A stretch of 53,489 bases of DNA, from positions 1 through 53,489 of the IMG/VR virus record IMGVR_UViG_3300020438_000056; one strand, 5' to 3'. The position numbers were made by a program, and so were the translations under genes. Below, one piece after another: positions 1 to 53,489 of this stretch. The stretch's first letter is position 1; each line of letters begins with the position of its first letter. The notes beneath the pieces are model-generated. The model saw only the letters and a program-made list of their open reading frames with translations, made no database searches and was not told the origin of the DNA. The DNA is from a virus.

Positions 1-318
1 GTTTGAAGTTGAAACAATACTATTTCCATTAACATCTAAATCTCCACCTAACTGTGGCGTGTCATCTGCGGCTAAACTTGCTATACCACCAACTGAAACC
101 CAACCAAGATTACCACTACCATCAGTCTTCAATGCTTGACCAGTTGAACCATCAGCATTAGGTAAAACCCATATCTTATCGGCAGAAAGAGCAGGGGCTT
201 CAAACCCTACATAGTTAGCCCCTTCATAAAATCTTAATTCTTTGTTAGAACCTTTAAGAGAAACATCTCCATCAAATACATCTAATCCTTTTTTTATTAT
301 AAAATTACTATCTGTCAT
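1..318 (-). CDS. Tail-fibre-like structural protein, 3' end outside window
   Basis: The frame opens with ATG at 318, eight or so bases after a GGTGAT ribosome-binding stretch, and stays open for 106 codons to the left edge, so only the N-terminal part is visible. The translation contains segments such as LRFYEGANYVGFEAPAL, KIWVLPNADGSTGQAL and TPQLGGDLDVNGNSI. These are typical of repetitive tail-fibre or appendage proteins of marine phages, in which a β-rich stalk carries a C-terminal receptor-binding region. It follows the giant fibre gene by 64 bases, so it is probably a second fibre or adhesin of the same tail module. Function is inferred from sequence style and position; the C-terminus is not visible. 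Confidence 0.75.
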   Translation of the reverse strand, partial: MTDSNFIIKKGLDVFDGDVSLKGSNKELRFYEGANYVGFEAPALSADKIWVLPNADGSTGQALKTDGSGNLGWVSVGGIASLAADDTPQLGGDLDVNGNSIVSTSN

Positions 319-382
319 ATTTCATCACCATAACTTCACTGTCCATTATGCTTTAACCTTCCTAGACCATCCTACCTTATTA

Positions 383-3300
383 TCATACTTCAGGGAACAA
401 CGTTAAATCCCACCAAATCGTAAGGGTTGTACCTATATCTCCACCAGTATTGTTTTCTATTTTTAATTGCATATCATCACTAGTTATTTCAGCCCAAGAA
501 ATCTTAAAAGGGAAGTCAGTCCTTCCTTCGAATACCACATTTGAAGAAACAAATGCGTAAGTTCCAGTTCCATCTCTATCATTAGCAATGAAGTCTTGAG
601 TCAAAACAAAATTACCACTGCCTGATATTCCTGCATCCATATGTATAGTTCCTCTAATTCCCCTATACGAGCAATTACTACCACTTACTGTTCCGCTAGG
701 TAAAATTGTAATAGACACATTTGAACCATTTGATAAAGCATTAGATAAAGGCGATATTCTACCTTGTATTTTAGTTATACCTCTTTTCTGAGCATACGAA
801 TACGTACCTGAACTTGCGGATGCGGGGTCGCTTGCAGTAGAAGTATGTGCAGTTTCAGTTAAAGTAGAATGTACACCTGTTTTGTGTATTGGGGAACTAA
901 TGTTCACTAGACCTGCACCACTATCAGTACCAACTGTAACATTTCCATCACCATGAGGGCTTAGTGAAATGCTACTATTACTACTAGTAGTTGAGATTAA
1001 CAACGCAGTATCATTTGTTAGGTTATCAGTTTTAACGAAGTTATTTGTACCTGAAAGACTAATCCCTTGACTATTACCAGTTATGTTTATTCCATTAACA
1101 GCACTTATTAAATTACTAGCAGTTAAGTTTGTTGCAGAAACATAAGGAACATACAACGTATCTAGTGCAGGATTGAAGTATAACGCAGTATCTGTTTCCA
1201 GTCCCAAACTACCTGAAGCCGTATTATTTGCTGCAAAGGTAAGATAGTTATTTTCATCAGTGCTATTATTTGCTGTAACAGTTGAAGTTGCAGAATTACC
1301 TGCTATGTTAAAAGCCGGAGTAAAGGTAAATGCACCATTAGTATTATTGTATGCTAATGAACCTCCACTACCGGAAGCACTAGCATTTGATGCAGATAAA
1401 TCAGATAATGCTATTCCACTGGAAACAGGAGCAACCCAAGTAAAGTTGCTACCTGCATGATTATATGATAATAGATAATTATCAGTTGCACTACCTGCGG
1501 CGTTAGTAACATTAAGATGTGATTCATCAATCGAGCCATCCTTCAATTCAGAACTATCAACTGCATTTGCATCAATCTGCCCTGCGGCAACTGAATCTAA
1601 AGCCGCTAAATTACCATACGATAAGAGTGTCTTTACTGCCGCTACATCTGCCGCAGTGATTAGCCCAACCATAGGAGCAGAAGTAGAACCAGTACCACCA
1701 CTACCAACTGCTAATGTTGCAGATAAACTTGCGGCACTACCTGAAGTGCTTTGATTCCATGTAGGAACTGTCCCTGTTAATTGAGAGTAGTTTACTGATG
1801 CTCCTGATAATGCTAAAGTACCTGATGATGGGGGTAAATTAATACTAACATTAGTGTTAACAGGGTCTGACGCTCGTAGTGTTACTGTTCCATCATCACC
1901 ACTAGAATCATTACCACCTACATTAGTTGCGAAAAAGTCTATTCTATTGTTTTCTGTAATTCTAACAGTCTCATTATGATAAATAGTGTCTCCTGTTACT
2001 GTTAAATTACCTGCAATAGTCACATCATCAGGCAATCCAACTGTTATTGTTCCTGCACTTTCTAATACTGTTACTTCATTGGCTGTACCTGCAAATGTCA
2101 AAGTACCACCTAAAGCCACAGGGCTTGTGTTTGGTGTAGATTCGCTATCAGAAACTGTAATAGATGAGTTTGCTAAATGGACATTATCAATACTTCCATC
2201 CTTATAATGAACACTATCTATATTATCTTCTAAGAGAGTTAGTATCTCAGTAGCAGTTTGGTCTGCTGTTGCACCATCTTCTACATTTATTATGCTTCTA
2301 AGATTTACATCTGTTAATTCTTCAACAACACCTGCGTTAGTAGATATTCTTCCTAACACTCTATTTGTAGCAGAAACCTCTTGCATCTTAGCATATGTTA
2401 CTGCATTGTTATCAATATCGCTAGTAGAAACAGATGTTAGATATGTGCTTGTATCCAAACTAGAAGTTAAATCACCGCTTCCATTTGCTGTTATTTTAAG
2501 TAAACCACTTGTGCCATTATTTGGACTTCCTACTGCAACAGCAACCTTACCTGCGGCTGATGCTCCTAAATCTCCTAACATTTCACTAGCACTTCTAGCA
2601 GTAAGAGATGCTAAACTAGAACCATCAGTAGTCATCTTTAGATATTTAGTTTGACTTGCTCCTGTAATAAGATGTTGAGCAACAGAAGACAGACTAATTC
2701 TACCATCTGCAAAAGTATCACTTGTAATCTTATTAGCAGATAGGCTAGGAATATCACCTGCCGCTAATGTTCCCCAAGAAGGTGCGGCAGAATCAGTAGC
2801 ATCTCCTGTTTGTGTAAGGAACTTCTTTGTTGTAGTAGTGTTACCTGCTAGTAAAGCAGTAGCGTTTGCTGCACTTTGATATGGTATAGAACCTAATGCT
2901 CCTCCTGCTACATGAGTTGCTGTGGTTGCTGTTGTAGCAGATGTAGCCGTAGTAGCAGTTGCAGCATTCCCAGTTGTACTCTGATTTAATGTTGGTATAT
3001 CTGTATCTACTAATGCTCTAAACGCAGGTGCGGTAGCATTACCCGTTGTTGGCCCTGCATATACATAAGTAGCAGTTGTTGTACCTGCAAGATTTGTGGC
3101 AGTTGTAGCGTTTCCAGTAACAGCACCTGTTAGATTTCCAGTAACATTCCCTGTTACATTCCCTGTTACATTCCCTGTTACATCTCCTGTTACATCTCCT
3201 GTTACATCTCCTGTTACATCTCCTGCTAAAGTAGCAGTTAATGTTCCCGCAACAGTAAGATTATTTGTTAAATCCCAAGTGTCATCTGATTCATCAAAGA

Positions 3301-6300
3301 TAAGAGATGCTTGAGTTACACCATTACCACGATAAACGCTTATACCACTTGTAGCCGCAGTAGCAGTATCGGGAGAACCTTGTGTAGTATTTAGTTGTAA
3401 AATGTTATCTTCAACTTCAATAGTAGCAGTATTAATTGTGGTTGTAGTTCCACCAACAGTTAGATTACCTGCAATAGTAGCATTACCTCTGAAATTAATT
3501 GTGTCTCCTGAGTCTGCACCGATATTTATTGTTTCATTATCTGCACCATTTGTAGATTCAAGAGCATTTAATTTATCTAATAAAGTAGCATTAGAAAGAC
3601 CAGTATTAGTATTTGTAAGTGTAATAACATCATTACTATTTGCTATACTTAATCCTGTACTTACAGCGAGTACTATATCATCAGAACTACCTCCACTATC
3701 AGTTAGACGAATCCTTGTTTGACCCGATGTACCTGTTGCACCTGCAAGAGTAGAAATACCGTAAGTGGTATTTACGTTAGTATCAGTTCCTGTAATTGTA
3801 AACGTACTATCATCAGTTCTAGCAACAGATACAGTACCTGAACCTACAAACTCTACATCATCAGTGACAGAATTAGTGCCAGTTAATCTTAGTTTAGTCG
3901 TAGTATTAGGAATACCTATACTGTAATTAGTATTACCACTATCAGTTACTGTATTCGTAAAAGTAATCTTATCTCCGTTACGTGCAACGCTTAATCCAGT
4001 ACCCGCTTCAAGCACTACGTCATCAGTGCTAGAATCAGTACCAGTTAATCGAATAATTTCTTCATCAACAGCAGAACCATCAACAGCAGAAATACCGTAA
4101 GTAGTATTACCACTATCAGTAACAGTTTCAGTAGCAGAAACAATTCCAGTAACATGTCCATTATCATCAAGAGTAATATCTTGTATGTATGTTCTACCAC
4201 TATTCTCTACATCAGCCGCCGCATTAATGTTAGGATGTGTTGTTAGATATGCTGTTGAATTGAATGCGTTAGAACCAAATATTTCTGAAGATAGTTTTTT
4301 CTTTTGAACACCATTATCTAATACTACAAACTCATCTTCTCCTGCTGTCCAATCTTCTGTCATATCAGTCAATTCAGACAAGTCAACATCCAACGCATTG
4401 CCGTTTAAGTCCAATAATGCTCCTGCGGTTCTTTGAGTATCTGTTGTGAATGTTAATGCGTTTTGCATATAAGTTTGCAATACACCAATACCCACCTTCT
4501 TTAGTGCGCCATTATCGCTAATAACAAGTTCATCTTCTGTTGCATGAAGTCCACTTGTTAACGCAGTTTGACCAGTAATATCACCAACAACAAAATTAGA
4601 TGCTCCACTAGATGCAAAGTTCTGTGTCGCTATGTAATCAAAGACAACATCTCCTGTTACTAACCCTGCATTACCGTTAGCAACTGCACCTGTACCTGAT
4701 AATGTGGATGCTGTTCCTAATCCTAATACTGTTCTTGCCGCACCCGCATTAGCCGCAGTAACTACTCCAATCATTGGTGCAGAAGTTGCTCCTGTACCTC
4801 CACTTGATATTGCTAATGTTGATGAAAGTCCTGCCGCAGTTCCTGTTGTATTTTGGTTTAATGTAGGTATTCTTGCACTAGCAAACACTCCATCGTTTAT
4901 CTTACTAGCATTGAGGTTTGGTATATCAGAAGCAGATAACCCACCATCAAGTATGTTTAATTCTGTTAATGATGCAGTAATACCTAAGTTATCTAATGCA
5001 TATCCTTGTTGTGTAGAAGATAAACCTTGGTTGTTAACATCAATTCTGAGTCTGTTACCTAAAGCAGTAGTAATACCAGTAATATCTGAATCGTTAGACT
5101 GTAAGGCAACTGCTAGTTCATTTAGAGTATCTAAAGCAGAAGGAGCAGAAGCAACTAAATTAGCAACTGAAGTATCAACATATGTTTTAATTGACTGCTG
5201 ACTAGCCGCAGATGTAGCACTATTATCAGAAAAAGTACCATCGTTTAATAGTGTTATATTGGTGTTAGTATCAGTCCAAGGAACGTTAACGAACATTTGA
5301 CCTGATGATAGTTCAACAGGATAATTCTTACCCGATTCAGTATAGCCAATTTTAACTAGACCTAAGTCTGTACTTGTTGCTTCACTATAAGTAGTATCAG
5401 AGTTAGTTGTTTTAGCATCGTTTAGTGCTACTCTCTTTTCTAACTTACCAAACGCTACTAGTATAGAATCAGATGAAGCAACTGCTCCACCTGTTGCTGT
5501 GCTTAAACCTGTTAAAGTTTTAGCAATTACTTGAGCATCAGATAGTTGAGTATTAGTATCAGTCGAAGATAGTGTTAGTGTTCCCGCAGTATCATCATAT
5601 GTACTAGTTATATTTGTTCCCGCAGTAATCATTGCCGCAATGAAATCTTCTATTTGTTCTTCTGTTGTATAGGATGGTGTAGCCCAAGAAGCAGTACCCG
5701 AAGAACTGTACTTTAGGAATTGTCCTGCTGAACCACCTGTTGGAATATGGTTATTCCCTGCTCCTGTTGGATGAACATAGTTATTCCAATTAGAATCATT
5801 ATTGAAGTAAGACAGTTTAATCTCTGAAGCCGCCTTTCTAGATTCAGTAGTTCCATCTTGTATGATAAACTCAGTAGTTCCTGCTATGTCTCCTGTCATA
5901 TCTGTTAGTTCAGAAAAGTCAAGGTTAAGTGTAGCATCACCAGTAGTTGCTCCTCCACTCAAACCTACTCCGGCGACTACACTAGTAATATCTCCATCAC
6001 CTGTTCCTACACCATATCCATAAGACAGAATCTTATCTTCAATGGCGGCAGAAGTCATAAGACTTGTATCGTTATTATTAAATGATTCAGAACTTAATTG
6101 TAATGCACTTCCTGCTAATTGTGCAACACCTAATCCTGATACACTTATTGTAGCAGTGTAATCTCCTGCTGTTGTATTGCTTTGAGATACTGTTATTGCA
6201 TCTCCTGCTGTAATATCAACACCAGTCATATCACCTGAACCTGCTCCTGCAAACTGAGCATCAACATAAGTTTTGATAGCCTTAGCAGAAGCAAGGGTAT

Positions 6301-9300
6301 CATCACTACCACTAACTGAACTTATATCAGTATCAAGTGAAGCAATATCAGATAAGTCTGCAACTGCTAATGATACATTACTGTTTAATAATGTAGAAAT
6401 GGATGTTAATCCAGTACCACCATTTGCCGCAGTTAATGTTCCTGTTAAGTTGTTTATTGGTATGTCAATGTCGGCTGAACCGTTAAACGAAACTCCTGCT
6501 ATTGTTCTAGCAGTTGCTAAAGTACTTGCAGTAGTTGCATTACCAACTAATCCTCCCTCGAATGTAGAAGCAACTAATGTACCTAAAGTAAACCCACTTG
6601 TTGTATTAACCGTAGTAGTAGGGGCGGCATGAGTATTGCCTGTATCAGTAAATAACTTCCACTTGTTACTATCTGAAGTATCTCTAAACAATCCTGTATA
6701 TTTGATAGTACTACCATCAACATATTTACCATAGAAACCTAAGTCAACTGCATCTGCGGCATTATTACTTCCTAAAGCAATTAAAGGGTCTTCTACTGTT
6801 AAAGTAGAAGTGTTTACTGTTATAGTATCTCCACTGACAATTAAATCTGCACCAACTGTAAGAGAACCACTTACTGTTAGTGTATCATCAGCCTGACTAC
6901 CTAGTGTGAAATCTCCACCAAAATCAGAGTTTAGTTTAGATTTTAAATTATCAATTGATACATCATCGTTTGCTGTTCCTGCAATACTTAGTGAACCTGC
7001 ACTACCTGCATTATCTGTATATTGTACAGTTATATTACTACCTGCTGTAATTAACCCACCAACGTAATCTTCAACTTCTTCTTGGGTTAGATGAGTATCT
7101 GTATCAGTAGAAGTAATGGTAATTGTATCCGAACCTGCTGTTGTAGTTATATTTACATTAGCACCACCGACTAGTGTCAATGTATCAGTATTTGAATCTG
7201 CAACAATGTTATCTTGTCCACTAACTGCTATTGTTTTGAATATATTTTGTGCAGAACCTAAGTCTGTATTAGTAATAGTTACATTACCAGTAGCACCACT
7301 GACTCCAATCCCTGTACCTGCTACATTAGAAAGAACTCCCGTATTAACTAATGTGAGGTCAAATGGGTCAGTTGATGCTCCACTGTTAGTATCAGTCCAT
7401 GTTGCAGTAATACCTGTTCCTTGTGTAAACTGAACAAACTTACCATCTGTAACATTGACAGTAGTTCCAACACCGTCTTTGATATTAAAAGAACTAAATG
7501 AACCTGCCCCACTAACGCTAGTATCAACATATGCTTTAATTGCTTTAGCAGATGCTAAACTATCGTGTGATGCACTAACACTGCTTAAGTCTAAATCAAA
7601 ATCATTGATATCTGAAAGTCCAGTAACAGATAGTGAAGTTAGATAGTTACTGTTGTCAACAGTGTAACTTCCTGCTCCTGTTCTTTTCATGAATCCGTTA
7701 CTAGTAAAGTCTCCATCCATTACAGCCCCTGCCGCCGTAACATTAGTTACATCTGTTACATCTGCTGACGCTTCAATACCTGATAGTTTAGTCCTCTCTT
7801 CTGAACTTATTACTATTCCACTACCTAAATTAGTAAGCCCTGTTATCTTACCAACTGTAACTGCTCCATCGGCAATACTATCTGTTTGTACTGCATCATC
7901 AGCAAGTTTAGCATTAGTAACTGCATTACTTGCTAACTTAGCAGTGGTTACAGCACTTGCATTAATCTTACTTGTTAAGACTGCATTAGTACCAATCTTT
8001 GCACTAGTTATAGCAGTTGATGCTATCATACCATTAGAGATAGTTCCAGTATCTGCCGATGTAATCAGAGTACCTGTTATATCAGGAAGAGTTATTGTTC
8101 TATCAGCAGTTGGTTCTGCAATAGATAGCGTAGTTTCAAAGTTGTTATCAACAGCACCTTCAAAGACAAATGCATTCTGTACATTAACTTGAGTTTGGTT
8201 TACAGTTGTCGTTGTTCCCAAGACATTTAGATTACCACGAATATTTACAGTAGTATCATTATCTGTATCTCCTATGTTCAGAGTTTCTGTTCCATTATAA
8301 CTAGCAAGAACAGGAGTAAGTGTTGCTTTACTAACTGTACTAGTATTACTGTGCGTGTTAGTAAGTGTGAGAGTATTACTTTCTGAGTTTCTTGAAATTG
8401 CAAGTCCTGTTCCCATTGCTAAATGGAATACACTACCTGAGCCACTAGTGTTATCCCTTAGTCTAATAGTTTTAACCGCAGGGTCATTATCTCCATTAGC
8501 ATCTAAACCGTTTTCTGTTACTATTGAATAAGTAGTATCAACAGTAGCCTTACCATCAACATATGTTTTTACTGCTAATGTACTAGGTATTCCACTACCT
8601 GAAGCACCACTAGTTATGCTTGAATCAAAAGAACTTACGTCTGTTAATCCTGCTAATGCAAGCGAACTAAGTTTAGAGTCTAATTGAGTTTGTATAGAAG
8701 AAGTAACACCGTCTAAGTGTCCTATCTCAGTAGAACTTACACCACTAACACCATCTAATATGTTTAGTTCAGCCGCAGAAGCAGTAATACTCAAGTCGCT
8801 TAAGTTCTCTACCTTTGAGTTAAGAGCAGTTGTTAATCCAGTAACCTTACTTTGTGCTATATCATCTAACTTAGAGTTAGCAATACTACCTGCTAAATGA
8901 GCATTAGTAACTGAACCTGTGGTTAAAGAAAAGTTGTTAGCATTAGCGGCTACACCAACTAACTTATCATAAAGAGCAGTTGTAAAGTTCTTTTGTGATA
9001 ATCCACCATCTCCTACTGTGTATTGTGTATTCACATAATTAGAAGCATCAATAGTACCTGCTCCATTAGCAGTCCAATCAATTATCTGATTACCACTTGG
9101 TATTGTTGGTTTGTTTAATATTTGTGAATCTCCACTACCTGAGTTCCAATCTGCATTAACATTCACTTCCGCCCCTGCTTCAATACCTGAAAGTTTTGAT
9201 TCTAGAGTACTTGTAAATACTTTATTAGTAGTCCCTGATGCAATCTTATCTGCACTAATATTAGCCCCATTACTTATATCTGCATTTACTATTTGTGTAC

Positions 9301-11224
9301 CAACTGCTCTATATGCTCCACTTAGACTAGGAATATCACTAGCAGTTAGTTTAGCAAATATATTTGCTAGGTTTACCTTTTTCAATCCAACAGTATTATC
9401 GTGGAAAGCAACGAAATCAGCAGTTCTGTCAATGCCATTTTCATTAGACAATCCATCTATATCTAACTTTAAGGTAGCACCAGTTCTATCAAGACCATCA
9501 CTAATTGTGAGAGAGGGTTCTTTACCACTAAGAGCAGATACTAACCCATCAATTTTACTCTGAGCAATAGCCGCATTAGAATCTACTTTAACGTTAGTAA
9601 TCGCATTATCAGCAATCTTTGATGTTGTTACTGCGCTGTTATTTATCTTAGCAGTTGTTACGGCATTACTTGCAATAGTAGTAGCCCCGTCTGCACTAGA
9701 TGTTACATCACCACTATGGTTAGGATGAACATATGTATTTGCATCAGTAGAACCAGTATATCCTAAATCTGCTAAAGATAAAGTTCTAGTTCCCATTGCT
9801 GTAATATGTCCTGTGTTGTTTGTAGTAATACTATCTACTATTTCTGCTCCACTAGTATTTATATTACTTGTAGAATAACTAGGATGAGTGTATGGGTTAG
9901 CCAATTCAGATGTAACGGGTATGTTAAAGTAATTATTACCATCATTAGTGAAAGTCCATCTATCAGAAGTTTCATTCCACTTTAGTTGTACATTAGTATA
10001 GTTTCCTCTTTCGACTTCTATACCTGCATCTGTTGTAGAATTACCTGTTTGATTCTTATTCAGAATTACTGTGTTATCTTCTACGGCTAAGTTAGCAACG
10101 TTAAGAGTAGTTGTTGCACCACTTACTGTCAAGTCTCCTGTAACTGTTAAATCTCCACCTGTTGTTAACGCAACACCATTACCGATAGTGGTAGCAGTAT
10201 TTATCTGAGCAAGTCTAGTTTCTAAATTACTTACACTTACATCAACATCTGTTGTAGTTAATGACAAATCAATAGTCCCATCACTGCTTTGATATACTGC
10301 ATCTATTCCTGTTTCAGTATTATTACTAAACATAGCACCTACAATTCCTTGAACTGTACTTGTTGATATTTGTGTGTTAGTGTTAGTAGCAGATAAAACT
10401 CCACTACCATCTATACTAAGATTATTACCTACTTTAACTCCACCAAGAGTATTAGCGGCGGCAGTAGGGAGAGAGTAGTTGTTTGCACTAGCCTCAATCG
10501 CATTCAGTTTAGCATGGTCTGCATCTGTAAATACATTTGAATCACCTGCTGCATCAACATTAAATCTAGTAGAAGCGGCAGTTGGTATCTGTGAGGTTAG
10601 TGCTAATGTTCCTGTTGTAGAAGGAATAGTTATTGTTGTCTCTGTACCTGATACTGTTTTAGTAATAGTTCCTTCTTTGTTAATTCTAAGAGTTTCAGTA
10701 TTGTTATCTATTATACTAATCCCTTGATTTGTTTGTTCATAGCCTAAGAACTGAACTCTTCTATCAACAGCATCCGGCGCACTACCTCCTGCGATTTCTA
10801 TTACTGCAATAGGAATATCATCTGCATTCAAAGGAGCAACCATATTTCCATTATTATTGTTTCTTATTGCTAGTTGATTACCTGTAATTAAACCACTAGT
10901 ATAAACTGCTTCAATAACTAATACAGCATATGTATTATTACTAGCACTCTGCATATTTACAGATTGACTAACAGTTCCACTTTGCATTTGAGTGAGTATG
11001 CCATCTCTAAGAAAGAAATTATCAGACCCACTTAAAGTGTAAGAAGTGTAAATACCTGCATTTCCTAGAGTTACATCAAACCCTCTAACTACTCTATTAC
11101 CACCACTAGCAACGTTAAGAGCATTAATAATTCCACTGTGTATATTATCAGTGCCATCTATTATTCTAGCATTAGGATTAGTGTTTAATTTACTAATGAA
11201 ATTAGGGTTTGTTCTACCACTCAT
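383..11224 (-). CDS. Giant repetitive tail fibre / adhesin (about 3613 aa)
   Basis: The start chosen is the ATG at 11224, which overlaps the stop of the preceding gene (TGATG) and follows a GGAG; a TTG one codon earlier is possible. The protein is Ser/Thr/Asn/Gly-rich, low in Cys and built of degenerate β-type repeats: AVTTAKI/AITNVKV helices, blocks of the form NLTVxGxTTTxNxxxxxVEDN (at least four copies spread along the protein), and a VTGD/VTGN array. The first ~170 residues are non-repetitive and probably attach to the baseplate. The last ~170 residues are again unique and rich in aromatic and β-forming residues, as expected for a receptor-binding head. The length far exceeds a usual fibre of 500-1500 residues. 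Side-fibre or central-fibre role is inferred. Confidence 0.85.
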   Translation of the reverse strand: MSGRTNPNFISKLNTNPNARIIDGTDNIHSGIINALNVASGGNRVVRGFDVTLGNAGIYTSYTLSGSDNFFLRDGILTQMQSGTVSQSVNMQSASNNTYAVLVIEAVYTSGLITGNQLAIRNNNNGNMVAPLNADDIPIAVIEIAGGSAPDAVDRRVQFLGYEQTNQGISIIDNNTETLRINKEGTITKTVSGTETTITIPSTTGTLALTSQIPTAASTRFNVDAAGDSNVFTDADHAKLNAIEASANNYSLPTAAANTLGGVKVGNNLSIDGSGVLSATNTNTQISTSTVQGIVGAMFSNNTETGIDAVYQSSDGTIDLSLTTTDVDVSVSNLETRLAQINTATTIGNGVALTTGGDLTVTGDLTVSGATTTLNVANLAVEDNTVILNKNQTGNSTTDAGIEVERGNYTNVQLKWNETSDRWTFTNDGNNYFNIPVTSELANPYTHPSYSTSNINTSGAEIVDSITTNNTGHITAMGTRTLSLADLGYTGSTDANTYVHPNHSGDVTSSADGATTIASNAVTTAKINNSAVTTSKIADNAITNVKVDSNAAIAQSKIDGLVSALSGKEPSLTISDGLDRTGATLKLDIDGLSNENGIDRTADFVAFHDNTVGLKKVNLANIFAKLTASDIPSLSGAYRAVGTQIVNADISNGANISADKIASGTTNKVFTSTLESKLSGIEAGAEVNVNADWNSGSGDSQILNKPTIPSGNQIIDWTANGAGTIDASNYVNTQYTVGDGGLSQKNFTTALYDKLVGVAANANNFSLTTGSVTNAHLAGSIANSKLDDIAQSKVTGLTTALNSKVENLSDLSITASAAELNILDGVSGVSSTEIGHLDGVTSSIQTQLDSKLSSLALAGLTDVSSFDSSITSGASGSGIPSTLAVKTYVDGKATVDTTYSIVTENGLDANGDNDPAVKTIRLRDNTSGSGSVFHLAMGTGLAISRNSESNTLTLTNTHSNTSTVSKATLTPVLASYNGTETLNIGDTDNDTTVNIRGNLNVLGTTTTVNQTQVNVQNAFVFEGAVDNNFETTLSIAEPTADRTITLPDITGTLITSADTGTISNGMIASTAITSAKIGTNAVLTSKINASAVTTAKLASNAVTNAKLADDAVQTDSIADGAVTVGKITGLTNLGSGIVISSEERTKLSGIEASADVTDVTNVTAAGAVMDGDFTSNGFMKRTGAGSYTVDNSNYLTSLSVTGLSDINDFDLDLSSVSASHDSLASAKAIKAYVDTSVSGAGSFSSFNIKDGVGTTVNVTDGKFVQFTQGTGITATWTDTNSGASTDPFDLTLVNTGVLSNVAGTGIGVSGATGNVTITNTDLGSAQNIFKTIAVSGQDNIVADSNTDTLTLVGGANVNITTTAGSDTITITSTDTDTHLTQEEVEDYVGGLITAGSNITVQYTDNAGSAGSLSIAGTANDDVSIDNLKSKLNSDFGGDFTLGSQADDTLTVSGSLTVGADLIVSGDTITVNTSTLTVEDPLIALGSNNAADAVDLGFYGKYVDGSTIKYTGLFRDTSDSNKWKLFTDTGNTHAAPTTTVNTTSGFTLGTLVASTFEGGLVGNATTASTLATARTIAGVSFNGSADIDIPINNLTGTLTAANGGTGLTSISTLLNSNVSLAVADLSDIASLDTDISSVSGSDDTLASAKAIKTYVDAQFAGAGSGDMTGVDITAGDAITVSQSNTTAGDYTATISVSGLGVAQLAGSALQLSSESFNNNDTSLMTSAAIEDKILSYGYGVGTGDGDITSVVAGVGLSGGATTGDATLNLDFSELTDMTGDIAGTTEFIIQDGTTESRKAASEIKLSYFNNDSNWNNYVHPTGAGNNHIPTGGSAGQFLKYSSSGTASWATPSYTTEEQIEDFIAAMITAGTNITSTYDDTAGTLTLSSTDTNTQLSDAQVIAKTLTGLSTATGGAVASSDSILVAFGKLEKRVALNDAKTTNSDTTYSEATSTDLGLVKIGYTESGKNYPVELSSGQMFVNVPWTDTNTNITLLNDGTFSDNSATSAASQQSIKTYVDTSVANLVASAPSALDTLNELAVALQSNDSDITGITTALGNRLRIDVNNQGLSSTQQGYALDNLGITASLTELNILDGGLSASDIPNLNASKINDGVFASARIPTLNQNTTGTAAGLSSTLAISSGGTGATSAPMIGVVTAANAGAARTVLGLGTASTLSGTGAVANGNAGLVTGDVVFDYIATQNFASSGASNFVVGDITGQTALTSGLHATEDELVISDNGALKKVGIGVLQTYMQNALTFTTDTQRTAGALLDLNGNALDVDLSELTDMTEDWTAGEDEFVVLDNGVQKKKLSSEIFGSNAFNSTAYLTTHPNINAAADVENSGRTYIQDITLDDNGHVTGIVSATETVTDSGNTTYGISAVDGSAVDEEIIRLTGTDSSTDDVVLEAGTGLSVARNGDKITFTNTVTDSGNTNYSIGIPNTTTKLRLTGTNSVTDDVEFVGSGTVSVARTDDSTFTITGTDTNVNTTYGISTLAGATGTSGQTRIRLTDSGGSSDDIVLAVSTGLSIANSNDVITLTNTNTGLSNATLLDKLNALESTNGADNETINIGADSGDTINFRGNATIAGNLTVGGTTTTINTATIEVEDNILQLNTTQGSPDTATAATSGISVYRGNGVTQASLIFDESDDTWDLTNNLTVAGTLTATLAGDVTGDVTGDVTGDVTGNVTGNVTGNVTGNLTGAVTGNATTATNLAGTTTATYVYAGPTTGNATAPAFRALVDTDIPTLNQSTTGNAATATTATSATTATTATHVAGGALGSIPYQSAANATALLAGNTTTTKKFLTQTGDATDSAAPSWGTLAAGDIPSLSANKITSDTFADGRISLSSVAQHLITGASQTKYLKMTTDGSSLASLTARSASEMLGDLGASAAGKVAVAVGSPNNGTSGLLKITANGSGDLTSSLDTSTYLTSVSTSDIDNNAVTYAKMQEVSATNRVLGRISTNAGVVEELTDVNLRSIINVEDGATADQTATEILTLLEDNIDSVHYKDGSIDNVHLANSSITVSDSESTPNTSPVALGGTLTFAGTANEVTVLESAGTITVGLPDDVTIAGNLTVTGDTIYHNETVRITENNRIDFFATNVGGNDSSGDDGTVTLRASDPVNTNVSINLPPSSGTLALSGASVNYSQLTGTVPTWNQSTSGSAASLSATLAVGSGGTGSTSAPMVGLITAADVAAVKTLLSYGNLAALDSVAAGQIDANAVDSSELKDGSIDESHLNVTNAAGSATDNYLLSYNHAGSNFTWVAPVSSGIALSDLSASNASASGSGGSLAYNNTNGAFTFTPAFNIAGNSATSTVTANNSTDENNYLTFAANNTASGSLGLETDTALYFNPALDTLYVPYVSATNLTASNLISAVNGINITGNSQGISLSGTNNFVKTDNLTNDTALLISTTSSNSSISLSPHGDGNVTVGTDSGAGLVNISSPIHKTGVHSTLTETAHTSTASDPASASSGTYSYAQKRGITKIQGRISPLSNALSNGSNVSITILPSGTVSGSNCSYRGIRGTIHMDAGISGSGNFVLTQDFIANDRDGTGTYAFVSSNVVFEGRTDFPFKISWAEITSDDMQLKIENNTGGDIGTTLTIWWDLTLFPEV
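3117..3224 (-). repeat. 12-bp in-frame tandem repeat encoding VTGD/VTGN units
   Basis: Nine consecutive 12-bp units lie inside the giant fibre gene. On the plus strand they read gttacatctcct (four copies), gttacattccct or gtaacattccct (three copies) and two degenerate copies. Each unit encodes four residues, giving successive DVTG and then NVTG motifs. Because the unit is a multiple of three, gain or loss of copies would keep the frame and change stalk length. Confidence 0.9.
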
Positions 11225-11565
11225 CAAGTCATCTCCATTTCAATAGTAAAGGTCAAAGTATCAGCCGAAGCCAACACTCCTGTATTCGTGAAGGTAACTC
11301 GGCTCAATAGTGTATCGTCTGAAGCCTTGAATATTCCTAGTTCTGCTACACCTTCATTACCTATTTCAGAACCAGTAAACTCAGCAACCCAAGACATAGT
11401 TCCACTTGCTCTATTAACAGAAGGAACGACTGTCTTCTCTGCTACAAAAGAGTCTAATTTTAAATCAGAAAAAGAAGTAGGAGAACCACCTGTTCCTATT
11501 TTCACTTTAGTATATTGTGCTACAATGTAGTCTGCTACATCTAATAATCCGTTTACTGGTATCAT
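11224..11565 (-). CDS. Small baseplate / tail-tip protein (113 aa)
   Basis: This 113-residue protein lies between the hub-like protein and the giant fibre and shares its stop with the fibre start. It contains VAELGIFKASDDTLLSRVTF and a β-strand C-terminus (TLTFTIEMEM). That arrangement is familiar from short phage tail proteins that sit next to fibres and probably connect fibre to baseplate. The N-terminus DVADYIVAQYTKVKIGTGG is also of that type. There is no signal peptide or membrane segment. The structural role is inferred from the C-terminal pattern and the neighbourhood, and the precise position in the tail is unknown. Confidence 0.6.
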   Translation of the reverse strand: MIPVNGLLDVADYIVAQYTKVKIGTGGSPTSFSDLKLDSFVAEKTVVPSVNRASGTMSWVAEFTGSEIGNEGVAELGIFKASDDTLLSRVTFTNTGVLASADTLTFTIEMEMT

Positions 11566-11576
11566 ATTATATCTCC

Positions 11577-14500
11577 TTAATCGTAAAATCTATTCTTGTA
11601 TTCCTTCTTTATCGCACTTATTCCAGTAGAGGTTGTTTCAAACCCAACTGTTTCACTGAAACCAAACACATCATCGAAACCCATGTTAGCATTCAGTGTC
11701 TCCCCCACTACCTTATACTCTATGGAAGAAACTCTTAACTTCAAGTTATCGAATATTGAATTGCTACTTGTTGCCGAAACAGAGTCAACTGTTAGTAAGT
11801 GTGAAGTATCATTTCTACTCGCTTCAGTAATTTCTGATAATCTTTCTGCAATGCCTTTACTATATGTACCAACTGTCATTGTTAGTATCATACCTAGTAC
11901 GTTTTCTATTTCAAATATTACATATTCACCATAAGGTATGTTATAAGTTGGGAAGTCTAGTACTACTATATCACCTGCTTCTAATAATTCAAATCCTTCT
12001 TTGTTAATTTGTAATGTTATCTTTCTTGCTTCTCCACTGTGAAGTTGTAGTTTTTTACTTGCTTCTATCATTGCTTCTTCTTGTGTTTTAATAGTGGAAT
12101 CATTTACTGTTAGTGTTTTTGTATTACCAACCTTATTACTAACCATTGTATGGGAAACACCGTCTCCATTAACAACTACTTTACTTACTTTATCAAAGAG
12201 AGAAGTGTTATTTTGTATTGGTTCTATTCCTGCTAGATTCTCAAACTTAATCTGTTTTATTTTCAGACCCGTTTTATCATCAGAGTCTCTAAATATTATT
12301 TTCTTTCCTTTTATTTTATAGTCCAAACCTTTCTTATTAGTCAAGGAATTAATTGCCCCATACAAATCTGTATTATTAAATGTCAAATTAGTAACGAATG
12401 TTTTTTTGTTGTATTTTATGATAGCAGAATATTGAGGAGGAGAATAGTATTTTCCACCGGAAGCGAAGGTTATTGTTTGGTTATTTATTGATAGTATCTT
12501 ACCGATTAAATGTCCTTCTTGAGTGTATATTACATCTCCACTATCCAAACCAACTACACTTTCTAAACAGACAACTGTATTTGTTCCATTACTATTTACT
12601 ATGTTAGTGGTAAATACAGAAGTACTCTTTGTTTCATCATATTCCAATCCTGCATTTTTTACTATGTTTGCTAACTCAGTATCAATATTAGAACCAATAT
12701 CATATGTAGTTCCAATGTAGCATCTTTTTACATTTTGTAATTTAGGTTTCTTACCTATTGTAACATCAAATATTTCACCACAAGATACCACCCCATTGCC
12801 TGTTAGTTTACCATCATAGGTCAATACTAAACATGGCTCAGTTGCTTTACTTGTTTTCTTTGGTCTTGTAAGCGATACTGTAAAATCTACTTGTTGTTTA
12901 TTATTACCATCAGTAACATGAGTGGTTATTATATCACCTTCTGAGAATAACCCTATATCATTTCTAATAGCACTTGTAGTAGTTCTACATTCAATAAATG
13001 GATTATCTGCTACAATAGTACTATCAATATCTAATCTTAGATACATTGAGTAAACTCCTTCTTGGTAGTATTTATTTTCATTAGCAGATGAAGCATCTTC
13101 AGATGATGATTTACCACTTCTAAAATTGTCTGCAAAAGTATTGTATTTTATTCCTGTATCGTTCATTACATTAAACTCTATTTTATTTGGAGTTTCGTCA
13201 AAAGTTCTTTCTGCTATTTTCATTAGTCTGTATTTAGCACCATTATTTGATGTATCAATTGCAGTATCAAAAGTCAATTCGTGTTTTTCCCAAGAAAGTG
13301 TTCCTGTTAAACTAGGGGCAGTAACATTATGGTTTGTTATTTTAGCCATAAACTTAGGAACACCATGATGTCTTGCACTTTTTAGTGTTGAACCATCTAC
13401 TAACTCTTCCGATACAATATAATATCCTGTTAAGTCAGGCATAAATGATAACCAAGTATGTGGTTTATTAGAGTGAGTTAAGTTGTCACCTAAAGTAAAA
13501 GTTATTGTTTTATTACTATTTGAATAAACTACTCCATCTAAGTAACCTGAAATAGATTTAGCAGTTAAATCAAATGTTGGTTTAATTATCATTTGTGGAC
13601 AAAACATCATCCCTGTATTATTATTGCTAGTACTAGTAATAGCCGTCAACGCATGTGTTGTTTTTCGATATGCAAGAGCGTCATTGAACTTACGACTAGA
13701 TAGTTTAGTTAAAGGATATAGTTTACTTTTTGTTCCTAAAAGTGAAGCCTGATAATTGTTAGAAACAGTAGCATAAGCACCATTCAATAGGAATCTTCCT
13801 GTTTCTGTATTATTAAATTGCCACAATCTTGACGTTTGAGTGTGTTGTTCCTGTCCTGCTGTCCCATAAATAGTACTTCCACCAAATGTACTTTGACTAA
13901 AATTAGTAAATGTAGATTCTGCGGCCAAAGATAAGGGCGCACTTGATAGTGATATATCTAAACCAACATTACTTAAGTTGTCAGTAGACGGAATCCAATC
14001 TTTAAACAATCCAATACAATTATCATAAACATGTGTTCTACCTACACCTAATGAATTATAATCAGTTGGAGTTTTTGTATGTCCATGTCCATATGATTTT
14101 GCAATCATAGCAGAAATCACCCTAGACATATGTAGCAATTTTCTATAACTGTCAGTATTCAAAGCAGTAGTGTTATCATCATCCCAACCATCAATAGAAT
14201 GAAAAGGAGAATATCTCATATCTCGGTTGTTATTACTAGTCTTTTCAGGAGGGTCTTTATTTTCGGCTATGATAGGTAAAATAATGTTCATCGGGTCATA
14301 GTCAGTATCATCTCTCAACATCTGATGAGAAAAGGAATCAGTAGTAATATTTGGGCGCATAAGCCAAGCAGTATGAAATCTGATATTACGGTAATTATTT
14401 TGTCTATCAACAAAGTAAGATTCGGGGAAAGAAGAACCGTCTAAATCAGCGTCTCTAGTAGTTAAGCCATCTAAACTGTAATCAGGAGCAGAGAATAATC

Positions 14501-17500
14501 TGAATGTTTCAACTCCAAAAAACGGATGTCCATTACTAGAGTCACCATAAGGCCATGTGTATCCTGAAAACTTTAGAGTATCATTAGCACTTGTTATAGA
14601 TAGATTATTTTTAGAAAATCCTTCCTTGGCACTAACTGCTGCTAAACCACCATATTCATTACTATCTAGTATAAAATCACCATCTGCGGTTTCTTCGCTA
14701 CTAGCATAACCGCTATTTAGTAAAGATAACTTGTAGTACATATCCCCATCAGTATCGTCACTGTCTAATTGACTATCAGTTAAATTAACTATACTTGGTC
14801 TTGTTATCATGTGATAATCAAAATAAGGTACGGCAGGTATTTCATTCGAGGAACGTAATGATTCAAAATCAATTGGATTAAAGTGCCAATCAAATGTAGC
14901 CTCAACTAACCTTATTATTCCCCATCTTTTCATTTCGGCAGTGTTTTTACCACTCCCTTTGATAACCCCAGTTTCAAAATTAATGTCTCGTTTTAATGAT
15001 TGTGCAGTTACACCATCATATAGTTGATGTGAGGTTTTATTTGTGCTTTTAGAGGCTTCACTTTCATATATTATACCAAACGTTCCATATGATTTAGAAT
15101 GAGCAAACATGCTGTTGTGTCTTAATTTAGATGAAGGATAAATATCTCCTGTCGCTAATAATTCATATGGTAATGTTCTAGGGTCTATTTGTTCAAATGC
15201 TGAATATAAAATATCTACTTCATACGGTTTATTGCTAGGGTCATCCCAATATACTAAATCTAATGGGGCTGTTCTTGGTAATGGAGCAGTAGCATGGTAA
15301 TACGATGATAAGTGAGTCCATCCATCTAATGTATTACTACCAAGTTTAGGCTTACTTGTTGACGTAGCAGATAATGTAGTAAGAGTACCATCTGCTTTAA
15401 CACCATATCCTACTGCATATCCTTGTATTGCTTGAGGTTTTTTACCTACATTATAGATACTATCATGTGTTCTTGTTAAACCTCCCTCATTTATAGTCTG
15501 CAAATCCCAATATCTAATGGTTTCAGAAGGGGTTATATTCCCTCCAACCTCAAAATTATTATTGAGTCTATGAATAAAACCACCCGATTCTATGTTATTA
15601 TTAACCAAATACAAGTTAGTATTTCCTCTATCATCAAGGCTATTTATCTCTACTCGACCCAATACCATTGGGAATAAAGGAGCAATTTCTAATACTGTTG
15701 AAGCAGAGTGTTGCTCAGTAATTCTAACTACATCAAACATTTCAGAGTTAACTGACATAATATCACTCTTAGTAATATCCACACCGTTTTCATTTCCTAT
15801 TGTAAATGCAAAAATTGAGTCCTCGGTTGATATTGATTTAGGGGCAGATATATCATATCCAAGAGTATTGCCTGTTTTTGTAGAATCATCATTAGAAGAT
15901 AATTGTAATGTAGTGTAATTAAAACTAGCAGTATAACCAATATCTAATCCTGATTTAAATGAAAGTCCTTTTTCACTAATAGAAGTAAAGTCACCAAACC
16001 CAACACTATCAGTAGGATTACTTTGTAAGGCTTTAGTCCCTGTTATAGAATTAATCTGATTTGAACCATATGGATTGTATGTTTTAAGTGTGTCATTTTC
16101 AGAAGTAGTTAGTGCTTGGTCTGTTAGTGTTATTGTCCATTCATGGTCGCCACCACCTCCGTTATATGAAGAACTAGCAACTTCGCCTATCAAATCATTA
16201 GTGTGATTAAACAATAGTGAATATTTAGCGAAGGAATCAGAAGGAACTGGGTTTTCATCATCTAGTTCAATTGTTATTGTCTTACCACTGATAGTAAGAT
16301 TATCAACATTAGTAATTGGAGATACTGTGAGTAAAGGTGGTAAAGAAGTTTTAATTACATCACTAAATTGTGTTAATGTTTTATTTATTGTATCTCCTAA
16401 TAACTTAGAACTATCATCTCTACCTGATATCTTAAAACTTGTAAATCCACTTTCTGTTTTAATATCAATATCTTCTACTTCACCACTAAAGACTTCATCT
16501 GTAATAGAATAAGAACCATTATAGTAATATGGAATATCAGCAGAAACTGTTGATTTTTGATATAACGTCTTATTAGGATTCTTTAATTTAGCATATTTAT
16601 TATTCTTATCAGCATAATCTATTTCTAATGCATGACTATTATATTTTAATGGTGTCATAGTAGATAGGTGCATTCTACTATCCGTTCTTTGCACCGCTAC
16701 ATTATCCATAGTTAAAGTCTGAAATACTCCTCCGGTAGTTATCTTAGCAACTGTATCTGATTCAAACTCAAAATTAAGAACTCCTGAATAGGGCATTACA
16801 AACATGGTTTTACCTAGTATTTCTATATCAGGGTCAGGTGTATTTAGGTTGTCTGAACCAACCCAAGATGAAGCACTAGTTAACTTGTAATCTTTAATTG
16901 TAATAGTTTGAGCATTATCAGAAGACTTGTTGGTAATACTATGCACAACAAAATGATAATCTCCTACCTCAATAATATCGTTTACTGATAGCATATGGTG
17001 TAAATCTATTTCTGTTGGGATATCATATAATGTAAGAGCATTATATGATGTCTTATTTAGATATCCTTCTATCTTCTTTTTAGTGAACTTACCATTAAAT
17101 AGATTATTTCTTAGTTTTAACACATCTCCTTCTCTAATTTTTAGATGTTGAAGTCCACTATTATCCATAAGAGTAATATGAGCCATTTTAGTCAACTTGT
17201 TTTTAGGACTATTCAATGACTTACTTTGTATAGGCTCAATTTTATTATTCTTGTATTCTGCTTTTTCAAAAGTAATGTATCTATTTGGCCCAGTTAAACC
17301 ACCATCAATACTGTTAGCAGTAGGAGTGAGTAAATCGTTTGCCTGTCTTTTCATTTTAACAAAGGCACTATCCCATTTTGTTGCATCAAAAGAAGAATTA
17401 CTAGTATTGCTATCAGTAGTCTTATGAGCATCTACTAATGTTGCGAGTATTTTGCTTCTTCCCAAACTCGGTATTGTGTTAGAAAACTTTGATTCAGTTC

Positions 17501-18929
17501 TAAATACTACATTTTGTATAGTCTTACCGATTTTTATTTTTTCTCCACTTGTACCTACTGTACCAACATTTACGGTGAATGTTGCTCCGTGTACAGCCAC
17601 TGAAAGTGCGTTGCCTGAACTATACCCAGTACCTCCATTAGCAATAGCAATACTAGTAAAAGAATGTACGCCTAATCCTGAATCATATGCTACTGTAATA
17701 TTAAATGTAGCACCATTTCCATCTCCTCCTGTCGAGGAATAGGTGTTAGTTCCAGCACCTCCTGTTAAACTACCTGATTGTGAAGTTGATGCTATTGACA
17801 GTACAGCATTCGAACCTGCGGTAAAAGAACTTAAACTAATTCTAGAATAATCAATTTTAAATTGTCCTGCTGTTCCTGTCTTTTCTTTAATATTACCAAT
17901 ATAATTATTATTAGAATCAAAAATAGATTGTCCTTCAATTAATTTATTTAGGTCAGTATTACCATTTGTTAAATGAAATGTCTGAGAAGTAGTATTGGCA
18001 TATTGGGTGTGAGCAGAATAAATATCAACATTTAATTCTGTTCCATAAGCCCACCATCTCTCAGATGTAACATTATACTTCTCACAAAAATCTAATTGAT
18101 TATCTTCATCTAACCTATCATTATAGAAATAAAATAGTGGTCTAATGGCTCTTACTGTAACATCATACTTATCAGTGGCTAAGTCTGAATCTCCTCTTAA
18201 GCCATAACTGACTGCAACAACTGATGTATCTGTTTTAGCCGTTCCTTTGTATATTTCAAAATTAGAATTAATAGGAACTGCTGTTGGGTATTTAGGCTCA
18301 AACTCTAATCCATCACCAAACTCATCAAACGATGTTATTCTAGTTATTCTAGCAAAGTGTGGTCTAATGTTATTCCTACTTTCAGTGTCTAAAGTACTTA
18401 CTAATGAAGTACTATGAGAATCTTTATTTCCTGTGAGGTCGGGATTGATTAGAATAAAATAATCATAGTTATCAATATCTAAACCTATTACACCACCCGA
18501 AGGATAATTAGAAGTATCATATTTGAACTTACTATTATTTACACTAGTATCATTGCTATTTGAATCATATACTTTTATTTTATACGAATTAGTTTCATCT
18601 CTGTTTTTAGCATAAGTGCTTAATGAAGTATTAGTTGGATATATCCGATTCACAATTAAACTAGCATCATCGTTTGATACACCACCACTATGAGGAGCAT
18701 TTCGTATTTCAATAAAGTTAGCAGAATCAACCCAACTAAGACCTGTTGTTGAGTTTTCATATCCTATTTGAGTTGCTTTAAATTGAGGATTAACTGAAAC
18801 ATCTGAAAAAGCATCACTACTAACAAACTCATTTCTTTTATCATCATAATCACTAGTTATGTCAGTATCTTTTTTACCTACATTAATGGGATAAAACATC
18901 CTACCAGTTGTAGGGTTTGCCGCACCCAT
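11577..18929 (-). CDS. Very large baseplate hub / tail-tip protein (2450 aa)
   Basis: The ATG at 18929 directly follows the stop of the LamG-like gene and is preceded by GGTGAG. The C-terminal ~350 residues resemble the hub fold of late-control gene D / gp27 type or the N-domain of siphovirus tail-tip proteins: a section NLTFNNTDLYGAINSLT, then LDYKIKGKKIIFRD, followed by ITLQINKEGFELLEAGDIVV and a β-barrel end. Around residues 390-470 lies a Gly/Ser-rich GGTGYSSGNAL-type repeat common in marine phage tail proteins. The middle is β-rich and unassigned. At 2450 residues it is several times longer than a typical hub, so it probably fuses hub, adhesin and perhaps carbohydrate-binding modules. 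No lysozyme or peptidase active site could be recognised by eye. Confidence 0.65.
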   Translation of the reverse strand: MGAANPTTGRMFYPINVGKKDTDITSDYDDKRNEFVSSDAFSDVSVNPQFKATQIGYENSTTGLSWVDSANFIEIRNAPHSGGVSNDDASLIVNRIYPTNTSLSTYAKNRDETNSYKIKVYDSNSNDTSVNNSKFKYDTSNYPSGGVIGLDIDNYDYFILINPDLTGNKDSHSTSLVSTLDTESRNNIRPHFARITRITSFDEFGDGLEFEPKYPTAVPINSNFEIYKGTAKTDTSVVAVSYGLRGDSDLATDKYDVTVRAIRPLFYFYNDRLDEDNQLDFCEKYNVTSERWWAYGTELNVDIYSAHTQYANTTSQTFHLTNGNTDLNKLIEGQSIFDSNNNYIGNIKEKTGTAGQFKIDYSRISLSSFTAGSNAVLSIASTSQSGSLTGGAGTNTYSSTGGDGNGATFNITVAYDSGLGVHSFTSIAIANGGTGYSSGNALSVAVHGATFTVNVGTVGTSGEKIKIGKTIQNVVFRTESKFSNTIPSLGRSKILATLVDAHKTTDSNTSNSSFDATKWDSAFVKMKRQANDLLTPTANSIDGGLTGPNRYITFEKAEYKNNKIEPIQSKSLNSPKNKLTKMAHITLMDNSGLQHLKIREGDVLKLRNNLFNGKFTKKKIEGYLNKTSYNALTLYDIPTEIDLHHMLSVNDIIEVGDYHFVVHSITNKSSDNAQTITIKDYKLTSASSWVGSDNLNTPDPDIEILGKTMFVMPYSGVLNFEFESDTVAKITTGGVFQTLTMDNVAVQRTDSRMHLSTMTPLKYNSHALEIDYADKNNKYAKLKNPNKTLYQKSTVSADIPYYYNGSYSITDEVFSGEVEDIDIKTESGFTSFKISGRDDSSKLLGDTINKTLTQFSDVIKTSLPPLLTVSPITNVDNLTISGKTITIELDDENPVPSDSFAKYSLLFNHTNDLIGEVASSSYNGGGGDHEWTITLTDQALTTSENDTLKTYNPYGSNQINSITGTKALQSNPTDSVGFGDFTSISEKGLSFKSGLDIGYTASFNYTTLQLSSNDDSTKTGNTLGYDISAPKSISTEDSIFAFTIGNENGVDITKSDIMSVNSEMFDVVRITEQHSASTVLEIAPLFPMVLGRVEINSLDDRGNTNLYLVNNNIESGGFIHRLNNNFEVGGNITPSETIRYWDLQTINEGGLTRTHDSIYNVGKKPQAIQGYAVGYGVKADGTLTTLSATSTSKPKLGSNTLDGWTHLSSYYHATAPLPRTAPLDLVYWDDPSNKPYEVDILYSAFEQIDPRTLPYELLATGDIYPSSKLRHNSMFAHSKSYGTFGIIYESEASKSTNKTSHQLYDGVTAQSLKRDINFETGVIKGSGKNTAEMKRWGIIRLVEATFDWHFNPIDFESLRSSNEIPAVPYFDYHMITRPSIVNLTDSQLDSDDTDGDMYYKLSLLNSGYASSEETADGDFILDSNEYGGLAAVSAKEGFSKNNLSITSANDTLKFSGYTWPYGDSSNGHPFFGVETFRLFSAPDYSLDGLTTRDADLDGSSFPESYFVDRQNNYRNIRFHTAWLMRPNITTDSFSHQMLRDDTDYDPMNIILPIIAENKDPPEKTSNNNRDMRYSPFHSIDGWDDDNTTALNTDSYRKLLHMSRVISAMIAKSYGHGHTKTPTDYNSLGVGRTHVYDNCIGLFKDWIPSTDNLSNVGLDISLSSAPLSLAAESTFTNFSQSTFGGSTIYGTAGQEQHTQTSRLWQFNNTETGRFLLNGAYATVSNNYQASLLGTKSKLYPLTKLSSRKFNDALAYRKTTHALTAITSTSNNNTGMMFCPQMIIKPTFDLTAKSISGYLDGVVYSNSNKTITFTLGDNLTHSNKPHTWLSFMPDLTGYYIVSEELVDGSTLKSARHHGVPKFMAKITNHNVTAPSLTGTLSWEKHELTFDTAIDTSNNGAKYRLMKIAERTFDETPNKIEFNVMNDTGIKYNTFADNFRSGKSSSEDASSANENKYYQEGVYSMYLRLDIDSTIVADNPFIECRTTTSAIRNDIGLFSEGDIITTHVTDGNNKQQVDFTVSLTRPKKTSKATEPCLVLTYDGKLTGNGVVSCGEIFDVTIGKKPKLQNVKRCYIGTTYDIGSNIDTELANIVKNAGLEYDETKSTSVFTTNIVNSNGTNTVVCLESVVGLDSGDVIYTQEGHLIGKILSINNQTITFASGGKYYSPPQYSAIIKYNKKTFVTNLTFNNTDLYGAINSLTNKKGLDYKIKGKKIIFRDSDDKTGLKIKQIKFENLAGIEPIQNNTSLFDKVSKVVVNGDGVSHTMVSNKVGNTKTLTVNDSTIKTQEEAMIEASKKLQLHSGEARKITLQINKEGFELLEAGDIVVLDFPTYNIPYGEYVIFEIENVLGMILTMTVGTYSKGIAERLSEITEASRNDTSHLLTVDSVSATSSNSIFDNLKLRVSSIEYKVVGETLNANMGFDDVFGFSETVGFETTSTGISAIKKEYKNRFYD

Positions 18930-20042
18930 TTACTCACCAAACCTGTAATAAAACAATATGTTACTATAACTTGGAGAAAGTGTTTTGGTTGTAGATAGAT
19001 TTGGAGCATTACCACTATGCATTGCTATTTCATATATTTCACCATAAAACTGTTCACTAGCAGAAGACCCTTTTCCTATTTTACAATCACTAGGATGTAA
19101 TGTTACATTAGACTCTAAATGTTGTGTTGATACTTGTAATGAATTATCAAGATATATTTCTGCGGCATGTTTTAGATAAGTAAAAGATATCTTATACATT
19201 TGGTCTAAATATAATGCTTCCTTCAATTGGGAGTAATAAACAGTAGTGCTACTTTGGGCTTTATCCATTGTTATTACTCCTGCACCACTACCCGACAAAA
19301 TATTTGTACCGACTACTTTACCGATAGAAACTCCTGAACTATTAAACAACTCTGTTCCTTTGCCAACTAGATTGATATTACTAGCAGTTCCTAATGTTAA
19401 AGTAGAGGCTGTACCATTACCAGTAGCAGTATCCAATTTAGTTAGAGAAGTAGTATTACCTACATAATACCCATAAGGGTCATAATAACCTGTTAGTTTA
19501 TTCTCTGCTTTAATCACTGTATCCGTTTCTAAGGTTTGAAAAGTTCCATTTGTTGATTTGAACTTGGCTACTATTTTATATTCGGCGGGTTGATTATAAC
19601 TATTATCAGTAGTATTTTCTAAATATAATTGTACATTAGTATTATGAAATATCATTAACTTATTTGGAGAACTAGTATATTTTGTAGTAGAAGACGTTCC
19701 TAATATACTAGTACTTTCATATGTACTTGCTCTACTACTAAGCGAATCACTCGGATATGGAGGAGTTTTAGTAGAATCTAATACCCCGAACTCAGCGTTT
19801 CCATGTCTAGCAGAACCATTTACGTCATATGGCGTAATAATACATTCAATAGTAAATGCCCCTGTATTATCCCAAGGGTTTCTATTTCTTACATCAGAAA
19901 TAGTATTAGCAGTAGGAGTACCAACATTATCGCTTGATGGTTCTACTTGAGTAACAGATATGTCATAATCTAGATTTAGATAGCCGCTTGACAGAAGAGG
20001 AAAGACTAGTTTGTATGGACTACCTACATATGCGTTAACCAT
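18930..20042 (-). CDS. Concanavalin/LamG-like tail protein (370 aa)
   Basis: The protein has the character of a concanavalin-A-like jelly roll: FTIECIITPYDV near residue 55, then after a central insert YKISFTYLKHAAEIYLDN, CKIGKGS and GEIYEIAMHSG, ending NILFYYRFGE. Such domains bind carbohydrates or mediate protein contacts in phage tails. The central part (about residues 200-270) carries a small β-insert with GVSIGKVVGTNIL that resembles inserts in the neighbouring hub protein. It lies between a distal tail protein and the hub, which supports a baseplate or tail-tip location. Ligand unknown. Confidence 0.6.
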   Translation of the reverse strand: MVNAYVGSPYKLVFPLLSSGYLNLDYDISVTQVEPSSDNVGTPTANTISDVRNRNPWDNTGAFTIECIITPYDVNGSARHGNAEFGVLDSTKTPPYPSDSLSSRASTYESTSILGTSSTTKYTSSPNKLMIFHNTNVQLYLENTTDNSYNQPAEYKIVAKFKSTNGTFQTLETDTVIKAENKLTGYYDPYGYYVGNTTSLTKLDTATGNGTASTLTLGTASNINLVGKGTELFNSSGVSIGKVVGTNILSGSGAGVITMDKAQSSTTVYYSQLKEALYLDQMYKISFTYLKHAAEIYLDNSLQVSTQHLESNVTLHPSDCKIGKGSSASEQFYGEIYEIAMHSGNAPNLSTTKTLSPSYSNILFYYRFGE

Positions 20043-20052
20043 TTCTAATCCC

Positions 20053-20742
20053 TCAATCTAAGAAGTTATCCGCTATCACCTTTGCTTCCTCAAACTCCAA
20101 TTGGAATTGTACAGATGGAAACTCCTGTCCTGAAACTGTTGTTGAAAATGAACGAATAAATCCTGTAATTCCTAGAGTAGCAGAATCTGTATCAGTAGAA
20201 TTATATGGAGTAAAATATGCTTTACCTCCACTAACAGCCGCAGTAAAGTCATTATCATATTCTCTGTTCTTCCATGACCAAGGTATTAACTTACAATCAT
20301 TCAAATCAGTATTCTCATTAGTATTTGCATGATATTCAAAATCATGGTTAACTCTACTTGGGATTAAGATAACAATCTTGTTTATATTTTGGTCATCTTG
20401 AAACGTACTAGCATCAACATAAGAATGAATTAACTGTGCTAATTCAAAAGAAGTGAATCTTCTTGCCTTTGATTCCCCATCTTCTGTTTTCTTTTTAGTG
20501 ATAGTTTGGTCAACTAATATTCCTGTTACACTAACAGTTTTCTGAGCCATACCAATATCCATAGCCAAATTAAGAGACTCACCTCTTACTGCTCCTGAGA
20601 ATGGTACTCCTAGATTCATTACTGTTTTACTTGTTGATACTGTTAAGTCACTAGCAAGTAAAGAGATTCTATTCTCTTGACCACTACCAAACTCATTCCT
20701 TCTTTGTAGTTCTAAGAAGACTCTATAATTTGGGTCAACCAT
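20053..20742 (-). CDS. Distal tail / baseplate protein (229-230 aa)
   Basis: The ATG at 20742 overlaps the tape-measure stop (TGATG) and follows GGGGAGA; a GTG one codon upstream is an alternative. The sequence is mixed α/β with KTVSVTGILVDQTI near residue 75 and a C-terminal strand region FPSVQFQLEFEEAKV. Position immediately after the tape measure and before the LamG-like and hub proteins is the usual place for distal tail or baseplate-initiator proteins. No catalytic motif is seen. Assignment rests on synteny and general appearance. Confidence 0.5.
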   Translation of the reverse strand: MVDPNYRVFLELQRRNEFGSGQENRISLLASDLTVSTSKTVMNLGVPFSGAVRGESLNLAMDIGMAQKTVSVTGILVDQTITKKKTEDGESKARRFTSFELAQLIHSYVDASTFQDDQNINKIVILIPSRVNHDFEYHANTNENTDLNDCKLIPWSWKNREYDNDFTAAVSGGKAYFTPYNSTDTDSATLGITGFIRSFSTTVSGQEFPSVQFQLEFEEAKVIADNFLD

Positions 20743-22217
20743 CACAATCTCCCCGTAGTATGTGCTGTTCTATTCATCTTTAGATTAATTTCTCTAGCAA
20801 CCTTATTTGCTATATCTCGTATCTCTGCATCAGAAGCACCAACTCTACCATTAACATGAACGTGTATGTTACTTCCTGCCATTCTTCTACTTTCAGCGTT
20901 AGAGTGTACTCTTGCTCCTGAAGGTAATCTAACTAGTTCAGGCCCACGTTCTCCAACTAAAGCCATACCACCACTACTTACTCCACCATTAGCAAAGGAA
21001 GCAAGACCACCACCAAGAGATGCACCTGCACCCTGAATATCGTTACCAAAACCTTTGATTGCTCTACCACCTAAACTTGATGGTATTTTACCACCAATAA
21101 ACTTGACAATACCACCAATAACCGTGAATATTCCTTTTAGTAATAAAGAAAGCATTGTTTGTAGAGTTCTTAGAAGTATTCCTATCAAACCATTCATCAT
21201 CTTAATAAATCCATCTTGTAGTTTCTTACCATCACCACCAAATGCTCCTTGAAACATCATAAAGACTCCTGTCAATGCTTCTTTTATATTAGCAAGTATC
21301 TTACCAAACAAACCAAATTGTTCTTCAAACTTTTTGAATCTTGTACCTAATTTCATTTTCTTTATTATAAATATTAATAGTGCGATACCTGTAACTATTA
21401 ATACTAATCCTATCATTGCTTTTCCTAAGAACGCAAGACCTACAACAAAGAATTGTCCTATCTTTCCTGCTATTGGCCCAAGTTTTTTACCAAGATTAGC
21501 GAATGCAGTTTTTGCTCTACCCTTTATGTCACCTCTTTGACTTTCATTGCGAAGAAAAGACATTTTACCAAAAGTACCACTCATCCCAATATCCATAAGT
21601 CCTCCTCCTCCTTTTACTAAATGCCTACCAAAACCTGTTGTTTTAAACTGCTTTGCACTATCTTTGAAATAATTCATAATACCTCCTTTTCCTTCGCTGT
21701 CTGCTGTAAAACCTCCTTTAAGAAAATCTCTTGTAGCGTTAGGTATTAGTGATTTTAATATTGCTTTTTTAACACTTTTTTGAGCCTTTTTAATTCTTTC
21801 ATCAGCCATATCCCAATACTTACTGTATTGTTCTGCGGGGTCAACCCCTTTAATACCGCTAAACATGTTATACAGAGGGTCATTCTCTAATGCTTTACCA
21901 CCATCAATCAGTAATTTTCTAGCCTTTTGTATATCTTTTAATGAATCAGCCAGTTTGAGATTTGCTTCAATTGACTCTATTGTTGATTTAGTTGCTTCTT
22001 CTTGTCTTTTGTGCATAACGTTAATAATATTTCCAACCGCACGAATCTGATTCTGAACTCTCCACATTCCTGTTCCTGAAAGAATACGGCTGATAATATT
22101 CCATTCCTGACTGCTTCTAGCAAGTTCACCAAAGGCTTCACCTGTTCTAGTTATAGAAGTATTAGCCCTATCGAATGCTAGGCTTAATTTAGAAAGGTCT
22201 TGAGCCGTGTCTGTCAT
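20742..22217 (-). CDS. Tail tape measure protein (491 aa)
   Basis: The N-terminal ~160 residues are helical and probably coiled coil. A strong hydrophobic segment at about residues 255-290 (GLAFLGKAMIGLVLIVTGIA and following) is the membrane-seeking region typical of tape measures. The C-terminal part has the hallmark ALVGERGPELVRLPSGARVH, seen at the ends of many tape-measure proteins, followed by a short helical tail. The start at 22217 overlaps the preceding frameshift ORF by 29 bases. By the rule of roughly 1.5 Å per residue it would set a short tail of about 70-75 nm. Confident from motif, location after the chaperones and membrane segment. Confidence 0.88.
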   Translation of the reverse strand: MTDTAQDLSKLSLAFDRANTSITRTGEAFGELARSSQEWNIISRILSGTGMWRVQNQIRAVGNIINVMHKRQEEATKSTIESIEANLKLADSLKDIQKARKLLIDGGKALENDPLYNMFSGIKGVDPAEQYSKYWDMADERIKKAQKSVKKAILKSLIPNATRDFLKGGFTADSEGKGGIMNYFKDSAKQFKTTGFGRHLVKGGGGLMDIGMSGTFGKMSFLRNESQRGDIKGRAKTAFANLGKKLGPIAGKIGQFFVVGLAFLGKAMIGLVLIVTGIALLIFIIKKMKLGTRFKKFEEQFGLFGKILANIKEALTGVFMMFQGAFGGDGKKLQDGFIKMMNGLIGILLRTLQTMLSLLLKGIFTVIGGIVKFIGGKIPSSLGGRAIKGFGNDIQGAGASLGGGLASFANGGVSSGGMALVGERGPELVRLPSGARVHSNAESRRMAGSNIHVHVNGRVGASDAEIRDIANKVAREINLKMNRTAHTTGRL

Positions 22218-22419
22218 TCTTTTTCATCTCCCTATCTAATTCTTTATGTTTCATTGATTCTACTTCTGCATGTATTTGTAGCATTTCATTCATTAATCTC
22301 ATTGAGGTGTATTGTGCTTCCGCAGGACTTATTGAGAAAGTCTTGCAGTATGAATACAATATGATTCTAAAGGCAACAGAAGGTTCTACTTCTCTACCGT
22401 GTAGTGCTTTACGAATCAA
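22189..22419 (-). CDS. Tail assembly chaperone, frameshift extension (gpT-like)
   Basis: This 76-codon frame overlaps the 3' end of the upstream chaperone gene and has only a TTG as a possible start at 22419. It sits in the -1 frame relative to that gene directly downstream of an A7 run. It is therefore most simply the second half of a G/GT-type product: about 119 residues of the first ORF, Ser-Asn, then this frame, about 197 residues in all. The sequence is helical (EAQYTSMRLMNEMLQIHAEV) and charged at the end. In lambda-like phages the extended form recruits the tail tube protein to the tape measure, which is the next gene here. Confidence 0.75.
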   Translation of the reverse strand: MIRKALHGREVEPSVAFRIILYSYCKTFSISPAEAQYTSMRLMNEMLQIHAEVESMKHKELDREMKKNDRHGSRPF

Positions 22420-22781
22420 ATTGCTTTTTTTGTATCCTCCTCCTGCAAATCAAAGAATGGGTTTGGGAGGACTTCTTTTAACTGCGCCCCAACATAAGGG
22501 CTTAGTCTGAGTAATTCTAAACTAGTAAGTACGGGTTCTGTTTTCTCTACGAACTCTGTACACATGAACTTATACATCTTGTTTAAATCAAGAGTCATTT
22601 CACCATTGTCACCCATTTGCATGACAGTAGATAGTGCTTGCTCGACTTGTAGCCAAGTGGGTTCTTTTACCCATACTTTTAGCACTTCATCCGAATCAGG
22701 TCTTACCTTTATCGTATGGCATTCAGTTGCAATTGTTGCAAACAGGCTGTTCTTATCACTTACTATTTTTTCTTCACTCAT
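22416..22781 (-). CDS. Tail assembly chaperone (gpG-like, 121 aa)
   Basis: A small protein just upstream of the tape measure that begins with a β-type segment (HTIKVRPDSDEVLKVWVKEP) and continues as helices (WLQVEQALSTVM, LNKMYKFMCTEF). That is the usual position and size of the first tail assembly chaperone. It ends within an A7 slippery run, allowing a fraction of ribosomes to continue in the -1 frame into the next ORF. It follows a predicted terminator after the tail tube gene, so its mRNA may come from read-through or a separate promoter. Confidence 0.75.
   Translation of the reverse strand: MSEEKIVSDKNSLFATIATECHTIKVRPDSDEVLKVWVKEPTWLQVEQALSTVMQMGDNGEMTLDLNKMYKFMCTEFVEKTEPVLTSLELLRLSPYVGAQLKEVLPNPFFDLQEEDTKKAI
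22425..22431 (-). promoter_or_regulatory. Slippery sequence for -1 programmed frameshift
   Basis: The coding strand reads ACA AAA AAA GCA ATT TGA, that is A-AAA-AAA-G three codons before the stop. Slippage by one base gives AAA AGC AAT TTG ATT, which enters the 76-codon frame exactly. Such frameshifts between two chaperones preceding the tape measure are conserved in long-tailed phages. The stimulatory RNA structure, if any, was not evaluated. Confidence 0.8.
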
Positions 22782-22798
22782 TGTATTTCCACCTAACT

Positions 22799-22825
22799 AA
22801 AAACTAACAAACAAACGATGTTAGT
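22799..22825 (-). terminator. Hairpin plus U-tract terminator after tail tube gene
   Basis: In the mRNA sense the arms ACTAAC and GTTAGT (plus-strand 22803-22808 and 22820-22825) enclose an 11-base loop and are followed by five T. The stem is short, but the T-run gives a plausible intrinsic or archaeal U-rich terminator limiting read-through from the highly expressed tail tube gene. Confidence 0.5.
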
Positions 22826-22847
22826 GGAATGTAATGAATATAATAAA

Positions 22848-22869
22848 GGTTCTAACTTACTTAGAATCC
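22848..22869 (-). terminator. Hairpin at the 3' end of the tail tube mRNA
   Basis: Immediately after the tail tube stop the mRNA reads TTCTAA-GTAAG-TTAGAA, extended by G-C pairs around one bulged base, then a U/A-rich stretch TTTATTATATT. It may act with the second hairpin as a double terminator or as a 3' stabiliser. Confidence 0.4.
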
Positions 22870-22871
22870 CC

Positions 22872-24452
22872 CTATATTCCTGATGCAGATTGAAGTATTT
22901 TCCAATCTCCTTGATACTTAGCATCTGCTAATTTCCTAGCAGAAAGAACTACATCTACCTGTACTGGCCCTTTATCTTCAGGCAAAGGAACAGTTACACT
23001 TTGAGTAATATAATCTTCAAACTTTAACTCAATGAAATCATCTACTGTACTATTATCCATATCCTTAGCAAACTTTAGAGTTAGTTGTTGACCATCACCA
23101 TTAGACTCACCATCCTTTCTTAGTTCATCCCAAATTGTTGTATCCGTAACAAGTAATGATAGGTTGATGTCATATGTTCTCTGAGCAGGTATGTGTGCTG
23201 ACATTATTTGACGAGAAGATTGTCCTATGAATCTTTGAGGAGTTATGTTGTTATTGATAGCAACACTACCTGACTTTACTCTAGCAACAGTCTGACCATA
23301 CAATTTAATCTGTCCACCGGAAAACAAGTAAGGTCTGATATTAGTATCATCAGCATGATAGTTGAATAAACCAGTACTTGTACTATCATTTGTTCTTTGC
23401 CTTCTTCTAGGTGTATAACCCGCAGGAGCATCAAAAGCCCTTCTTGTAACTAAGTCTAGATTTGCTTTCAACTCTTGTCCTTCATCGAAGTTCATAGTTA
23501 AACTGTTTACTTGACATCCAGTAAATACTCTAGCATAGATATCTTTGAATGGTCTTGTAGTGCTATCAGTTGTAGTACCTAATGAACCAACATAATAATT
23601 AGCATTTGCTAAACCTGATTTTTCATATGTTACTTCTAATGCAAAAGAAGGTAATGCGTCTCCATTATTCTCAGTAAAATCATAGAGATAATAACCACCT
23701 GCATTTTCTGTTACTTGTTGTAATTGTGTTTTATCTGAACTTGGTGGATATTCCTTTCCTCCTATTGTTCTAACAAGTCTATGGTTAGTTGTATCTATTG
23801 CTACTCCTGTACCTGATAAACTGTTTGCTGAACCTAATACGTGTGCTGTTCCGCCACCTGATACACCATTAGCAACAGTATAGTCTCCTAATGCATAGTA
23901 TAACCAAGAACCATTACCCATTGAAATATCTAAAGAACCTCCACTAACAGTTTCTCCTTTCTTGTATTGGTATCCTAGATTTCTAGAACCACCTAATGCT
24001 AAACTAACTTGTGCTACTTCTACTTCTACATTAGGAGGAGTTAGAGTATTAACAAGACCTAGCCAATTATCTGCTAGTAGTGTAGGTTTTCCTGTTATCA
24101 CATTAGGAGCAGGAGAAGGTGCGCCAAAAGACATGATAGTGATATCAATATCATCATCAACTGCGTCTCCAATATCTTCTGCAAAGGTAATAGTGTTTCC
24201 AGTATTACTCTTAATCATGTATGTTCCATTAAAACTAGCACTTGTAGCGTTTACTATCTTAGCCATACATCCTTGATATAAGTTAGTTACTAAGGTCATT
24301 GCAACACCTTCAACAGCATCAATCAAATCAACAGTAGTAAAATCTGCAAGAAGGTCGCATCCTTCAAAATAGATGTCACTTTCAGGTATCATTGTAGCAC
24401 TTACACCTGCTCCTGTAAACACCTCATCTGTCAAAATTGTTGTTGTCGTCAT
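22872..24452 (-). CDS. Major tail (tube) protein with insert domains (526 aa)
   Basis: The ATG at 24452 overlaps the stop of the tail completion gene (ATGA). The protein is β-rich, starts with a Thr-rich leader and contains LGGSRNLGYQYKKGETVSGG, SLNLxMNFDEGQELKANLDL-like strands and a C-terminal VTVPLPEDKGPVQVDVVLSA, as expected of a tail tube protein. It is larger than a usual 200-350 residue tube protein, so it probably carries surface domains. Its position between the completion protein and chaperones, and terminators after it, fit a highly expressed tube subunit. A sheath is not apparent, so the tail is probably non-contractile. Confidence 0.7.
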   Translation of the reverse strand: MTTTTILTDEVFTGAGVSATMIPESDIYFEGCDLLADFTTVDLIDAVEGVAMTLVTNLYQGCMAKIVNATSASFNGTYMIKSNTGNTITFAEDIGDAVDDDIDITIMSFGAPSPAPNVITGKPTLLADNWLGLVNTLTPPNVEVEVAQVSLALGGSRNLGYQYKKGETVSGGSLDISMGNGSWLYYALGDYTVANGVSGGGTAHVLGSANSLSGTGVAIDTTNHRLVRTIGGKEYPPSSDKTQLQQVTENAGGYYLYDFTENNGDALPSFALEVTYEKSGLANANYYVGSLGTTTDSTTRPFKDIYARVFTGCQVNSLTMNFDEGQELKANLDLVTRRAFDAPAGYTPRRRQRTNDSTSTGLFNYHADDTNIRPYLFSGGQIKLYGQTVARVKSGSVAINNNITPQRFIGQSSRQIMSAHIPAQRTYDINLSLLVTDTTIWDELRKDGESNGDGQQLTLKFAKDMDNSTVDDFIELKFEDYITQSVTVPLPEDKGPVQVDVVLSARKLADAKYQGDWKILQSASGI

Positions 24453-24985
24453 ACGCTTCTCCCCATTCTCTTCATCTCTACGCCTAGTTTATAGCCCAAT
24501 AACCTTTTCTTTCTATCATTGGCTTCACTCCTACTTTGCAACTTTATTATTTCTGCACTATCGGTGTAAACTGTTCCCCCCACTGTCGTAGATATAGTAG
24601 GGCTAAGTGAGTTTGTCTCAAGAACATGTCGCAAGATTCTGTATAATATTCTAAGTCTATCTCTAGATGTTGTATTATCAGCAAAGTCTCTTCTATGTAA
24701 TACTCTCATATGTATTGTAAAAGAGAATGTTTCATTTCTAACTGCGTAATCCATAGTAGGATATGTGGTAGAAGAACTATCTTCATAGACAACAATAACT
24801 GCTGAATCACTATCAGCGTCTACTCTTCTTCCTTCCTTTGGTTCAATTGAACGAACATCTATTACTTTAGGAACAGGTAAGTTAACGGATATTTTTCCAC
24901 TATTGTATAATGATAATGCAGAGGAACTCCAATTATCAGTAATCAATCTCATTACAAATGTAACTTCATCAAGGAGTTCTGCCAT
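24449..24985 (-). CDS. Tail completion / terminator-like protein (178 aa)
   Basis: A 178-residue α/β protein (VTFVMRLITDNWSS, then TFSFTIHMRVLHRRDF and DRLRILYRILRHVLETN) placed just before the tail tube gene. That size, fold pattern and position match tail terminator or completion proteins that cap the tube and join it to the neck. It overlaps the preceding small gene by 17 bases and the tube gene by four. No enzymatic motif. Confidence 0.55.
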   Translation of the reverse strand: MAELLDEVTFVMRLITDNWSSSALSLYNSGKISVNLPVPKVIDVRSIEPKEGRRVDADSDSAVIVVYEDSSSTTYPTMDYAVRNETFSFTIHMRVLHRRDFADNTTSRDRLRILYRILRHVLETNSLSPTISTTVGGTVYTDSAEIIKLQSRSEANDRKKRLLGYKLGVEMKRMGRSV

Positions 24986-25157
24986 TTACTGCCTCCATTG
25001 CTTTTTCTTTTACTTTACCGACAAAGACATCTAATGCATGTTTGAATACTTCATCATCACTAATAGAAAATCCTGCATAACCTAGTTCTGCTAACGCTTC
25101 ATTTCTTTCCATCTCTCTATCCAAGATTTCACGGAATAAATTGTTTAAGTCTTGCAT
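24969..25157 (-). CDS. Small neck-region protein (62 aa)
   Basis: A 62-residue, largely helical protein (MQDLNNLFREILDREMERNE at the N-terminus and a C-terminal helix HALDVFVGKVKEKAMEAV). It lies between the connector and the tail completion protein and overlaps the latter. Neck genes of tailed phages occupy this position, but the protein is too short for a family assignment by eye. Confidence 0.5.
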   Translation of the reverse strand: MQDLNNLFREILDREMERNEALAELGYAGFSISDDEVFKHALDVFVGKVKEKAMEAVNGRTP

Positions 25158-25161
25158 AGTA

Positions 25162-26241
25162 TCACGATATAAAATGTATTAGATTCTTTTTACCATCAAC
25201 TATTTTATTTGCTTCTTCAAGCATAATGTCATGTTTGGTTTTCAAATCAATATTAGAATCTGTCTCGGCAATTAAAATTGAGTTGTCATCATGCCTAATA
25301 ATTTCTGCCGCAACAAACTTAGTCGCCGCTTCATGTATTGGTGCAGGAACTCTACCATCACCCGCAACATATGCAACTCTAATTGAATGATTAGTGATGT
25401 GAGGATATTCTTGTAAAAAGAATATTTTCCCCTCACTTTTCATTTGCCAAAAGTCTCCTCTTCTTCTTTGGTCTTGGTGGTCAGTAAAACCTTCTACTGA
25501 ACCAAATGTAGAAGAAATTGTACAGTTAGACCCGTCATCACCTAGAAGCAATGAAGATATTACAATTGTATCTCCTTGTTCTGAATCAGTGGTAGCATAA
25601 AAGAAATCTGAAATATGTACACTATCATTTCCGTTTGCCGTTACAGTTTTAGATGCAGTTTCTCCTGTAAACTTAGCCGTCTTCATAGGATATACTTCGT
25701 TGATAGCGTCAACTATCTGACTAGCCGTTGTTTTTGGCCCAAAGTTATCAAAGAAATCAGTTGCTTCATCTAACTCAAAAGTATATGTTCCCACCGTTAA
25801 AGATATTTTCCAAGCACTACTAGTTACAGTACTTGGTACTGTTAGTCTAGCAGTTGCTGATGCTAGGTCTTTCCAATTATTACCTTGGTATATTTCTAAC
25901 CTGACTAACTTCTGAACTTTAGGTTGGGATAGTTGAATGAACCCAACATAATCTTTGTATGGTCTTACTGGGTATGCACCTTGATTGAATGCTGTATCAA
26001 AAGAATGAAACTCTTCATGATGTAATATTGGCCTATATGATTGTTTGATACTATCATCTATTTTTTCTTCTACTCTTTTTATTATCTTACCTACTTCTGC
26101 GATAGTAGGGGTAGTTGAACTAGTAAATGCACCAATTTGTAATAAGTTAGAAACATCTGTATGCGTAGTATAGTAACCATTACCTAACGTATAACTAACA
26201 TTAATATTTGTAAAATCACTTGGAGAACTTACTTTGCCCAT
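25162..26241 (-). CDS. Head-tail connector adaptor with β insert (359 aa)
   Basis: The N-terminal helices (EVGKIIKRVEEKIDDSIKQS, then YRPILHHEE) and the C-terminal section IRVAYVAGDGRVPAPIHEAA, ending in helices, are the split halves of a gp6/HK97-type head-tail adaptor that docks under the portal. Between them, about residues 110-250, is a β-rich insertion with Thr/Ser-rich strands, possibly decorating the neck. Family members are usually 100-200 residues, so the insertion is unusual. Placed at the start of the tail module. Confidence 0.65.
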   Translation of the reverse strand: MGKVSSPSDFTNINVSYTLGNGYYTTHTDVSNLLQIGAFTSSTTPTIAEVGKIIKRVEEKIDDSIKQSYRPILHHEEFHSFDTAFNQGAYPVRPYKDYVGFIQLSQPKVQKLVRLEIYQGNNWKDLASATARLTVPSTVTSSAWKISLTVGTYTFELDEATDFFDNFGPKTTASQIVDAINEVYPMKTAKFTGETASKTVTANGNDSVHISDFFYATTDSEQGDTIVISSLLLGDDGSNCTISSTFGSVEGFTDHQDQRRRGDFWQMKSEGKIFFLQEYPHITNHSIRVAYVAGDGRVPAPIHEAATKFVAAEIIRHDDNSILIAETDSNIDLKTKHDIMLEEANKIVDGKKNLIHFIS

Positions 26242-26245
26242 CTAA

Positions 26246-28384
26246 TCACCTTTCTATCATTTCCTTTAATCCTTCATACTCAGTATAAACTAATCTTAAT
26301 TCATCAGCATCATTAGAATCAGTAAGGGTAGTTCTATTTTCTTTTTGTTTATCTGAAGCACCTATTCCTCTTTCAGAAAATCTACCTGTTTTGAATCTAT
26401 CTTTACCACCACTAACACGGCGACCAATATTAGTATCTACTTGACTAGTAACTTTTATTTTTCTACTAAACGTTAGAATTGGTATTCCTTCAGTATCGGA
26501 TACTTTGAACTCAACATCTCCTTCTCTTTTCCAATCTTGACTTTCTTCTAACTGTTCTTTTATTGTAGACATTAATCCATCAGTATCATCAGCCTCTGCT
26601 AATAGTGGAATAATGTTAACTGATTCTCTGTAATCCCCACTCTTGATGTTCTTTAGTATTGCTTGTATCTTTGAGATAAAAGTATTGTGATTACCAAAAG
26701 CAGGATAGTATTCTTTAATTTCACCATCTTCTTCTATACCAATTGGTTTTTTCTTTCCTTCAACTGCTTGTACTTTGGGTGTTTTCCTATCTGCTGTTGC
26801 AATCTGAACCTTTTTCTTGTTTTTATCAAGACCATACATGAACATGTTATATAATTGGTCATCTTTAGGATTGATTACTTCTTTAAACTCGGTTTCTGTT
26901 TGTTCAGGATTTGATAAGTTATAATCATCATTCTTAATAGAAACTATTAGTTGGTTGAAAAACTCAACTAATTCTTTCCTTCTTTTCTCAGACAATATTT
27001 GTATAAACCTATCAAAAGGTGCTTCGTTTTTATCATACACATAACTACCCCAATTAGATTCTAAATCATCAAACAGTGATTTTAACATAAGAGTTCTTTT
27101 TGTCATATTTTTAACAGCAGATGTAAGTTTCTTATCTTCATCCTTTCCTCCACCTTTAACAGCCCATAAAATAAATGCTTCTTCATCTTCCCACTCTTTC
27201 ATTTTCAGAGTAATACTTACTTGGCCTAAATCAATTTTATTTGATTGCGGAGTTAATGCTCCTAGTATTGCATCCTTTAATCCTGATTTTCTTTGTGACC
27301 TAACTATCTCAATAAGTTCCTTTTCATTTGGGAGAGATATATCTTGCAAACTTTCCCAAAGTTCCTCTAAGTTTTCACTTCTATTTTCTGTGTTAAATGC
27401 TTCTTTCTTACCAAATGAGTTTAATTCATATCTACCATTACCTAAAATCTTCAGACTAACAAGTTTGTTAGACCCTTTTGTTTCGGCTTTTCTTAACATC
27501 TTCTGAGTGATACCTGCATCATCATCTTCTTCCTCTTCCATACCTTCAGCAACTTCTCTATCCATTTCTGCTTGGTATGCTTCTTCTTCCTCTGCCTCTT
27601 TTTCTTTCTGAGTTTTTTTCTGTTCTGCTATTTCCTTAACACTTAGATTCTTTCCTTTAACAGAATTAAATTGAAATGAATCTTCACCTAGTACTCCATA
27701 TCCTTCTACCTTGAACAGTTTAGTAAAATACCCTTCAGTATCAATAGTAATATCTGTACCTGTTGTTGATAAGAACTCTTGTAGTGTGGATGGATATAGT
27801 ACAGGCTCACTTCTATCAAATGCGCCTAACAGTCTACTACTTCGAGAAATGTATTTGTCTTTTGCTTTTTCTTGAGCAGGTTTAGTTTTCCTATCAGTAT
27901 CATCTAACCCCTTACCATATCTGTCTCCTAAGAGTTTACTCACTTTCAAATCATTACCTAAATCAATAAGACGAGTGTTTTGGTCATCCATCACATCTCT
28001 CAGACCTTCAGAGAATGCACGATTTTTACCATCAGGTTGAATATAACCCATTCCTTGTAGTTCAAGTACTAGTTTGGACAATGGGGCTTTTTCTATAATA
28101 GAAAGAAACGATTGTAGATATTCATCATATTCTTCCTCATCGAAATACAAGTCAGTACCTTTGTAGTCACTATCATCTAAAGTAATTAGATTTCGTGTGA
28201 CCCTTCTAACCTTTTGCATGTTAGGTGTATCTGATACAGAATTGAATACATATGCGGCTAGATTTCTGAATAAAGGTTGATTATCTAACAAGTCTTCCCA
28301 TTTACCTTTTTTATCTTTAGGAGTTAAAACAAAACCTGTTTTCAGCCTATCTACTACCTTATCATTTACTCTTATATCCGGCAT
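26246..28384 (-). CDS. Large unknown protein between head and neck genes (712 aa)
   Basis: No family recognised. It is charged and mostly helical, with a strongly acidic Glu-rich stretch around residues 255-290 (a run EKEAEEEEAYQAEMDREVAE). Near residue 29 there is KWEDLLDN, which resembles the terminal tag of other proteins here but is not terminal. Style (long, helical, charged, low Cys) resembles the 913-, 596- and 566-residue proteins encoded further right, so it could be another virion-internal or neck-associated protein. Its position between the Gln-rich protein and the connector argues for a structural part. Confidence 0.6.
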   Translation of the reverse strand: MPDIRVNDKVVDRLKTGFVLTPKDKKGKWEDLLDNQPLFRNLAAYVFNSVSDTPNMQKVRRVTRNLITLDDSDYKGTDLYFDEEEYDEYLQSFLSIIEKAPLSKLVLELQGMGYIQPDGKNRAFSEGLRDVMDDQNTRLIDLGNDLKVSKLLGDRYGKGLDDTDRKTKPAQEKAKDKYISRSSRLLGAFDRSEPVLYPSTLQEFLSTTGTDITIDTEGYFTKLFKVEGYGVLGEDSFQFNSVKGKNLSVKEIAEQKKTQKEKEAEEEEAYQAEMDREVAEGMEEEEDDDAGITQKMLRKAETKGSNKLVSLKILGNGRYELNSFGKKEAFNTENRSENLEELWESLQDISLPNEKELIEIVRSQRKSGLKDAILGALTPQSNKIDLGQVSITLKMKEWEDEEAFILWAVKGGGKDEDKKLTSAVKNMTKRTLMLKSLFDDLESNWGSYVYDKNEAPFDRFIQILSEKRRKELVEFFNQLIVSIKNDDYNLSNPEQTETEFKEVINPKDDQLYNMFMYGLDKNKKKVQIATADRKTPKVQAVEGKKKPIGIEEDGEIKEYYPAFGNHNTFISKIQAILKNIKSGDYRESVNIIPLLAEADDTDGLMSTIKEQLEESQDWKREGDVEFKVSDTEGIPILTFSRKIKVTSQVDTNIGRRVSGGKDRFKTGRFSERGIGASDKQKENRTTLTDSNDADELRLVYTEYEGLKEMIER

Positions 28385-28399
28385 TCATCAGACCCCAAC

Positions 28400-29101
28400 C
28401 TATGCAAGCCATTTAGCCCATGCAACTGCTTTACCCAAACCTGATGCTAAACCTAATCCACTTTGAGGTGGAGTATATGTTGGCTGTCCTGTTTGTGGGT
28501 CTATCCAATACGGATTGTTCATGTTGTCATAACCACTTGGAGGAATAGGATAGCCACTACCATTGTTCATAGCCATTTGCTGTTGGTTCAAGGTGTTGTT
28601 AAAATTAGTACTCATATTACCGCCTTGTATCTGACTTGGGTTTAAGCCTTGAGGGTTCATACCCATTTGTGGAGTTGTCGTAGGTGTTTGTTGCTGTGGA
28701 GCAGAGAAACCCTGTGCTTCTAGGTATTGTTGTTTAGCCATTCTTCTTTGCATAACAACTTCACTATTGATTGCAGTAGCCAATAGATTCTGCAAATCTA
28801 AATCTATATTTTCTTGTGTAATACTAGTAAAGTCAGAAAGTGCTTCAGGAGACATTACTAAGTTTCCACTTGAACTTTGATTAAACTCTAATTTAACTAA
28901 CATTTGACTAACCGTTCTAGTAACAGTATCTTCAATTAGTTTTTCTAATGCTCCTAAGAATGCTTCTCCATGATACTGAAAGAAGTCTTCTACATGGTTT
29001 TCTTGCAATGTCAAAAGGTTGTTCATTGCTTTAAATTGGGTCTGCTGTTGCGCTCCAATTTGTGTTGATAAGTTACCATTGCTTGTTCCGAATAATCCCA
29101 T
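28400..29101 (-). CDS. Gln/Asn/Pro-rich protein of the head-neck region (233 aa)
   Basis: Start at 29101 overlaps the preceding stop (TAATG). The N-terminal half is helical (residues 30-75 FKAMNNLLTLQENHVEDFFQ and an amphipathic helix after it). From about residue 130 it becomes low-complexity and rich in Gln, Asn, Pro, Gly and Met, ending in a hydrophobic GLGKAVAWAKWLA. It is co-transcribed with the zinc protein and GTPase genes. No known family; a flexible, disordered structural or host-interaction protein is possible. Confidence 0.55.
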   Translation of the reverse strand: MGLFGTSNGNLSTQIGAQQQTQFKAMNNLLTLQENHVEDFFQYHGEAFLGALEKLIEDTVTRTVSQMLVKLEFNQSSSGNLVMSPEALSDFTSITQENIDLDLQNLLATAINSEVVMQRRMAKQQYLEAQGFSAPQQQTPTTTPQMGMNPQGLNPSQIQGGNMSTNFNNTLNQQQMAMNNGSGYPIPPSGYDNMNNPYWIDPQTGQPTYTPPQSGLGLASGLGKAVAWAKWLA

Positions 29102-29775
29102 TACGCTACCTCCTCTTGCTCCGAACTTGATACTACCTTAGCACCTTCAGTTAATAGTGTTTTGATTCTTTCGTTAATTCCGTTGTTTTCTATTATTAGT
29201 CTAAACAACTCTTCCTCTTTAGTTTCAGAAACACTAGAAGGGGGGTGTATTGACCATCCTAAAGATGAAAGAGATTGTATGTCCTGTTGTTTTAATCCTG
29301 TTAATGGCCCACTTGCTAATGGATTTAGAGTTTTAACCGAAGGCATATATGCACTGAAAGAAAGGCCATGTTCGTCTGCTAGTATTTGTTGTTCTAACAT
29401 TTCATATTGCCTGTGTATCTGAGCATGTTTTTCACAATAAGTACCACGCATTGGATATCCTTTACGCACCTTATGTAATGGAAGGGGTGGCCTCATTGCA
29501 TCTCCTGCTTCCCAAACTTTTTGTGAACCACATACTACACATCTATCTTTTAAATTGTATTTGAATCTGTATGGTATTTTCAAGAACTTTTTCTTTTCAG
29601 GCATTAATATCTTAGTTATCTCTTTCAATTGTTTCTTTGGTTTTGTATTTTTAAACTCATAAAACATTACCGCACCTGCGGCTCTTGCGGCTGAAAACCT
29701 ATCTAAAAATGGGTTCGCTCCTGTATTTGCTGACTGTGCGCCAATCAAACTTGGTGGTTGGAATTGCATTGACAT
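29101..29775 (-). CDS. Zinc-binding protein of unknown function (224 aa)
   Basis: Contains a CVVCG knuckle at residues 79-83 and a second half YCEKHAQIH with C114, H117 and H121, giving a likely Cys/His zinc site. The N-terminus has an Ala-rich stretch and a Lys-rich segment (TKPKKQLKEITKILMPEKKK). The C-terminal third (LSSLGWSIHPPSSVSETKEE) is low in structure. It lies between the GTPase and the Gln-rich protein with short spacing, so it may belong with them functionally. No enzymatic assignment is supported. Confidence 0.55.
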   Translation of the reverse strand: MSMQFQPPSLIGAQSANTGANPFLDRFSAARAAGAVMFYEFKNTKPKKQLKEITKILMPEKKKFLKIPYRFKYNLKDRCVVCGSQKVWEAGDAMRPPLPLHKVRKGYPMRGTYCEKHAQIHRQYEMLEQQILADEHGLSFSAYMPSVKTLNPLASGPLTGLKQQDIQSLSSLGWSIHPPSSVSETKEEELFRLIIENNGINERIKTLLTEGAKVVSSSEQEEVA

Positions 29776-29788
29776 CTATCTCTCTCCT

Positions 29789-30460
29789 CTAGTAGTCCCT
29801 TATCATTGTTAGGATTCCTCTATATACCATCTCTGAATCAGATTTAGCACTTACAATATACTTATGACATGGGATTCCTTTATCATTTAATTTCTGCATT
29901 CCATTTCTAAATGATTCAAATATCGGGTGTTTTTCTATCTTACCATCATAGTCATATTTATCTTTCCATAAATCATATTTGTTAGCCCAAAGAGCAACAG
30001 CAATTGGGTAGTCATGCATTTTCTTTTTCTTCTTTTTTCCGTTAACGTTCCAATAAGGAGAACAAATAGTATCCACTAAAAAAGTCCAACATAACTGTTG
30101 TTCTATATCGTAGTGTTTATCCATATGCCTATCATCTAACATGAATATAATATATTTAACATGTCGAGTACGCATATCTTCAACCCACTCAGTCCAAAAT
30201 ACAGTCTCTCCACCAACATCAGCAGTTTTGACAGTATGTGCATCCCCATCTAATTTTACATACTTTCTAGATGCTCTCTTTAATCCAACTGTTCTATCTG
30301 TAATAGAAGGTACTTCACCCCTAGTTCTTAGTTGATGATGTAATGTAGTTTTACCTGCTTTACTTGCTCCATACACACCAAAAGGAATTGAATGAAGTCT
30401 TTGATATACTTTGTTAAGACCTTCAACAAGTAGTATAGCAAAACCTGCCATTACTGACAT
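29789..30460 (-). CDS. Arf/Sar-like small GTPase (223 aa)
   Basis: All five G-box motifs are visible: G1 GASKAGKTT at residues 31-39, a switch-I Thr at about 57, G3 DVGGE at 81-85, G4 NKYD at 160-163 and G5 SAK at 204-206. The DVGG form is characteristic of the Arf/Sar/Gα side of the GTPase superfamily, where the next residue is normally the catalytic Gln; here it is Glu. The first 20 residues are hydrophobic and amphipathic (MAGFAILLVEGL), which in Arf proteins would contact membrane. A Lys6 run lies near 142-147. It directly follows two small membrane-protein genes. The function in the virus is unknown; a membrane or virion-assembly switch is an inference. Confidence 0.8.
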   Translation of the reverse strand: MSVMAGFAILLVEGLNKVYQRLHSIPFGVYGASKAGKTTLHHQLRTRGEVPSITDRTVGLKRASRKYVKLDGDAHTVKTADVGGETVFWTEWVEDMRTRHVKYIIFMLDDRHMDKHYDIEQQLCWTFLVDTICSPYWNVNGKKKKKKMHDYPIAVALWANKYDLWKDKYDYDGKIEKHPIFESFRNGMQKLNDKGIPCHKYIVSAKSDSEMVYRGILTMIRDY

Positions 30461-30466
30461 TTTGCC

Positions 30467-30694
30467 TCAACCCCATAGATGATGCCAAAAACTAAACATT
30501 CCGTCTAATATCCATTGAAATACATTTATTCCAAAAAGAGGTAACATATGTCCAATAGAAAAACTAGTAACACAAGCAATACCACTCCAAAGAAAAAATC
30601 TTGCTCTTAAGAACCATATATCAGCAGAATGCGCTCTTTGTAAATCATAGGCTAATGTAGATTCATCGAATCCCATTAGTATTTCTGAAACCAT
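30467..30694 (-). CDS. Small membrane protein (75 aa)
   Basis: A 75-residue protein with two hydrophobic stretches, around residues 32-48 (FFLWSGIACVTSFSIGH) and 50-70 (LPLFGINVFQWILDGMFSFW), separated by a short turn, so probably a two-helix membrane hairpin. It lies six bases before the GTPase start and nine bases after another membrane protein. Candidate functions include membrane anchoring of the GTPase, a holin-like role or a host membrane effector; none can be chosen from sequence. Confidence 0.6.
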   Translation of the reverse strand: MVSEILMGFDESTLAYDLQRAHSADIWFLRARFFLWSGIACVTSFSIGHMLPLFGINVFQWILDGMFSFWHHLWG

Positions 30695-30703
30695 ATCTTA
30701 CCC

Positions 30704-31123
30704 TCATTCATTGAATTGGGTTAAAAATGTTGGACTCAATGCATTATCATTAGTTGTTACTGACTGCATAAATGGAGTCTGAATCTCCCCATAATTTTGT
30801 TGTTGGAATGTTTGGTTAAACTGACGTAGTGAATCTCTAACTCTCTTACGGTTTTCTTCTTCTCTAGCCTTTCTATTCCAATAACCGTCTATATTTCTCT
30901 TTAACAAAAACTCTTCTATAACATCGTTTAGGAATAAATCAAATATCGCTTTCATTATCATTATTGCCCCTACTGTTGCAATACCGAATAAAACAGCATG
31001 AGAGAATCCTCCGTATGGAAAGTTAACTCCTACCATTTGGTAAAAGTAAATATTAACACCACTCATTGCTCCTACGAACAATATAGTCATAATTAATCTT
31101 GTATCTGTATCAATTGATGGCAA
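30704..31123 (-). CDS. Membrane protein with two helices (about 139 aa)
   Basis: Two transmembrane segments are clear: LIMTILFVGAMSGVNIYFYQ and AVLFGIATVGAIMIMKAIFD. After them comes a charged helix (NRKAREEENRKRVRDSLRQF) and a Gln/Asn-rich tail. The start is uncertain. A TTG at 31123 is preceded at good distance by GGAG and avoids overlap with the upstream gene; an in-frame GTG at 31159 would add 12 residues and overlap it. Membrane topology suggests a long cytoplasmic C-terminal tail. Function unknown; it is grouped with the GTPase and the 75-residue membrane protein. Confidence 0.6.
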   Translation of the reverse strand: MPSIDTDTRLIMTILFVGAMSGVNIYFYQMVGVNFPYGGFSHAVLFGIATVGAIMIMKAIFDLFLNDVIEEFLLKRNIDGYWNRKAREEENRKRVRDSLRQFNQTFQQQNYGEIQTPFMQSVTTNDNALSPTFLTQFNE

Positions 31124-31127
31124 TGAA

Positions 31128-31412
31128 TCAACTCCATGTACAGGAGTATGCCCCACCACTCCCAGTTAATATTGCAGTAATACCAGTACCCATTGCCCTA
31201 CCATGCATATCAAACTCAGCAGTAGAATTGGCAGTCACTATCAATCTAGCAACTTCATCAGATGAACCAACAGTAGTACTAGCACTATCATAGATTTTTA
31301 GTGTTGCAGTTCCAGTTGCAGTAAAATGAATGCTATTTAATTTACAATTACCAGTATTCAAAACTGCACTAGCGGTTCTAACGGGGCTACCTGCGACTCC
31401 CCCGACCATCAT
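31128..31412 (-). CDS. Small β-rich head protein (94 aa)
   Basis: The ATG at 31412 overlaps the previous stop (ATGA) and follows AAGGATG. The protein is a compact β-type sequence (LNSIHFTATGTATLKIYDSA, VARLIVTANSTAEFDMHGRA) ending GGAYSCTWS. Small β proteins with this look are often capsid decoration or fibre-like proteins in marine phages. It lies two genes after the major capsid protein. Decoration role is inferred. Confidence 0.5.
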   Translation of the reverse strand: MMVGGVAGSPVRTASAVLNTGNCKLNSIHFTATGTATLKIYDSASTTVGSSDEVARLIVTANSTAEFDMHGRAMGTGITAILTGSGGAYSCTWS

Positions 31413-31828
31413 TTCACATCCTTTTTAGTGGTCTTTTTAGCAGGTGTTTTCTTTGTGGTTGTTTTCTTAGCAGGTGTTTCCTTCACCTCTTCTTTAGCAG
31501 GAGCAATAGTTTCAACAACTGTTTCCATTACTTCTTCTACTTTCTTTTTGGCGGCTGACTTTTTCTTTGGATATAGAATAGATAAAACATCATCTTCTTC
31601 TGCAACATTCAAATGTGCTTTTAGATATCTTAACCTTCTGTCGTCTAATGTTGAAATATGTTTCTTATCATCTTGTGTAAAATCAATAAGAATTGATTCA
31701 TCACAACAATAGTCTATTGCAATGTTTGCAGGAACTTCGCACCATGTATGCGCTCCTATCGAATATTCGCCTTTTCCTATTACCATCTCGCCTTCAGGTC
31801 TATGTCTTACTAGTTTCATTAATGCCAT
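31409..31828 (-). CDS. Head-region protein with histone-H1-like Lys tail (139 aa)
   Basis: The ATG at 31828 has a good ribosome site (GGAGG, eight bases away). Residues 1-85 form a small α/β domain with a CEVP/CC region; residues 86-139 are low-complexity Lys/Ala/Thr/Glu, ending in repeats such as TPAKKTTTKKTPAKKTTKK. Such AKK-TKK tails bind nucleic acid nonspecifically in histone H1 and bacterial HU-like proteins. It is the first gene after the capsid hairpin. It may be a head protein contacting packaged DNA or a capsid component; family not recognised. Confidence 0.55.
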   Translation of the reverse strand: MALMKLVRHRPEGEMVIGKGEYSIGAHTWCEVPANIAIDYCCDESILIDFTQDDKKHISTLDDRRLRYLKAHLNVAEEDDVLSILYPKKKSAAKKKVEEVMETVVETIAPAKEEVKETPAKKTTTKKTPAKKTTKKDVK

Positions 31829-31850
31829 AATTATGCCTCCATTATATTGG

Positions 31851-31892
31851 GTAGTATCCCCTACCCCGATAGTTCGGAGTAGAGGGTACTAC
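31851..31892 (-). terminator. Strong intergenic hairpin downstream of major capsid gene
   Basis: Arms at 31851-31869 and 31874-31892 pair over 19 positions with a four-base loop (TAGT). In the mRNA this gives 16 Watson-Crick pairs, two G-U pairs and one mismatch. No long U-run follows in the minus-strand direction, so a simple intrinsic terminator is not certain. It may attenuate downstream transcription or protect the 3' end of the capsid mRNA. Confidence 0.65.
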
Positions 31893-31921
31893 TTTACGTT
31901 TTCACTTTCTAATGAAGTACT

Positions 31922-33310
31922 TTAAGCACTCTTTAGGTTAGTAATCTTACCTTGTCCTTTGAAGAAGGAACAGCATGTCTCACCCATAGTGCGGTACATA
32001 CCTTGGTTTCCAAGTTTACCAACACCGAATGGGTTTCCACTAGTAATACCATCTTCGAAGTATTGTGTAGGTTTCATTACAGATAGCCACAAGTGGTCAG
32101 TATCTAGAATCAGTATGTCACTGATACGGTTAGTTACACCTGCACCTGTTGACGGCATATCCTTAGCAGGGATAATTGGTATGTCATAGTATGTTGCAAC
32201 TCTGAAACCAACTTCTTGACCCTTAACACCACGAACACCATTATGGGTAGGAACAATCTCTTTCCTGTCCATGAATCTTTCTTGTGCTTGTAACAAGTCA
32301 GAAAGTTTCTGTATGGTATCATATCCAGTAAGGATAACTTTAGGGTTTCCACCGTTTTGGCGTATTTTCCTAATCATATCGTTAAGTAGGCTCAATGTTA
32401 GAACTCTACAATCAGCAGGTAGGTATCCTGCTCCGAAATCAACTTCTGCATCTAAGAAAGAAGGTACACCTGTGTAGGTGAATGACCCACTGCTTCCTGC
32501 AACTGTTACAGTTCTTGTTGAACCGTAGATAGTTGCCGCATCAGCAATCTGAGCGAATGTACCATCGTTGTTCTTGCTGTTATGGAAGATGTTATCTTCT
32601 TGCATCATAGCCAACTCAGCCGCAGATGAAACTATCTTCAGTAGTGAAGTATAGTTCTTCTCAATACCTGTTGTACCGTTCTCGTTATACTTCTCAAGAG
32701 GCATAACTAACATTTTACTCTGAACTTCTGCGTGTAGTTTACCCATGTCTTCTCTAACGATAGCACGAATATCACCAACACCGTCATCAATTGCTGCAAG
32801 TTCCATTCCAAGTTCTGAGAACTCAAACAGATGTGCAACAGTCTTAGGACTGACGTATAGTTTTGTGTACTCAGGCGCTAATGCATGGAAGTCTGTACCA
32901 ATTACAGCATTCTCTCCAACTCCACCAATAGTATCTGCTCTTGGTGTTGCCGCATCAGCAGAACTAATTGAACCAGTTACAGCGTTAGAACCTGTTGCGA
33001 AATTAGAACCACTACCACCAATAGGTCGGCTCTTTAGAACTCTCCAACCTGAAGATGTGTATGGCCTCTTTGCAATCATAGAAAGAGGGTTTACTTCTTG
33101 GTTCAGCATAGACCAAACTTTCTGTCCATAAAGAACGTTGTATAAGTCACCTAGACCTGCCGCCGCAGTAAAGGGATTTGAAGAAGCATCGTGAGGTGTA
33201 CCAAACCCACCAACAACTCCACCCGCTTTGAGTAGAGCATTACCGGAGTTTCCACCGTATCCGTACGTAGCCGCTTCTAAATCTTTCATTGTTTTAATAT
33301 ATCCTGACAT
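31922..33310 (-). CDS. Major capsid protein, HK97 fold (462 aa)
   Basis: The gene follows the protease-scaffold by two bases and encodes a 462-residue protein with features of HK97-type capsid subunits: an N-terminal Gly/Ala-rich arm (residues 1-55), LYNVLYGQKVWSMLNQEVNP, a helical spine region (FSELGMELAAIDDGVGDI), an EDNIFHNS segment, and a C-terminal section VILTGYDTIQKLSDLLQAQE then DTDHLWLSVMKPTQYF. Location directly after the maturation protease is standard. The N-terminal arm may be trimmed during maturation. A strong hairpin follows it. Confidence 0.88.
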   Translation of the reverse strand: MSGYIKTMKDLEAATYGYGGNSGNALLKAGGVVGGFGTPHDASSNPFTAAAGLGDLYNVLYGQKVWSMLNQEVNPLSMIAKRPYTSSGWRVLKSRPIGGSGSNFATGSNAVTGSISSADAATPRADTIGGVGENAVIGTDFHALAPEYTKLYVSPKTVAHLFEFSELGMELAAIDDGVGDIRAIVREDMGKLHAEVQSKMLVMPLEKYNENGTTGIEKNYTSLLKIVSSAAELAMMQEDNIFHNSKNNDGTFAQIADAATIYGSTRTVTVAGSSGSFTYTGVPSFLDAEVDFGAGYLPADCRVLTLSLLNDMIRKIRQNGGNPKVILTGYDTIQKLSDLLQAQERFMDRKEIVPTHNGVRGVKGQEVGFRVATYYDIPIIPAKDMPSTGAGVTNRISDILILDTDHLWLSVMKPTQYFEDGITSGNPFGVGKLGNQGMYRTMGETCCSFFKGQGKITNLKSA

Positions 33311-33312
33311 AT

Positions 33313-33981
33313 TTAATCACCTCTTGTTAATGCGTGTAAGTCATCCCAAGACATCTCAGCCGCCGCTTCGATACTTGTTGGGAAACCAGTAGGTAGTGAC
33401 ATAGCCACTTCTTGTGCTTTCCTAATCTCAGAGTTTCTCTCTGTTAGAGATTTGCGTAGTTCAGCAAACTCTGTTTTCAGAGCCGCTACATCAGAACGAG
33501 CATCATATTCTGCTCTTTCTGCTTTAGCCTTTTTTACAGATAGTTCGTTAGTAAACCTTGCTTCGAACTCTTTACTTAGAGAATCGTAAGCCATTGCTTC
33601 CATTCTTTCTGCTTTAAACTTAGCATAAGCCTTCTCAACATTCTCAACGCTCAAATCAAGAGTAGAGAAATCAGTTCCCTCTAATCCTTTTGCTACGTTA
33701 AGTGCAGCAGGTGCAGCAGTAGGCTTACCGCCACTTACTACTTCTTCTCCTGCTTCGAACTCTCTTGTTTCATCTTCATCAAGAGCCTTCTCTTCCATGT
33801 CTTCGTCTGCTTTTTCTTCCATTTCCATGTCTGCTTTTTCATCCATGTCCATGTCATCTGCATCAGTATCCATATACTCTGCGTTCTTTGTTACGGCATC
33901 ATCAACTTCACTGTGAACGTTGTTAACTTGTTTCATCAAGTCATTCAACTCTTCCAGTGCTTTTTCCAATTTTTCACTCAT
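33313..33981 (-). CDS. Nested scaffold protein from internal in-frame start (222 aa)
   Basis: Inside the protease-scaffold gene an ATG at 33981 is preceded by a strong ribosome-binding site (ATGGAGGATAAAACA), stronger than that of the full-length start. Starting here would give only the scaffold part: the coiled-coil segment SEKLEKALEELNDLMKQV, the acidic repeat, a second coiled coil and the C-terminal tag SWDDLHALTRGD. Nested scaffolds of this kind are established for lambda (Nu3 within C). This is an inference from the internal Shine-Dalgarno and the domain boundary, not proven. Confidence 0.65.
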   Translation of the reverse strand: MSEKLEKALEELNDLMKQVNNVHSEVDDAVTKNAEYMDTDADDMDMDEKADMEMEEKADEDMEEKALDEDETREFEAGEEVVSGGKPTAAPAALNVAKGLEGTDFSTLDLSVENVEKAYAKFKAERMEAMAYDSLSKEFEARFTNELSVKKAKAERAEYDARSDVAALKTEFAELRKSLTERNSEIRKAQEVAMSLPTGFPTSIEAAAEMSWDDLHALTRGD

Positions 33982-34515
33982 TGTTTTATCCTCCATTTTT
34001 AAAATGTCGAACTTTGCTTCGGGATTAATCCCTTTCTCGCAGATTGTAACTTCATGCAGTTCCAACCTGTCTATCTCGTTGTATTCCCCATACTCATCAG
34101 AAGTCTTTTGCTTCTTTGAGATGGCTTGTCCACCTATACTAAAGGAACGAAGTGTTCCTTTTCTAATACCTCTTGATATTTCTTTTGCCTTTTCTATGTC
34201 ATCTCTTAATTTGATAACTACATAGAACCCAACATCATCAACTGAAGTCTTGTGGAGTACACCGTGACTATCACGGTATTGCTCAACAACTTCTCCAACT
34301 TGTACATTAGAATGATTAGACATTACATTTCTGTATTTCTCGTCAGACATGTATTTTTTAACAGCATCATTTAATGCTTCTAGTGTGATTAAATCATTTT
34401 GTTTGTCAACTATTTCTATTGAAGCATAACCTCCAATGATTAAACTATCTGACTTAAGAATGCTGAACTCATGAGAAGATTCTGCCTTTAGTAAAGGAGA
34501 TTCCATCATCAACAT
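33313..34515 (-). CDS. Prohead protease fused to scaffold, with C-terminal tag (400 aa)
   Basis: The N-terminal ~170 residues look like an S78/U35 prohead protease: candidate catalytic His in VMSNHSN (about residue 68), Ser in RSFSIGG (about 124-126), and the typical ending LELHEVTICEKGINPEAKF. After this come an acidic repeat (DMDMDEKADMEMEEKADED) and a long coiled coil (scaffold), then a linker. The extreme C-terminus is SWDDLHALTRGD, matching the terminal tag family of this window. An ATG at 34515 was chosen; TTG at 34524 and ATGs at 34509/34506 are alternatives. Ribosome-binding signal is weak, but a TATA-like box lies upstream. The protease would cleave scaffold, capsid and perhaps tagged cargo. 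Confidence 0.82.
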   Translation of the reverse strand: MLMMESPLLKAESSHEFSILKSDSLIIGGYASIEIVDKQNDLITLEALNDAVKKYMSDEKYRNVMSNHSNVQVGEVVEQYRDSHGVLHKTSVDDVGFYVVIKLRDDIEKAKEISRGIRKGTLRSFSIGGQAISKKQKTSDEYGEYNEIDRLELHEVTICEKGINPEAKFDILKMEDKTMSEKLEKALEELNDLMKQVNNVHSEVDDAVTKNAEYMDTDADDMDMDEKADMEMEEKADEDMEEKALDEDETREFEAGEEVVSGGKPTAAPAALNVAKGLEGTDFSTLDLSVENVEKAYAKFKAERMEAMAYDSLSKEFEARFTNELSVKKAKAERAEYDARSDVAALKTEFAELRKSLTERNSEIRKAQEVAMSLPTGFPTSIEAAAEMSWDDLHALTRGD

Positions 34516-34539
34516 TGCAGTCAAGTTTCTACTCTTACT

Positions 34540-34553
34540 ATATTAAATAAATG
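34540..34553 (-). promoter_or_regulatory. Possible TATA-type promoter for protease-capsid operon
   Basis: The minus strand reads ATTTATTTAATATAG, centred about 25-30 bases before the ATG at 34515, with no strong ribosome-binding site between. This fits an archaeal TATA box with a leaderless transcript. AT-rich background makes chance matches likely. Confidence 0.35.
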
Positions 34554-34558
34554 TAAAA

Positions 34559-37153
34559 TTAATCCTTTTTAGGTGTTGGGAAGTCTAATACAGCATATGT
34601 GTCTTCAGCAATATTCCATTTGTTAGGGTTCTCTTTATCCTCTAACATTTCTTGCTTCTTACCTGTCCATGCAATCCAACTCTTTTTTTCATCTAACGGC
34701 ACTACTCTGAAATGCATTCGAGTTTCAAACTTATCTCCATCAAGACGATATTCGTGATAACCATCTTTTTGTATTCCTAATTCAATATCTCCTTTATCTA
34801 ACACTTTCTTTGACTCTCCTATTTTCTTAGAAACAATAGCAGGATACTTACCTGACTTGCCGAATAAGTCATAGATATCTGTATTGCCTTCTATGTCTAT
34901 TGTCCAAGCCATACGTTCATCTTGATAATCTATAATTAAATCTACATTATCGTCTTCTCTCAAAACGATTGTATATTTTCCCATGTTGTCTTTCTTCACT
35001 AGTTCTTCAATATCTTTTTCTAAAATATCTTCTCTAGCAGTAAACTTGTTCGGATGTAAATAGACTAAATCTTCTTGTTGTTTCATCCACGCCATTAGTT
35101 TACCATCATCTGAATCAAATAAATCTGCAAATGCCCCTTGATGTTTATCTACAATAAAATCTAGTATTTTGCTAAAAGACATATTATCTCTACCACTCTC
35201 TAATATTTCATTTCTAATTGCTAATCTAAACATAGAACGTTTGCTTTTCATTATGTTAGCAACTTGTTCTTTCCACAAATCTATGTTATGTAAAGCATTT
35301 TTCTGCATTAGATTATCTCCTTCGAAACCGTATATAGTAAATCCATTTAAGTCTTCTTTGAGTATTATTTCAGCAGTACCATGTGTATGGTCAGTAATGT
35401 AATATCCTTTCTTGACTTTCTTATTACCTGCTCTTGGGTTTTGCAATCCACTAGTAACTTCAAACATACTACCTACTTTATCCCCAAAAGAATAAGACAT
35501 TGCACTCAGAGATTTTTTTGTCTTACTCGCAAGTTGTTCTAATGTCTCAACGGAATCAGAACGGGTGACTTCCGGTATTTCTATTACCTTAGCAGAAAAC
35601 AATTTGAACCCGTCTTTACCCTTTTTTACTTCGTCAACTTTAACTCTAACAATACTACCAATCTTAACAGATTCCTTTGTATTCAAAGCCTTACCTACTT
35701 CAAGATAATCTTTATCTTCAAACTCAATTGTCTTGTAATTTCTTGCGGTTTCAGCATTTACTGGGCCAATACCCATAGTGTAAGAGTGTAAATTGCTTTT
35801 GGTTTTCTTAGCATCTAGCACTACTACATCCAAATCAACAAACTTCTTCCACTTAATCCACTTAGGATTTTTCTTAACTCCAATGTAATATGTTGATTCT
35901 ATGTCTTTAATTACAACTCCCTCAGAAGCAGGAAGTTGCATAATCTCTTTTGCATATTCTTCTACTTCCTTAATTGAATCTGCTATCCTTGTGTCTTTCT
36001 TGGATGGGAATGCTAAGTCTTGTGATGAATGTTGAGAGTATTGATAGAGTAGGATATTATGTCTTTCTCTTAATGTTTCATCAGCAATGTTCTTTCCTTC
36101 ATGAACCATTATATCAAAAACATGCGCTCGTAGTTCCCCTCCTTTTTTATTTTTGAAAACGTGTGCAATTGTGTCTGCTCGGTGTAGTGGCTCATCTTCC
36201 ATAAACAACATTAGTTCACCATCTAATATACAGTCATTGAATGATTTCTTTTCAAGAGCCTTAACTTGTTCAGGACATTTACTAGTTATGTCTTTCTCGT
36301 TGTAAGAATAAATCGTTACCTTATTATTGAACTTATGAAGTTGTATTCTCATACCATCATATTTTTCTTGGACTATGTATTCTCCTGTTAACCCCTTAAC
36401 TTCTTTCAAATCATCAATCTCAAATATTCTATACATTGGTTTATTTGGAATTATGAAGTCAATAGATTGTTTTTCTTCATCACTTTTTGCAATATCTAAA
36501 TCTACTAAACTATCCCACTTGTCTTCACTATATTCAGAACCGTAGACTTTTTGCAATAATTTGTATGCTCCTTTGAACTTGTTTTCTATTCTACGAGTAT
36601 CTTCATCTTCTTTACCATAGTGTTCTATAATGTAAAGTGGAATATCTTTAGGTTCTAAATCAAGTCCCATGTAGTCTCTTGTAATCTTATCAGGTTTCAA
36701 ATCAACTGCTGTCCATGCTTTATCGGGAAGAGGATTAGCGTGAGAACGTAAAGCATAATGTACGAATGCGGCAAACGTAGACTCATCTTTGAGCAAAGTA
36801 GCAATTACCTTATCACCTAACTGTTTAGAAAATGGGTCACTTACTTCATCGGATTTAAATCTCATTTCTTTTATTGCTTCATATAATTCTTTAGCCTGTC
36901 TTGAACTAGGATTATATGCTTCATCAGAAAATGCAGTATCTTCCTTTAGATATGTTTTGAGTTCTCTAGTAAAATCATCTATTGTATCAAACTGTTCTCT
37001 AACATCTTTTACTGTTTTCTTCCAAGCATCCCCGTAATCATCAGGGTTTTCTTTTGCAGAAAGATAAGAATATCTAACACGCTCAAAGAAGTCCAATACT
37101 TTCTTAGTCATTGTATTGGTTTCTTTCTCAAAAGATAACCCTGTCTGTGGCAT
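34559..37153 (-). CDS. ATP-dependent DNA ligase with extra C-terminal region (864 aa)
   Basis: All nucleotidyltransferase motifs are present: motif I EKYDGMR with adenylated Lys264, motif III LDGELMLF (~D311), IIIa AHVFDIMVH (~346), IV SEGVVIKDIES (~411) and V WIKWKKFVD (~432), followed by an OB-fold region (KIGSIVRVKVDEVKKGKDGF). The N-terminal ~240 residues match the helical DNA-binding domain position of archaeal/eukaryotic ligases. Beyond residue ~545 there are about 320 extra residues; the end (MAWTIDIEG ... YRLDGDKFETRMHFRVV ... KSWIAWTGKK) is reminiscent of LigD-type phosphoesterase β-barrels, but this is tentative. Start at 37153 follows a strong GAGGGGG. It sits among virion-assembly genes rather than replication genes. 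Confidence 0.88.
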   Translation of the reverse strand: MPQTGLSFEKETNTMTKKVLDFFERVRYSYLSAKENPDDYGDAWKKTVKDVREQFDTIDDFTRELKTYLKEDTAFSDEAYNPSSRQAKELYEAIKEMRFKSDEVSDPFSKQLGDKVIATLLKDESTFAAFVHYALRSHANPLPDKAWTAVDLKPDKITRDYMGLDLEPKDIPLYIIEHYGKEDEDTRRIENKFKGAYKLLQKVYGSEYSEDKWDSLVDLDIAKSDEEKQSIDFIIPNKPMYRIFEIDDLKEVKGLTGEYIVQEKYDGMRIQLHKFNNKVTIYSYNEKDITSKCPEQVKALEKKSFNDCILDGELMLFMEDEPLHRADTIAHVFKNKKGGELRAHVFDIMVHEGKNIADETLRERHNILLYQYSQHSSQDLAFPSKKDTRIADSIKEVEEYAKEIMQLPASEGVVIKDIESTYYIGVKKNPKWIKWKKFVDLDVVVLDAKKTKSNLHSYTMGIGPVNAETARNYKTIEFEDKDYLEVGKALNTKESVKIGSIVRVKVDEVKKGKDGFKLFSAKVIEIPEVTRSDSVETLEQLASKTKKSLSAMSYSFGDKVGSMFEVTSGLQNPRAGNKKVKKGYYITDHTHGTAEIILKEDLNGFTIYGFEGDNLMQKNALHNIDLWKEQVANIMKSKRSMFRLAIRNEILESGRDNMSFSKILDFIVDKHQGAFADLFDSDDGKLMAWMKQQEDLVYLHPNKFTAREDILEKDIEELVKKDNMGKYTIVLREDDNVDLIIDYQDERMAWTIDIEGNTDIYDLFGKSGKYPAIVSKKIGESKKVLDKGDIELGIQKDGYHEYRLDGDKFETRMHFRVVPLDEKKSWIAWTGKKQEMLEDKENPNKWNIAEDTYAVLDFPTPKKD

Positions 37154-37162
37154 GTATCCCCC

Positions 37163-37675
37163 TCAAGCAGTTGGTCGTGGAGGGTTTATTGAACTTCTAG
37201 GACTAGCCGATGACCCCATATCCATTTCCATAAGAACTCTAATAGCATTATGTGCTTTCTCCGCAGAACCCTTTTTTCCTTGTTTGAGTTCAGTAGTAGC
37301 CATCTCTAAACGCTTAACTGCATCTTGATACATTTTTTCTTGCATTAGGTTAGATTCGCTTTGTTCAAACGGGGAAGCATCACCACCTAAAGGAGAATAC
37401 TTTTCATTATATTGTTTGATTAAAGATTCTAACGCCTCGATTACACTAGCCTTAGTAACCTCATTGAGTTTATCCTCTTTACCTTCAACATTACTTGTCT
37501 TAGGCAGAGGTTCTTCTGATGGGTTTTTCTTAGGTCTTTTTACTTTGACTTCTTCACCTGTTAGTGGCTCATCTAGTTTTAATGTACCTAGATGTTCTGC
37601 TTCTTGTAATACTTCTTTTGCTTTTAATATAGCCAATTCAACTATTTTTTCTTCCCATGTTACTCTCTCCGGCAT
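37163..37675 (-). CDS. Helical protein sharing an ASPF-type module (170 aa)
   Basis: ATG at 37675 preferred (AGTGATT upstream); a GTG three codons earlier is possible. The N-terminus PERVTWEEKIVELAILK resembles, weakly, the tag of neighbouring proteins. After a Lys/Pro linker comes a helical domain containing YSPLGGDASPFEQSESN and DAVKRLEMATTELK. This resembles GEGNASPFNSPSLH and NAIKRLDEAK in the protein at the right end of the window, suggesting a shared module. Ends in a Ser/Pro tail SSASPRSSINPPRPT. Function unknown; located just before the ligase. Confidence 0.6.
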   Translation of the reverse strand: MPERVTWEEKIVELAILKAKEVLQEAEHLGTLKLDEPLTGEEVKVKRPKKNPSEEPLPKTSNVEGKEDKLNEVTKASVIEALESLIKQYNEKYSPLGGDASPFEQSESNLMQEKMYQDAVKRLEMATTELKQGKKGSAEKAHNAIRVLMEMDMGSSASPRSSINPPRPTA

Positions 37676-37680
37676 TTTAA

Positions 37681-37911
37681 TCACTCCATATCTTTTACTA
37701 GTTTGTGTATGTCTTCCCAGTCCATACTCTTTTTGATTGTATTTCCACCTACAATATTCCTACTATCCATAGTAGGAGAAGGAGATTCGTAAACAACGTA
37801 TCCCGATTTCATTAGTAGATTGTCTTTATGATATACTGCATTTTCTAGAGCCTTAACCTTGTCAACTAATTCTTTCATTAGCATAAGCATTTCATTATTT
37901 TCTTCACTCAT
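37681..37911 (-). CDS. Small coiled-coil protein with C-terminal tag (76 aa)
   Basis: The first ~30 residues are a helix with heptad character (MLMLMKELVDKVKALENAVY), then a short extended middle, then the C-terminal KKSMDWEDIHKLVKDME. This ending matches the scaffold C-terminus (SWDDLHALTRGD) in the pattern W-x-D-[IL]-H-x-L. The two C-terminal tags share the His that N-terminal tags replace by Leu or Val. It lies directly after the 27-residue tagged gene. Possibly a small scaffold-associated protein. Confidence 0.6.
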   Translation of the reverse strand: MSEENNEMLMLMKELVDKVKALENAVYHKDNLLMKSGYVVYESPSPTMDSRNIVGGNTIKKSMDWEDIHKLVKDME

Positions 37912-37995
37912 TTATGCACCTTCCTGTATATCTTTCATAGCAATTAACATGTCTTCTCGGATTCTTTGTCTTAGAACTATTTTCCAGTCTATCAT
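37912..37995 (-). CDS. Very small protein with possible N-terminal tag (27 aa)
   Basis: An ATG at 37995 lies behind a good ribosome site (GGAGCAGGAG) and opens a 27-codon frame ending in TAA one base before the next start. The product begins MIDWKIVLRQRIRED and ends AMKDIQEGA. The Trp followed by I-V-L resembles the tag core shifted by one residue, but lacks the Asp. Being tightly fitted between genes and having a strong ribosome site are the main reasons for calling it. Confidence 0.45.
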   Translation of the reverse strand: MIDWKIVLRQRIREDMLIAMKDIQEGA

Positions 37996-38038
37996 GTAAC
38001 TCCTGCTCCTTCGTGTAGTGGTCTAGTTCAATAAGGTT

Positions 38039-38386
38039 TCATTTACCATCCTTTTTCTTATTCTCAGGATAAACCATTTTTCTTAGTTGATTGTATAGTG
38101 TTTCATAGTCTTTTCTTAGTTCAGATGCTGATGCAAGTATTTCTAGATTTTTCTCATCAAAACCTTCTACTTGCTTACTTAGTTTCTTATCTGATTTTAC
38201 TATATCAATGTCTTTCAGTTCACCGATTAAGTCTGATAGTTGAGTCATCTCTTGACCCATTGTGTTAGTAGGTTGAGACTTCTGTAAAAGTTTCTTTAGT
38301 TTCTTTTTCTTCTTAGCGTCTATCTTCTCGATAAATACAGGAGAGAAGTAGAAGCCCTCTGCTTTAACAATATCAAACCACTTCAT
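38039..38386 (-). CDS. N-terminally tagged coiled-coil protein (115 aa)
   Basis: Starts MKWFDIVKAEGF, a full match to the tag, then a Lys-rich patch (EKIDAKKKKKLKKLLQKS) and two helical segments with coiled-coil character (QLSDLIGELKDIDIV, EILASASELRKDYETLYNQL), ending basic (PENKKKDGK). The ATG overlaps the stop of the preceding 566-residue protein (ATGA) and follows GGGGGAG. No known family. The combination of tag and basic patch fits a virion-internal or DNA-associated protein. Confidence 0.65.
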   Translation of the reverse strand: MKWFDIVKAEGFYFSPVFIEKIDAKKKKKLKKLLQKSQPTNTMGQEMTQLSDLIGELKDIDIVKSDKKLSKQVEGFDEKNLEILASASELRKDYETLYNQLRKMVYPENKKKDGK

Positions 38387-40083
38387 TGAGACTCCCCCGT
38401 TGCTTCATCAGATGAGGGTTCATCTAATGATTGTTTTTGTTTAGGCAGATTTTCTAGAACTCTATCAACTACTTTGATTCTATCTTCTAATTCAGGTAAT
38501 TCCTGTTCATAGTAATCTATCCAATCTTCTAGTGATTCTTTCTGTTCTTCTATTTCATCTTCTGCAATATTGTTTGGATTACTACCATCAACTAATCCTT
38601 TCAGTCCTTCTTGATATGCTTCTGTTATTTTCTTATATTGTTCTATTGTTTCTAATAACTTATCTTTAGTTGATGTAAATAATCTAAATCGCTGAGATGG
38701 ATTATCCGGTAAGTTTCCTGATTTAGCATCTTCTGCTACTTCCTTAACTTTACCACTGAACTCATTTATTTTGTCTTCAAGTGTTTTAGATTCTTCAAGT
38801 GTTTTAGGGCCAATATACCTATCAGGATATTTAAGAGAAGTTTTACTTCTAATACCAATCCTTTGTGGTGTTACTTGCTTAGGTGTTTTTTGTCTTCTTT
38901 TAGTTGCTTCAGGTGCATACTTCTCAGGGTCTTCTTCATAAAGTTCCCAAGCAGTTTCTAGATTTGGGAACTCTCTATTCATCTTAAGTGGTGAACGTCT
39001 ATACTTGGTAGATATACCACGAACTCTTTTGAGCCTACTTTCTTTCAATCTACTAAAATCTCCTGTAAGAGTATTAATTCTAATTAGATATTCTAAAGCA
39101 TCAAATTGTTTTTCTAGTTCTGCTTTCATTTCACTTTCGCTCATATCTTCATTAGTAGTATAAATTATATCAGGAATCAACCTGTAAATCATCCTGAGAA
39201 TATTATCAGAATTAAAGAATAATCTATAATGTTCAGCAGGGTCTGCATTTTTAGTTTGAATTAATTTAGTTATCTCATCTACAAACTTGTCAATGTCTAA
39301 AGAATAATATTGTTCTACACCTTTCATTCCTGCTTCTAGTTCCCCAACCTTTCTGACTGGGATTCTAGCAACTTGGTATATTTCCATTAGTATATCAATA
39401 CTAGACTTACCATTGTACTCTCTAACTTCTGACCATCCATCTTCAAAAGTTGCATTTGGAGGAATAAATAATTTTGATACATCAGGCTTTAATTTACCTT
39501 TACCTTCTAGTAAATATCTTTGAACTAACTTTGCACTAGAGGCTAAGTTTTCTCGCATATCTCTTATCAGAGTTTTAGCCTTAGAGTTGTTACCATATTT
39601 AGACCAAGTTTGTAATAGTGTTTTCATGTTCACTGAAAACTTAATGCTTTGGTCAGTTCTAACACCTAAACCTATTTTTAATTTTTCAAGGGGTTGTTTA
39701 TCTCCTTCAAATAAAAACTCATATAGTTCATTTTGTTCACTTTGCAATGCCCCTAAATCAAGAGTGCCACCTTCTTTGAGTCTATCTAAACTACTTTTTT
39801 CAGGTTTAATTTGACTCTTTAAGTTGTTTATTCTGTTGATAAACTTCTGCTTATCTTTTTCCAAAGCAACAGCGTCTTTATCTTGAGAACGGAAACCCAT
39901 TCTAAGAATATTCTGTATTTTTTTATCTTCTTCAGCCGCACTTTGCAATAACCTATCAGCACGATATAACGAACCCCTGTCAATTTTAGTGTCTTCTTTT
40001 TTATTTGCTGTATCAAACGCCCACCAAACATCAGTATGGATATCAGACCCATCTGTTCTTTTGAGGACATCCATGAAAGTCAT
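38383..40083 (-). CDS. N-terminally tagged large helical protein (566 aa)
   Basis: Begins MTFMDVLKRTDGSD, a variant tag with Phe in place of Trp. The rest is mostly helical and charged, with a coiled-coil section in the N-terminal third (DRLLQSAAEEDKKIQNILRM), basic segments around residue 345-400 (RLKRVRGISTKYRRSPLK) and a C-terminal Glu-rich coiled coil ending SLDEPSSDEATGESQ. No recognised domain or active site. Its style is like the 596- and 913-residue proteins near 47-51 kb. Virion-internal protein is an inference from the tag. Confidence 0.6.
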   Translation of the reverse strand: MTFMDVLKRTDGSDIHTDVWWAFDTANKKEDTKIDRGSLYRADRLLQSAAEEDKKIQNILRMGFRSQDKDAVALEKDKQKFINRINNLKSQIKPEKSSLDRLKEGGTLDLGALQSEQNELYEFLFEGDKQPLEKLKIGLGVRTDQSIKFSVNMKTLLQTWSKYGNNSKAKTLIRDMRENLASSAKLVQRYLLEGKGKLKPDVSKLFIPPNATFEDGWSEVREYNGKSSIDILMEIYQVARIPVRKVGELEAGMKGVEQYYSLDIDKFVDEITKLIQTKNADPAEHYRLFFNSDNILRMIYRLIPDIIYTTNEDMSESEMKAELEKQFDALEYLIRINTLTGDFSRLKESRLKRVRGISTKYRRSPLKMNREFPNLETAWELYEEDPEKYAPEATKRRQKTPKQVTPQRIGIRSKTSLKYPDRYIGPKTLEESKTLEDKINEFSGKVKEVAEDAKSGNLPDNPSQRFRLFTSTKDKLLETIEQYKKITEAYQEGLKGLVDGSNPNNIAEDEIEEQKESLEDWIDYYEQELPELEDRIKVVDRVLENLPKQKQSLDEPSSDEATGESQ

Positions 40084-40092
40084 TGTATCGCC

Positions 40093-40320
40093 TCAGAATG
40101 GAATATTTTCTTTTCTATTCTTTTGTTTCTTAGGAAGTAATATTGCATCAGGAATATCTGAAGTATTTGGTATCTTCTTTTCAACAGTAGTATCTCTATC
40201 AATACCACCAATAGAATAATCTCTACTAGGAGTAATTCGGTTTCGCTGTTCTGCACCTTCTCTAATTCTAGCCGCTTTTAGTTCTCTTTCTAACTGTCTT
40301 ACACTTTTTTCTTCACTCAT
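40093..40320 (-). CDS. Small charged protein, no tag (75 aa)
   Basis: ATG at 40320 is favoured over an in-frame GTG at 40329 because AGGTGATT stands in front of it. The N-terminal 25 residues form a charged helix (KSVRQLERELKAARIREGAE); the remainder is extended, with a basic ending LPKKQKNRKENIPF. It is embedded in the run of tagged genes but itself has no tag. Function unknown. Confidence 0.5.
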   Translation of the reverse strand: MSEEKSVRQLERELKAARIREGAEQRNRITPSRDYSIGGIDRDTTVEKKIPNTSDIPDAILLPKKQKNRKENIPF

Positions 40321-40325
40321 TTTAA

Positions 40326-40595
40326 TCACCTGTTTTTCTCTTCTCTCAAGTTTCTAGTTGCTCTGTCTATCATAGACTGTTGCCCTGCTGTTTTTGGAAC
40401 AGTAGGCATTCGTATTTGAGTATCAATTCTTTGTGGAACTTTCAATTTAGATTCAGAAGTATTGTATTGTGCAATTATCTCTCTGATTCTCTTTGCTTGG
40501 GAAGTATGAGCCTTAACTGCTTTATCCAATTCACCTGCTATCTCTTCTAACGTCTTTACATTCATTTCATTTTTTAGTATATCTTGCCAACTCAT
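40326..40595 (-). CDS. N-terminally tagged small helical protein (89 aa)
   Basis: Starts MSWQDILKNEMNVKT, one of the clearest tags, followed by a helix (LEEIAGELDKAVKAHTSQAK) and a basic C-terminal half (RIDTQIRMPTVPKTAGQQ, then RATRNLREEKNR). Its leader and first codons are identical to those of the 124-residue tagged gene over 19 bases (GGGATTTAGAATGAGTTGG). The ATG overlaps the stop of the preceding 55-residue gene. No family recognised. Confidence 0.65.
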   Translation of the reverse strand: MSWQDILKNEMNVKTLEEIAGELDKAVKAHTSQAKRIREIIAQYNTSESKLKVPQRIDTQIRMPTVPKTAGQQSMIDRATRNLREEKNR

Positions 40596-40759
40596 TCTAA
40601 ATCCCTCAATCCCTTTGCAGCCTTTCTAGCAACTGTTCTCAACAATTCAGCAGAATAGTTTTCCTGTTCACTTGCATCTTGTAAGTATTCAATAATACTT
40701 TTAATTGAATCTAATCCTTTTGATACTTCTTCATTTTTAATTATACCTTCCCAACTCAT
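40592..40759 (-). CDS. N-terminally tagged 55-residue protein
   Basis: An ATG at 40759 opens a 55-codon frame that ends in TGA overlapping the next start (ATGA). The product begins MSWEGIIKNEEVSKG and continues as a helix (IKSIIEYLQDASEQE) and a basic end (RTVARKAAKGLRDLE). The tag matches its neighbours, with Gly for Asp at position 5, and its NE residues after the Lys match the 89-residue neighbour (KNEE versus KNEM). Start codon, overlap and tag together make it a real gene despite its size. Confidence 0.65.
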   Translation of the reverse strand: MSWEGIIKNEEVSKGLDSIKSIIEYLQDASEQENYSAELLRTVARKAAKGLRDLE

Positions 40760-40773
40760 TTTAACTCAACCCA

Positions 40774-41148
40774 TTAATGTTTATATGCCTGTTGTCTTTC
40801 TGTCTTTTTCGCTTTCGAAGAACTTACCGGATAATTTTCAATATCAAGAGGGCCTTCTTGTATGCTATGACCTAGTAGTTCTTCCAACTCTTTTTGATTA
40901 TGAAAATGTTCTAGCATTTGTTCATATTGATTTTGTTCTTCTTGTGGGTTTTGTTCTCTACCCTTCTGATTCATCACATTGCGTGGTTGTTCATTTCCTG
41001 TTGCATTAATCATGTCTTGTATCTCTCTTAGTTTTTTGGTCTTTTGCCTTTCATTAGTAAAAGAAACTGGACTACCATTTACCTTTCTATTCAGACTTAA
41101 TGTTTTTCTTGTCGTATTTTTTCTTTTAACAATGTCAAACCAACTCAT
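40774..41148 (-). CDS. N-terminally tagged Gln/Asn-rich protein (124 aa)
   Basis: The start chosen, ATG at 41148, follows AGGGGATTTAG and gives MSWFDIVKRKNTTRKT. The in-frame codons upstream (MEHRNEF...) are less likely because the ribosome site and tag both mark 41148. The middle is rich in Gln, Asn and Glu (NPQEEQNQYEQMLEHFHNQ) and the protein ends basic (SSKAKKTERQQAYKH). It is the first gene after the portal. No recognised family. Confidence 0.65.
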   Translation of the reverse strand: MSWFDIVKRKNTTRKTLSLNRKVNGSPVSFTNERQKTKKLREIQDMINATGNEQPRNVMNQKGREQNPQEEQNQYEQMLEHFHNQKELEELLGHSIQEGPLDIENYPVSSSKAKKTERQQAYKH

Positions 41149-41218
41149 TCTAAATCCCCTGCTATTGGTAAACTCATTCCTATGTTCCATACTATTATAT
41201 CTGAAAACAATCTTAGTT

Positions 41219-42874
41219 TCATCCTACTCTCCTCTCTGTTCTTTTGTCCACATTCTCATTTCCTGCTTCTCTTGGTAATCCTGTAAATCTTTTATCCGGC
41301 CCTGTGGACATTGACGGTTTGTTTCTCGTAGCGGGGGGGTTCTCTTGAGGTTTGCTATCAGATTTATTTCCTCCCATCATCATCTGTTCTTGCATTTGCC
41401 CCATCTGACTAGCGTCAATATCTGTTCCTGCATACGGGTCTAAACTAACATCTTCTTCTTCTCCGCCACCTTCTGCTTGTTCAGGTTTAGGTTCAGGTTT
41501 AGTGTAAATAAATCTACCTTCATCATCCATGTCAACTTCAAACCCTAAGTTCTTAATTGCGGCAGCAACGTTAACTTCTATCTCTCTCTTACGAAGAACA
41601 GCGATTTCATCTTCTTCTTCTGATGGAGGTAACTTAAGTTGCCAATCAGTTATTCCAAACTCTTCTGTCATAAATGGAAACACATAATTATTCCAAATAG
41701 TCTGTGCCATTTCCACTGCTCTATTAGTAACTAGTACTTGCATACCTTCATTATTCAAACCACCACTGGCAGAGTTATCTGCCATGAAGATTTTACTAAC
41801 GCCATAGAATGCTGAAATCCTATCTCTCAAATCATCCTTAACTTGTATGTAGTCCATTTCTTTTAGACTGTCCATGAACTTAACCCATTCAACAGAACCT
41901 TTTCCTCCCTCAGATTCTATTCCCATTACAGGTATGAAGTGTGGGTCTTGTTCCATCTTTTCTTTAACACCACGCCAAAATGATTTCATAGAATCCATGT
42001 TTCTTGTTTGAACAGCCAATAATCCCTTCGGCATTCTTGCCTTAGTGTAAGAAGAATTGACATAATTATCCATAGCAATTAATGTTGTAATGTTATTCCA
42101 AAGTGTTATGACAGGTGAAAGACCATACAATCTACTTGGTGAGTATTTACTAAAATGTAGAACTTCTCCCTTCACGAAGTATTGTTCTTCTCCGTTTACT
42201 CTGTTAACATAATGAACAGGGTGTAGTTCTGAATTACAATTTTCACAAAGTTCAGTAGCACTAGTATGTATTCTATGTCTATGTCTCAAACAAGTATAAC
42301 CACTTTTACCTCTTTCACCAAGTTCGTTAGAATAGATGTGCATTGTTACTGGGTCGCCACGATATACTTCTTTGATTCTATGCATTCTAACTGAATTGTT
42401 ATTATCAGCATAATATTCCTTAACCATAACCATATACGCATCATCCATTATATTCAAGTCATCTTCAAGTTCTTTCAATACATCAATAAACATCTGTTCT
42501 GAACAATTAACATACCCTTCTAAGAAATCTTTAGCATATTTTAGTTGGTCAGGGTTTGGTTTTTCTAATTCTAAACTTCCACATTGCACACACTCTTTAG
42601 TTGCGTTTTCATGTTCCTTTCCACAAGACCTACATTTTACTGCGAACTTAGCATCCCAATGATAACCTCGCCTAAATATCTCCTGCTTAAGTTGCGTAAT
42701 ACACGTTCTAACAATTGTTGATTGTGTAACTATATGGTAGATAATAGGAGTAGTCAAAAGATACGAATTATCTTTTTCTTGAATACCCATATTGAATACT
42801 GTTCTATCTGCGGGTTTAGGTGTAGTTTGCCTAAACAAATTACTAACACTAAATCTTCTTTTCTCTTCTACCAT
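41219..42874 (-). CDS. Portal protein with two zinc-ribbon insertions (551 aa)
   Basis: The order of features fits a portal: an N-terminal IIYHIVTQSTIVRTCITQLK, a YMVMVKEYY strand region, VLHFSKYSPSRLYGLSPVIT, helices of the stem (LIAMDNYVNSSYTKARMPKG), and the conserved FYGVSKIFMADNSASGGLNN followed by a long helix. Two Cys-rich inserts are unusual: C81/C84-C95/C98 forms a full zinc ribbon, and C195-H198 with C210/C213 a second. The C-terminus is low-complexity (Glu, Pro, Met, Gln). Located between two tagged genes. The protein forms the DNA-packaging vertex; the ribbons may contact clip or terminase. Confidence 0.82.
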   Translation of the reverse strand: MVEEKRRFSVSNLFRQTTPKPADRTVFNMGIQEKDNSYLLTTPIIYHIVTQSTIVRTCITQLKQEIFRRGYHWDAKFAVKCRSCGKEHENATKECVQCGSLELEKPNPDQLKYAKDFLEGYVNCSEQMFIDVLKELEDDLNIMDDAYMVMVKEYYADNNNSVRMHRIKEVYRGDPVTMHIYSNELGERGKSGYTCLRHRHRIHTSATELCENCNSELHPVHYVNRVNGEEQYFVKGEVLHFSKYSPSRLYGLSPVITLWNNITTLIAMDNYVNSSYTKARMPKGLLAVQTRNMDSMKSFWRGVKEKMEQDPHFIPVMGIESEGGKGSVEWVKFMDSLKEMDYIQVKDDLRDRISAFYGVSKIFMADNSASGGLNNEGMQVLVTNRAVEMAQTIWNNYVFPFMTEEFGITDWQLKLPPSEEEDEIAVLRKREIEVNVAAAIKNLGFEVDMDDEGRFIYTKPEPKPEQAEGGGEEEDVSLDPYAGTDIDASQMGQMQEQMMMGGNKSDSKPQENPPATRNKPSMSTGPDKRFTGLPREAGNENVDKRTERRVG

Positions 42875-42875
42875 A

Positions 42876-43175
42876 TTACCACTTCACTTTGTTCGCCCAA
42901 TATGCCGCAGAAGTTTTTCCTCGTTTAATATTCTTAGCATGACGAGCCTTGAAGGATGCCTGTTTCTTTTTTCTCTTTCCTTTAGGGTTACTTTCAGTAA
43001 CAGTCTTCGCACCTTGTTCGCCAAATCTAATTGTTTTGACTTTCTTTCCGTCTTTAACAACTACAACATGCGATTTGGTTTTATGTTTAGGAGTTCTCTT
43101 TGGTTTACTAAAACCACTAACACCTGCTCTCTTTAATGCCGGATGTTTTTTTAGAAGTTCAAACCACTCAGTCAC
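42876..43175 (-). CDS. N-terminally tagged very basic protein (99 aa)
   Basis: A GTG start at 43175, just inside the stop of the preceding gene (GTGACTGA), gives VTEWFELLKKHPALKR, which carries the tag core WFELLK. The frame upstream is open to 43253, but it lies inside the preceding gene, so a longer start is unlikely. The body resembles small basic proteins common in marine phage genomes, with HVVVVKDGKKVKTIRFGEQG, SFKARHAKNIKRGKTSAAYW and the end NKVKW. High Lys/Arg content suggests nucleic-acid binding. Packaging inside the virion is inferred from charge and tag. Confidence 0.7.
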   Translation of the reverse strand: MTEWFELLKKHPALKRAGVSGFSKPKRTPKHKTKSHVVVVKDGKKVKTIRFGEQGAKTVTESNPKGKRKKKQASFKARHAKNIKRGKTSAAYWANKVKW

Positions 43176-43602
43176 GATAACCACCACCTGCTTTTTTGTA
43201 AGCGGCTGCAAGCATTTGTGCTTTTCTTGCAGACCATTGACCTGCTGCTCCACCTTTACTACCTGCTTTGATTCTCTGAAATTGTTTTTTTCTCATTGTT
43301 GGTTTAGTGTAGTTTCCTGCTGAATTAACAGTGGATGTTTTTTCTAACCCTTCTACTGCTTGGTATTTCTTTTTAGCGGATTTTCCTCTTGGAACATGTT
43401 GCTTACCTTGCTTAGTACCTTCTCTTTTCTTTCGATTTTCATATGCCTTTTCTGAAGAAGACATTGAATCTGCTACTGCCTTTGGTGCATATCTTCCTTT
43501 CTTTTTTGATTTAGGTGAAACATATCCCCAATCTTCTCTAGTCCATTCAGATAAAGCACGTTGTCCTTTTGATTTGGCTTTCAAAGTATCAAACCAATTC
43601 AT
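43168..43602 (-). CDS. N-terminally tagged basic DUF5872-like protein (144 aa)
   Basis: Starts MNWFDTLKAKSKGQRAL. Residues 18-70 (SEWTREDWGYVSPKSKKKGR, then SSSEKAYENRKKREGTKQGK) resemble the DUF5872-type repeats found in phage and large DNA virus virion proteins. The C-terminal part GSKGGAAGQWSARKAQMLAA and YKKAGGGYRD is another motif often found in such viral basic proteins. Net charge is strongly positive. The ATG follows GGAGGGAG. A DNA-condensing virion protein is the likely role; family assignment is from memory of the pattern. Confidence 0.7.
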   Translation of the reverse strand: MNWFDTLKAKSKGQRALSEWTREDWGYVSPKSKKKGRYAPKAVADSMSSSEKAYENRKKREGTKQGKQHVPRGKSAKKKYQAVEGLEKTSTVNSAGNYTKPTMRKKQFQRIKAGSKGGAAGQWSARKAQMLAAAYKKAGGGYRD

Positions 43603-44924
43603 ATTACTCCCTCCAACTTATCCATTTCTGACATCATACAATTGTCATGTAGTTTAGAAACTGTATCTATATCAATATCATATCTAGTGAAATCATAACC
43701 AACGTGGTCTTTATGGTTTTCATACTTCATTAGTTTGAATAGTTCATGTTTTCTATCTGCGTACCAATCAGCCTTTTTGTGTGATTTTTTCATTCTTATT
43801 AATTCTAGAAGAATGTCTGCATTTGGCCCTTTCATTCTAAAATGTGGTCTACATTTAGTTAATATTTCAGTAACATCATTAGCAGAATAGAAGTTTAGTC
43901 TGTTGACAGGTCTAGTGTCTTGTGGAGATTTTTGGTCTAAGTGAAGTCTACCACAACCAAGAGATTTATGCATTTCTATCATGAATGCCTTTCCTCTATC
44001 ACCCGTTGCAACTAAACCAACTCTAGGATTATACTTTTTATCCATAGTAATGTATCCATCAGAATCTATGAAAGCCGCAGTATAAGCGTAAATGTCTTTT
44101 TTAATTTCATCACTGAACTTATAGAAAGAACCTTCAACATTAGTTATGTTACTTTGTTTAGCCATTTTAGCAATTATACTAGGAGTTGTTTTCTTGAATA
44201 GTGTCTTAGGTAGTCTTTCATGTATTTGTCTAGCCGATATTCCTGACTCTTCACATACTATGCTTGTTATGTGGTGTTTGATAATATCTTTCTGAGTTGT
44301 AGTTTTCATATGTTTCTTTAGTATTCTCTTAAACTCTCTCTTAGAATTAGTCATGTTCTTAGTTAATTTTGAATACTCAGAGTTGAATGGCATCCCATCC
44401 TTCTCAACTCTCGCCTCCCAGTATTTACAAAGAACATCAATTAATTCTCTTCTAGTAACTTCATCATTAACATATGATAATTTAATTAGGTTATCTTCAG
44501 TGCATGTCATATCTTTTAGAACAGGTTTGTATTTCTTAATCCAATAAATAGAATCCATACTAGTATCTAAATGGTCAGAATATGCTTTGATTAGATTTTC
44601 TATCGAATCAGTAATCTTAATTTTTTCTTCTCCTTTCAAAGTCCTTCTGTACTTTTTTAGTTCTTTGATAGTCTTAGGTATATCATTACCTTCTATCTCA
44701 AACTTCTTCAAACCATATTTTAGTTGAGTCTTAGCATCTGAAAGTGTTAGTCTAAAATCCTCTGCGAACTTCTTTTCTAAAATTGTATGGTCTTCTAATG
44801 CATTGTTGGATAACCACGCTCTTTTCATATCTTCAGTGATACGTTCAATTTCTTCTTCAGATGTTTCTTTTCGTCTTGCTTCTTCTGCAAGCATCTCAAA
44901 CTTTTCACTATCTTTCTCCGCCAC
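43599..44924 (-). CDS. LAGLIDADG homing endonuclease-like protein (441 aa)
   Basis: A single LAGLIDADG-type motif lies at residues 283-291 (AAFIDSDGYI), followed by RVGLVATGDRGKAFMIEMHK and LHLDQKSPQDTRPVNRLNFY, which fit the αββαββα core of this endonuclease family. Residues ~100-280 are helical and probably DNA-binding, including VCEESGISARQIHERLPKT. One motif implies a homodimer or a diverged second half. It begins with GTG at 44924 after GGGGGT, 11 bases downstream of terL, and overlaps the next gene by four bases. It is a free-standing gene; no intron or intein boundaries were seen in terL. It may cleave competing viruses at the terL locus. Confidence 0.75.
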   Translation of the reverse strand: MAEKDSEKFEMLAEEARRKETSEEEIERITEDMKRAWLSNNALEDHTILEKKFAEDFRLTLSDAKTQLKYGLKKFEIEGNDIPKTIKELKKYRRTLKGEEKIKITDSIENLIKAYSDHLDTSMDSIYWIKKYKPVLKDMTCTEDNLIKLSYVNDEVTRRELIDVLCKYWEARVEKDGMPFNSEYSKLTKNMTNSKREFKRILKKHMKTTTQKDIIKHHITSIVCEESGISARQIHERLPKTLFKKTTPSIIAKMAKQSNITNVEGSFYKFSDEIKKDIYAYTAAFIDSDGYITMDKKYNPRVGLVATGDRGKAFMIEMHKSLGCGRLHLDQKSPQDTRPVNRLNFYSANDVTEILTKCRPHFRMKGPNADILLELIRMKKSHKKADWYADRKHELFKLMKYENHKDHVGYDFTRYDIDIDTVSKLHDNCMMSEMDKLEGVI

Positions 44925-44935
44925 GCATATACCCC

Positions 44936-46369
44936 CTAGAAGTTCAGCCCCATCATACCGCCTAAAGACCTGTTCATTGGCTTAGGGTTATCAAATATTC
45001 CCATATCATCCAATAACATGAACACATCTTGTGTTTTTGTAGCGCAAGCGACAGCCAATGCTAAACTCATAACTAAGTCGTCATGCGCCCCTACACCCTC
45101 GAATCTACCGCTATGAGTAATAGAGAACATTGACAATTCTTCAATCAAAGCGTTGGTTAGATTTCTACTATTATTATCACCGTATGGGAAGTTTATTTTT
45201 CCGTTTTCAATATTCATTTGTAAACTCAAAATTATCTCTTGTTTCTTTTTTCTAGTAGTAGTAAAGTCTCTAACGTTTAAGTCTGAAATATTTCTTAGTT
45301 CTTGAGTGAATGCTTTAGCGAAAGTATTAGTCTCGTAGAGTATTTCTTCAGGCTCAAATATTCGACCAATCAAACGTATCTTCTCAATGTTTTCTCTGAA
45401 GTCAACATTCTTCGCTCTATCAACATGAACAATAGTTTTGTTTTTCTCATCATCAACTTCTATCACTGTAATAACATTGTAGTCTCCATCAGTTGAGATA
45501 GCAGGGTCAACTCCAACATAATACTTGTATCCCTTATCCTTTCTATGTCCTAGTCTCAAAACATAGTCTTTATTTTTACATTTAGCAATAAACTCAGGGT
45601 TGAACAATGCTGTTCCAGTAGAGATTGGAACACAAAGATATTCTCTTGTAAACTTAAGAGAACCTATCTCAGCCTTTCTTTGCATAAGTGCATCAAAGTC
45701 CCAACGTTCAGGCCAAAGCGGTTCATTCATTGAATCTAAACAAGGATATTTTTTAACAGAGTATGCACTATTTTCTTCTAACTGTGCAAAGATATCAGTG
45801 TAGGTAAACGGTGTACCAATCATTCTCAACTTAGAAGTGTGATGAAGTGTTGGTATCATATCTCCAAAGAACCAATCTGTAACTCGCTGAATACCTGCTA
45901 GACTAAACTCTTTCAAAGGGTCGTCAATAATAATCTCTTGAGGGTGAAGTCCTCTAATCTGAGAACCAACAGAACGTTCCAAAATAGCATTACCATTTGT
46001 TAATTGTATATTACCAATAGCCCAACCCCTACTAGGCTTGTACTTCTTAAGAGCAGGATGATTGAAATATCTGTCAATTTCTCTCATGTGAACTAAAGTC
46101 TGTTTTTGGTTAGAAGAAATGTATAGCATTTGATATGGTGGTTCTTGAAACACAAGATTCCATACTACCCAACTGTGCATAAAGACAGATTTACCGTGGT
46201 CACGACTACAAATAATAACAGTTCTATCGGTTGTTTCCATTGATTCTAACCACTCTTGCATGTAAGGAGGAAACATCATACCAAGAACATTCTGAAAAAA
46301 ATAAGGAAAAGATGTTTTAGATATTTCCATATCCATAGAGGATATAAAATCTAACTCATCTATCTCCAT
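44936..46369 (-). CDS. terL: Terminase large subunit (477 aa)
   Basis: The ATG at 46369 follows GAGGAAAT and lies two bases after the preceding stop; an upstream in-frame GTG-type start (adding nine residues) would overlap that gene. The ATPase domain shows Walker A-like CSRDHGKS (residues 54-61), Walker B EIIIDDP (about 146-151) and motif GTPFTYTD. The nuclease domain shows YYVGVDPAIS (D288) and GVGAHDDLVMSLALA (D430/431), the metal-binding positions of the RNase H-like fold. It powers DNA packaging through the portal and cuts the concatemer. Confidence 0.93.
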   Translation of the reverse strand: MEIDELDFISSMDMEISKTSFPYFFQNVLGMMFPPYMQEWLESMETTDRTVIICSRDHGKSVFMHSWVVWNLVFQEPPYQMLYISSNQKQTLVHMREIDRYFNHPALKKYKPSRGWAIGNIQLTNGNAILERSVGSQIRGLHPQEIIIDDPLKEFSLAGIQRVTDWFFGDMIPTLHHTSKLRMIGTPFTYTDIFAQLEENSAYSVKKYPCLDSMNEPLWPERWDFDALMQRKAEIGSLKFTREYLCVPISTGTALFNPEFIAKCKNKDYVLRLGHRKDKGYKYYVGVDPAISTDGDYNVITVIEVDDEKNKTIVHVDRAKNVDFRENIEKIRLIGRIFEPEEILYETNTFAKAFTQELRNISDLNVRDFTTTRKKKQEIILSLQMNIENGKINFPYGDNNSRNLTNALIEELSMFSITHSGRFEGVGAHDDLVMSLALAVACATKTQDVFMLLDDMGIFDNPKPMNRSLGGMMGLNF

Positions 46370-46371
46370 TC

Positions 46372-46929
46372 TTATTTCCTCATGATGTAAAACCAATTAG
46401 AGACAGGTCTGTAATATAACTTTCTAATTGCAGTAGTTGGGCTTTGTTCTCTCTCTAGTTTTTCTAAGACTTCTTTAACATCTTCAGGAATATCATCTTG
46501 TCTAATTACTTTCATATTACCATCAAACTCTACTCGTTGAAACCCCTGTCTATCAACAAAAACAGAAACTCCTTGTGGCATAGCCGCCCCTACTATTGGT
46601 CTATGACTATGTAAATCAACTACTTTTTTTGACACCCATAATCCTGCACCTCTAGTTTGTTCTCTAGATAATCCAGTTTCTTTTGCATGGCTCACTAATC
46701 CAGTTAACAAAAATATATTCTTGTAAGGAGCAATACCCTGAACTGCAACAGGCTTACCGTCTTTTAGAGTTGGATGATATGCAATGTAGTATTTTGGTTT
46801 AACTTCTGCAAACATTGTACCATTCAATCGTTGATAGCGTTGCGCTCTAGTCTTGTAGGTAATACCATGTTCAGCAAAAGCACGTACTACTTCTTCCTCA
46901 GTCATAGGGTTAGATATTTGAAACTCCAT
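46372..46929 (-). CDS. Possible GNAT-like acyltransferase next to terminase (185 aa)
   Basis: A compact α/β protein: MTEEEVVRAFAEHG, then FAEVKPKYYIAYHPTLKDGK, GIAPYKNIFLLTGLVSHAKE, TGLSREQTRGAGLWVSKKVV and the end YRPVSNWFYIMRK. The order β-strand, helix, R/Q-x-x-G-x-G-like loop and aromatic end is reminiscent of small phage acetyltransferases found beside terminase genes, but the acetyl-CoA loop is not canonical. The next gene, terL, starts two bases after it. Assignment is tentative. Confidence 0.4.
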   Translation of the reverse strand: MEFQISNPMTEEEVVRAFAEHGITYKTRAQRYQRLNGTMFAEVKPKYYIAYHPTLKDGKPVAVQGIAPYKNIFLLTGLVSHAKETGLSREQTRGAGLWVSKKVVDLHSHRPIVGAAMPQGVSVFVDRQGFQRVEFDGNMKVIRQDDIPEDVKEVLEKLEREQSPTTAIRKLYYRPVSNWFYIMRK

Positions 46930-46933
46930 CTAA

Positions 46934-49675
46934 TCACCTAAAGTTTGCCTTGAGAAAATACACACCTTCCTTCGGTACACCGTGTTTCTTACTTAACTCA
47001 TCCATTGAGTTTGTTTCAGTAACAATGTTCTCAATCTCATATGCAGTTATATCTACGTTATATTTTGATTTCATGATAAGCATAGCAGAATGAATATGTT
47101 CGTAATTATCAACCTTACCTGTATTATAATAAACAGGCTTACCTAACATCTTTCGAATATTATCATGTGCATCTAATAGTTTAGAATCTAAGTCACTCCT
47201 AAGAATCTTCATGTCATCTACTGCAATAATAAATCTCTGAACGATTGTGTTAGAACCTTTACTTCTTCTATCACTACCACGAACCATAGTTCTTTTACTA
47301 CCACTATACCCACCAACATTTCTTTTAATGTGAGATTCTATTGCCTCAAATGGATACACCTTAGATTCATCATACATCTCATTCCATTCTGCCGGAGTCT
47401 TACCTCTTGCATTAGGAAACTTTTCCCCTTCAGGCCAATCAATATTATTTGCTTCTAGTACCTTATGTAAATATGAACCAAACTCTATGTTAGTTTCTTG
47501 AGATAATATTGAGTTTCTTTTATTCATCATAACAAAGTTTACTGCTTTTATTCCTTTAGTTAGTTCATTTACTAACCTACCCATATCTTTCTTATCATCC
47601 ACTGAACTCAAAAACTCTAACATTCGAGTAAGGTCTTGTAACTCAGTTGGTTTAACCATCATGTATCCTGACCTACCTTCTAATGCTAACACCTTGAACA
47701 AGGCAGTATCAGTTCTACCAGTTGCTAATGCTCTGAATATTCTTTGAGTTTTACTTATTTTAGTATCAAATGGAAACTCATCATCGAATGGTTTGTTAGA
47801 CCCACTAATTGCAACCACGAAATAATCTAAGACTTCTTGAATTAAATCATCAAACTCTTCCCTTGCTTCTTCTATATCTGCTAAGTGGTCTTTTCTGTTT
47901 ACTGTCCCTAATTGTGGTCTTGACTGTGGAGGCACACCATCACTAGAAGAACCGATTGTGGCTTCAGCAGGAGCAGACGCTCTATCCAAATCATCACCCG
48001 CATCTAGTATTTTACTTAGGTTATCTAAAAACTCTCCAATATTCCTTAACCTATTGTTAATTCCTCTTTCAGTATTCATGGCTTTATCTTCAGTATTCCA
48101 ACTTTCTGTAACCATGAACTTATTCACTGTTTTTGTTAGTGGTAGATAATATGGGCCATTTCCTCCTCTAGCCATTGTCTTTTCTACTGCATCAACATAG
48201 TCATTAATTTCGTCATCCATATCAACACCCGTTGACATTTCTCTAGCCGCCCCTGCACTCAACATTGCTTCTCTCAATGTGTTAATGTCATTTCTAAAGG
48301 CAACAGTATCTTTGAATGCTCCACTATCCTTTGTGAATGCATGATAGAAAAGAGGGTCAACCTTTTGCGTAAGTCTTTCTAATTTAAGCCCAAACCTAGA
48401 TAACTCTTCCATTTCTTTCTTGTTCTCTGCCGCCCTTACATTTCTTTCTTGAGTAACAGCATCATCAGAATCAAACGTCTCCCCGCCATCTTCTACGGTA
48501 ATAGTCTCCTTGTAATCCCCACTATCTTTATCATAGTAGCCTTCTTTTCTAGCACTTCTATCATCGGAAGTATCTTTTAGATTATCTAATCCTACATCAG
48601 CAATAAACTTCTCATACAGAGCAAGTCCCTTGTGTCTCTTAAAATAGGGTTCTAGTTCTTTAGGGTTAATTTTCACAACGTAGTCTAATTCACCATTATT
48701 GATAATAGACTTGAAAGACAGAAACTTATCTATTACTTCTGCAATCTCTTGTTTATCTTTATCATCCTTATTTTCTTCTGTGTTTAACATATCCCTAATA
48801 GGAAGAAAGGCTTCATTACATGCGTTATATGCTTCTTTGAAATCATTATACTTACCCTTATGACCTCTCCAAAAATTGTAAATCCTATTACGCCTATCTA
48901 ATCTTTTAAGGTCAAGTTCACCAATTATTAAGTCAGCGTCTAAATGAATTATTTGTTCTTCTACCTTATCTAAAGGTCTTAAAACCGAAAGTAGTGGTTG
49001 AAGTCTTCTTTGAATCGCAGGAGTTTGATTCTGAATAACATACTTCCATTTGTTAATCTCTCTCATGTTTACGTTTCTATTCCTAAGCGAAACTCTAGTT
49101 AGTCTCCTATCACCTTCTATTGTGTTCTTATAATTCAATTGCTTACCATTTTCATCTAAGAAGTTCTTCAAAGTTTCATTTAGTAGTGCTTTGTCTCTTT
49201 GAATTGTTTTACTATCATCAATCTCATCTGTGTCTAAGTCGGTACTCTTAACACCGCCTTTAACCTCTGATAGTTTTAATAATGTTTTAACCATTATATC
49301 TCTAGTAGATTTTGGAATCTCGCTAAATCCTTTGTACTTACTGTTAATATCTTCAACTAGGATATTAGTTAACTCACCCAGTTGTTTTCCTTTGAGTTGA
49401 TATTTACTAGATAGAGTCTTTTTATCATTATCAAAGAAGTCATTATCGTTGACTAAGAAAGTATGTAGAAACTCAGGTTTGAATCCATCATCATAATCAT
49501 CAAGTCTATCGTCTGCTTCCATTTCTATTTTACTTTGTAAGTTTTTTAATTGTGTAGGTTTCAAATCCCTATATTCTTCAGACTCCTTAACTTTCTTTTC
49601 AGCAAAGTCTTCCATCGAATCAGGATTAACCATTAGTGTTTGGAATGCTTCGTATAGTTCAGTATCTTCTATCAT
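46934..49675 (-). CDS. Very large helical protein, unknown function (913 aa)
   Basis: The ATG at 49675 overlaps the previous stop (ATGA). The protein is charged and predominantly helical, with long Asp/Glu/Lys-rich segments (TEENKDDKDKQEIAEVIDKF, EDGGETFDSDDAVTQERNVR) and a basic segment with SKRTMVRGSDRRSKG near residue 800. It ends DELSKKHGVPKEGVYFLKA, which resembles a small HTH. No Walker, nuclease or protease motif was found. No terminal tag is present. It is among the largest proteins upstream of the terminase, a place sometimes used for ejection or internal proteins. Confidence 0.55.
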   Translation of the reverse strand: MIEDTELYEAFQTLMVNPDSMEDFAEKKVKESEEYRDLKPTQLKNLQSKIEMEADDRLDDYDDGFKPEFLHTFLVNDNDFFDNDKKTLSSKYQLKGKQLGELTNILVEDINSKYKGFSEIPKSTRDIMVKTLLKLSEVKGGVKSTDLDTDEIDDSKTIQRDKALLNETLKNFLDENGKQLNYKNTIEGDRRLTRVSLRNRNVNMREINKWKYVIQNQTPAIQRRLQPLLSVLRPLDKVEEQIIHLDADLIIGELDLKRLDRRNRIYNFWRGHKGKYNDFKEAYNACNEAFLPIRDMLNTEENKDDKDKQEIAEVIDKFLSFKSIINNGELDYVVKINPKELEPYFKRHKGLALYEKFIADVGLDNLKDTSDDRSARKEGYYDKDSGDYKETITVEDGGETFDSDDAVTQERNVRAAENKKEMEELSRFGLKLERLTQKVDPLFYHAFTKDSGAFKDTVAFRNDINTLREAMLSAGAAREMSTGVDMDDEINDYVDAVEKTMARGGNGPYYLPLTKTVNKFMVTESWNTEDKAMNTERGINNRLRNIGEFLDNLSKILDAGDDLDRASAPAEATIGSSSDGVPPQSRPQLGTVNRKDHLADIEEAREEFDDLIQEVLDYFVVAISGSNKPFDDEFPFDTKISKTQRIFRALATGRTDTALFKVLALEGRSGYMMVKPTELQDLTRMLEFLSSVDDKKDMGRLVNELTKGIKAVNFVMMNKRNSILSQETNIEFGSYLHKVLEANNIDWPEGEKFPNARGKTPAEWNEMYDESKVYPFEAIESHIKRNVGGYSGSKRTMVRGSDRRSKGSNTIVQRFIIAVDDMKILRSDLDSKLLDAHDNIRKMLGKPVYYNTGKVDNYEHIHSAMLIMKSKYNVDITAYEIENIVTETNSMDELSKKHGVPKEGVYFLKANFR

Positions 49676-51462
49676 GCTCTACCACCTTCACTAGCAATCC
49701 ATTGGTACGGTTGAGTTGCTCCCTTTTTATTATGTAGTATAGGTTTCTCCATAACCTCAGACATTTTCTCTTTTATTCTAGTTAGTAATTCTTTATGAAT
49801 ATTAGAATAAGTCTCAACTAATTCTTGTTTGAACTTGTCTATTCCTTCAGGAGTTCTCTCCTTTCTTAGTTTTCTTAGAGCGAGTTGTAGATTTCTATCA
49901 CCTAGCAGGTATCCTTCTAGTTGTACTAGCATAGTAAGTAAGTCTGAAAATTGCAATGATTGTTTAGATGATACCTTGAAGTCTTTCAACTTCTTTCGTG
50001 TGTCTCCTACTTCACCTAAATAATTACCAATTGGGTCATTATCAACATCCTCGAATAAAAATTGTAATGTTGGAATACGTTGTGGGTCAGTTATAGAAAC
50101 AGTTCCTTCTGCTTTCTCTTCCATTTCTTTTAATGCCGCTAATATCTGTTCAGGTTCTCCAAACTCAACATCACCAACTCTCATTCTCTTTACGGCATTT
50201 CTAACCTTAGAACCAAAAATATGCCCTAGTTCTTTTCTAACTAATTCTTGTTGTGGCTTGGATGAACTTCCTTCCATTATAGCAACAAGTGCATCTCGCA
50301 AATCTGCCTTTAGAGTATATCTTCTAACTTGTGTTTTAGAGACTAATTCTTCATACTCTTTTCCTAGTTCTGCATTATACACTGCTGTTTTGAATTGGCC
50401 GTATCCTTTTGTTTGAGTTGGTGCAGTGCCTTTTTTACGTTGATATTTACTAGAAACCCCAGTCTTTACAAACTTATTATACAATGCAACAATCTCTGCG
50501 TTGTCTACAAGACCATCTCTAATATTCTGCATAAATTGTTTTTCTTGTAGAGACTGCTTAGTTTGAGTTTTAACAAATCCGACATCTAGATTCAAAGTAT
50601 CGTTATTCAATATGTAATCTAAAGCAGGATATATTCTACTAGTCGAGGCTGAACTCTTTTCCGCCCCAAAGAACTCTCGCTGTATTGTTTTCATTGCTCT
50701 ACTAATACTCTTAACATTTTCAAAGTCAGTCAAGTTCGGCATAAATGGTTCTCTTGCTTGTCCTCTTATTGAACTAATAACCATTTTCAGATAATCTACT
50801 GCGAATGAATCTGATATAGTTGAGACATCTAACTTCTGAGAAGATATAACATCGTCTTCCTTATACTTGTCAAGACCAAACACTTTCCCTAAAACAGTTC
50901 TAATGATTTCTTTATCCGGCTTTCCACCTTGTAATAGTTTAGCCTGTTCAGGACTCATAAACTCAGGAAGAGTAACTGTCAATTTGCTACCTGAGACAAA
51001 TGAAAGACCTTCTAATTTATCAGTATCAAATGTCAAAGGCAATTGTAGTTCTATACCATCTGTAACATAACCATAGAGTTCAGGCTTGTCTTTGATGTAA
51101 TTGAATATCTTCTCACCATTTTCTTCATCCCACTTGAGTAACCTACTAGTCTTAGCACCTGATTTAGCAGTTCCTTTTTCTAAGAAAGTAATTAGGGGTT
51201 TGTGATTACCTGCAAGAAAGTCCTCATACAATTTTACTTCTTTAGGATTCTTATAATCATCATCTTTTTTTGAAGCACCTAATTTATCCAATAGAGGTTG
51301 AAACGCTTTCTCAGGTAAACCATCTTCTACCAAGTTATTGATTGCCCTTCTAATCTGAGACTTACCATGATTAGCAAGTATCTCATCAAAGTTACCTGAC
51401 TTTCTAGAAGCAACAATCTTCTCACTGAGAGTTTGCCTTTTCAGAATCTCTGTCCAATTCAT
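49672..51462 (-). CDS. N-terminally tagged large helical protein (596 aa)
   Basis: ATG at 51462 is chosen because it follows AAAGGAGAAGTTACA and yields MNWTEILKRQTLSEKI, a full tag; an in-frame start 11 codons upstream would overlap the preceding gene and hide the tag. The body is helical and charged (for example LLDKLGASKKDDDYKNPKEV and KFKQELVETYSNIHKELLTR), with YTLKADLRDALVAIMEG in the middle. No domain recognised. The leader shares AAGTTACAATGA with the neighbouring 82-residue tagged gene. Candidate virion-internal protein. Confidence 0.65.
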   Translation of the reverse strand: MNWTEILKRQTLSEKIVASRKSGNFDEILANHGKSQIRRAINNLVEDGLPEKAFQPLLDKLGASKKDDDYKNPKEVKLYEDFLAGNHKPLITFLEKGTAKSGAKTSRLLKWDEENGEKIFNYIKDKPELYGYVTDGIELQLPLTFDTDKLEGLSFVSGSKLTVTLPEFMSPEQAKLLQGGKPDKEIIRTVLGKVFGLDKYKEDDVISSQKLDVSTISDSFAVDYLKMVISSIRGQAREPFMPNLTDFENVKSISRAMKTIQREFFGAEKSSASTSRIYPALDYILNNDTLNLDVGFVKTQTKQSLQEKQFMQNIRDGLVDNAEIVALYNKFVKTGVSSKYQRKKGTAPTQTKGYGQFKTAVYNAELGKEYEELVSKTQVRRYTLKADLRDALVAIMEGSSSKPQQELVRKELGHIFGSKVRNAVKRMRVGDVEFGEPEQILAALKEMEEKAEGTVSITDPQRIPTLQFLFEDVDNDPIGNYLGEVGDTRKKLKDFKVSSKQSLQFSDLLTMLVQLEGYLLGDRNLQLALRKLRKERTPEGIDKFKQELVETYSNIHKELLTRIKEKMSEVMEKPILHNKKGATQPYQWIASEGGRA

Positions 51463-51487
51463 TGTAACTTCTCCTTTCATTCTTTTC

Positions 51488-51736
51488 TTAACCAAATAAT
51501 TGTTTTATCCTTATTTGATAGATTTTTTCAACCATAAGAAATACTTTTTTTTCGGAAAACTTAATTTTGCCATCTATGACTTGTGCCTTTACTCTCATAA
51601 TAGATTCATCTATGGCCGATTCATCAATACCTCTTCTCTTCATTTTGAGTCTTAGTTCTGTTTCACCTTCTTCGGCATCTTTTTCATAATATGTCTTCTG
51701 CCAGTTTTCTTCTTTTACTATATCTTTCCAACTCAT
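51488..51736 (-). CDS. N-terminally tagged small basic/acidic protein (82 aa)
   Basis: Begins MSWKDIVKEENWQKTYYEKD, an exact tag, after GGAGGATAAGTTACA. The remaining ~60 residues include a charged turn (EEGETELRLKMKRRGIDESA) and a helix-strand end KKVFLMVEKIYQIRIKQLFG. The ATG overlaps the stop of the zinc-knuckle protein by four bases. Small and not assignable to a family. Tag and position suggest the same class as the genes at 38-43 kb. Confidence 0.65.
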   Translation of the reverse strand: MSWKDIVKEENWQKTYYEKDAEEGETELRLKMKRRGIDESAIDESIMRVKAQVIDGKIKFSEKKVFLMVEKIYQIRIKQLFG

Positions 51737-52389
51737 TGTAACTTATCCTCCATTTGCTTTCTAACATCTAACCAAACTTCAGGGTGATTTTGTGCTAACA
51801 CTTCTTTGATGATTTGCATTTGATGAATGATAACAGTGTCTTGTCTCTTGTGAACTAACTTACCTTTGAACTCCATTAGATACTTCAAAGATTCACGAAC
51901 CTCTTTTGCTAACTTAGTTAATGAATCTATGTACTTAGCATCCAAATCATCTGAATCCATGAGTTGGTCTAACTTACCTTCAAGCCTAGAGATGTTACCA
52001 CTAAGAGTATCAATCTCATTTACTTCCTTAACTGCTAGAATATGTGCGGCGGCTTTTTGGACTAGAGGTTGAGTGTGTTGTTTTATGTGTCTAACAACTT
52101 GCTCCTTAGAACTACCTACAATCTTAGCCGCTAAATCAGGAGTCATATCTCCACTGTAAAGTTCTTGCTCAATTTCTGAACGGTTCTCATATGTACATAG
52201 TTTACATCTTGGATTTGAAGCATCTGCATATCCTTCCATGTGATTACGTTGATGTTTTGCACTTGTGCCACTAGGCCAATTCATTCTAATATCCAAATCA
52301 TCAGGTGAACAAATCATAGTCTCCAAATCAGATTCAAGGGATTCCCTGTCCTCATGATTACAAAGCCTACAACGTTTTCTTGTTACCAT
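51733..52389 (-). CDS. Tandem CxxC-HxxxH protein, small terminase candidate (218 aa)
   Basis: Two copies of the same metal-binding module occur with identical spacing: C7-C10-H46-H50 and C62-C65-H101-H105, a 55-residue period. Each contains a helical region that could be an HTH (second copy: DLAAKIVGSSKEQVVRHIKQ). A long coiled coil follows (ISRLEGKLDQLMD and LAKEVRESLKYLMEFKGKL). DNA-binding modules plus an oligomerisation helix and location upstream of terL fit a small terminase subunit that recognises the packaging site. Other DNA-binding roles are possible. Confidence 0.5.
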   Translation of the reverse strand: MVTRKRCRLCNHEDRESLESDLETMICSPDDLDIRMNWPSGTSAKHQRNHMEGYADASNPRCKLCTYENRSEIEQELYSGDMTPDLAAKIVGSSKEQVVRHIKQHTQPLVQKAAAHILAVKEVNEIDTLSGNISRLEGKLDQLMDSDDLDAKYIDSLTKLAKEVRESLKYLMEFKGKLVHKRQDTVIIHQMQIIKEVLAQNHPEVWLDVRKQMEDKLQ

Positions 52390-52470
52390 TCAATATTCAC
52401 CACAATAAGGACACATAGTTCCTGACCAGTTATCTTCATCAATTTTTTTTATTCCTCTACAACAACTCAT
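52390..52470 (-). CDS. Tiny zinc-knuckle-like protein (26 aa)
   Basis: ATG at 52470 overlaps the preceding stop (ATGA) and the frame ends one gene-space before the next ATG (TGA at 52390-52392). The product reads MSCCRGIKKIDEDNWSGTMC and continues PYCGEY: two Cys near the start and CPYC at the end, which could bind one zinc ion. Too short for family assignment; called on translational coupling and the Cys pattern. Confidence 0.4.
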   Translation of the reverse strand: MSCCRGIKKIDEDNWSGTMCPYCGEY

Positions 52471-53489
52471 AATCTCACCAACATATCTTGCCAATTATCA
52501 AACGACTTCTTCTCTTCATCGGGTTCAGGTCTTTCACCAAACTTAAGTGGGCTTCTTGCCACATCTCCACTTGTCTGTTTGAAGTGCATTGCCATTCCCT
52601 TTGACTTGGCACGAATAATAGCCATCCTCTTAACTTGCCTTCTAGACAATTTGAACCAACACTCTTCAATATCATTTGGAACATTTAGATTCTTCAATGT
52701 TTTAACAGCATCTGATTCCTTTTCATTTCTAATATCAAAAGCCTGATTTTTAAACATTCTATAAATGGTAGAATCAGGAAATGAACCTGTTGTACCCTTG
52801 CCTTTATCCAAAGCAGAATCAATCACTTGTCTGATAACTGATATTGTTAGAGCAGTAGTTGCAGCCTTCGCTCCTTCAATGGGTACGGGGTTATCTTTTC
52901 CAATAGTTAACTTGGCCTCATCTAAACGCTTTATTGCATTCTTCACAATAGTATGTAAACTAGGGGAATTGAAAGGGGAAGCATTACCTTCACCATAAAG
53001 CACTTGCCACATTGGGGGTTTTGCAGTACCAGTGCTAGTACTATACCATTCTGCATCTTTAGCAGGAACATCTTCATCTTTTAGTTCTCTAACTATTTCA
53101 TATTGGTCAGTTCTGTAATGTCCATAAATGGGCTTAGTAGATATAACTGTTCCATCATCGTCATCCCAATTACTTGGGTTTGAAAACATAATATTTCTAG
53201 GGTCTGCTTTAGTTCCTTGAATACCATTCATTACTGAATCTAATGCTTTGAGTGCTGTCTCTTGTTCAGGACTCATAGAAGGAGAATTGAATATAGATTT
53301 TAACGCTTTAAAAATCTGAACTCCGCCTTTACCTTTTATCTTAGTTCCAGTCTTTCCCTTGACTCTACCCGCTATACCTTGATTTTTTACTAAATCTAGT
53401 AAACTCATCCCGCTTGCTTCAGGACTTATCATACCAATAGCATCACCAGTAAGACCTTCAGCCTTTCTTTCCCAAATCTCAAACTCTTG
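52467..53489 (-). CDS. Protein with C-terminal tag, start outside window
   Basis: The frame is open to the right edge. In-frame ATGs at 53432 and 53408 exist but neither has a convincing ribosome site, and the codons upstream (QEFEIWERKAEGLTGDA) look coding, so the gene is probably cut by the window edge. After a basic segment (GRVKGKTGTKIKGKGG) come helical and mixed regions, with GEGNASPFNSPSLH and NAIKRLDEAK resembling the 170-residue protein near 37.4 kb. The C-terminus is KKSFDNWQDMLVRL, a tag-like W-x-D-M-L ending. MSLLDLVKNQG near 53408 resembles an N-terminal tag but may be internal. Function unknown. Confidence 0.6.
   Translation of the reverse strand, partial: QEFEIWERKAEGLTGDAIGMISPEASGMSLLDLVKNQGIAGRVKGKTGTKIKGKGGVQIFKALKSIFNSPSMSPEQETALKALDSVMNGIQGTKADPRNIMFSNPSNWDDDDGTVISTKPIYGHYRTDQYEIVRELKDEDVPAKDAEWYSTSTGTAKPPMWQVLYGEGNASPFNSPSLHTIVKNAIKRLDEAKLTIGKDNPVPIEGAKAATTALTISVIRQVIDSALDKGKGTTGSFPDSTIYRMFKNQAFDIRNEKESDAVKTLKNLNVPNDIEECWFKLSRRQVKRMAIIRAKSKGMAMHFKQTSGDVARSPLKFGERPEPDEEKKSFDNWQDMLVRL

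Follow-up and report, generated by a model that had tools for sequence, protein, structure and literature searches.

The DNA analysed here (the window, that is the whole 53,489-nt stretch of a viral record) encodes several otherwise different proteins that begin with a similar short peptide, the tag, and some of the tagged genes share DNA across their starts. The question raised by this locus is how such DNA came to be duplicated. The initial annotation had proposed that leader and tag spread together as a cassette, by short recombination between leaders, so that new genes acquire the tag along with expression signals. Our comparison of the window with its relatives indicates that the duplicated DNA is probably a recombination seam and not a tag-spreading cassette.

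The two repeat pairs and their setting

Genes for a terminase, a portal, a prohead protease, a capsid protein and an ATP-dependent ligase were recognised in the window, and all of its main genes are carried on the minus strand (Table 1). Judged by gene content, the window belongs to a magrovirus-type archaeal tailed virus. The related records were 92–101 kb long and a B-family polymerase was matched in 11 of 11, mostly as two pieces; the window and its relatives agree with the published profile of the magrovirus family, tailed viruses of marine archaea (PMC10768690). The gene-content features of Magrovirales were all found, namely a genome of 90–100 kb, a two-part B-family polymerase, an ATP-dependent ligase and HK97-type head genes, and no reference magrovirus was recognised among the matches listed. 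Magrovirales are viruses of marine Poseidoniales. A host assignment from GTDB contigs was rejected, the single match being a bacterial MAG contig that is probably misbinned. The record L083 (NZMJ01000101.1), filed under a bacterial Maricaulis MAG, has a terminase 79% identical to that of the window and looks like a misbinned virus. Another record, L105 (IMGVR_UViG_3300021958_000021, 184733 bases), contains two related terminase genes and probably results from the joining of two magrovirus genomes during assembly or from genome doubling.

Table 1. Positions of the repeats, head genes and tagged genes in the window
Feature	Position	Strand	Remarks
First copy of the 19-base seam (ribosome site, ATG, AGT TGG)	41140..41158	-	ATG at 41148
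Second copy of the 19-base seam	40587..40605	-	ATG at 40595
Left AAGTTACAATGA repeat	51733..51744	-	border of 274-bp cassette
Right AAGTTACAATGA repeat	51459..51470	-	border of 274-bp cassette
25-aa micro-ORF MKLRLFSDIIVWNIGMSLPIAGDLE	41145..41222	-	between portal stop and 41148; its 3' end is the leader
Terminase large subunit	44936..46396	-
Portal protein	41219..42874	-	left border of variable slot; phrog_18178, 1e-62
Head maturation (prohead) protease	33313..34524	-	phrog_23555, 5e-14
Major capsid protein	31922..33310	-
Tagged gene, 144 aa, MNWFDTLK	43168..43602	-
Tagged gene, 124 aa, MSWFDIVK	40774..41148	-
Tagged gene, 55 aa, MSWEGIIK	40592..40759	-
Tagged gene, 89 aa, MSWQDILK	40326..40595	-	other leaders on the same gene in L006, L008, L011
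Tagged gene, 566 aa, MTFMDVLK	38383..40083	-	conserved neighbour of variable slot
Tagged gene, 115 aa, MKWFDIVK	38039..38386	-	W3 and K8 invariant across 30 homologues
Tagged gene, 82 aa, MSWKDIVK	51488..51736	-	the cassette missing from L004
Tagged gene, 596 aa, MNWTEILK	49672..51462	-
313-aa ORF, divergent tag MSLLDLVK	52467..53408	-	L in place of W

We confirmed that the genes starting at 41148 and 40595 have in common an exact 19-base string, GGGATTTAGAATGAGTTGG, over the ribosome site, start codon and first tag codons. It occurs exactly twice in the window, with no further copy even when 3 mismatches are allowed. Its chance expectation in the window (up to 3 mismatches) was 0.02 and two copies were obtained in no shuffle, under a null that takes no account of shared ribosome sites and codons; the shuffle test ruled out a chance repeat as the source of the pair. 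Identity between these two genes ends at codon 4 (TTT versus CAA). The second pair reported initially, at 51736 and 51462, was also recovered; both copies have AAGTTACAATGA in common, then differ at one base, and after it both continue with TTGGA. Among tagged genes in general, exact matches of 19 or more bases around the start occur in 427 of the 42,494 non-homologous pairs drawn from two genomes and in 19 of the 729 pairs within one genome, and the GGGATTTAGAATGAGTTGG pair is therefore one case of a common pattern.

The initial annotation needs correction in one respect, since the leader of both GGGATTTAGAATGAGTTGG copies doubles as the coding end of an upstream ORF. At both copies the upstream frame meets the tagged gene by an ATGA overlap, the upstream ORF closing on the TGA within it. 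The ORFs that end there are a 25-aa micro-ORF (..GDLE) and the 55-aa tagged ORF (..RDLE). The micro-ORF follows directly after the portal, has an ATGA overlap at both sides, and is kept as a protein in about five or six close relatives (L003, L004, L006, L007, L008) while missing from others.

The tag is conserved as a protein sequence

Tagged genes were compared in the window and 80 portal-bearing relatives, and in a second set of 104 further loci with 495 tagged genes. In the first set, tagged ORFs with an ATG start numbered 393 in sense and 2 in antisense orientation, which ruled out antisense or random occurrence of the tag. Clustering of residues 11 onward gave 133 body families, 79 of them singletons (129 families after dereplication), some of which are possibly over-merged or over-split. 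The tag comprises eight N-terminal residues, M-[S/T/N/K]-W-x-[D/E/N]-[I/V]-[L/I/V]-K, and information above 1 bit was found at residues 2–8 only (S/T/N/K/D, W, x, D/N/E, I/V/T, L/I/V, K). All six codons are used for Leu7 and all three for Ile6. This free codon choice at residues 6–8 shows that the tag is conserved as protein, and it ruled out a DNA or RNA signal. The first base of codon 2 is A in 90% of tagged genes, compared with 49% of untagged genes; the ATGA overlap with the previous stop is present in 43% and 9%, respectively.

Matches to the tag were confined to the terminase–portal–head region in most near-complete relatives, wrapping round the record ends in two of them, and each ~21-kb locus contained 2–12 tagged genes. 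Record G007 had only three scattered matches to the strict pattern. A scan of IMG/VR for the tag gave at least 119 stretches; among the matches listed, several contigs carried a related terminase and a few longer ones matched neither a terminase nor a capsid protein. L106 and L155, contigs of 56 and 73 kb, carry the tagged gene MSWKDILKLSPNIAQ, with the terminase and capsid protein of the window both unmatched there. Because the tag is found on longer contigs of this kind, it may extend beyond the lineage to another virus group. Tag-like sequences were also seen near the C-termini of two head-region proteins (..KSMDWEDIHKLVKDME, 37681-37911; ..FDNWQDMLVRL, 52467-53408), possibly a second use of the motif.

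In the 115-aa tagged protein the tag was predicted to form a short, poorly fixed helix (residues 3–9) followed by flexible residues, with the hydrophobic residues 3, 6 and 7 of the tag on one helix face; the predicted fold had no significant match in PDB. In relative L008 a new tagged N-terminus has been fused to an old body and the tag that is now internal has decayed, which points to a tag that is functional at the N-terminus alone. The domains recognisable on tagged proteins are mixed (PAP2 phosphatase, EF-hand and DnaJ-type zinc domains). Two tagged proteins with a PAP2 phosphatase domain (L067:11815-12615 and L061:3605-4180, E about 1e-12) are among the few with a recognisable enzyme domain. 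A 161-aa tagged protein of L036 was considered as an Alt-like ADP-ribosyltransferase and gave no support for that assignment.

Most likely, with somewhat better than an even chance, the tag works like a capsid-targeting sequence, although we do not file it as one. It would then be a docking signal that takes diverse proteins into the prohead, as the capsid-targeting sequence of phage T4 does. We regard it as possible, if rather doubtful, that the tag instead serves late-gene expression or some other common partner (translation initiation, a host factor or the DNA-packaging machinery). Such a role would suit the general preference for ATGAGT starts in these genomes and the mixed domains of the tagged proteins, whereas the conservation of residues 6–8 as amino acids with their codons free, the position of tagged genes beside head genes in most genomes and the presence of a prohead protease gene argue against it.

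Position of the seam and exchange of tagged genes

The initial annotation had suggested aligning tagged starts and asking whether identity ends at the tag boundary. For different genes in the same slot (138 family pairs; pairs here and below are not independent, since relatives share events, and counts are guides rather than exact tests), identity stood at ~0.9 from the leader across the ATG to the end of codon 2, became complete at TGG and had fallen to background by codon 4 (+9). Identity in these pairs extended over the upstream gene too, and on through ATGAGTTGG. When the same gene was found in different slots (27 families), the leader was near background and identity was high from the ATG, codons 4–8 included. 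These two patterns together mean that codons 4–8 belong to the gene and the leader usually to the slot, with ATGAGTTGG in between. ATGAGTTGG is thus the seam joining slot and gene, and it lies inside the first three tag codons (nine DNA letters). Measured against the tag boundary, identity in same-slot pairs stops earlier, at codon 4, and in moved genes the whole tag stays with the body.

The ends of BLAST alignments gave the same position. Right ends peaked at +8, the last base of TGG (47 versus 0.3 expected), a point that similarity would reach even if the true crossover were slightly upstream, because ATG and TGG are common to all tagged genes; left ends peaked at -4 to 0 (58). In the 104 loci not used before, 33 right ends fell at +5..+9 (1.2 expected) and 29 left ends at -5..+4 (2.4 expected). 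A right-hand break at 0..+12 was found at 22% of tagged and 4% of untagged starts, compared with ~1% inside genes for both. The proposal that the common leader and tag DNA marks short recombination was borne out by these data, as breaks in similarity are much commoner at this point than at other gene starts, in the new loci as well.

We detected 14 distinct indels that begin and end on the seam. In one genome of each comparison the leader of the slot is fused directly to the gene's own tag, and in the other the two are separated by one to four tagged genes (at most six genes in all). L004, which is 97–99% identical to the window, is without the 274 bp between the AAGTTACAATGA copies, so that the 82-aa gene at 51736 is gone and the first leader is kept; from this loss, the second repeat pair delimits an excisable unit. 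The slot that follows the portal is occupied by different tagged genes in nearly every relative, in the order 25-aa ORF or none, one to four tagged genes, and then the conserved 75–76-aa, 566-aa and 115-aa genes. The joint in this slot lies at times in the ribosome site, so that GATTTAGA moves with the gene; GATTTAGA was found on the same gene in L035 and in the window with different neighbours. An assembly artefact is unlikely, since the joints recur over many independent assemblies and the repeats that bound them fall below the k-mer lengths usual in assembly. A 441-aa ORF at 43599-44924, which lies between the terminase gene and that of the 144-aa tagged protein, gave a weak match to HNH/homing endonucleases (phrog_5046, 4e-5) and might drive gene exchange at this locus.

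In this magrovirus lineage, accessory genes flank the terminase and portal genes in head-to-tail slots, each beginning with the 8-residue tag, and we propose that the exchanged unit consists of the tag, the gene body and the leader of the next gene. Units would be lost, gained or replaced via short identities (about 9–25 bases) over the ribosome site, the ATG and the first two to three tag codons. After exchange within the seam the upstream gene would be intact, the ribosome site functional and the tag complete, and so the seam would account for turnover of tagged genes with no loss of expression or address. The common bases may themselves take part in pairing, beyond marking those exchanges that survive selection.

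It is unlikely, in our judgement, that the common bases are idle in recombination and that selection on the tag as protein, look-alike ribosome sites and the survival of start-site exchanges only would together give this pattern. Left ends pile up at the ATG (-5..+4) in untagged genes too, from which it follows that gene starts in general are exchange points here and that part of the pattern is ordinary phage mosaicism; AGT is also the favoured Ser codon at position 2 of untagged genes (220 of 275). Breaks are, however, ~5 times as frequent at tagged starts, and the leader tails TTTAGA and GTTACA, which are not ribosome-site bases, each recur before 16–17 unrelated families. Codon 2 follows the slot in 0.78 of tagged same-slot pairs (background 0.37) and in 0.17 of untagged pairs (background 0.06). 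In untagged genes slot identity is already fading upstream of the ATG and an in-frame seam is absent; what is distinctive of tagged genes is the depth of slot identity into the reading frame. In 43% of tagged genes the leader is upstream coding sequence, which by itself would protect the left side and speaks against a seam, but bases +4 and +5 of codon 2 lie outside the upstream stop codon, so that stop-codon protection does not explain why they follow the slot in tagged genes and only weakly in untagged ones. Ribosome-site or codon constraint alone, which the initial annotation had named as the explanation that could undo its proposal, was ruled out by the leader/tag permutation and by the tagged/untagged controls.

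That a leader-plus-tag cassette copied onto new genes, bringing tag and expression signals together, is the main route appears quite improbable. Codons 4–8 are at background in the 138 same-slot pairs, independent of the leader, and tied to the body in moved genes; few if any bodies were found fully untagged, as in most homologues off the strict pattern a W-x-x-[I/V]-[L/I]-K core survives close to the N-terminus. In the 27 moved families the gene keeps its tag in full and the leader alone is different, which implies that an incoming gene is already tagged and mostly receives the resident ribosome site. Shuffling leaders among genes with the same codon 2 left mean tag identity unchanged (0.586 versus 0.577 permuted). 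Upstream identity between genes in different slots is at background (about 0.29) above -20, so no promoter travels and the leader was ruled out as a promoter carrier. Traces of copying were nevertheless found. Linkage of leader and tag past codon 3 is mildly raised (33 matches versus 13 permuted, with at least 7 leader and at least 12 tag bases), and same-genome pairs with at least 19 common bases number 13 versus 3.6 under permuted genome labels. The unrelated genes L014_666 and L031_1378 match over 40 bases of leader and whole tag, and in about 8 families the tag on an unchanged body differs beyond body or leader expectation (for example MKWFDIVK versus MTWQDVLK on the 115-aa protein), which looks like tag replacement or fast tag change. 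The gain of tag and expression signals by new genes, as first suggested, therefore stands as a minority process and fails as the general rule.

Implications and comparison with known systems

Combining the seam with the proposed role of the tag, we tentatively picture a lineage of archaeal head–tail viruses with a universal N-terminal packaging address, the DNA of which would double as the splice point for swapping tagged genes at ATGAGTTGG while frames, ribosome sites and address are kept, and with particles loaded with ever-changing injected proteins; we rate this picture a little short of an even chance. If the tag is a packaging address, sequence alone would mark the particle-borne proteins of uncultured, abundant ocean archaeal viruses, and over a hundred families, mostly of unassigned function, would probably be delivered at the start of infection.

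We found no earlier description of this tag and seam system in the literature, and the closest comparison is with T4. Ten N-terminal residues of the T4 capsid-targeting sequence suffice for prohead entry, residues 4 and 7 mattering most (PMC9026906). In both T4 (IPI–IPIII, Alt) and the magrovirus a short N-terminal peptide stands on otherwise unrelated, variable accessory proteins, and both have a prohead protease. T4 MKTYQEFIAE and magrovirus MSWQDILK show the same order of aromatic, Q, acidic, hydrophobic and hydrophobic residues, with T4 residues 4 and 7 matching W3 and I6, a similarity of pattern that is too short to prove common origin. A protease site of the [LI]xE kind was not found behind the tag, a point against full membership of the T4 class: LxE-like triplets were not enriched at residues 9–25 (0.61 versus 0.67 and 0.54 further in), and the specificity of the protease of this virus may differ. 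Reading the T4 ipII and ipIII sequences directly, we found that both start with MKTYQEFIAE and that 15 leader and 32 tag bases are identical before the genes diverge, so that cassette copying is realised there. The magrovirus differs from T4 in its tag of eight rather than ten residues, its presumably archaeal host, its 2–12 tagged genes per ~21-kb locus against a handful, and its DNA identity, which usually stops at codon 3 rather than at the tag end; packaging of the magrovirus proteins is inferred.

An N-terminal stretch of about 30 residues is needed to direct the phage P1 protein DarB into the head (PMC9024508). DarB is a single protein, and the parts of that report available to us describe no short motif over many genes of the kind seen in the magrovirus. 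Short junction repeats have been linked to module shuffling in the PeSL 'mobile regulatory cassettes' of T4-type phages (Arbiol 2010) and in a similar motif of the haloarchaeal virus HGTV-1 (PMC3950731). The PeSL cassettes carry a promoter and stem-loop between genes, whereas the magrovirus repeat consists of a ribosome site and the first coding bases. A promoter within the repeated unit, as in PeSL, was not found here, identity between different slots being ~0.29 above -20. Mosaic phages, the lambdoid group among them, have short boundary or linker sequences in common at gene borders, and mosaic joints coincide with these. Unlike them, the magrovirus joint is itself coding and contributes residues to a conserved protein tag, and it offers a testable case of coding DNA as a module joint that refines the old boundary-sequence ideas on phage mosaicism.
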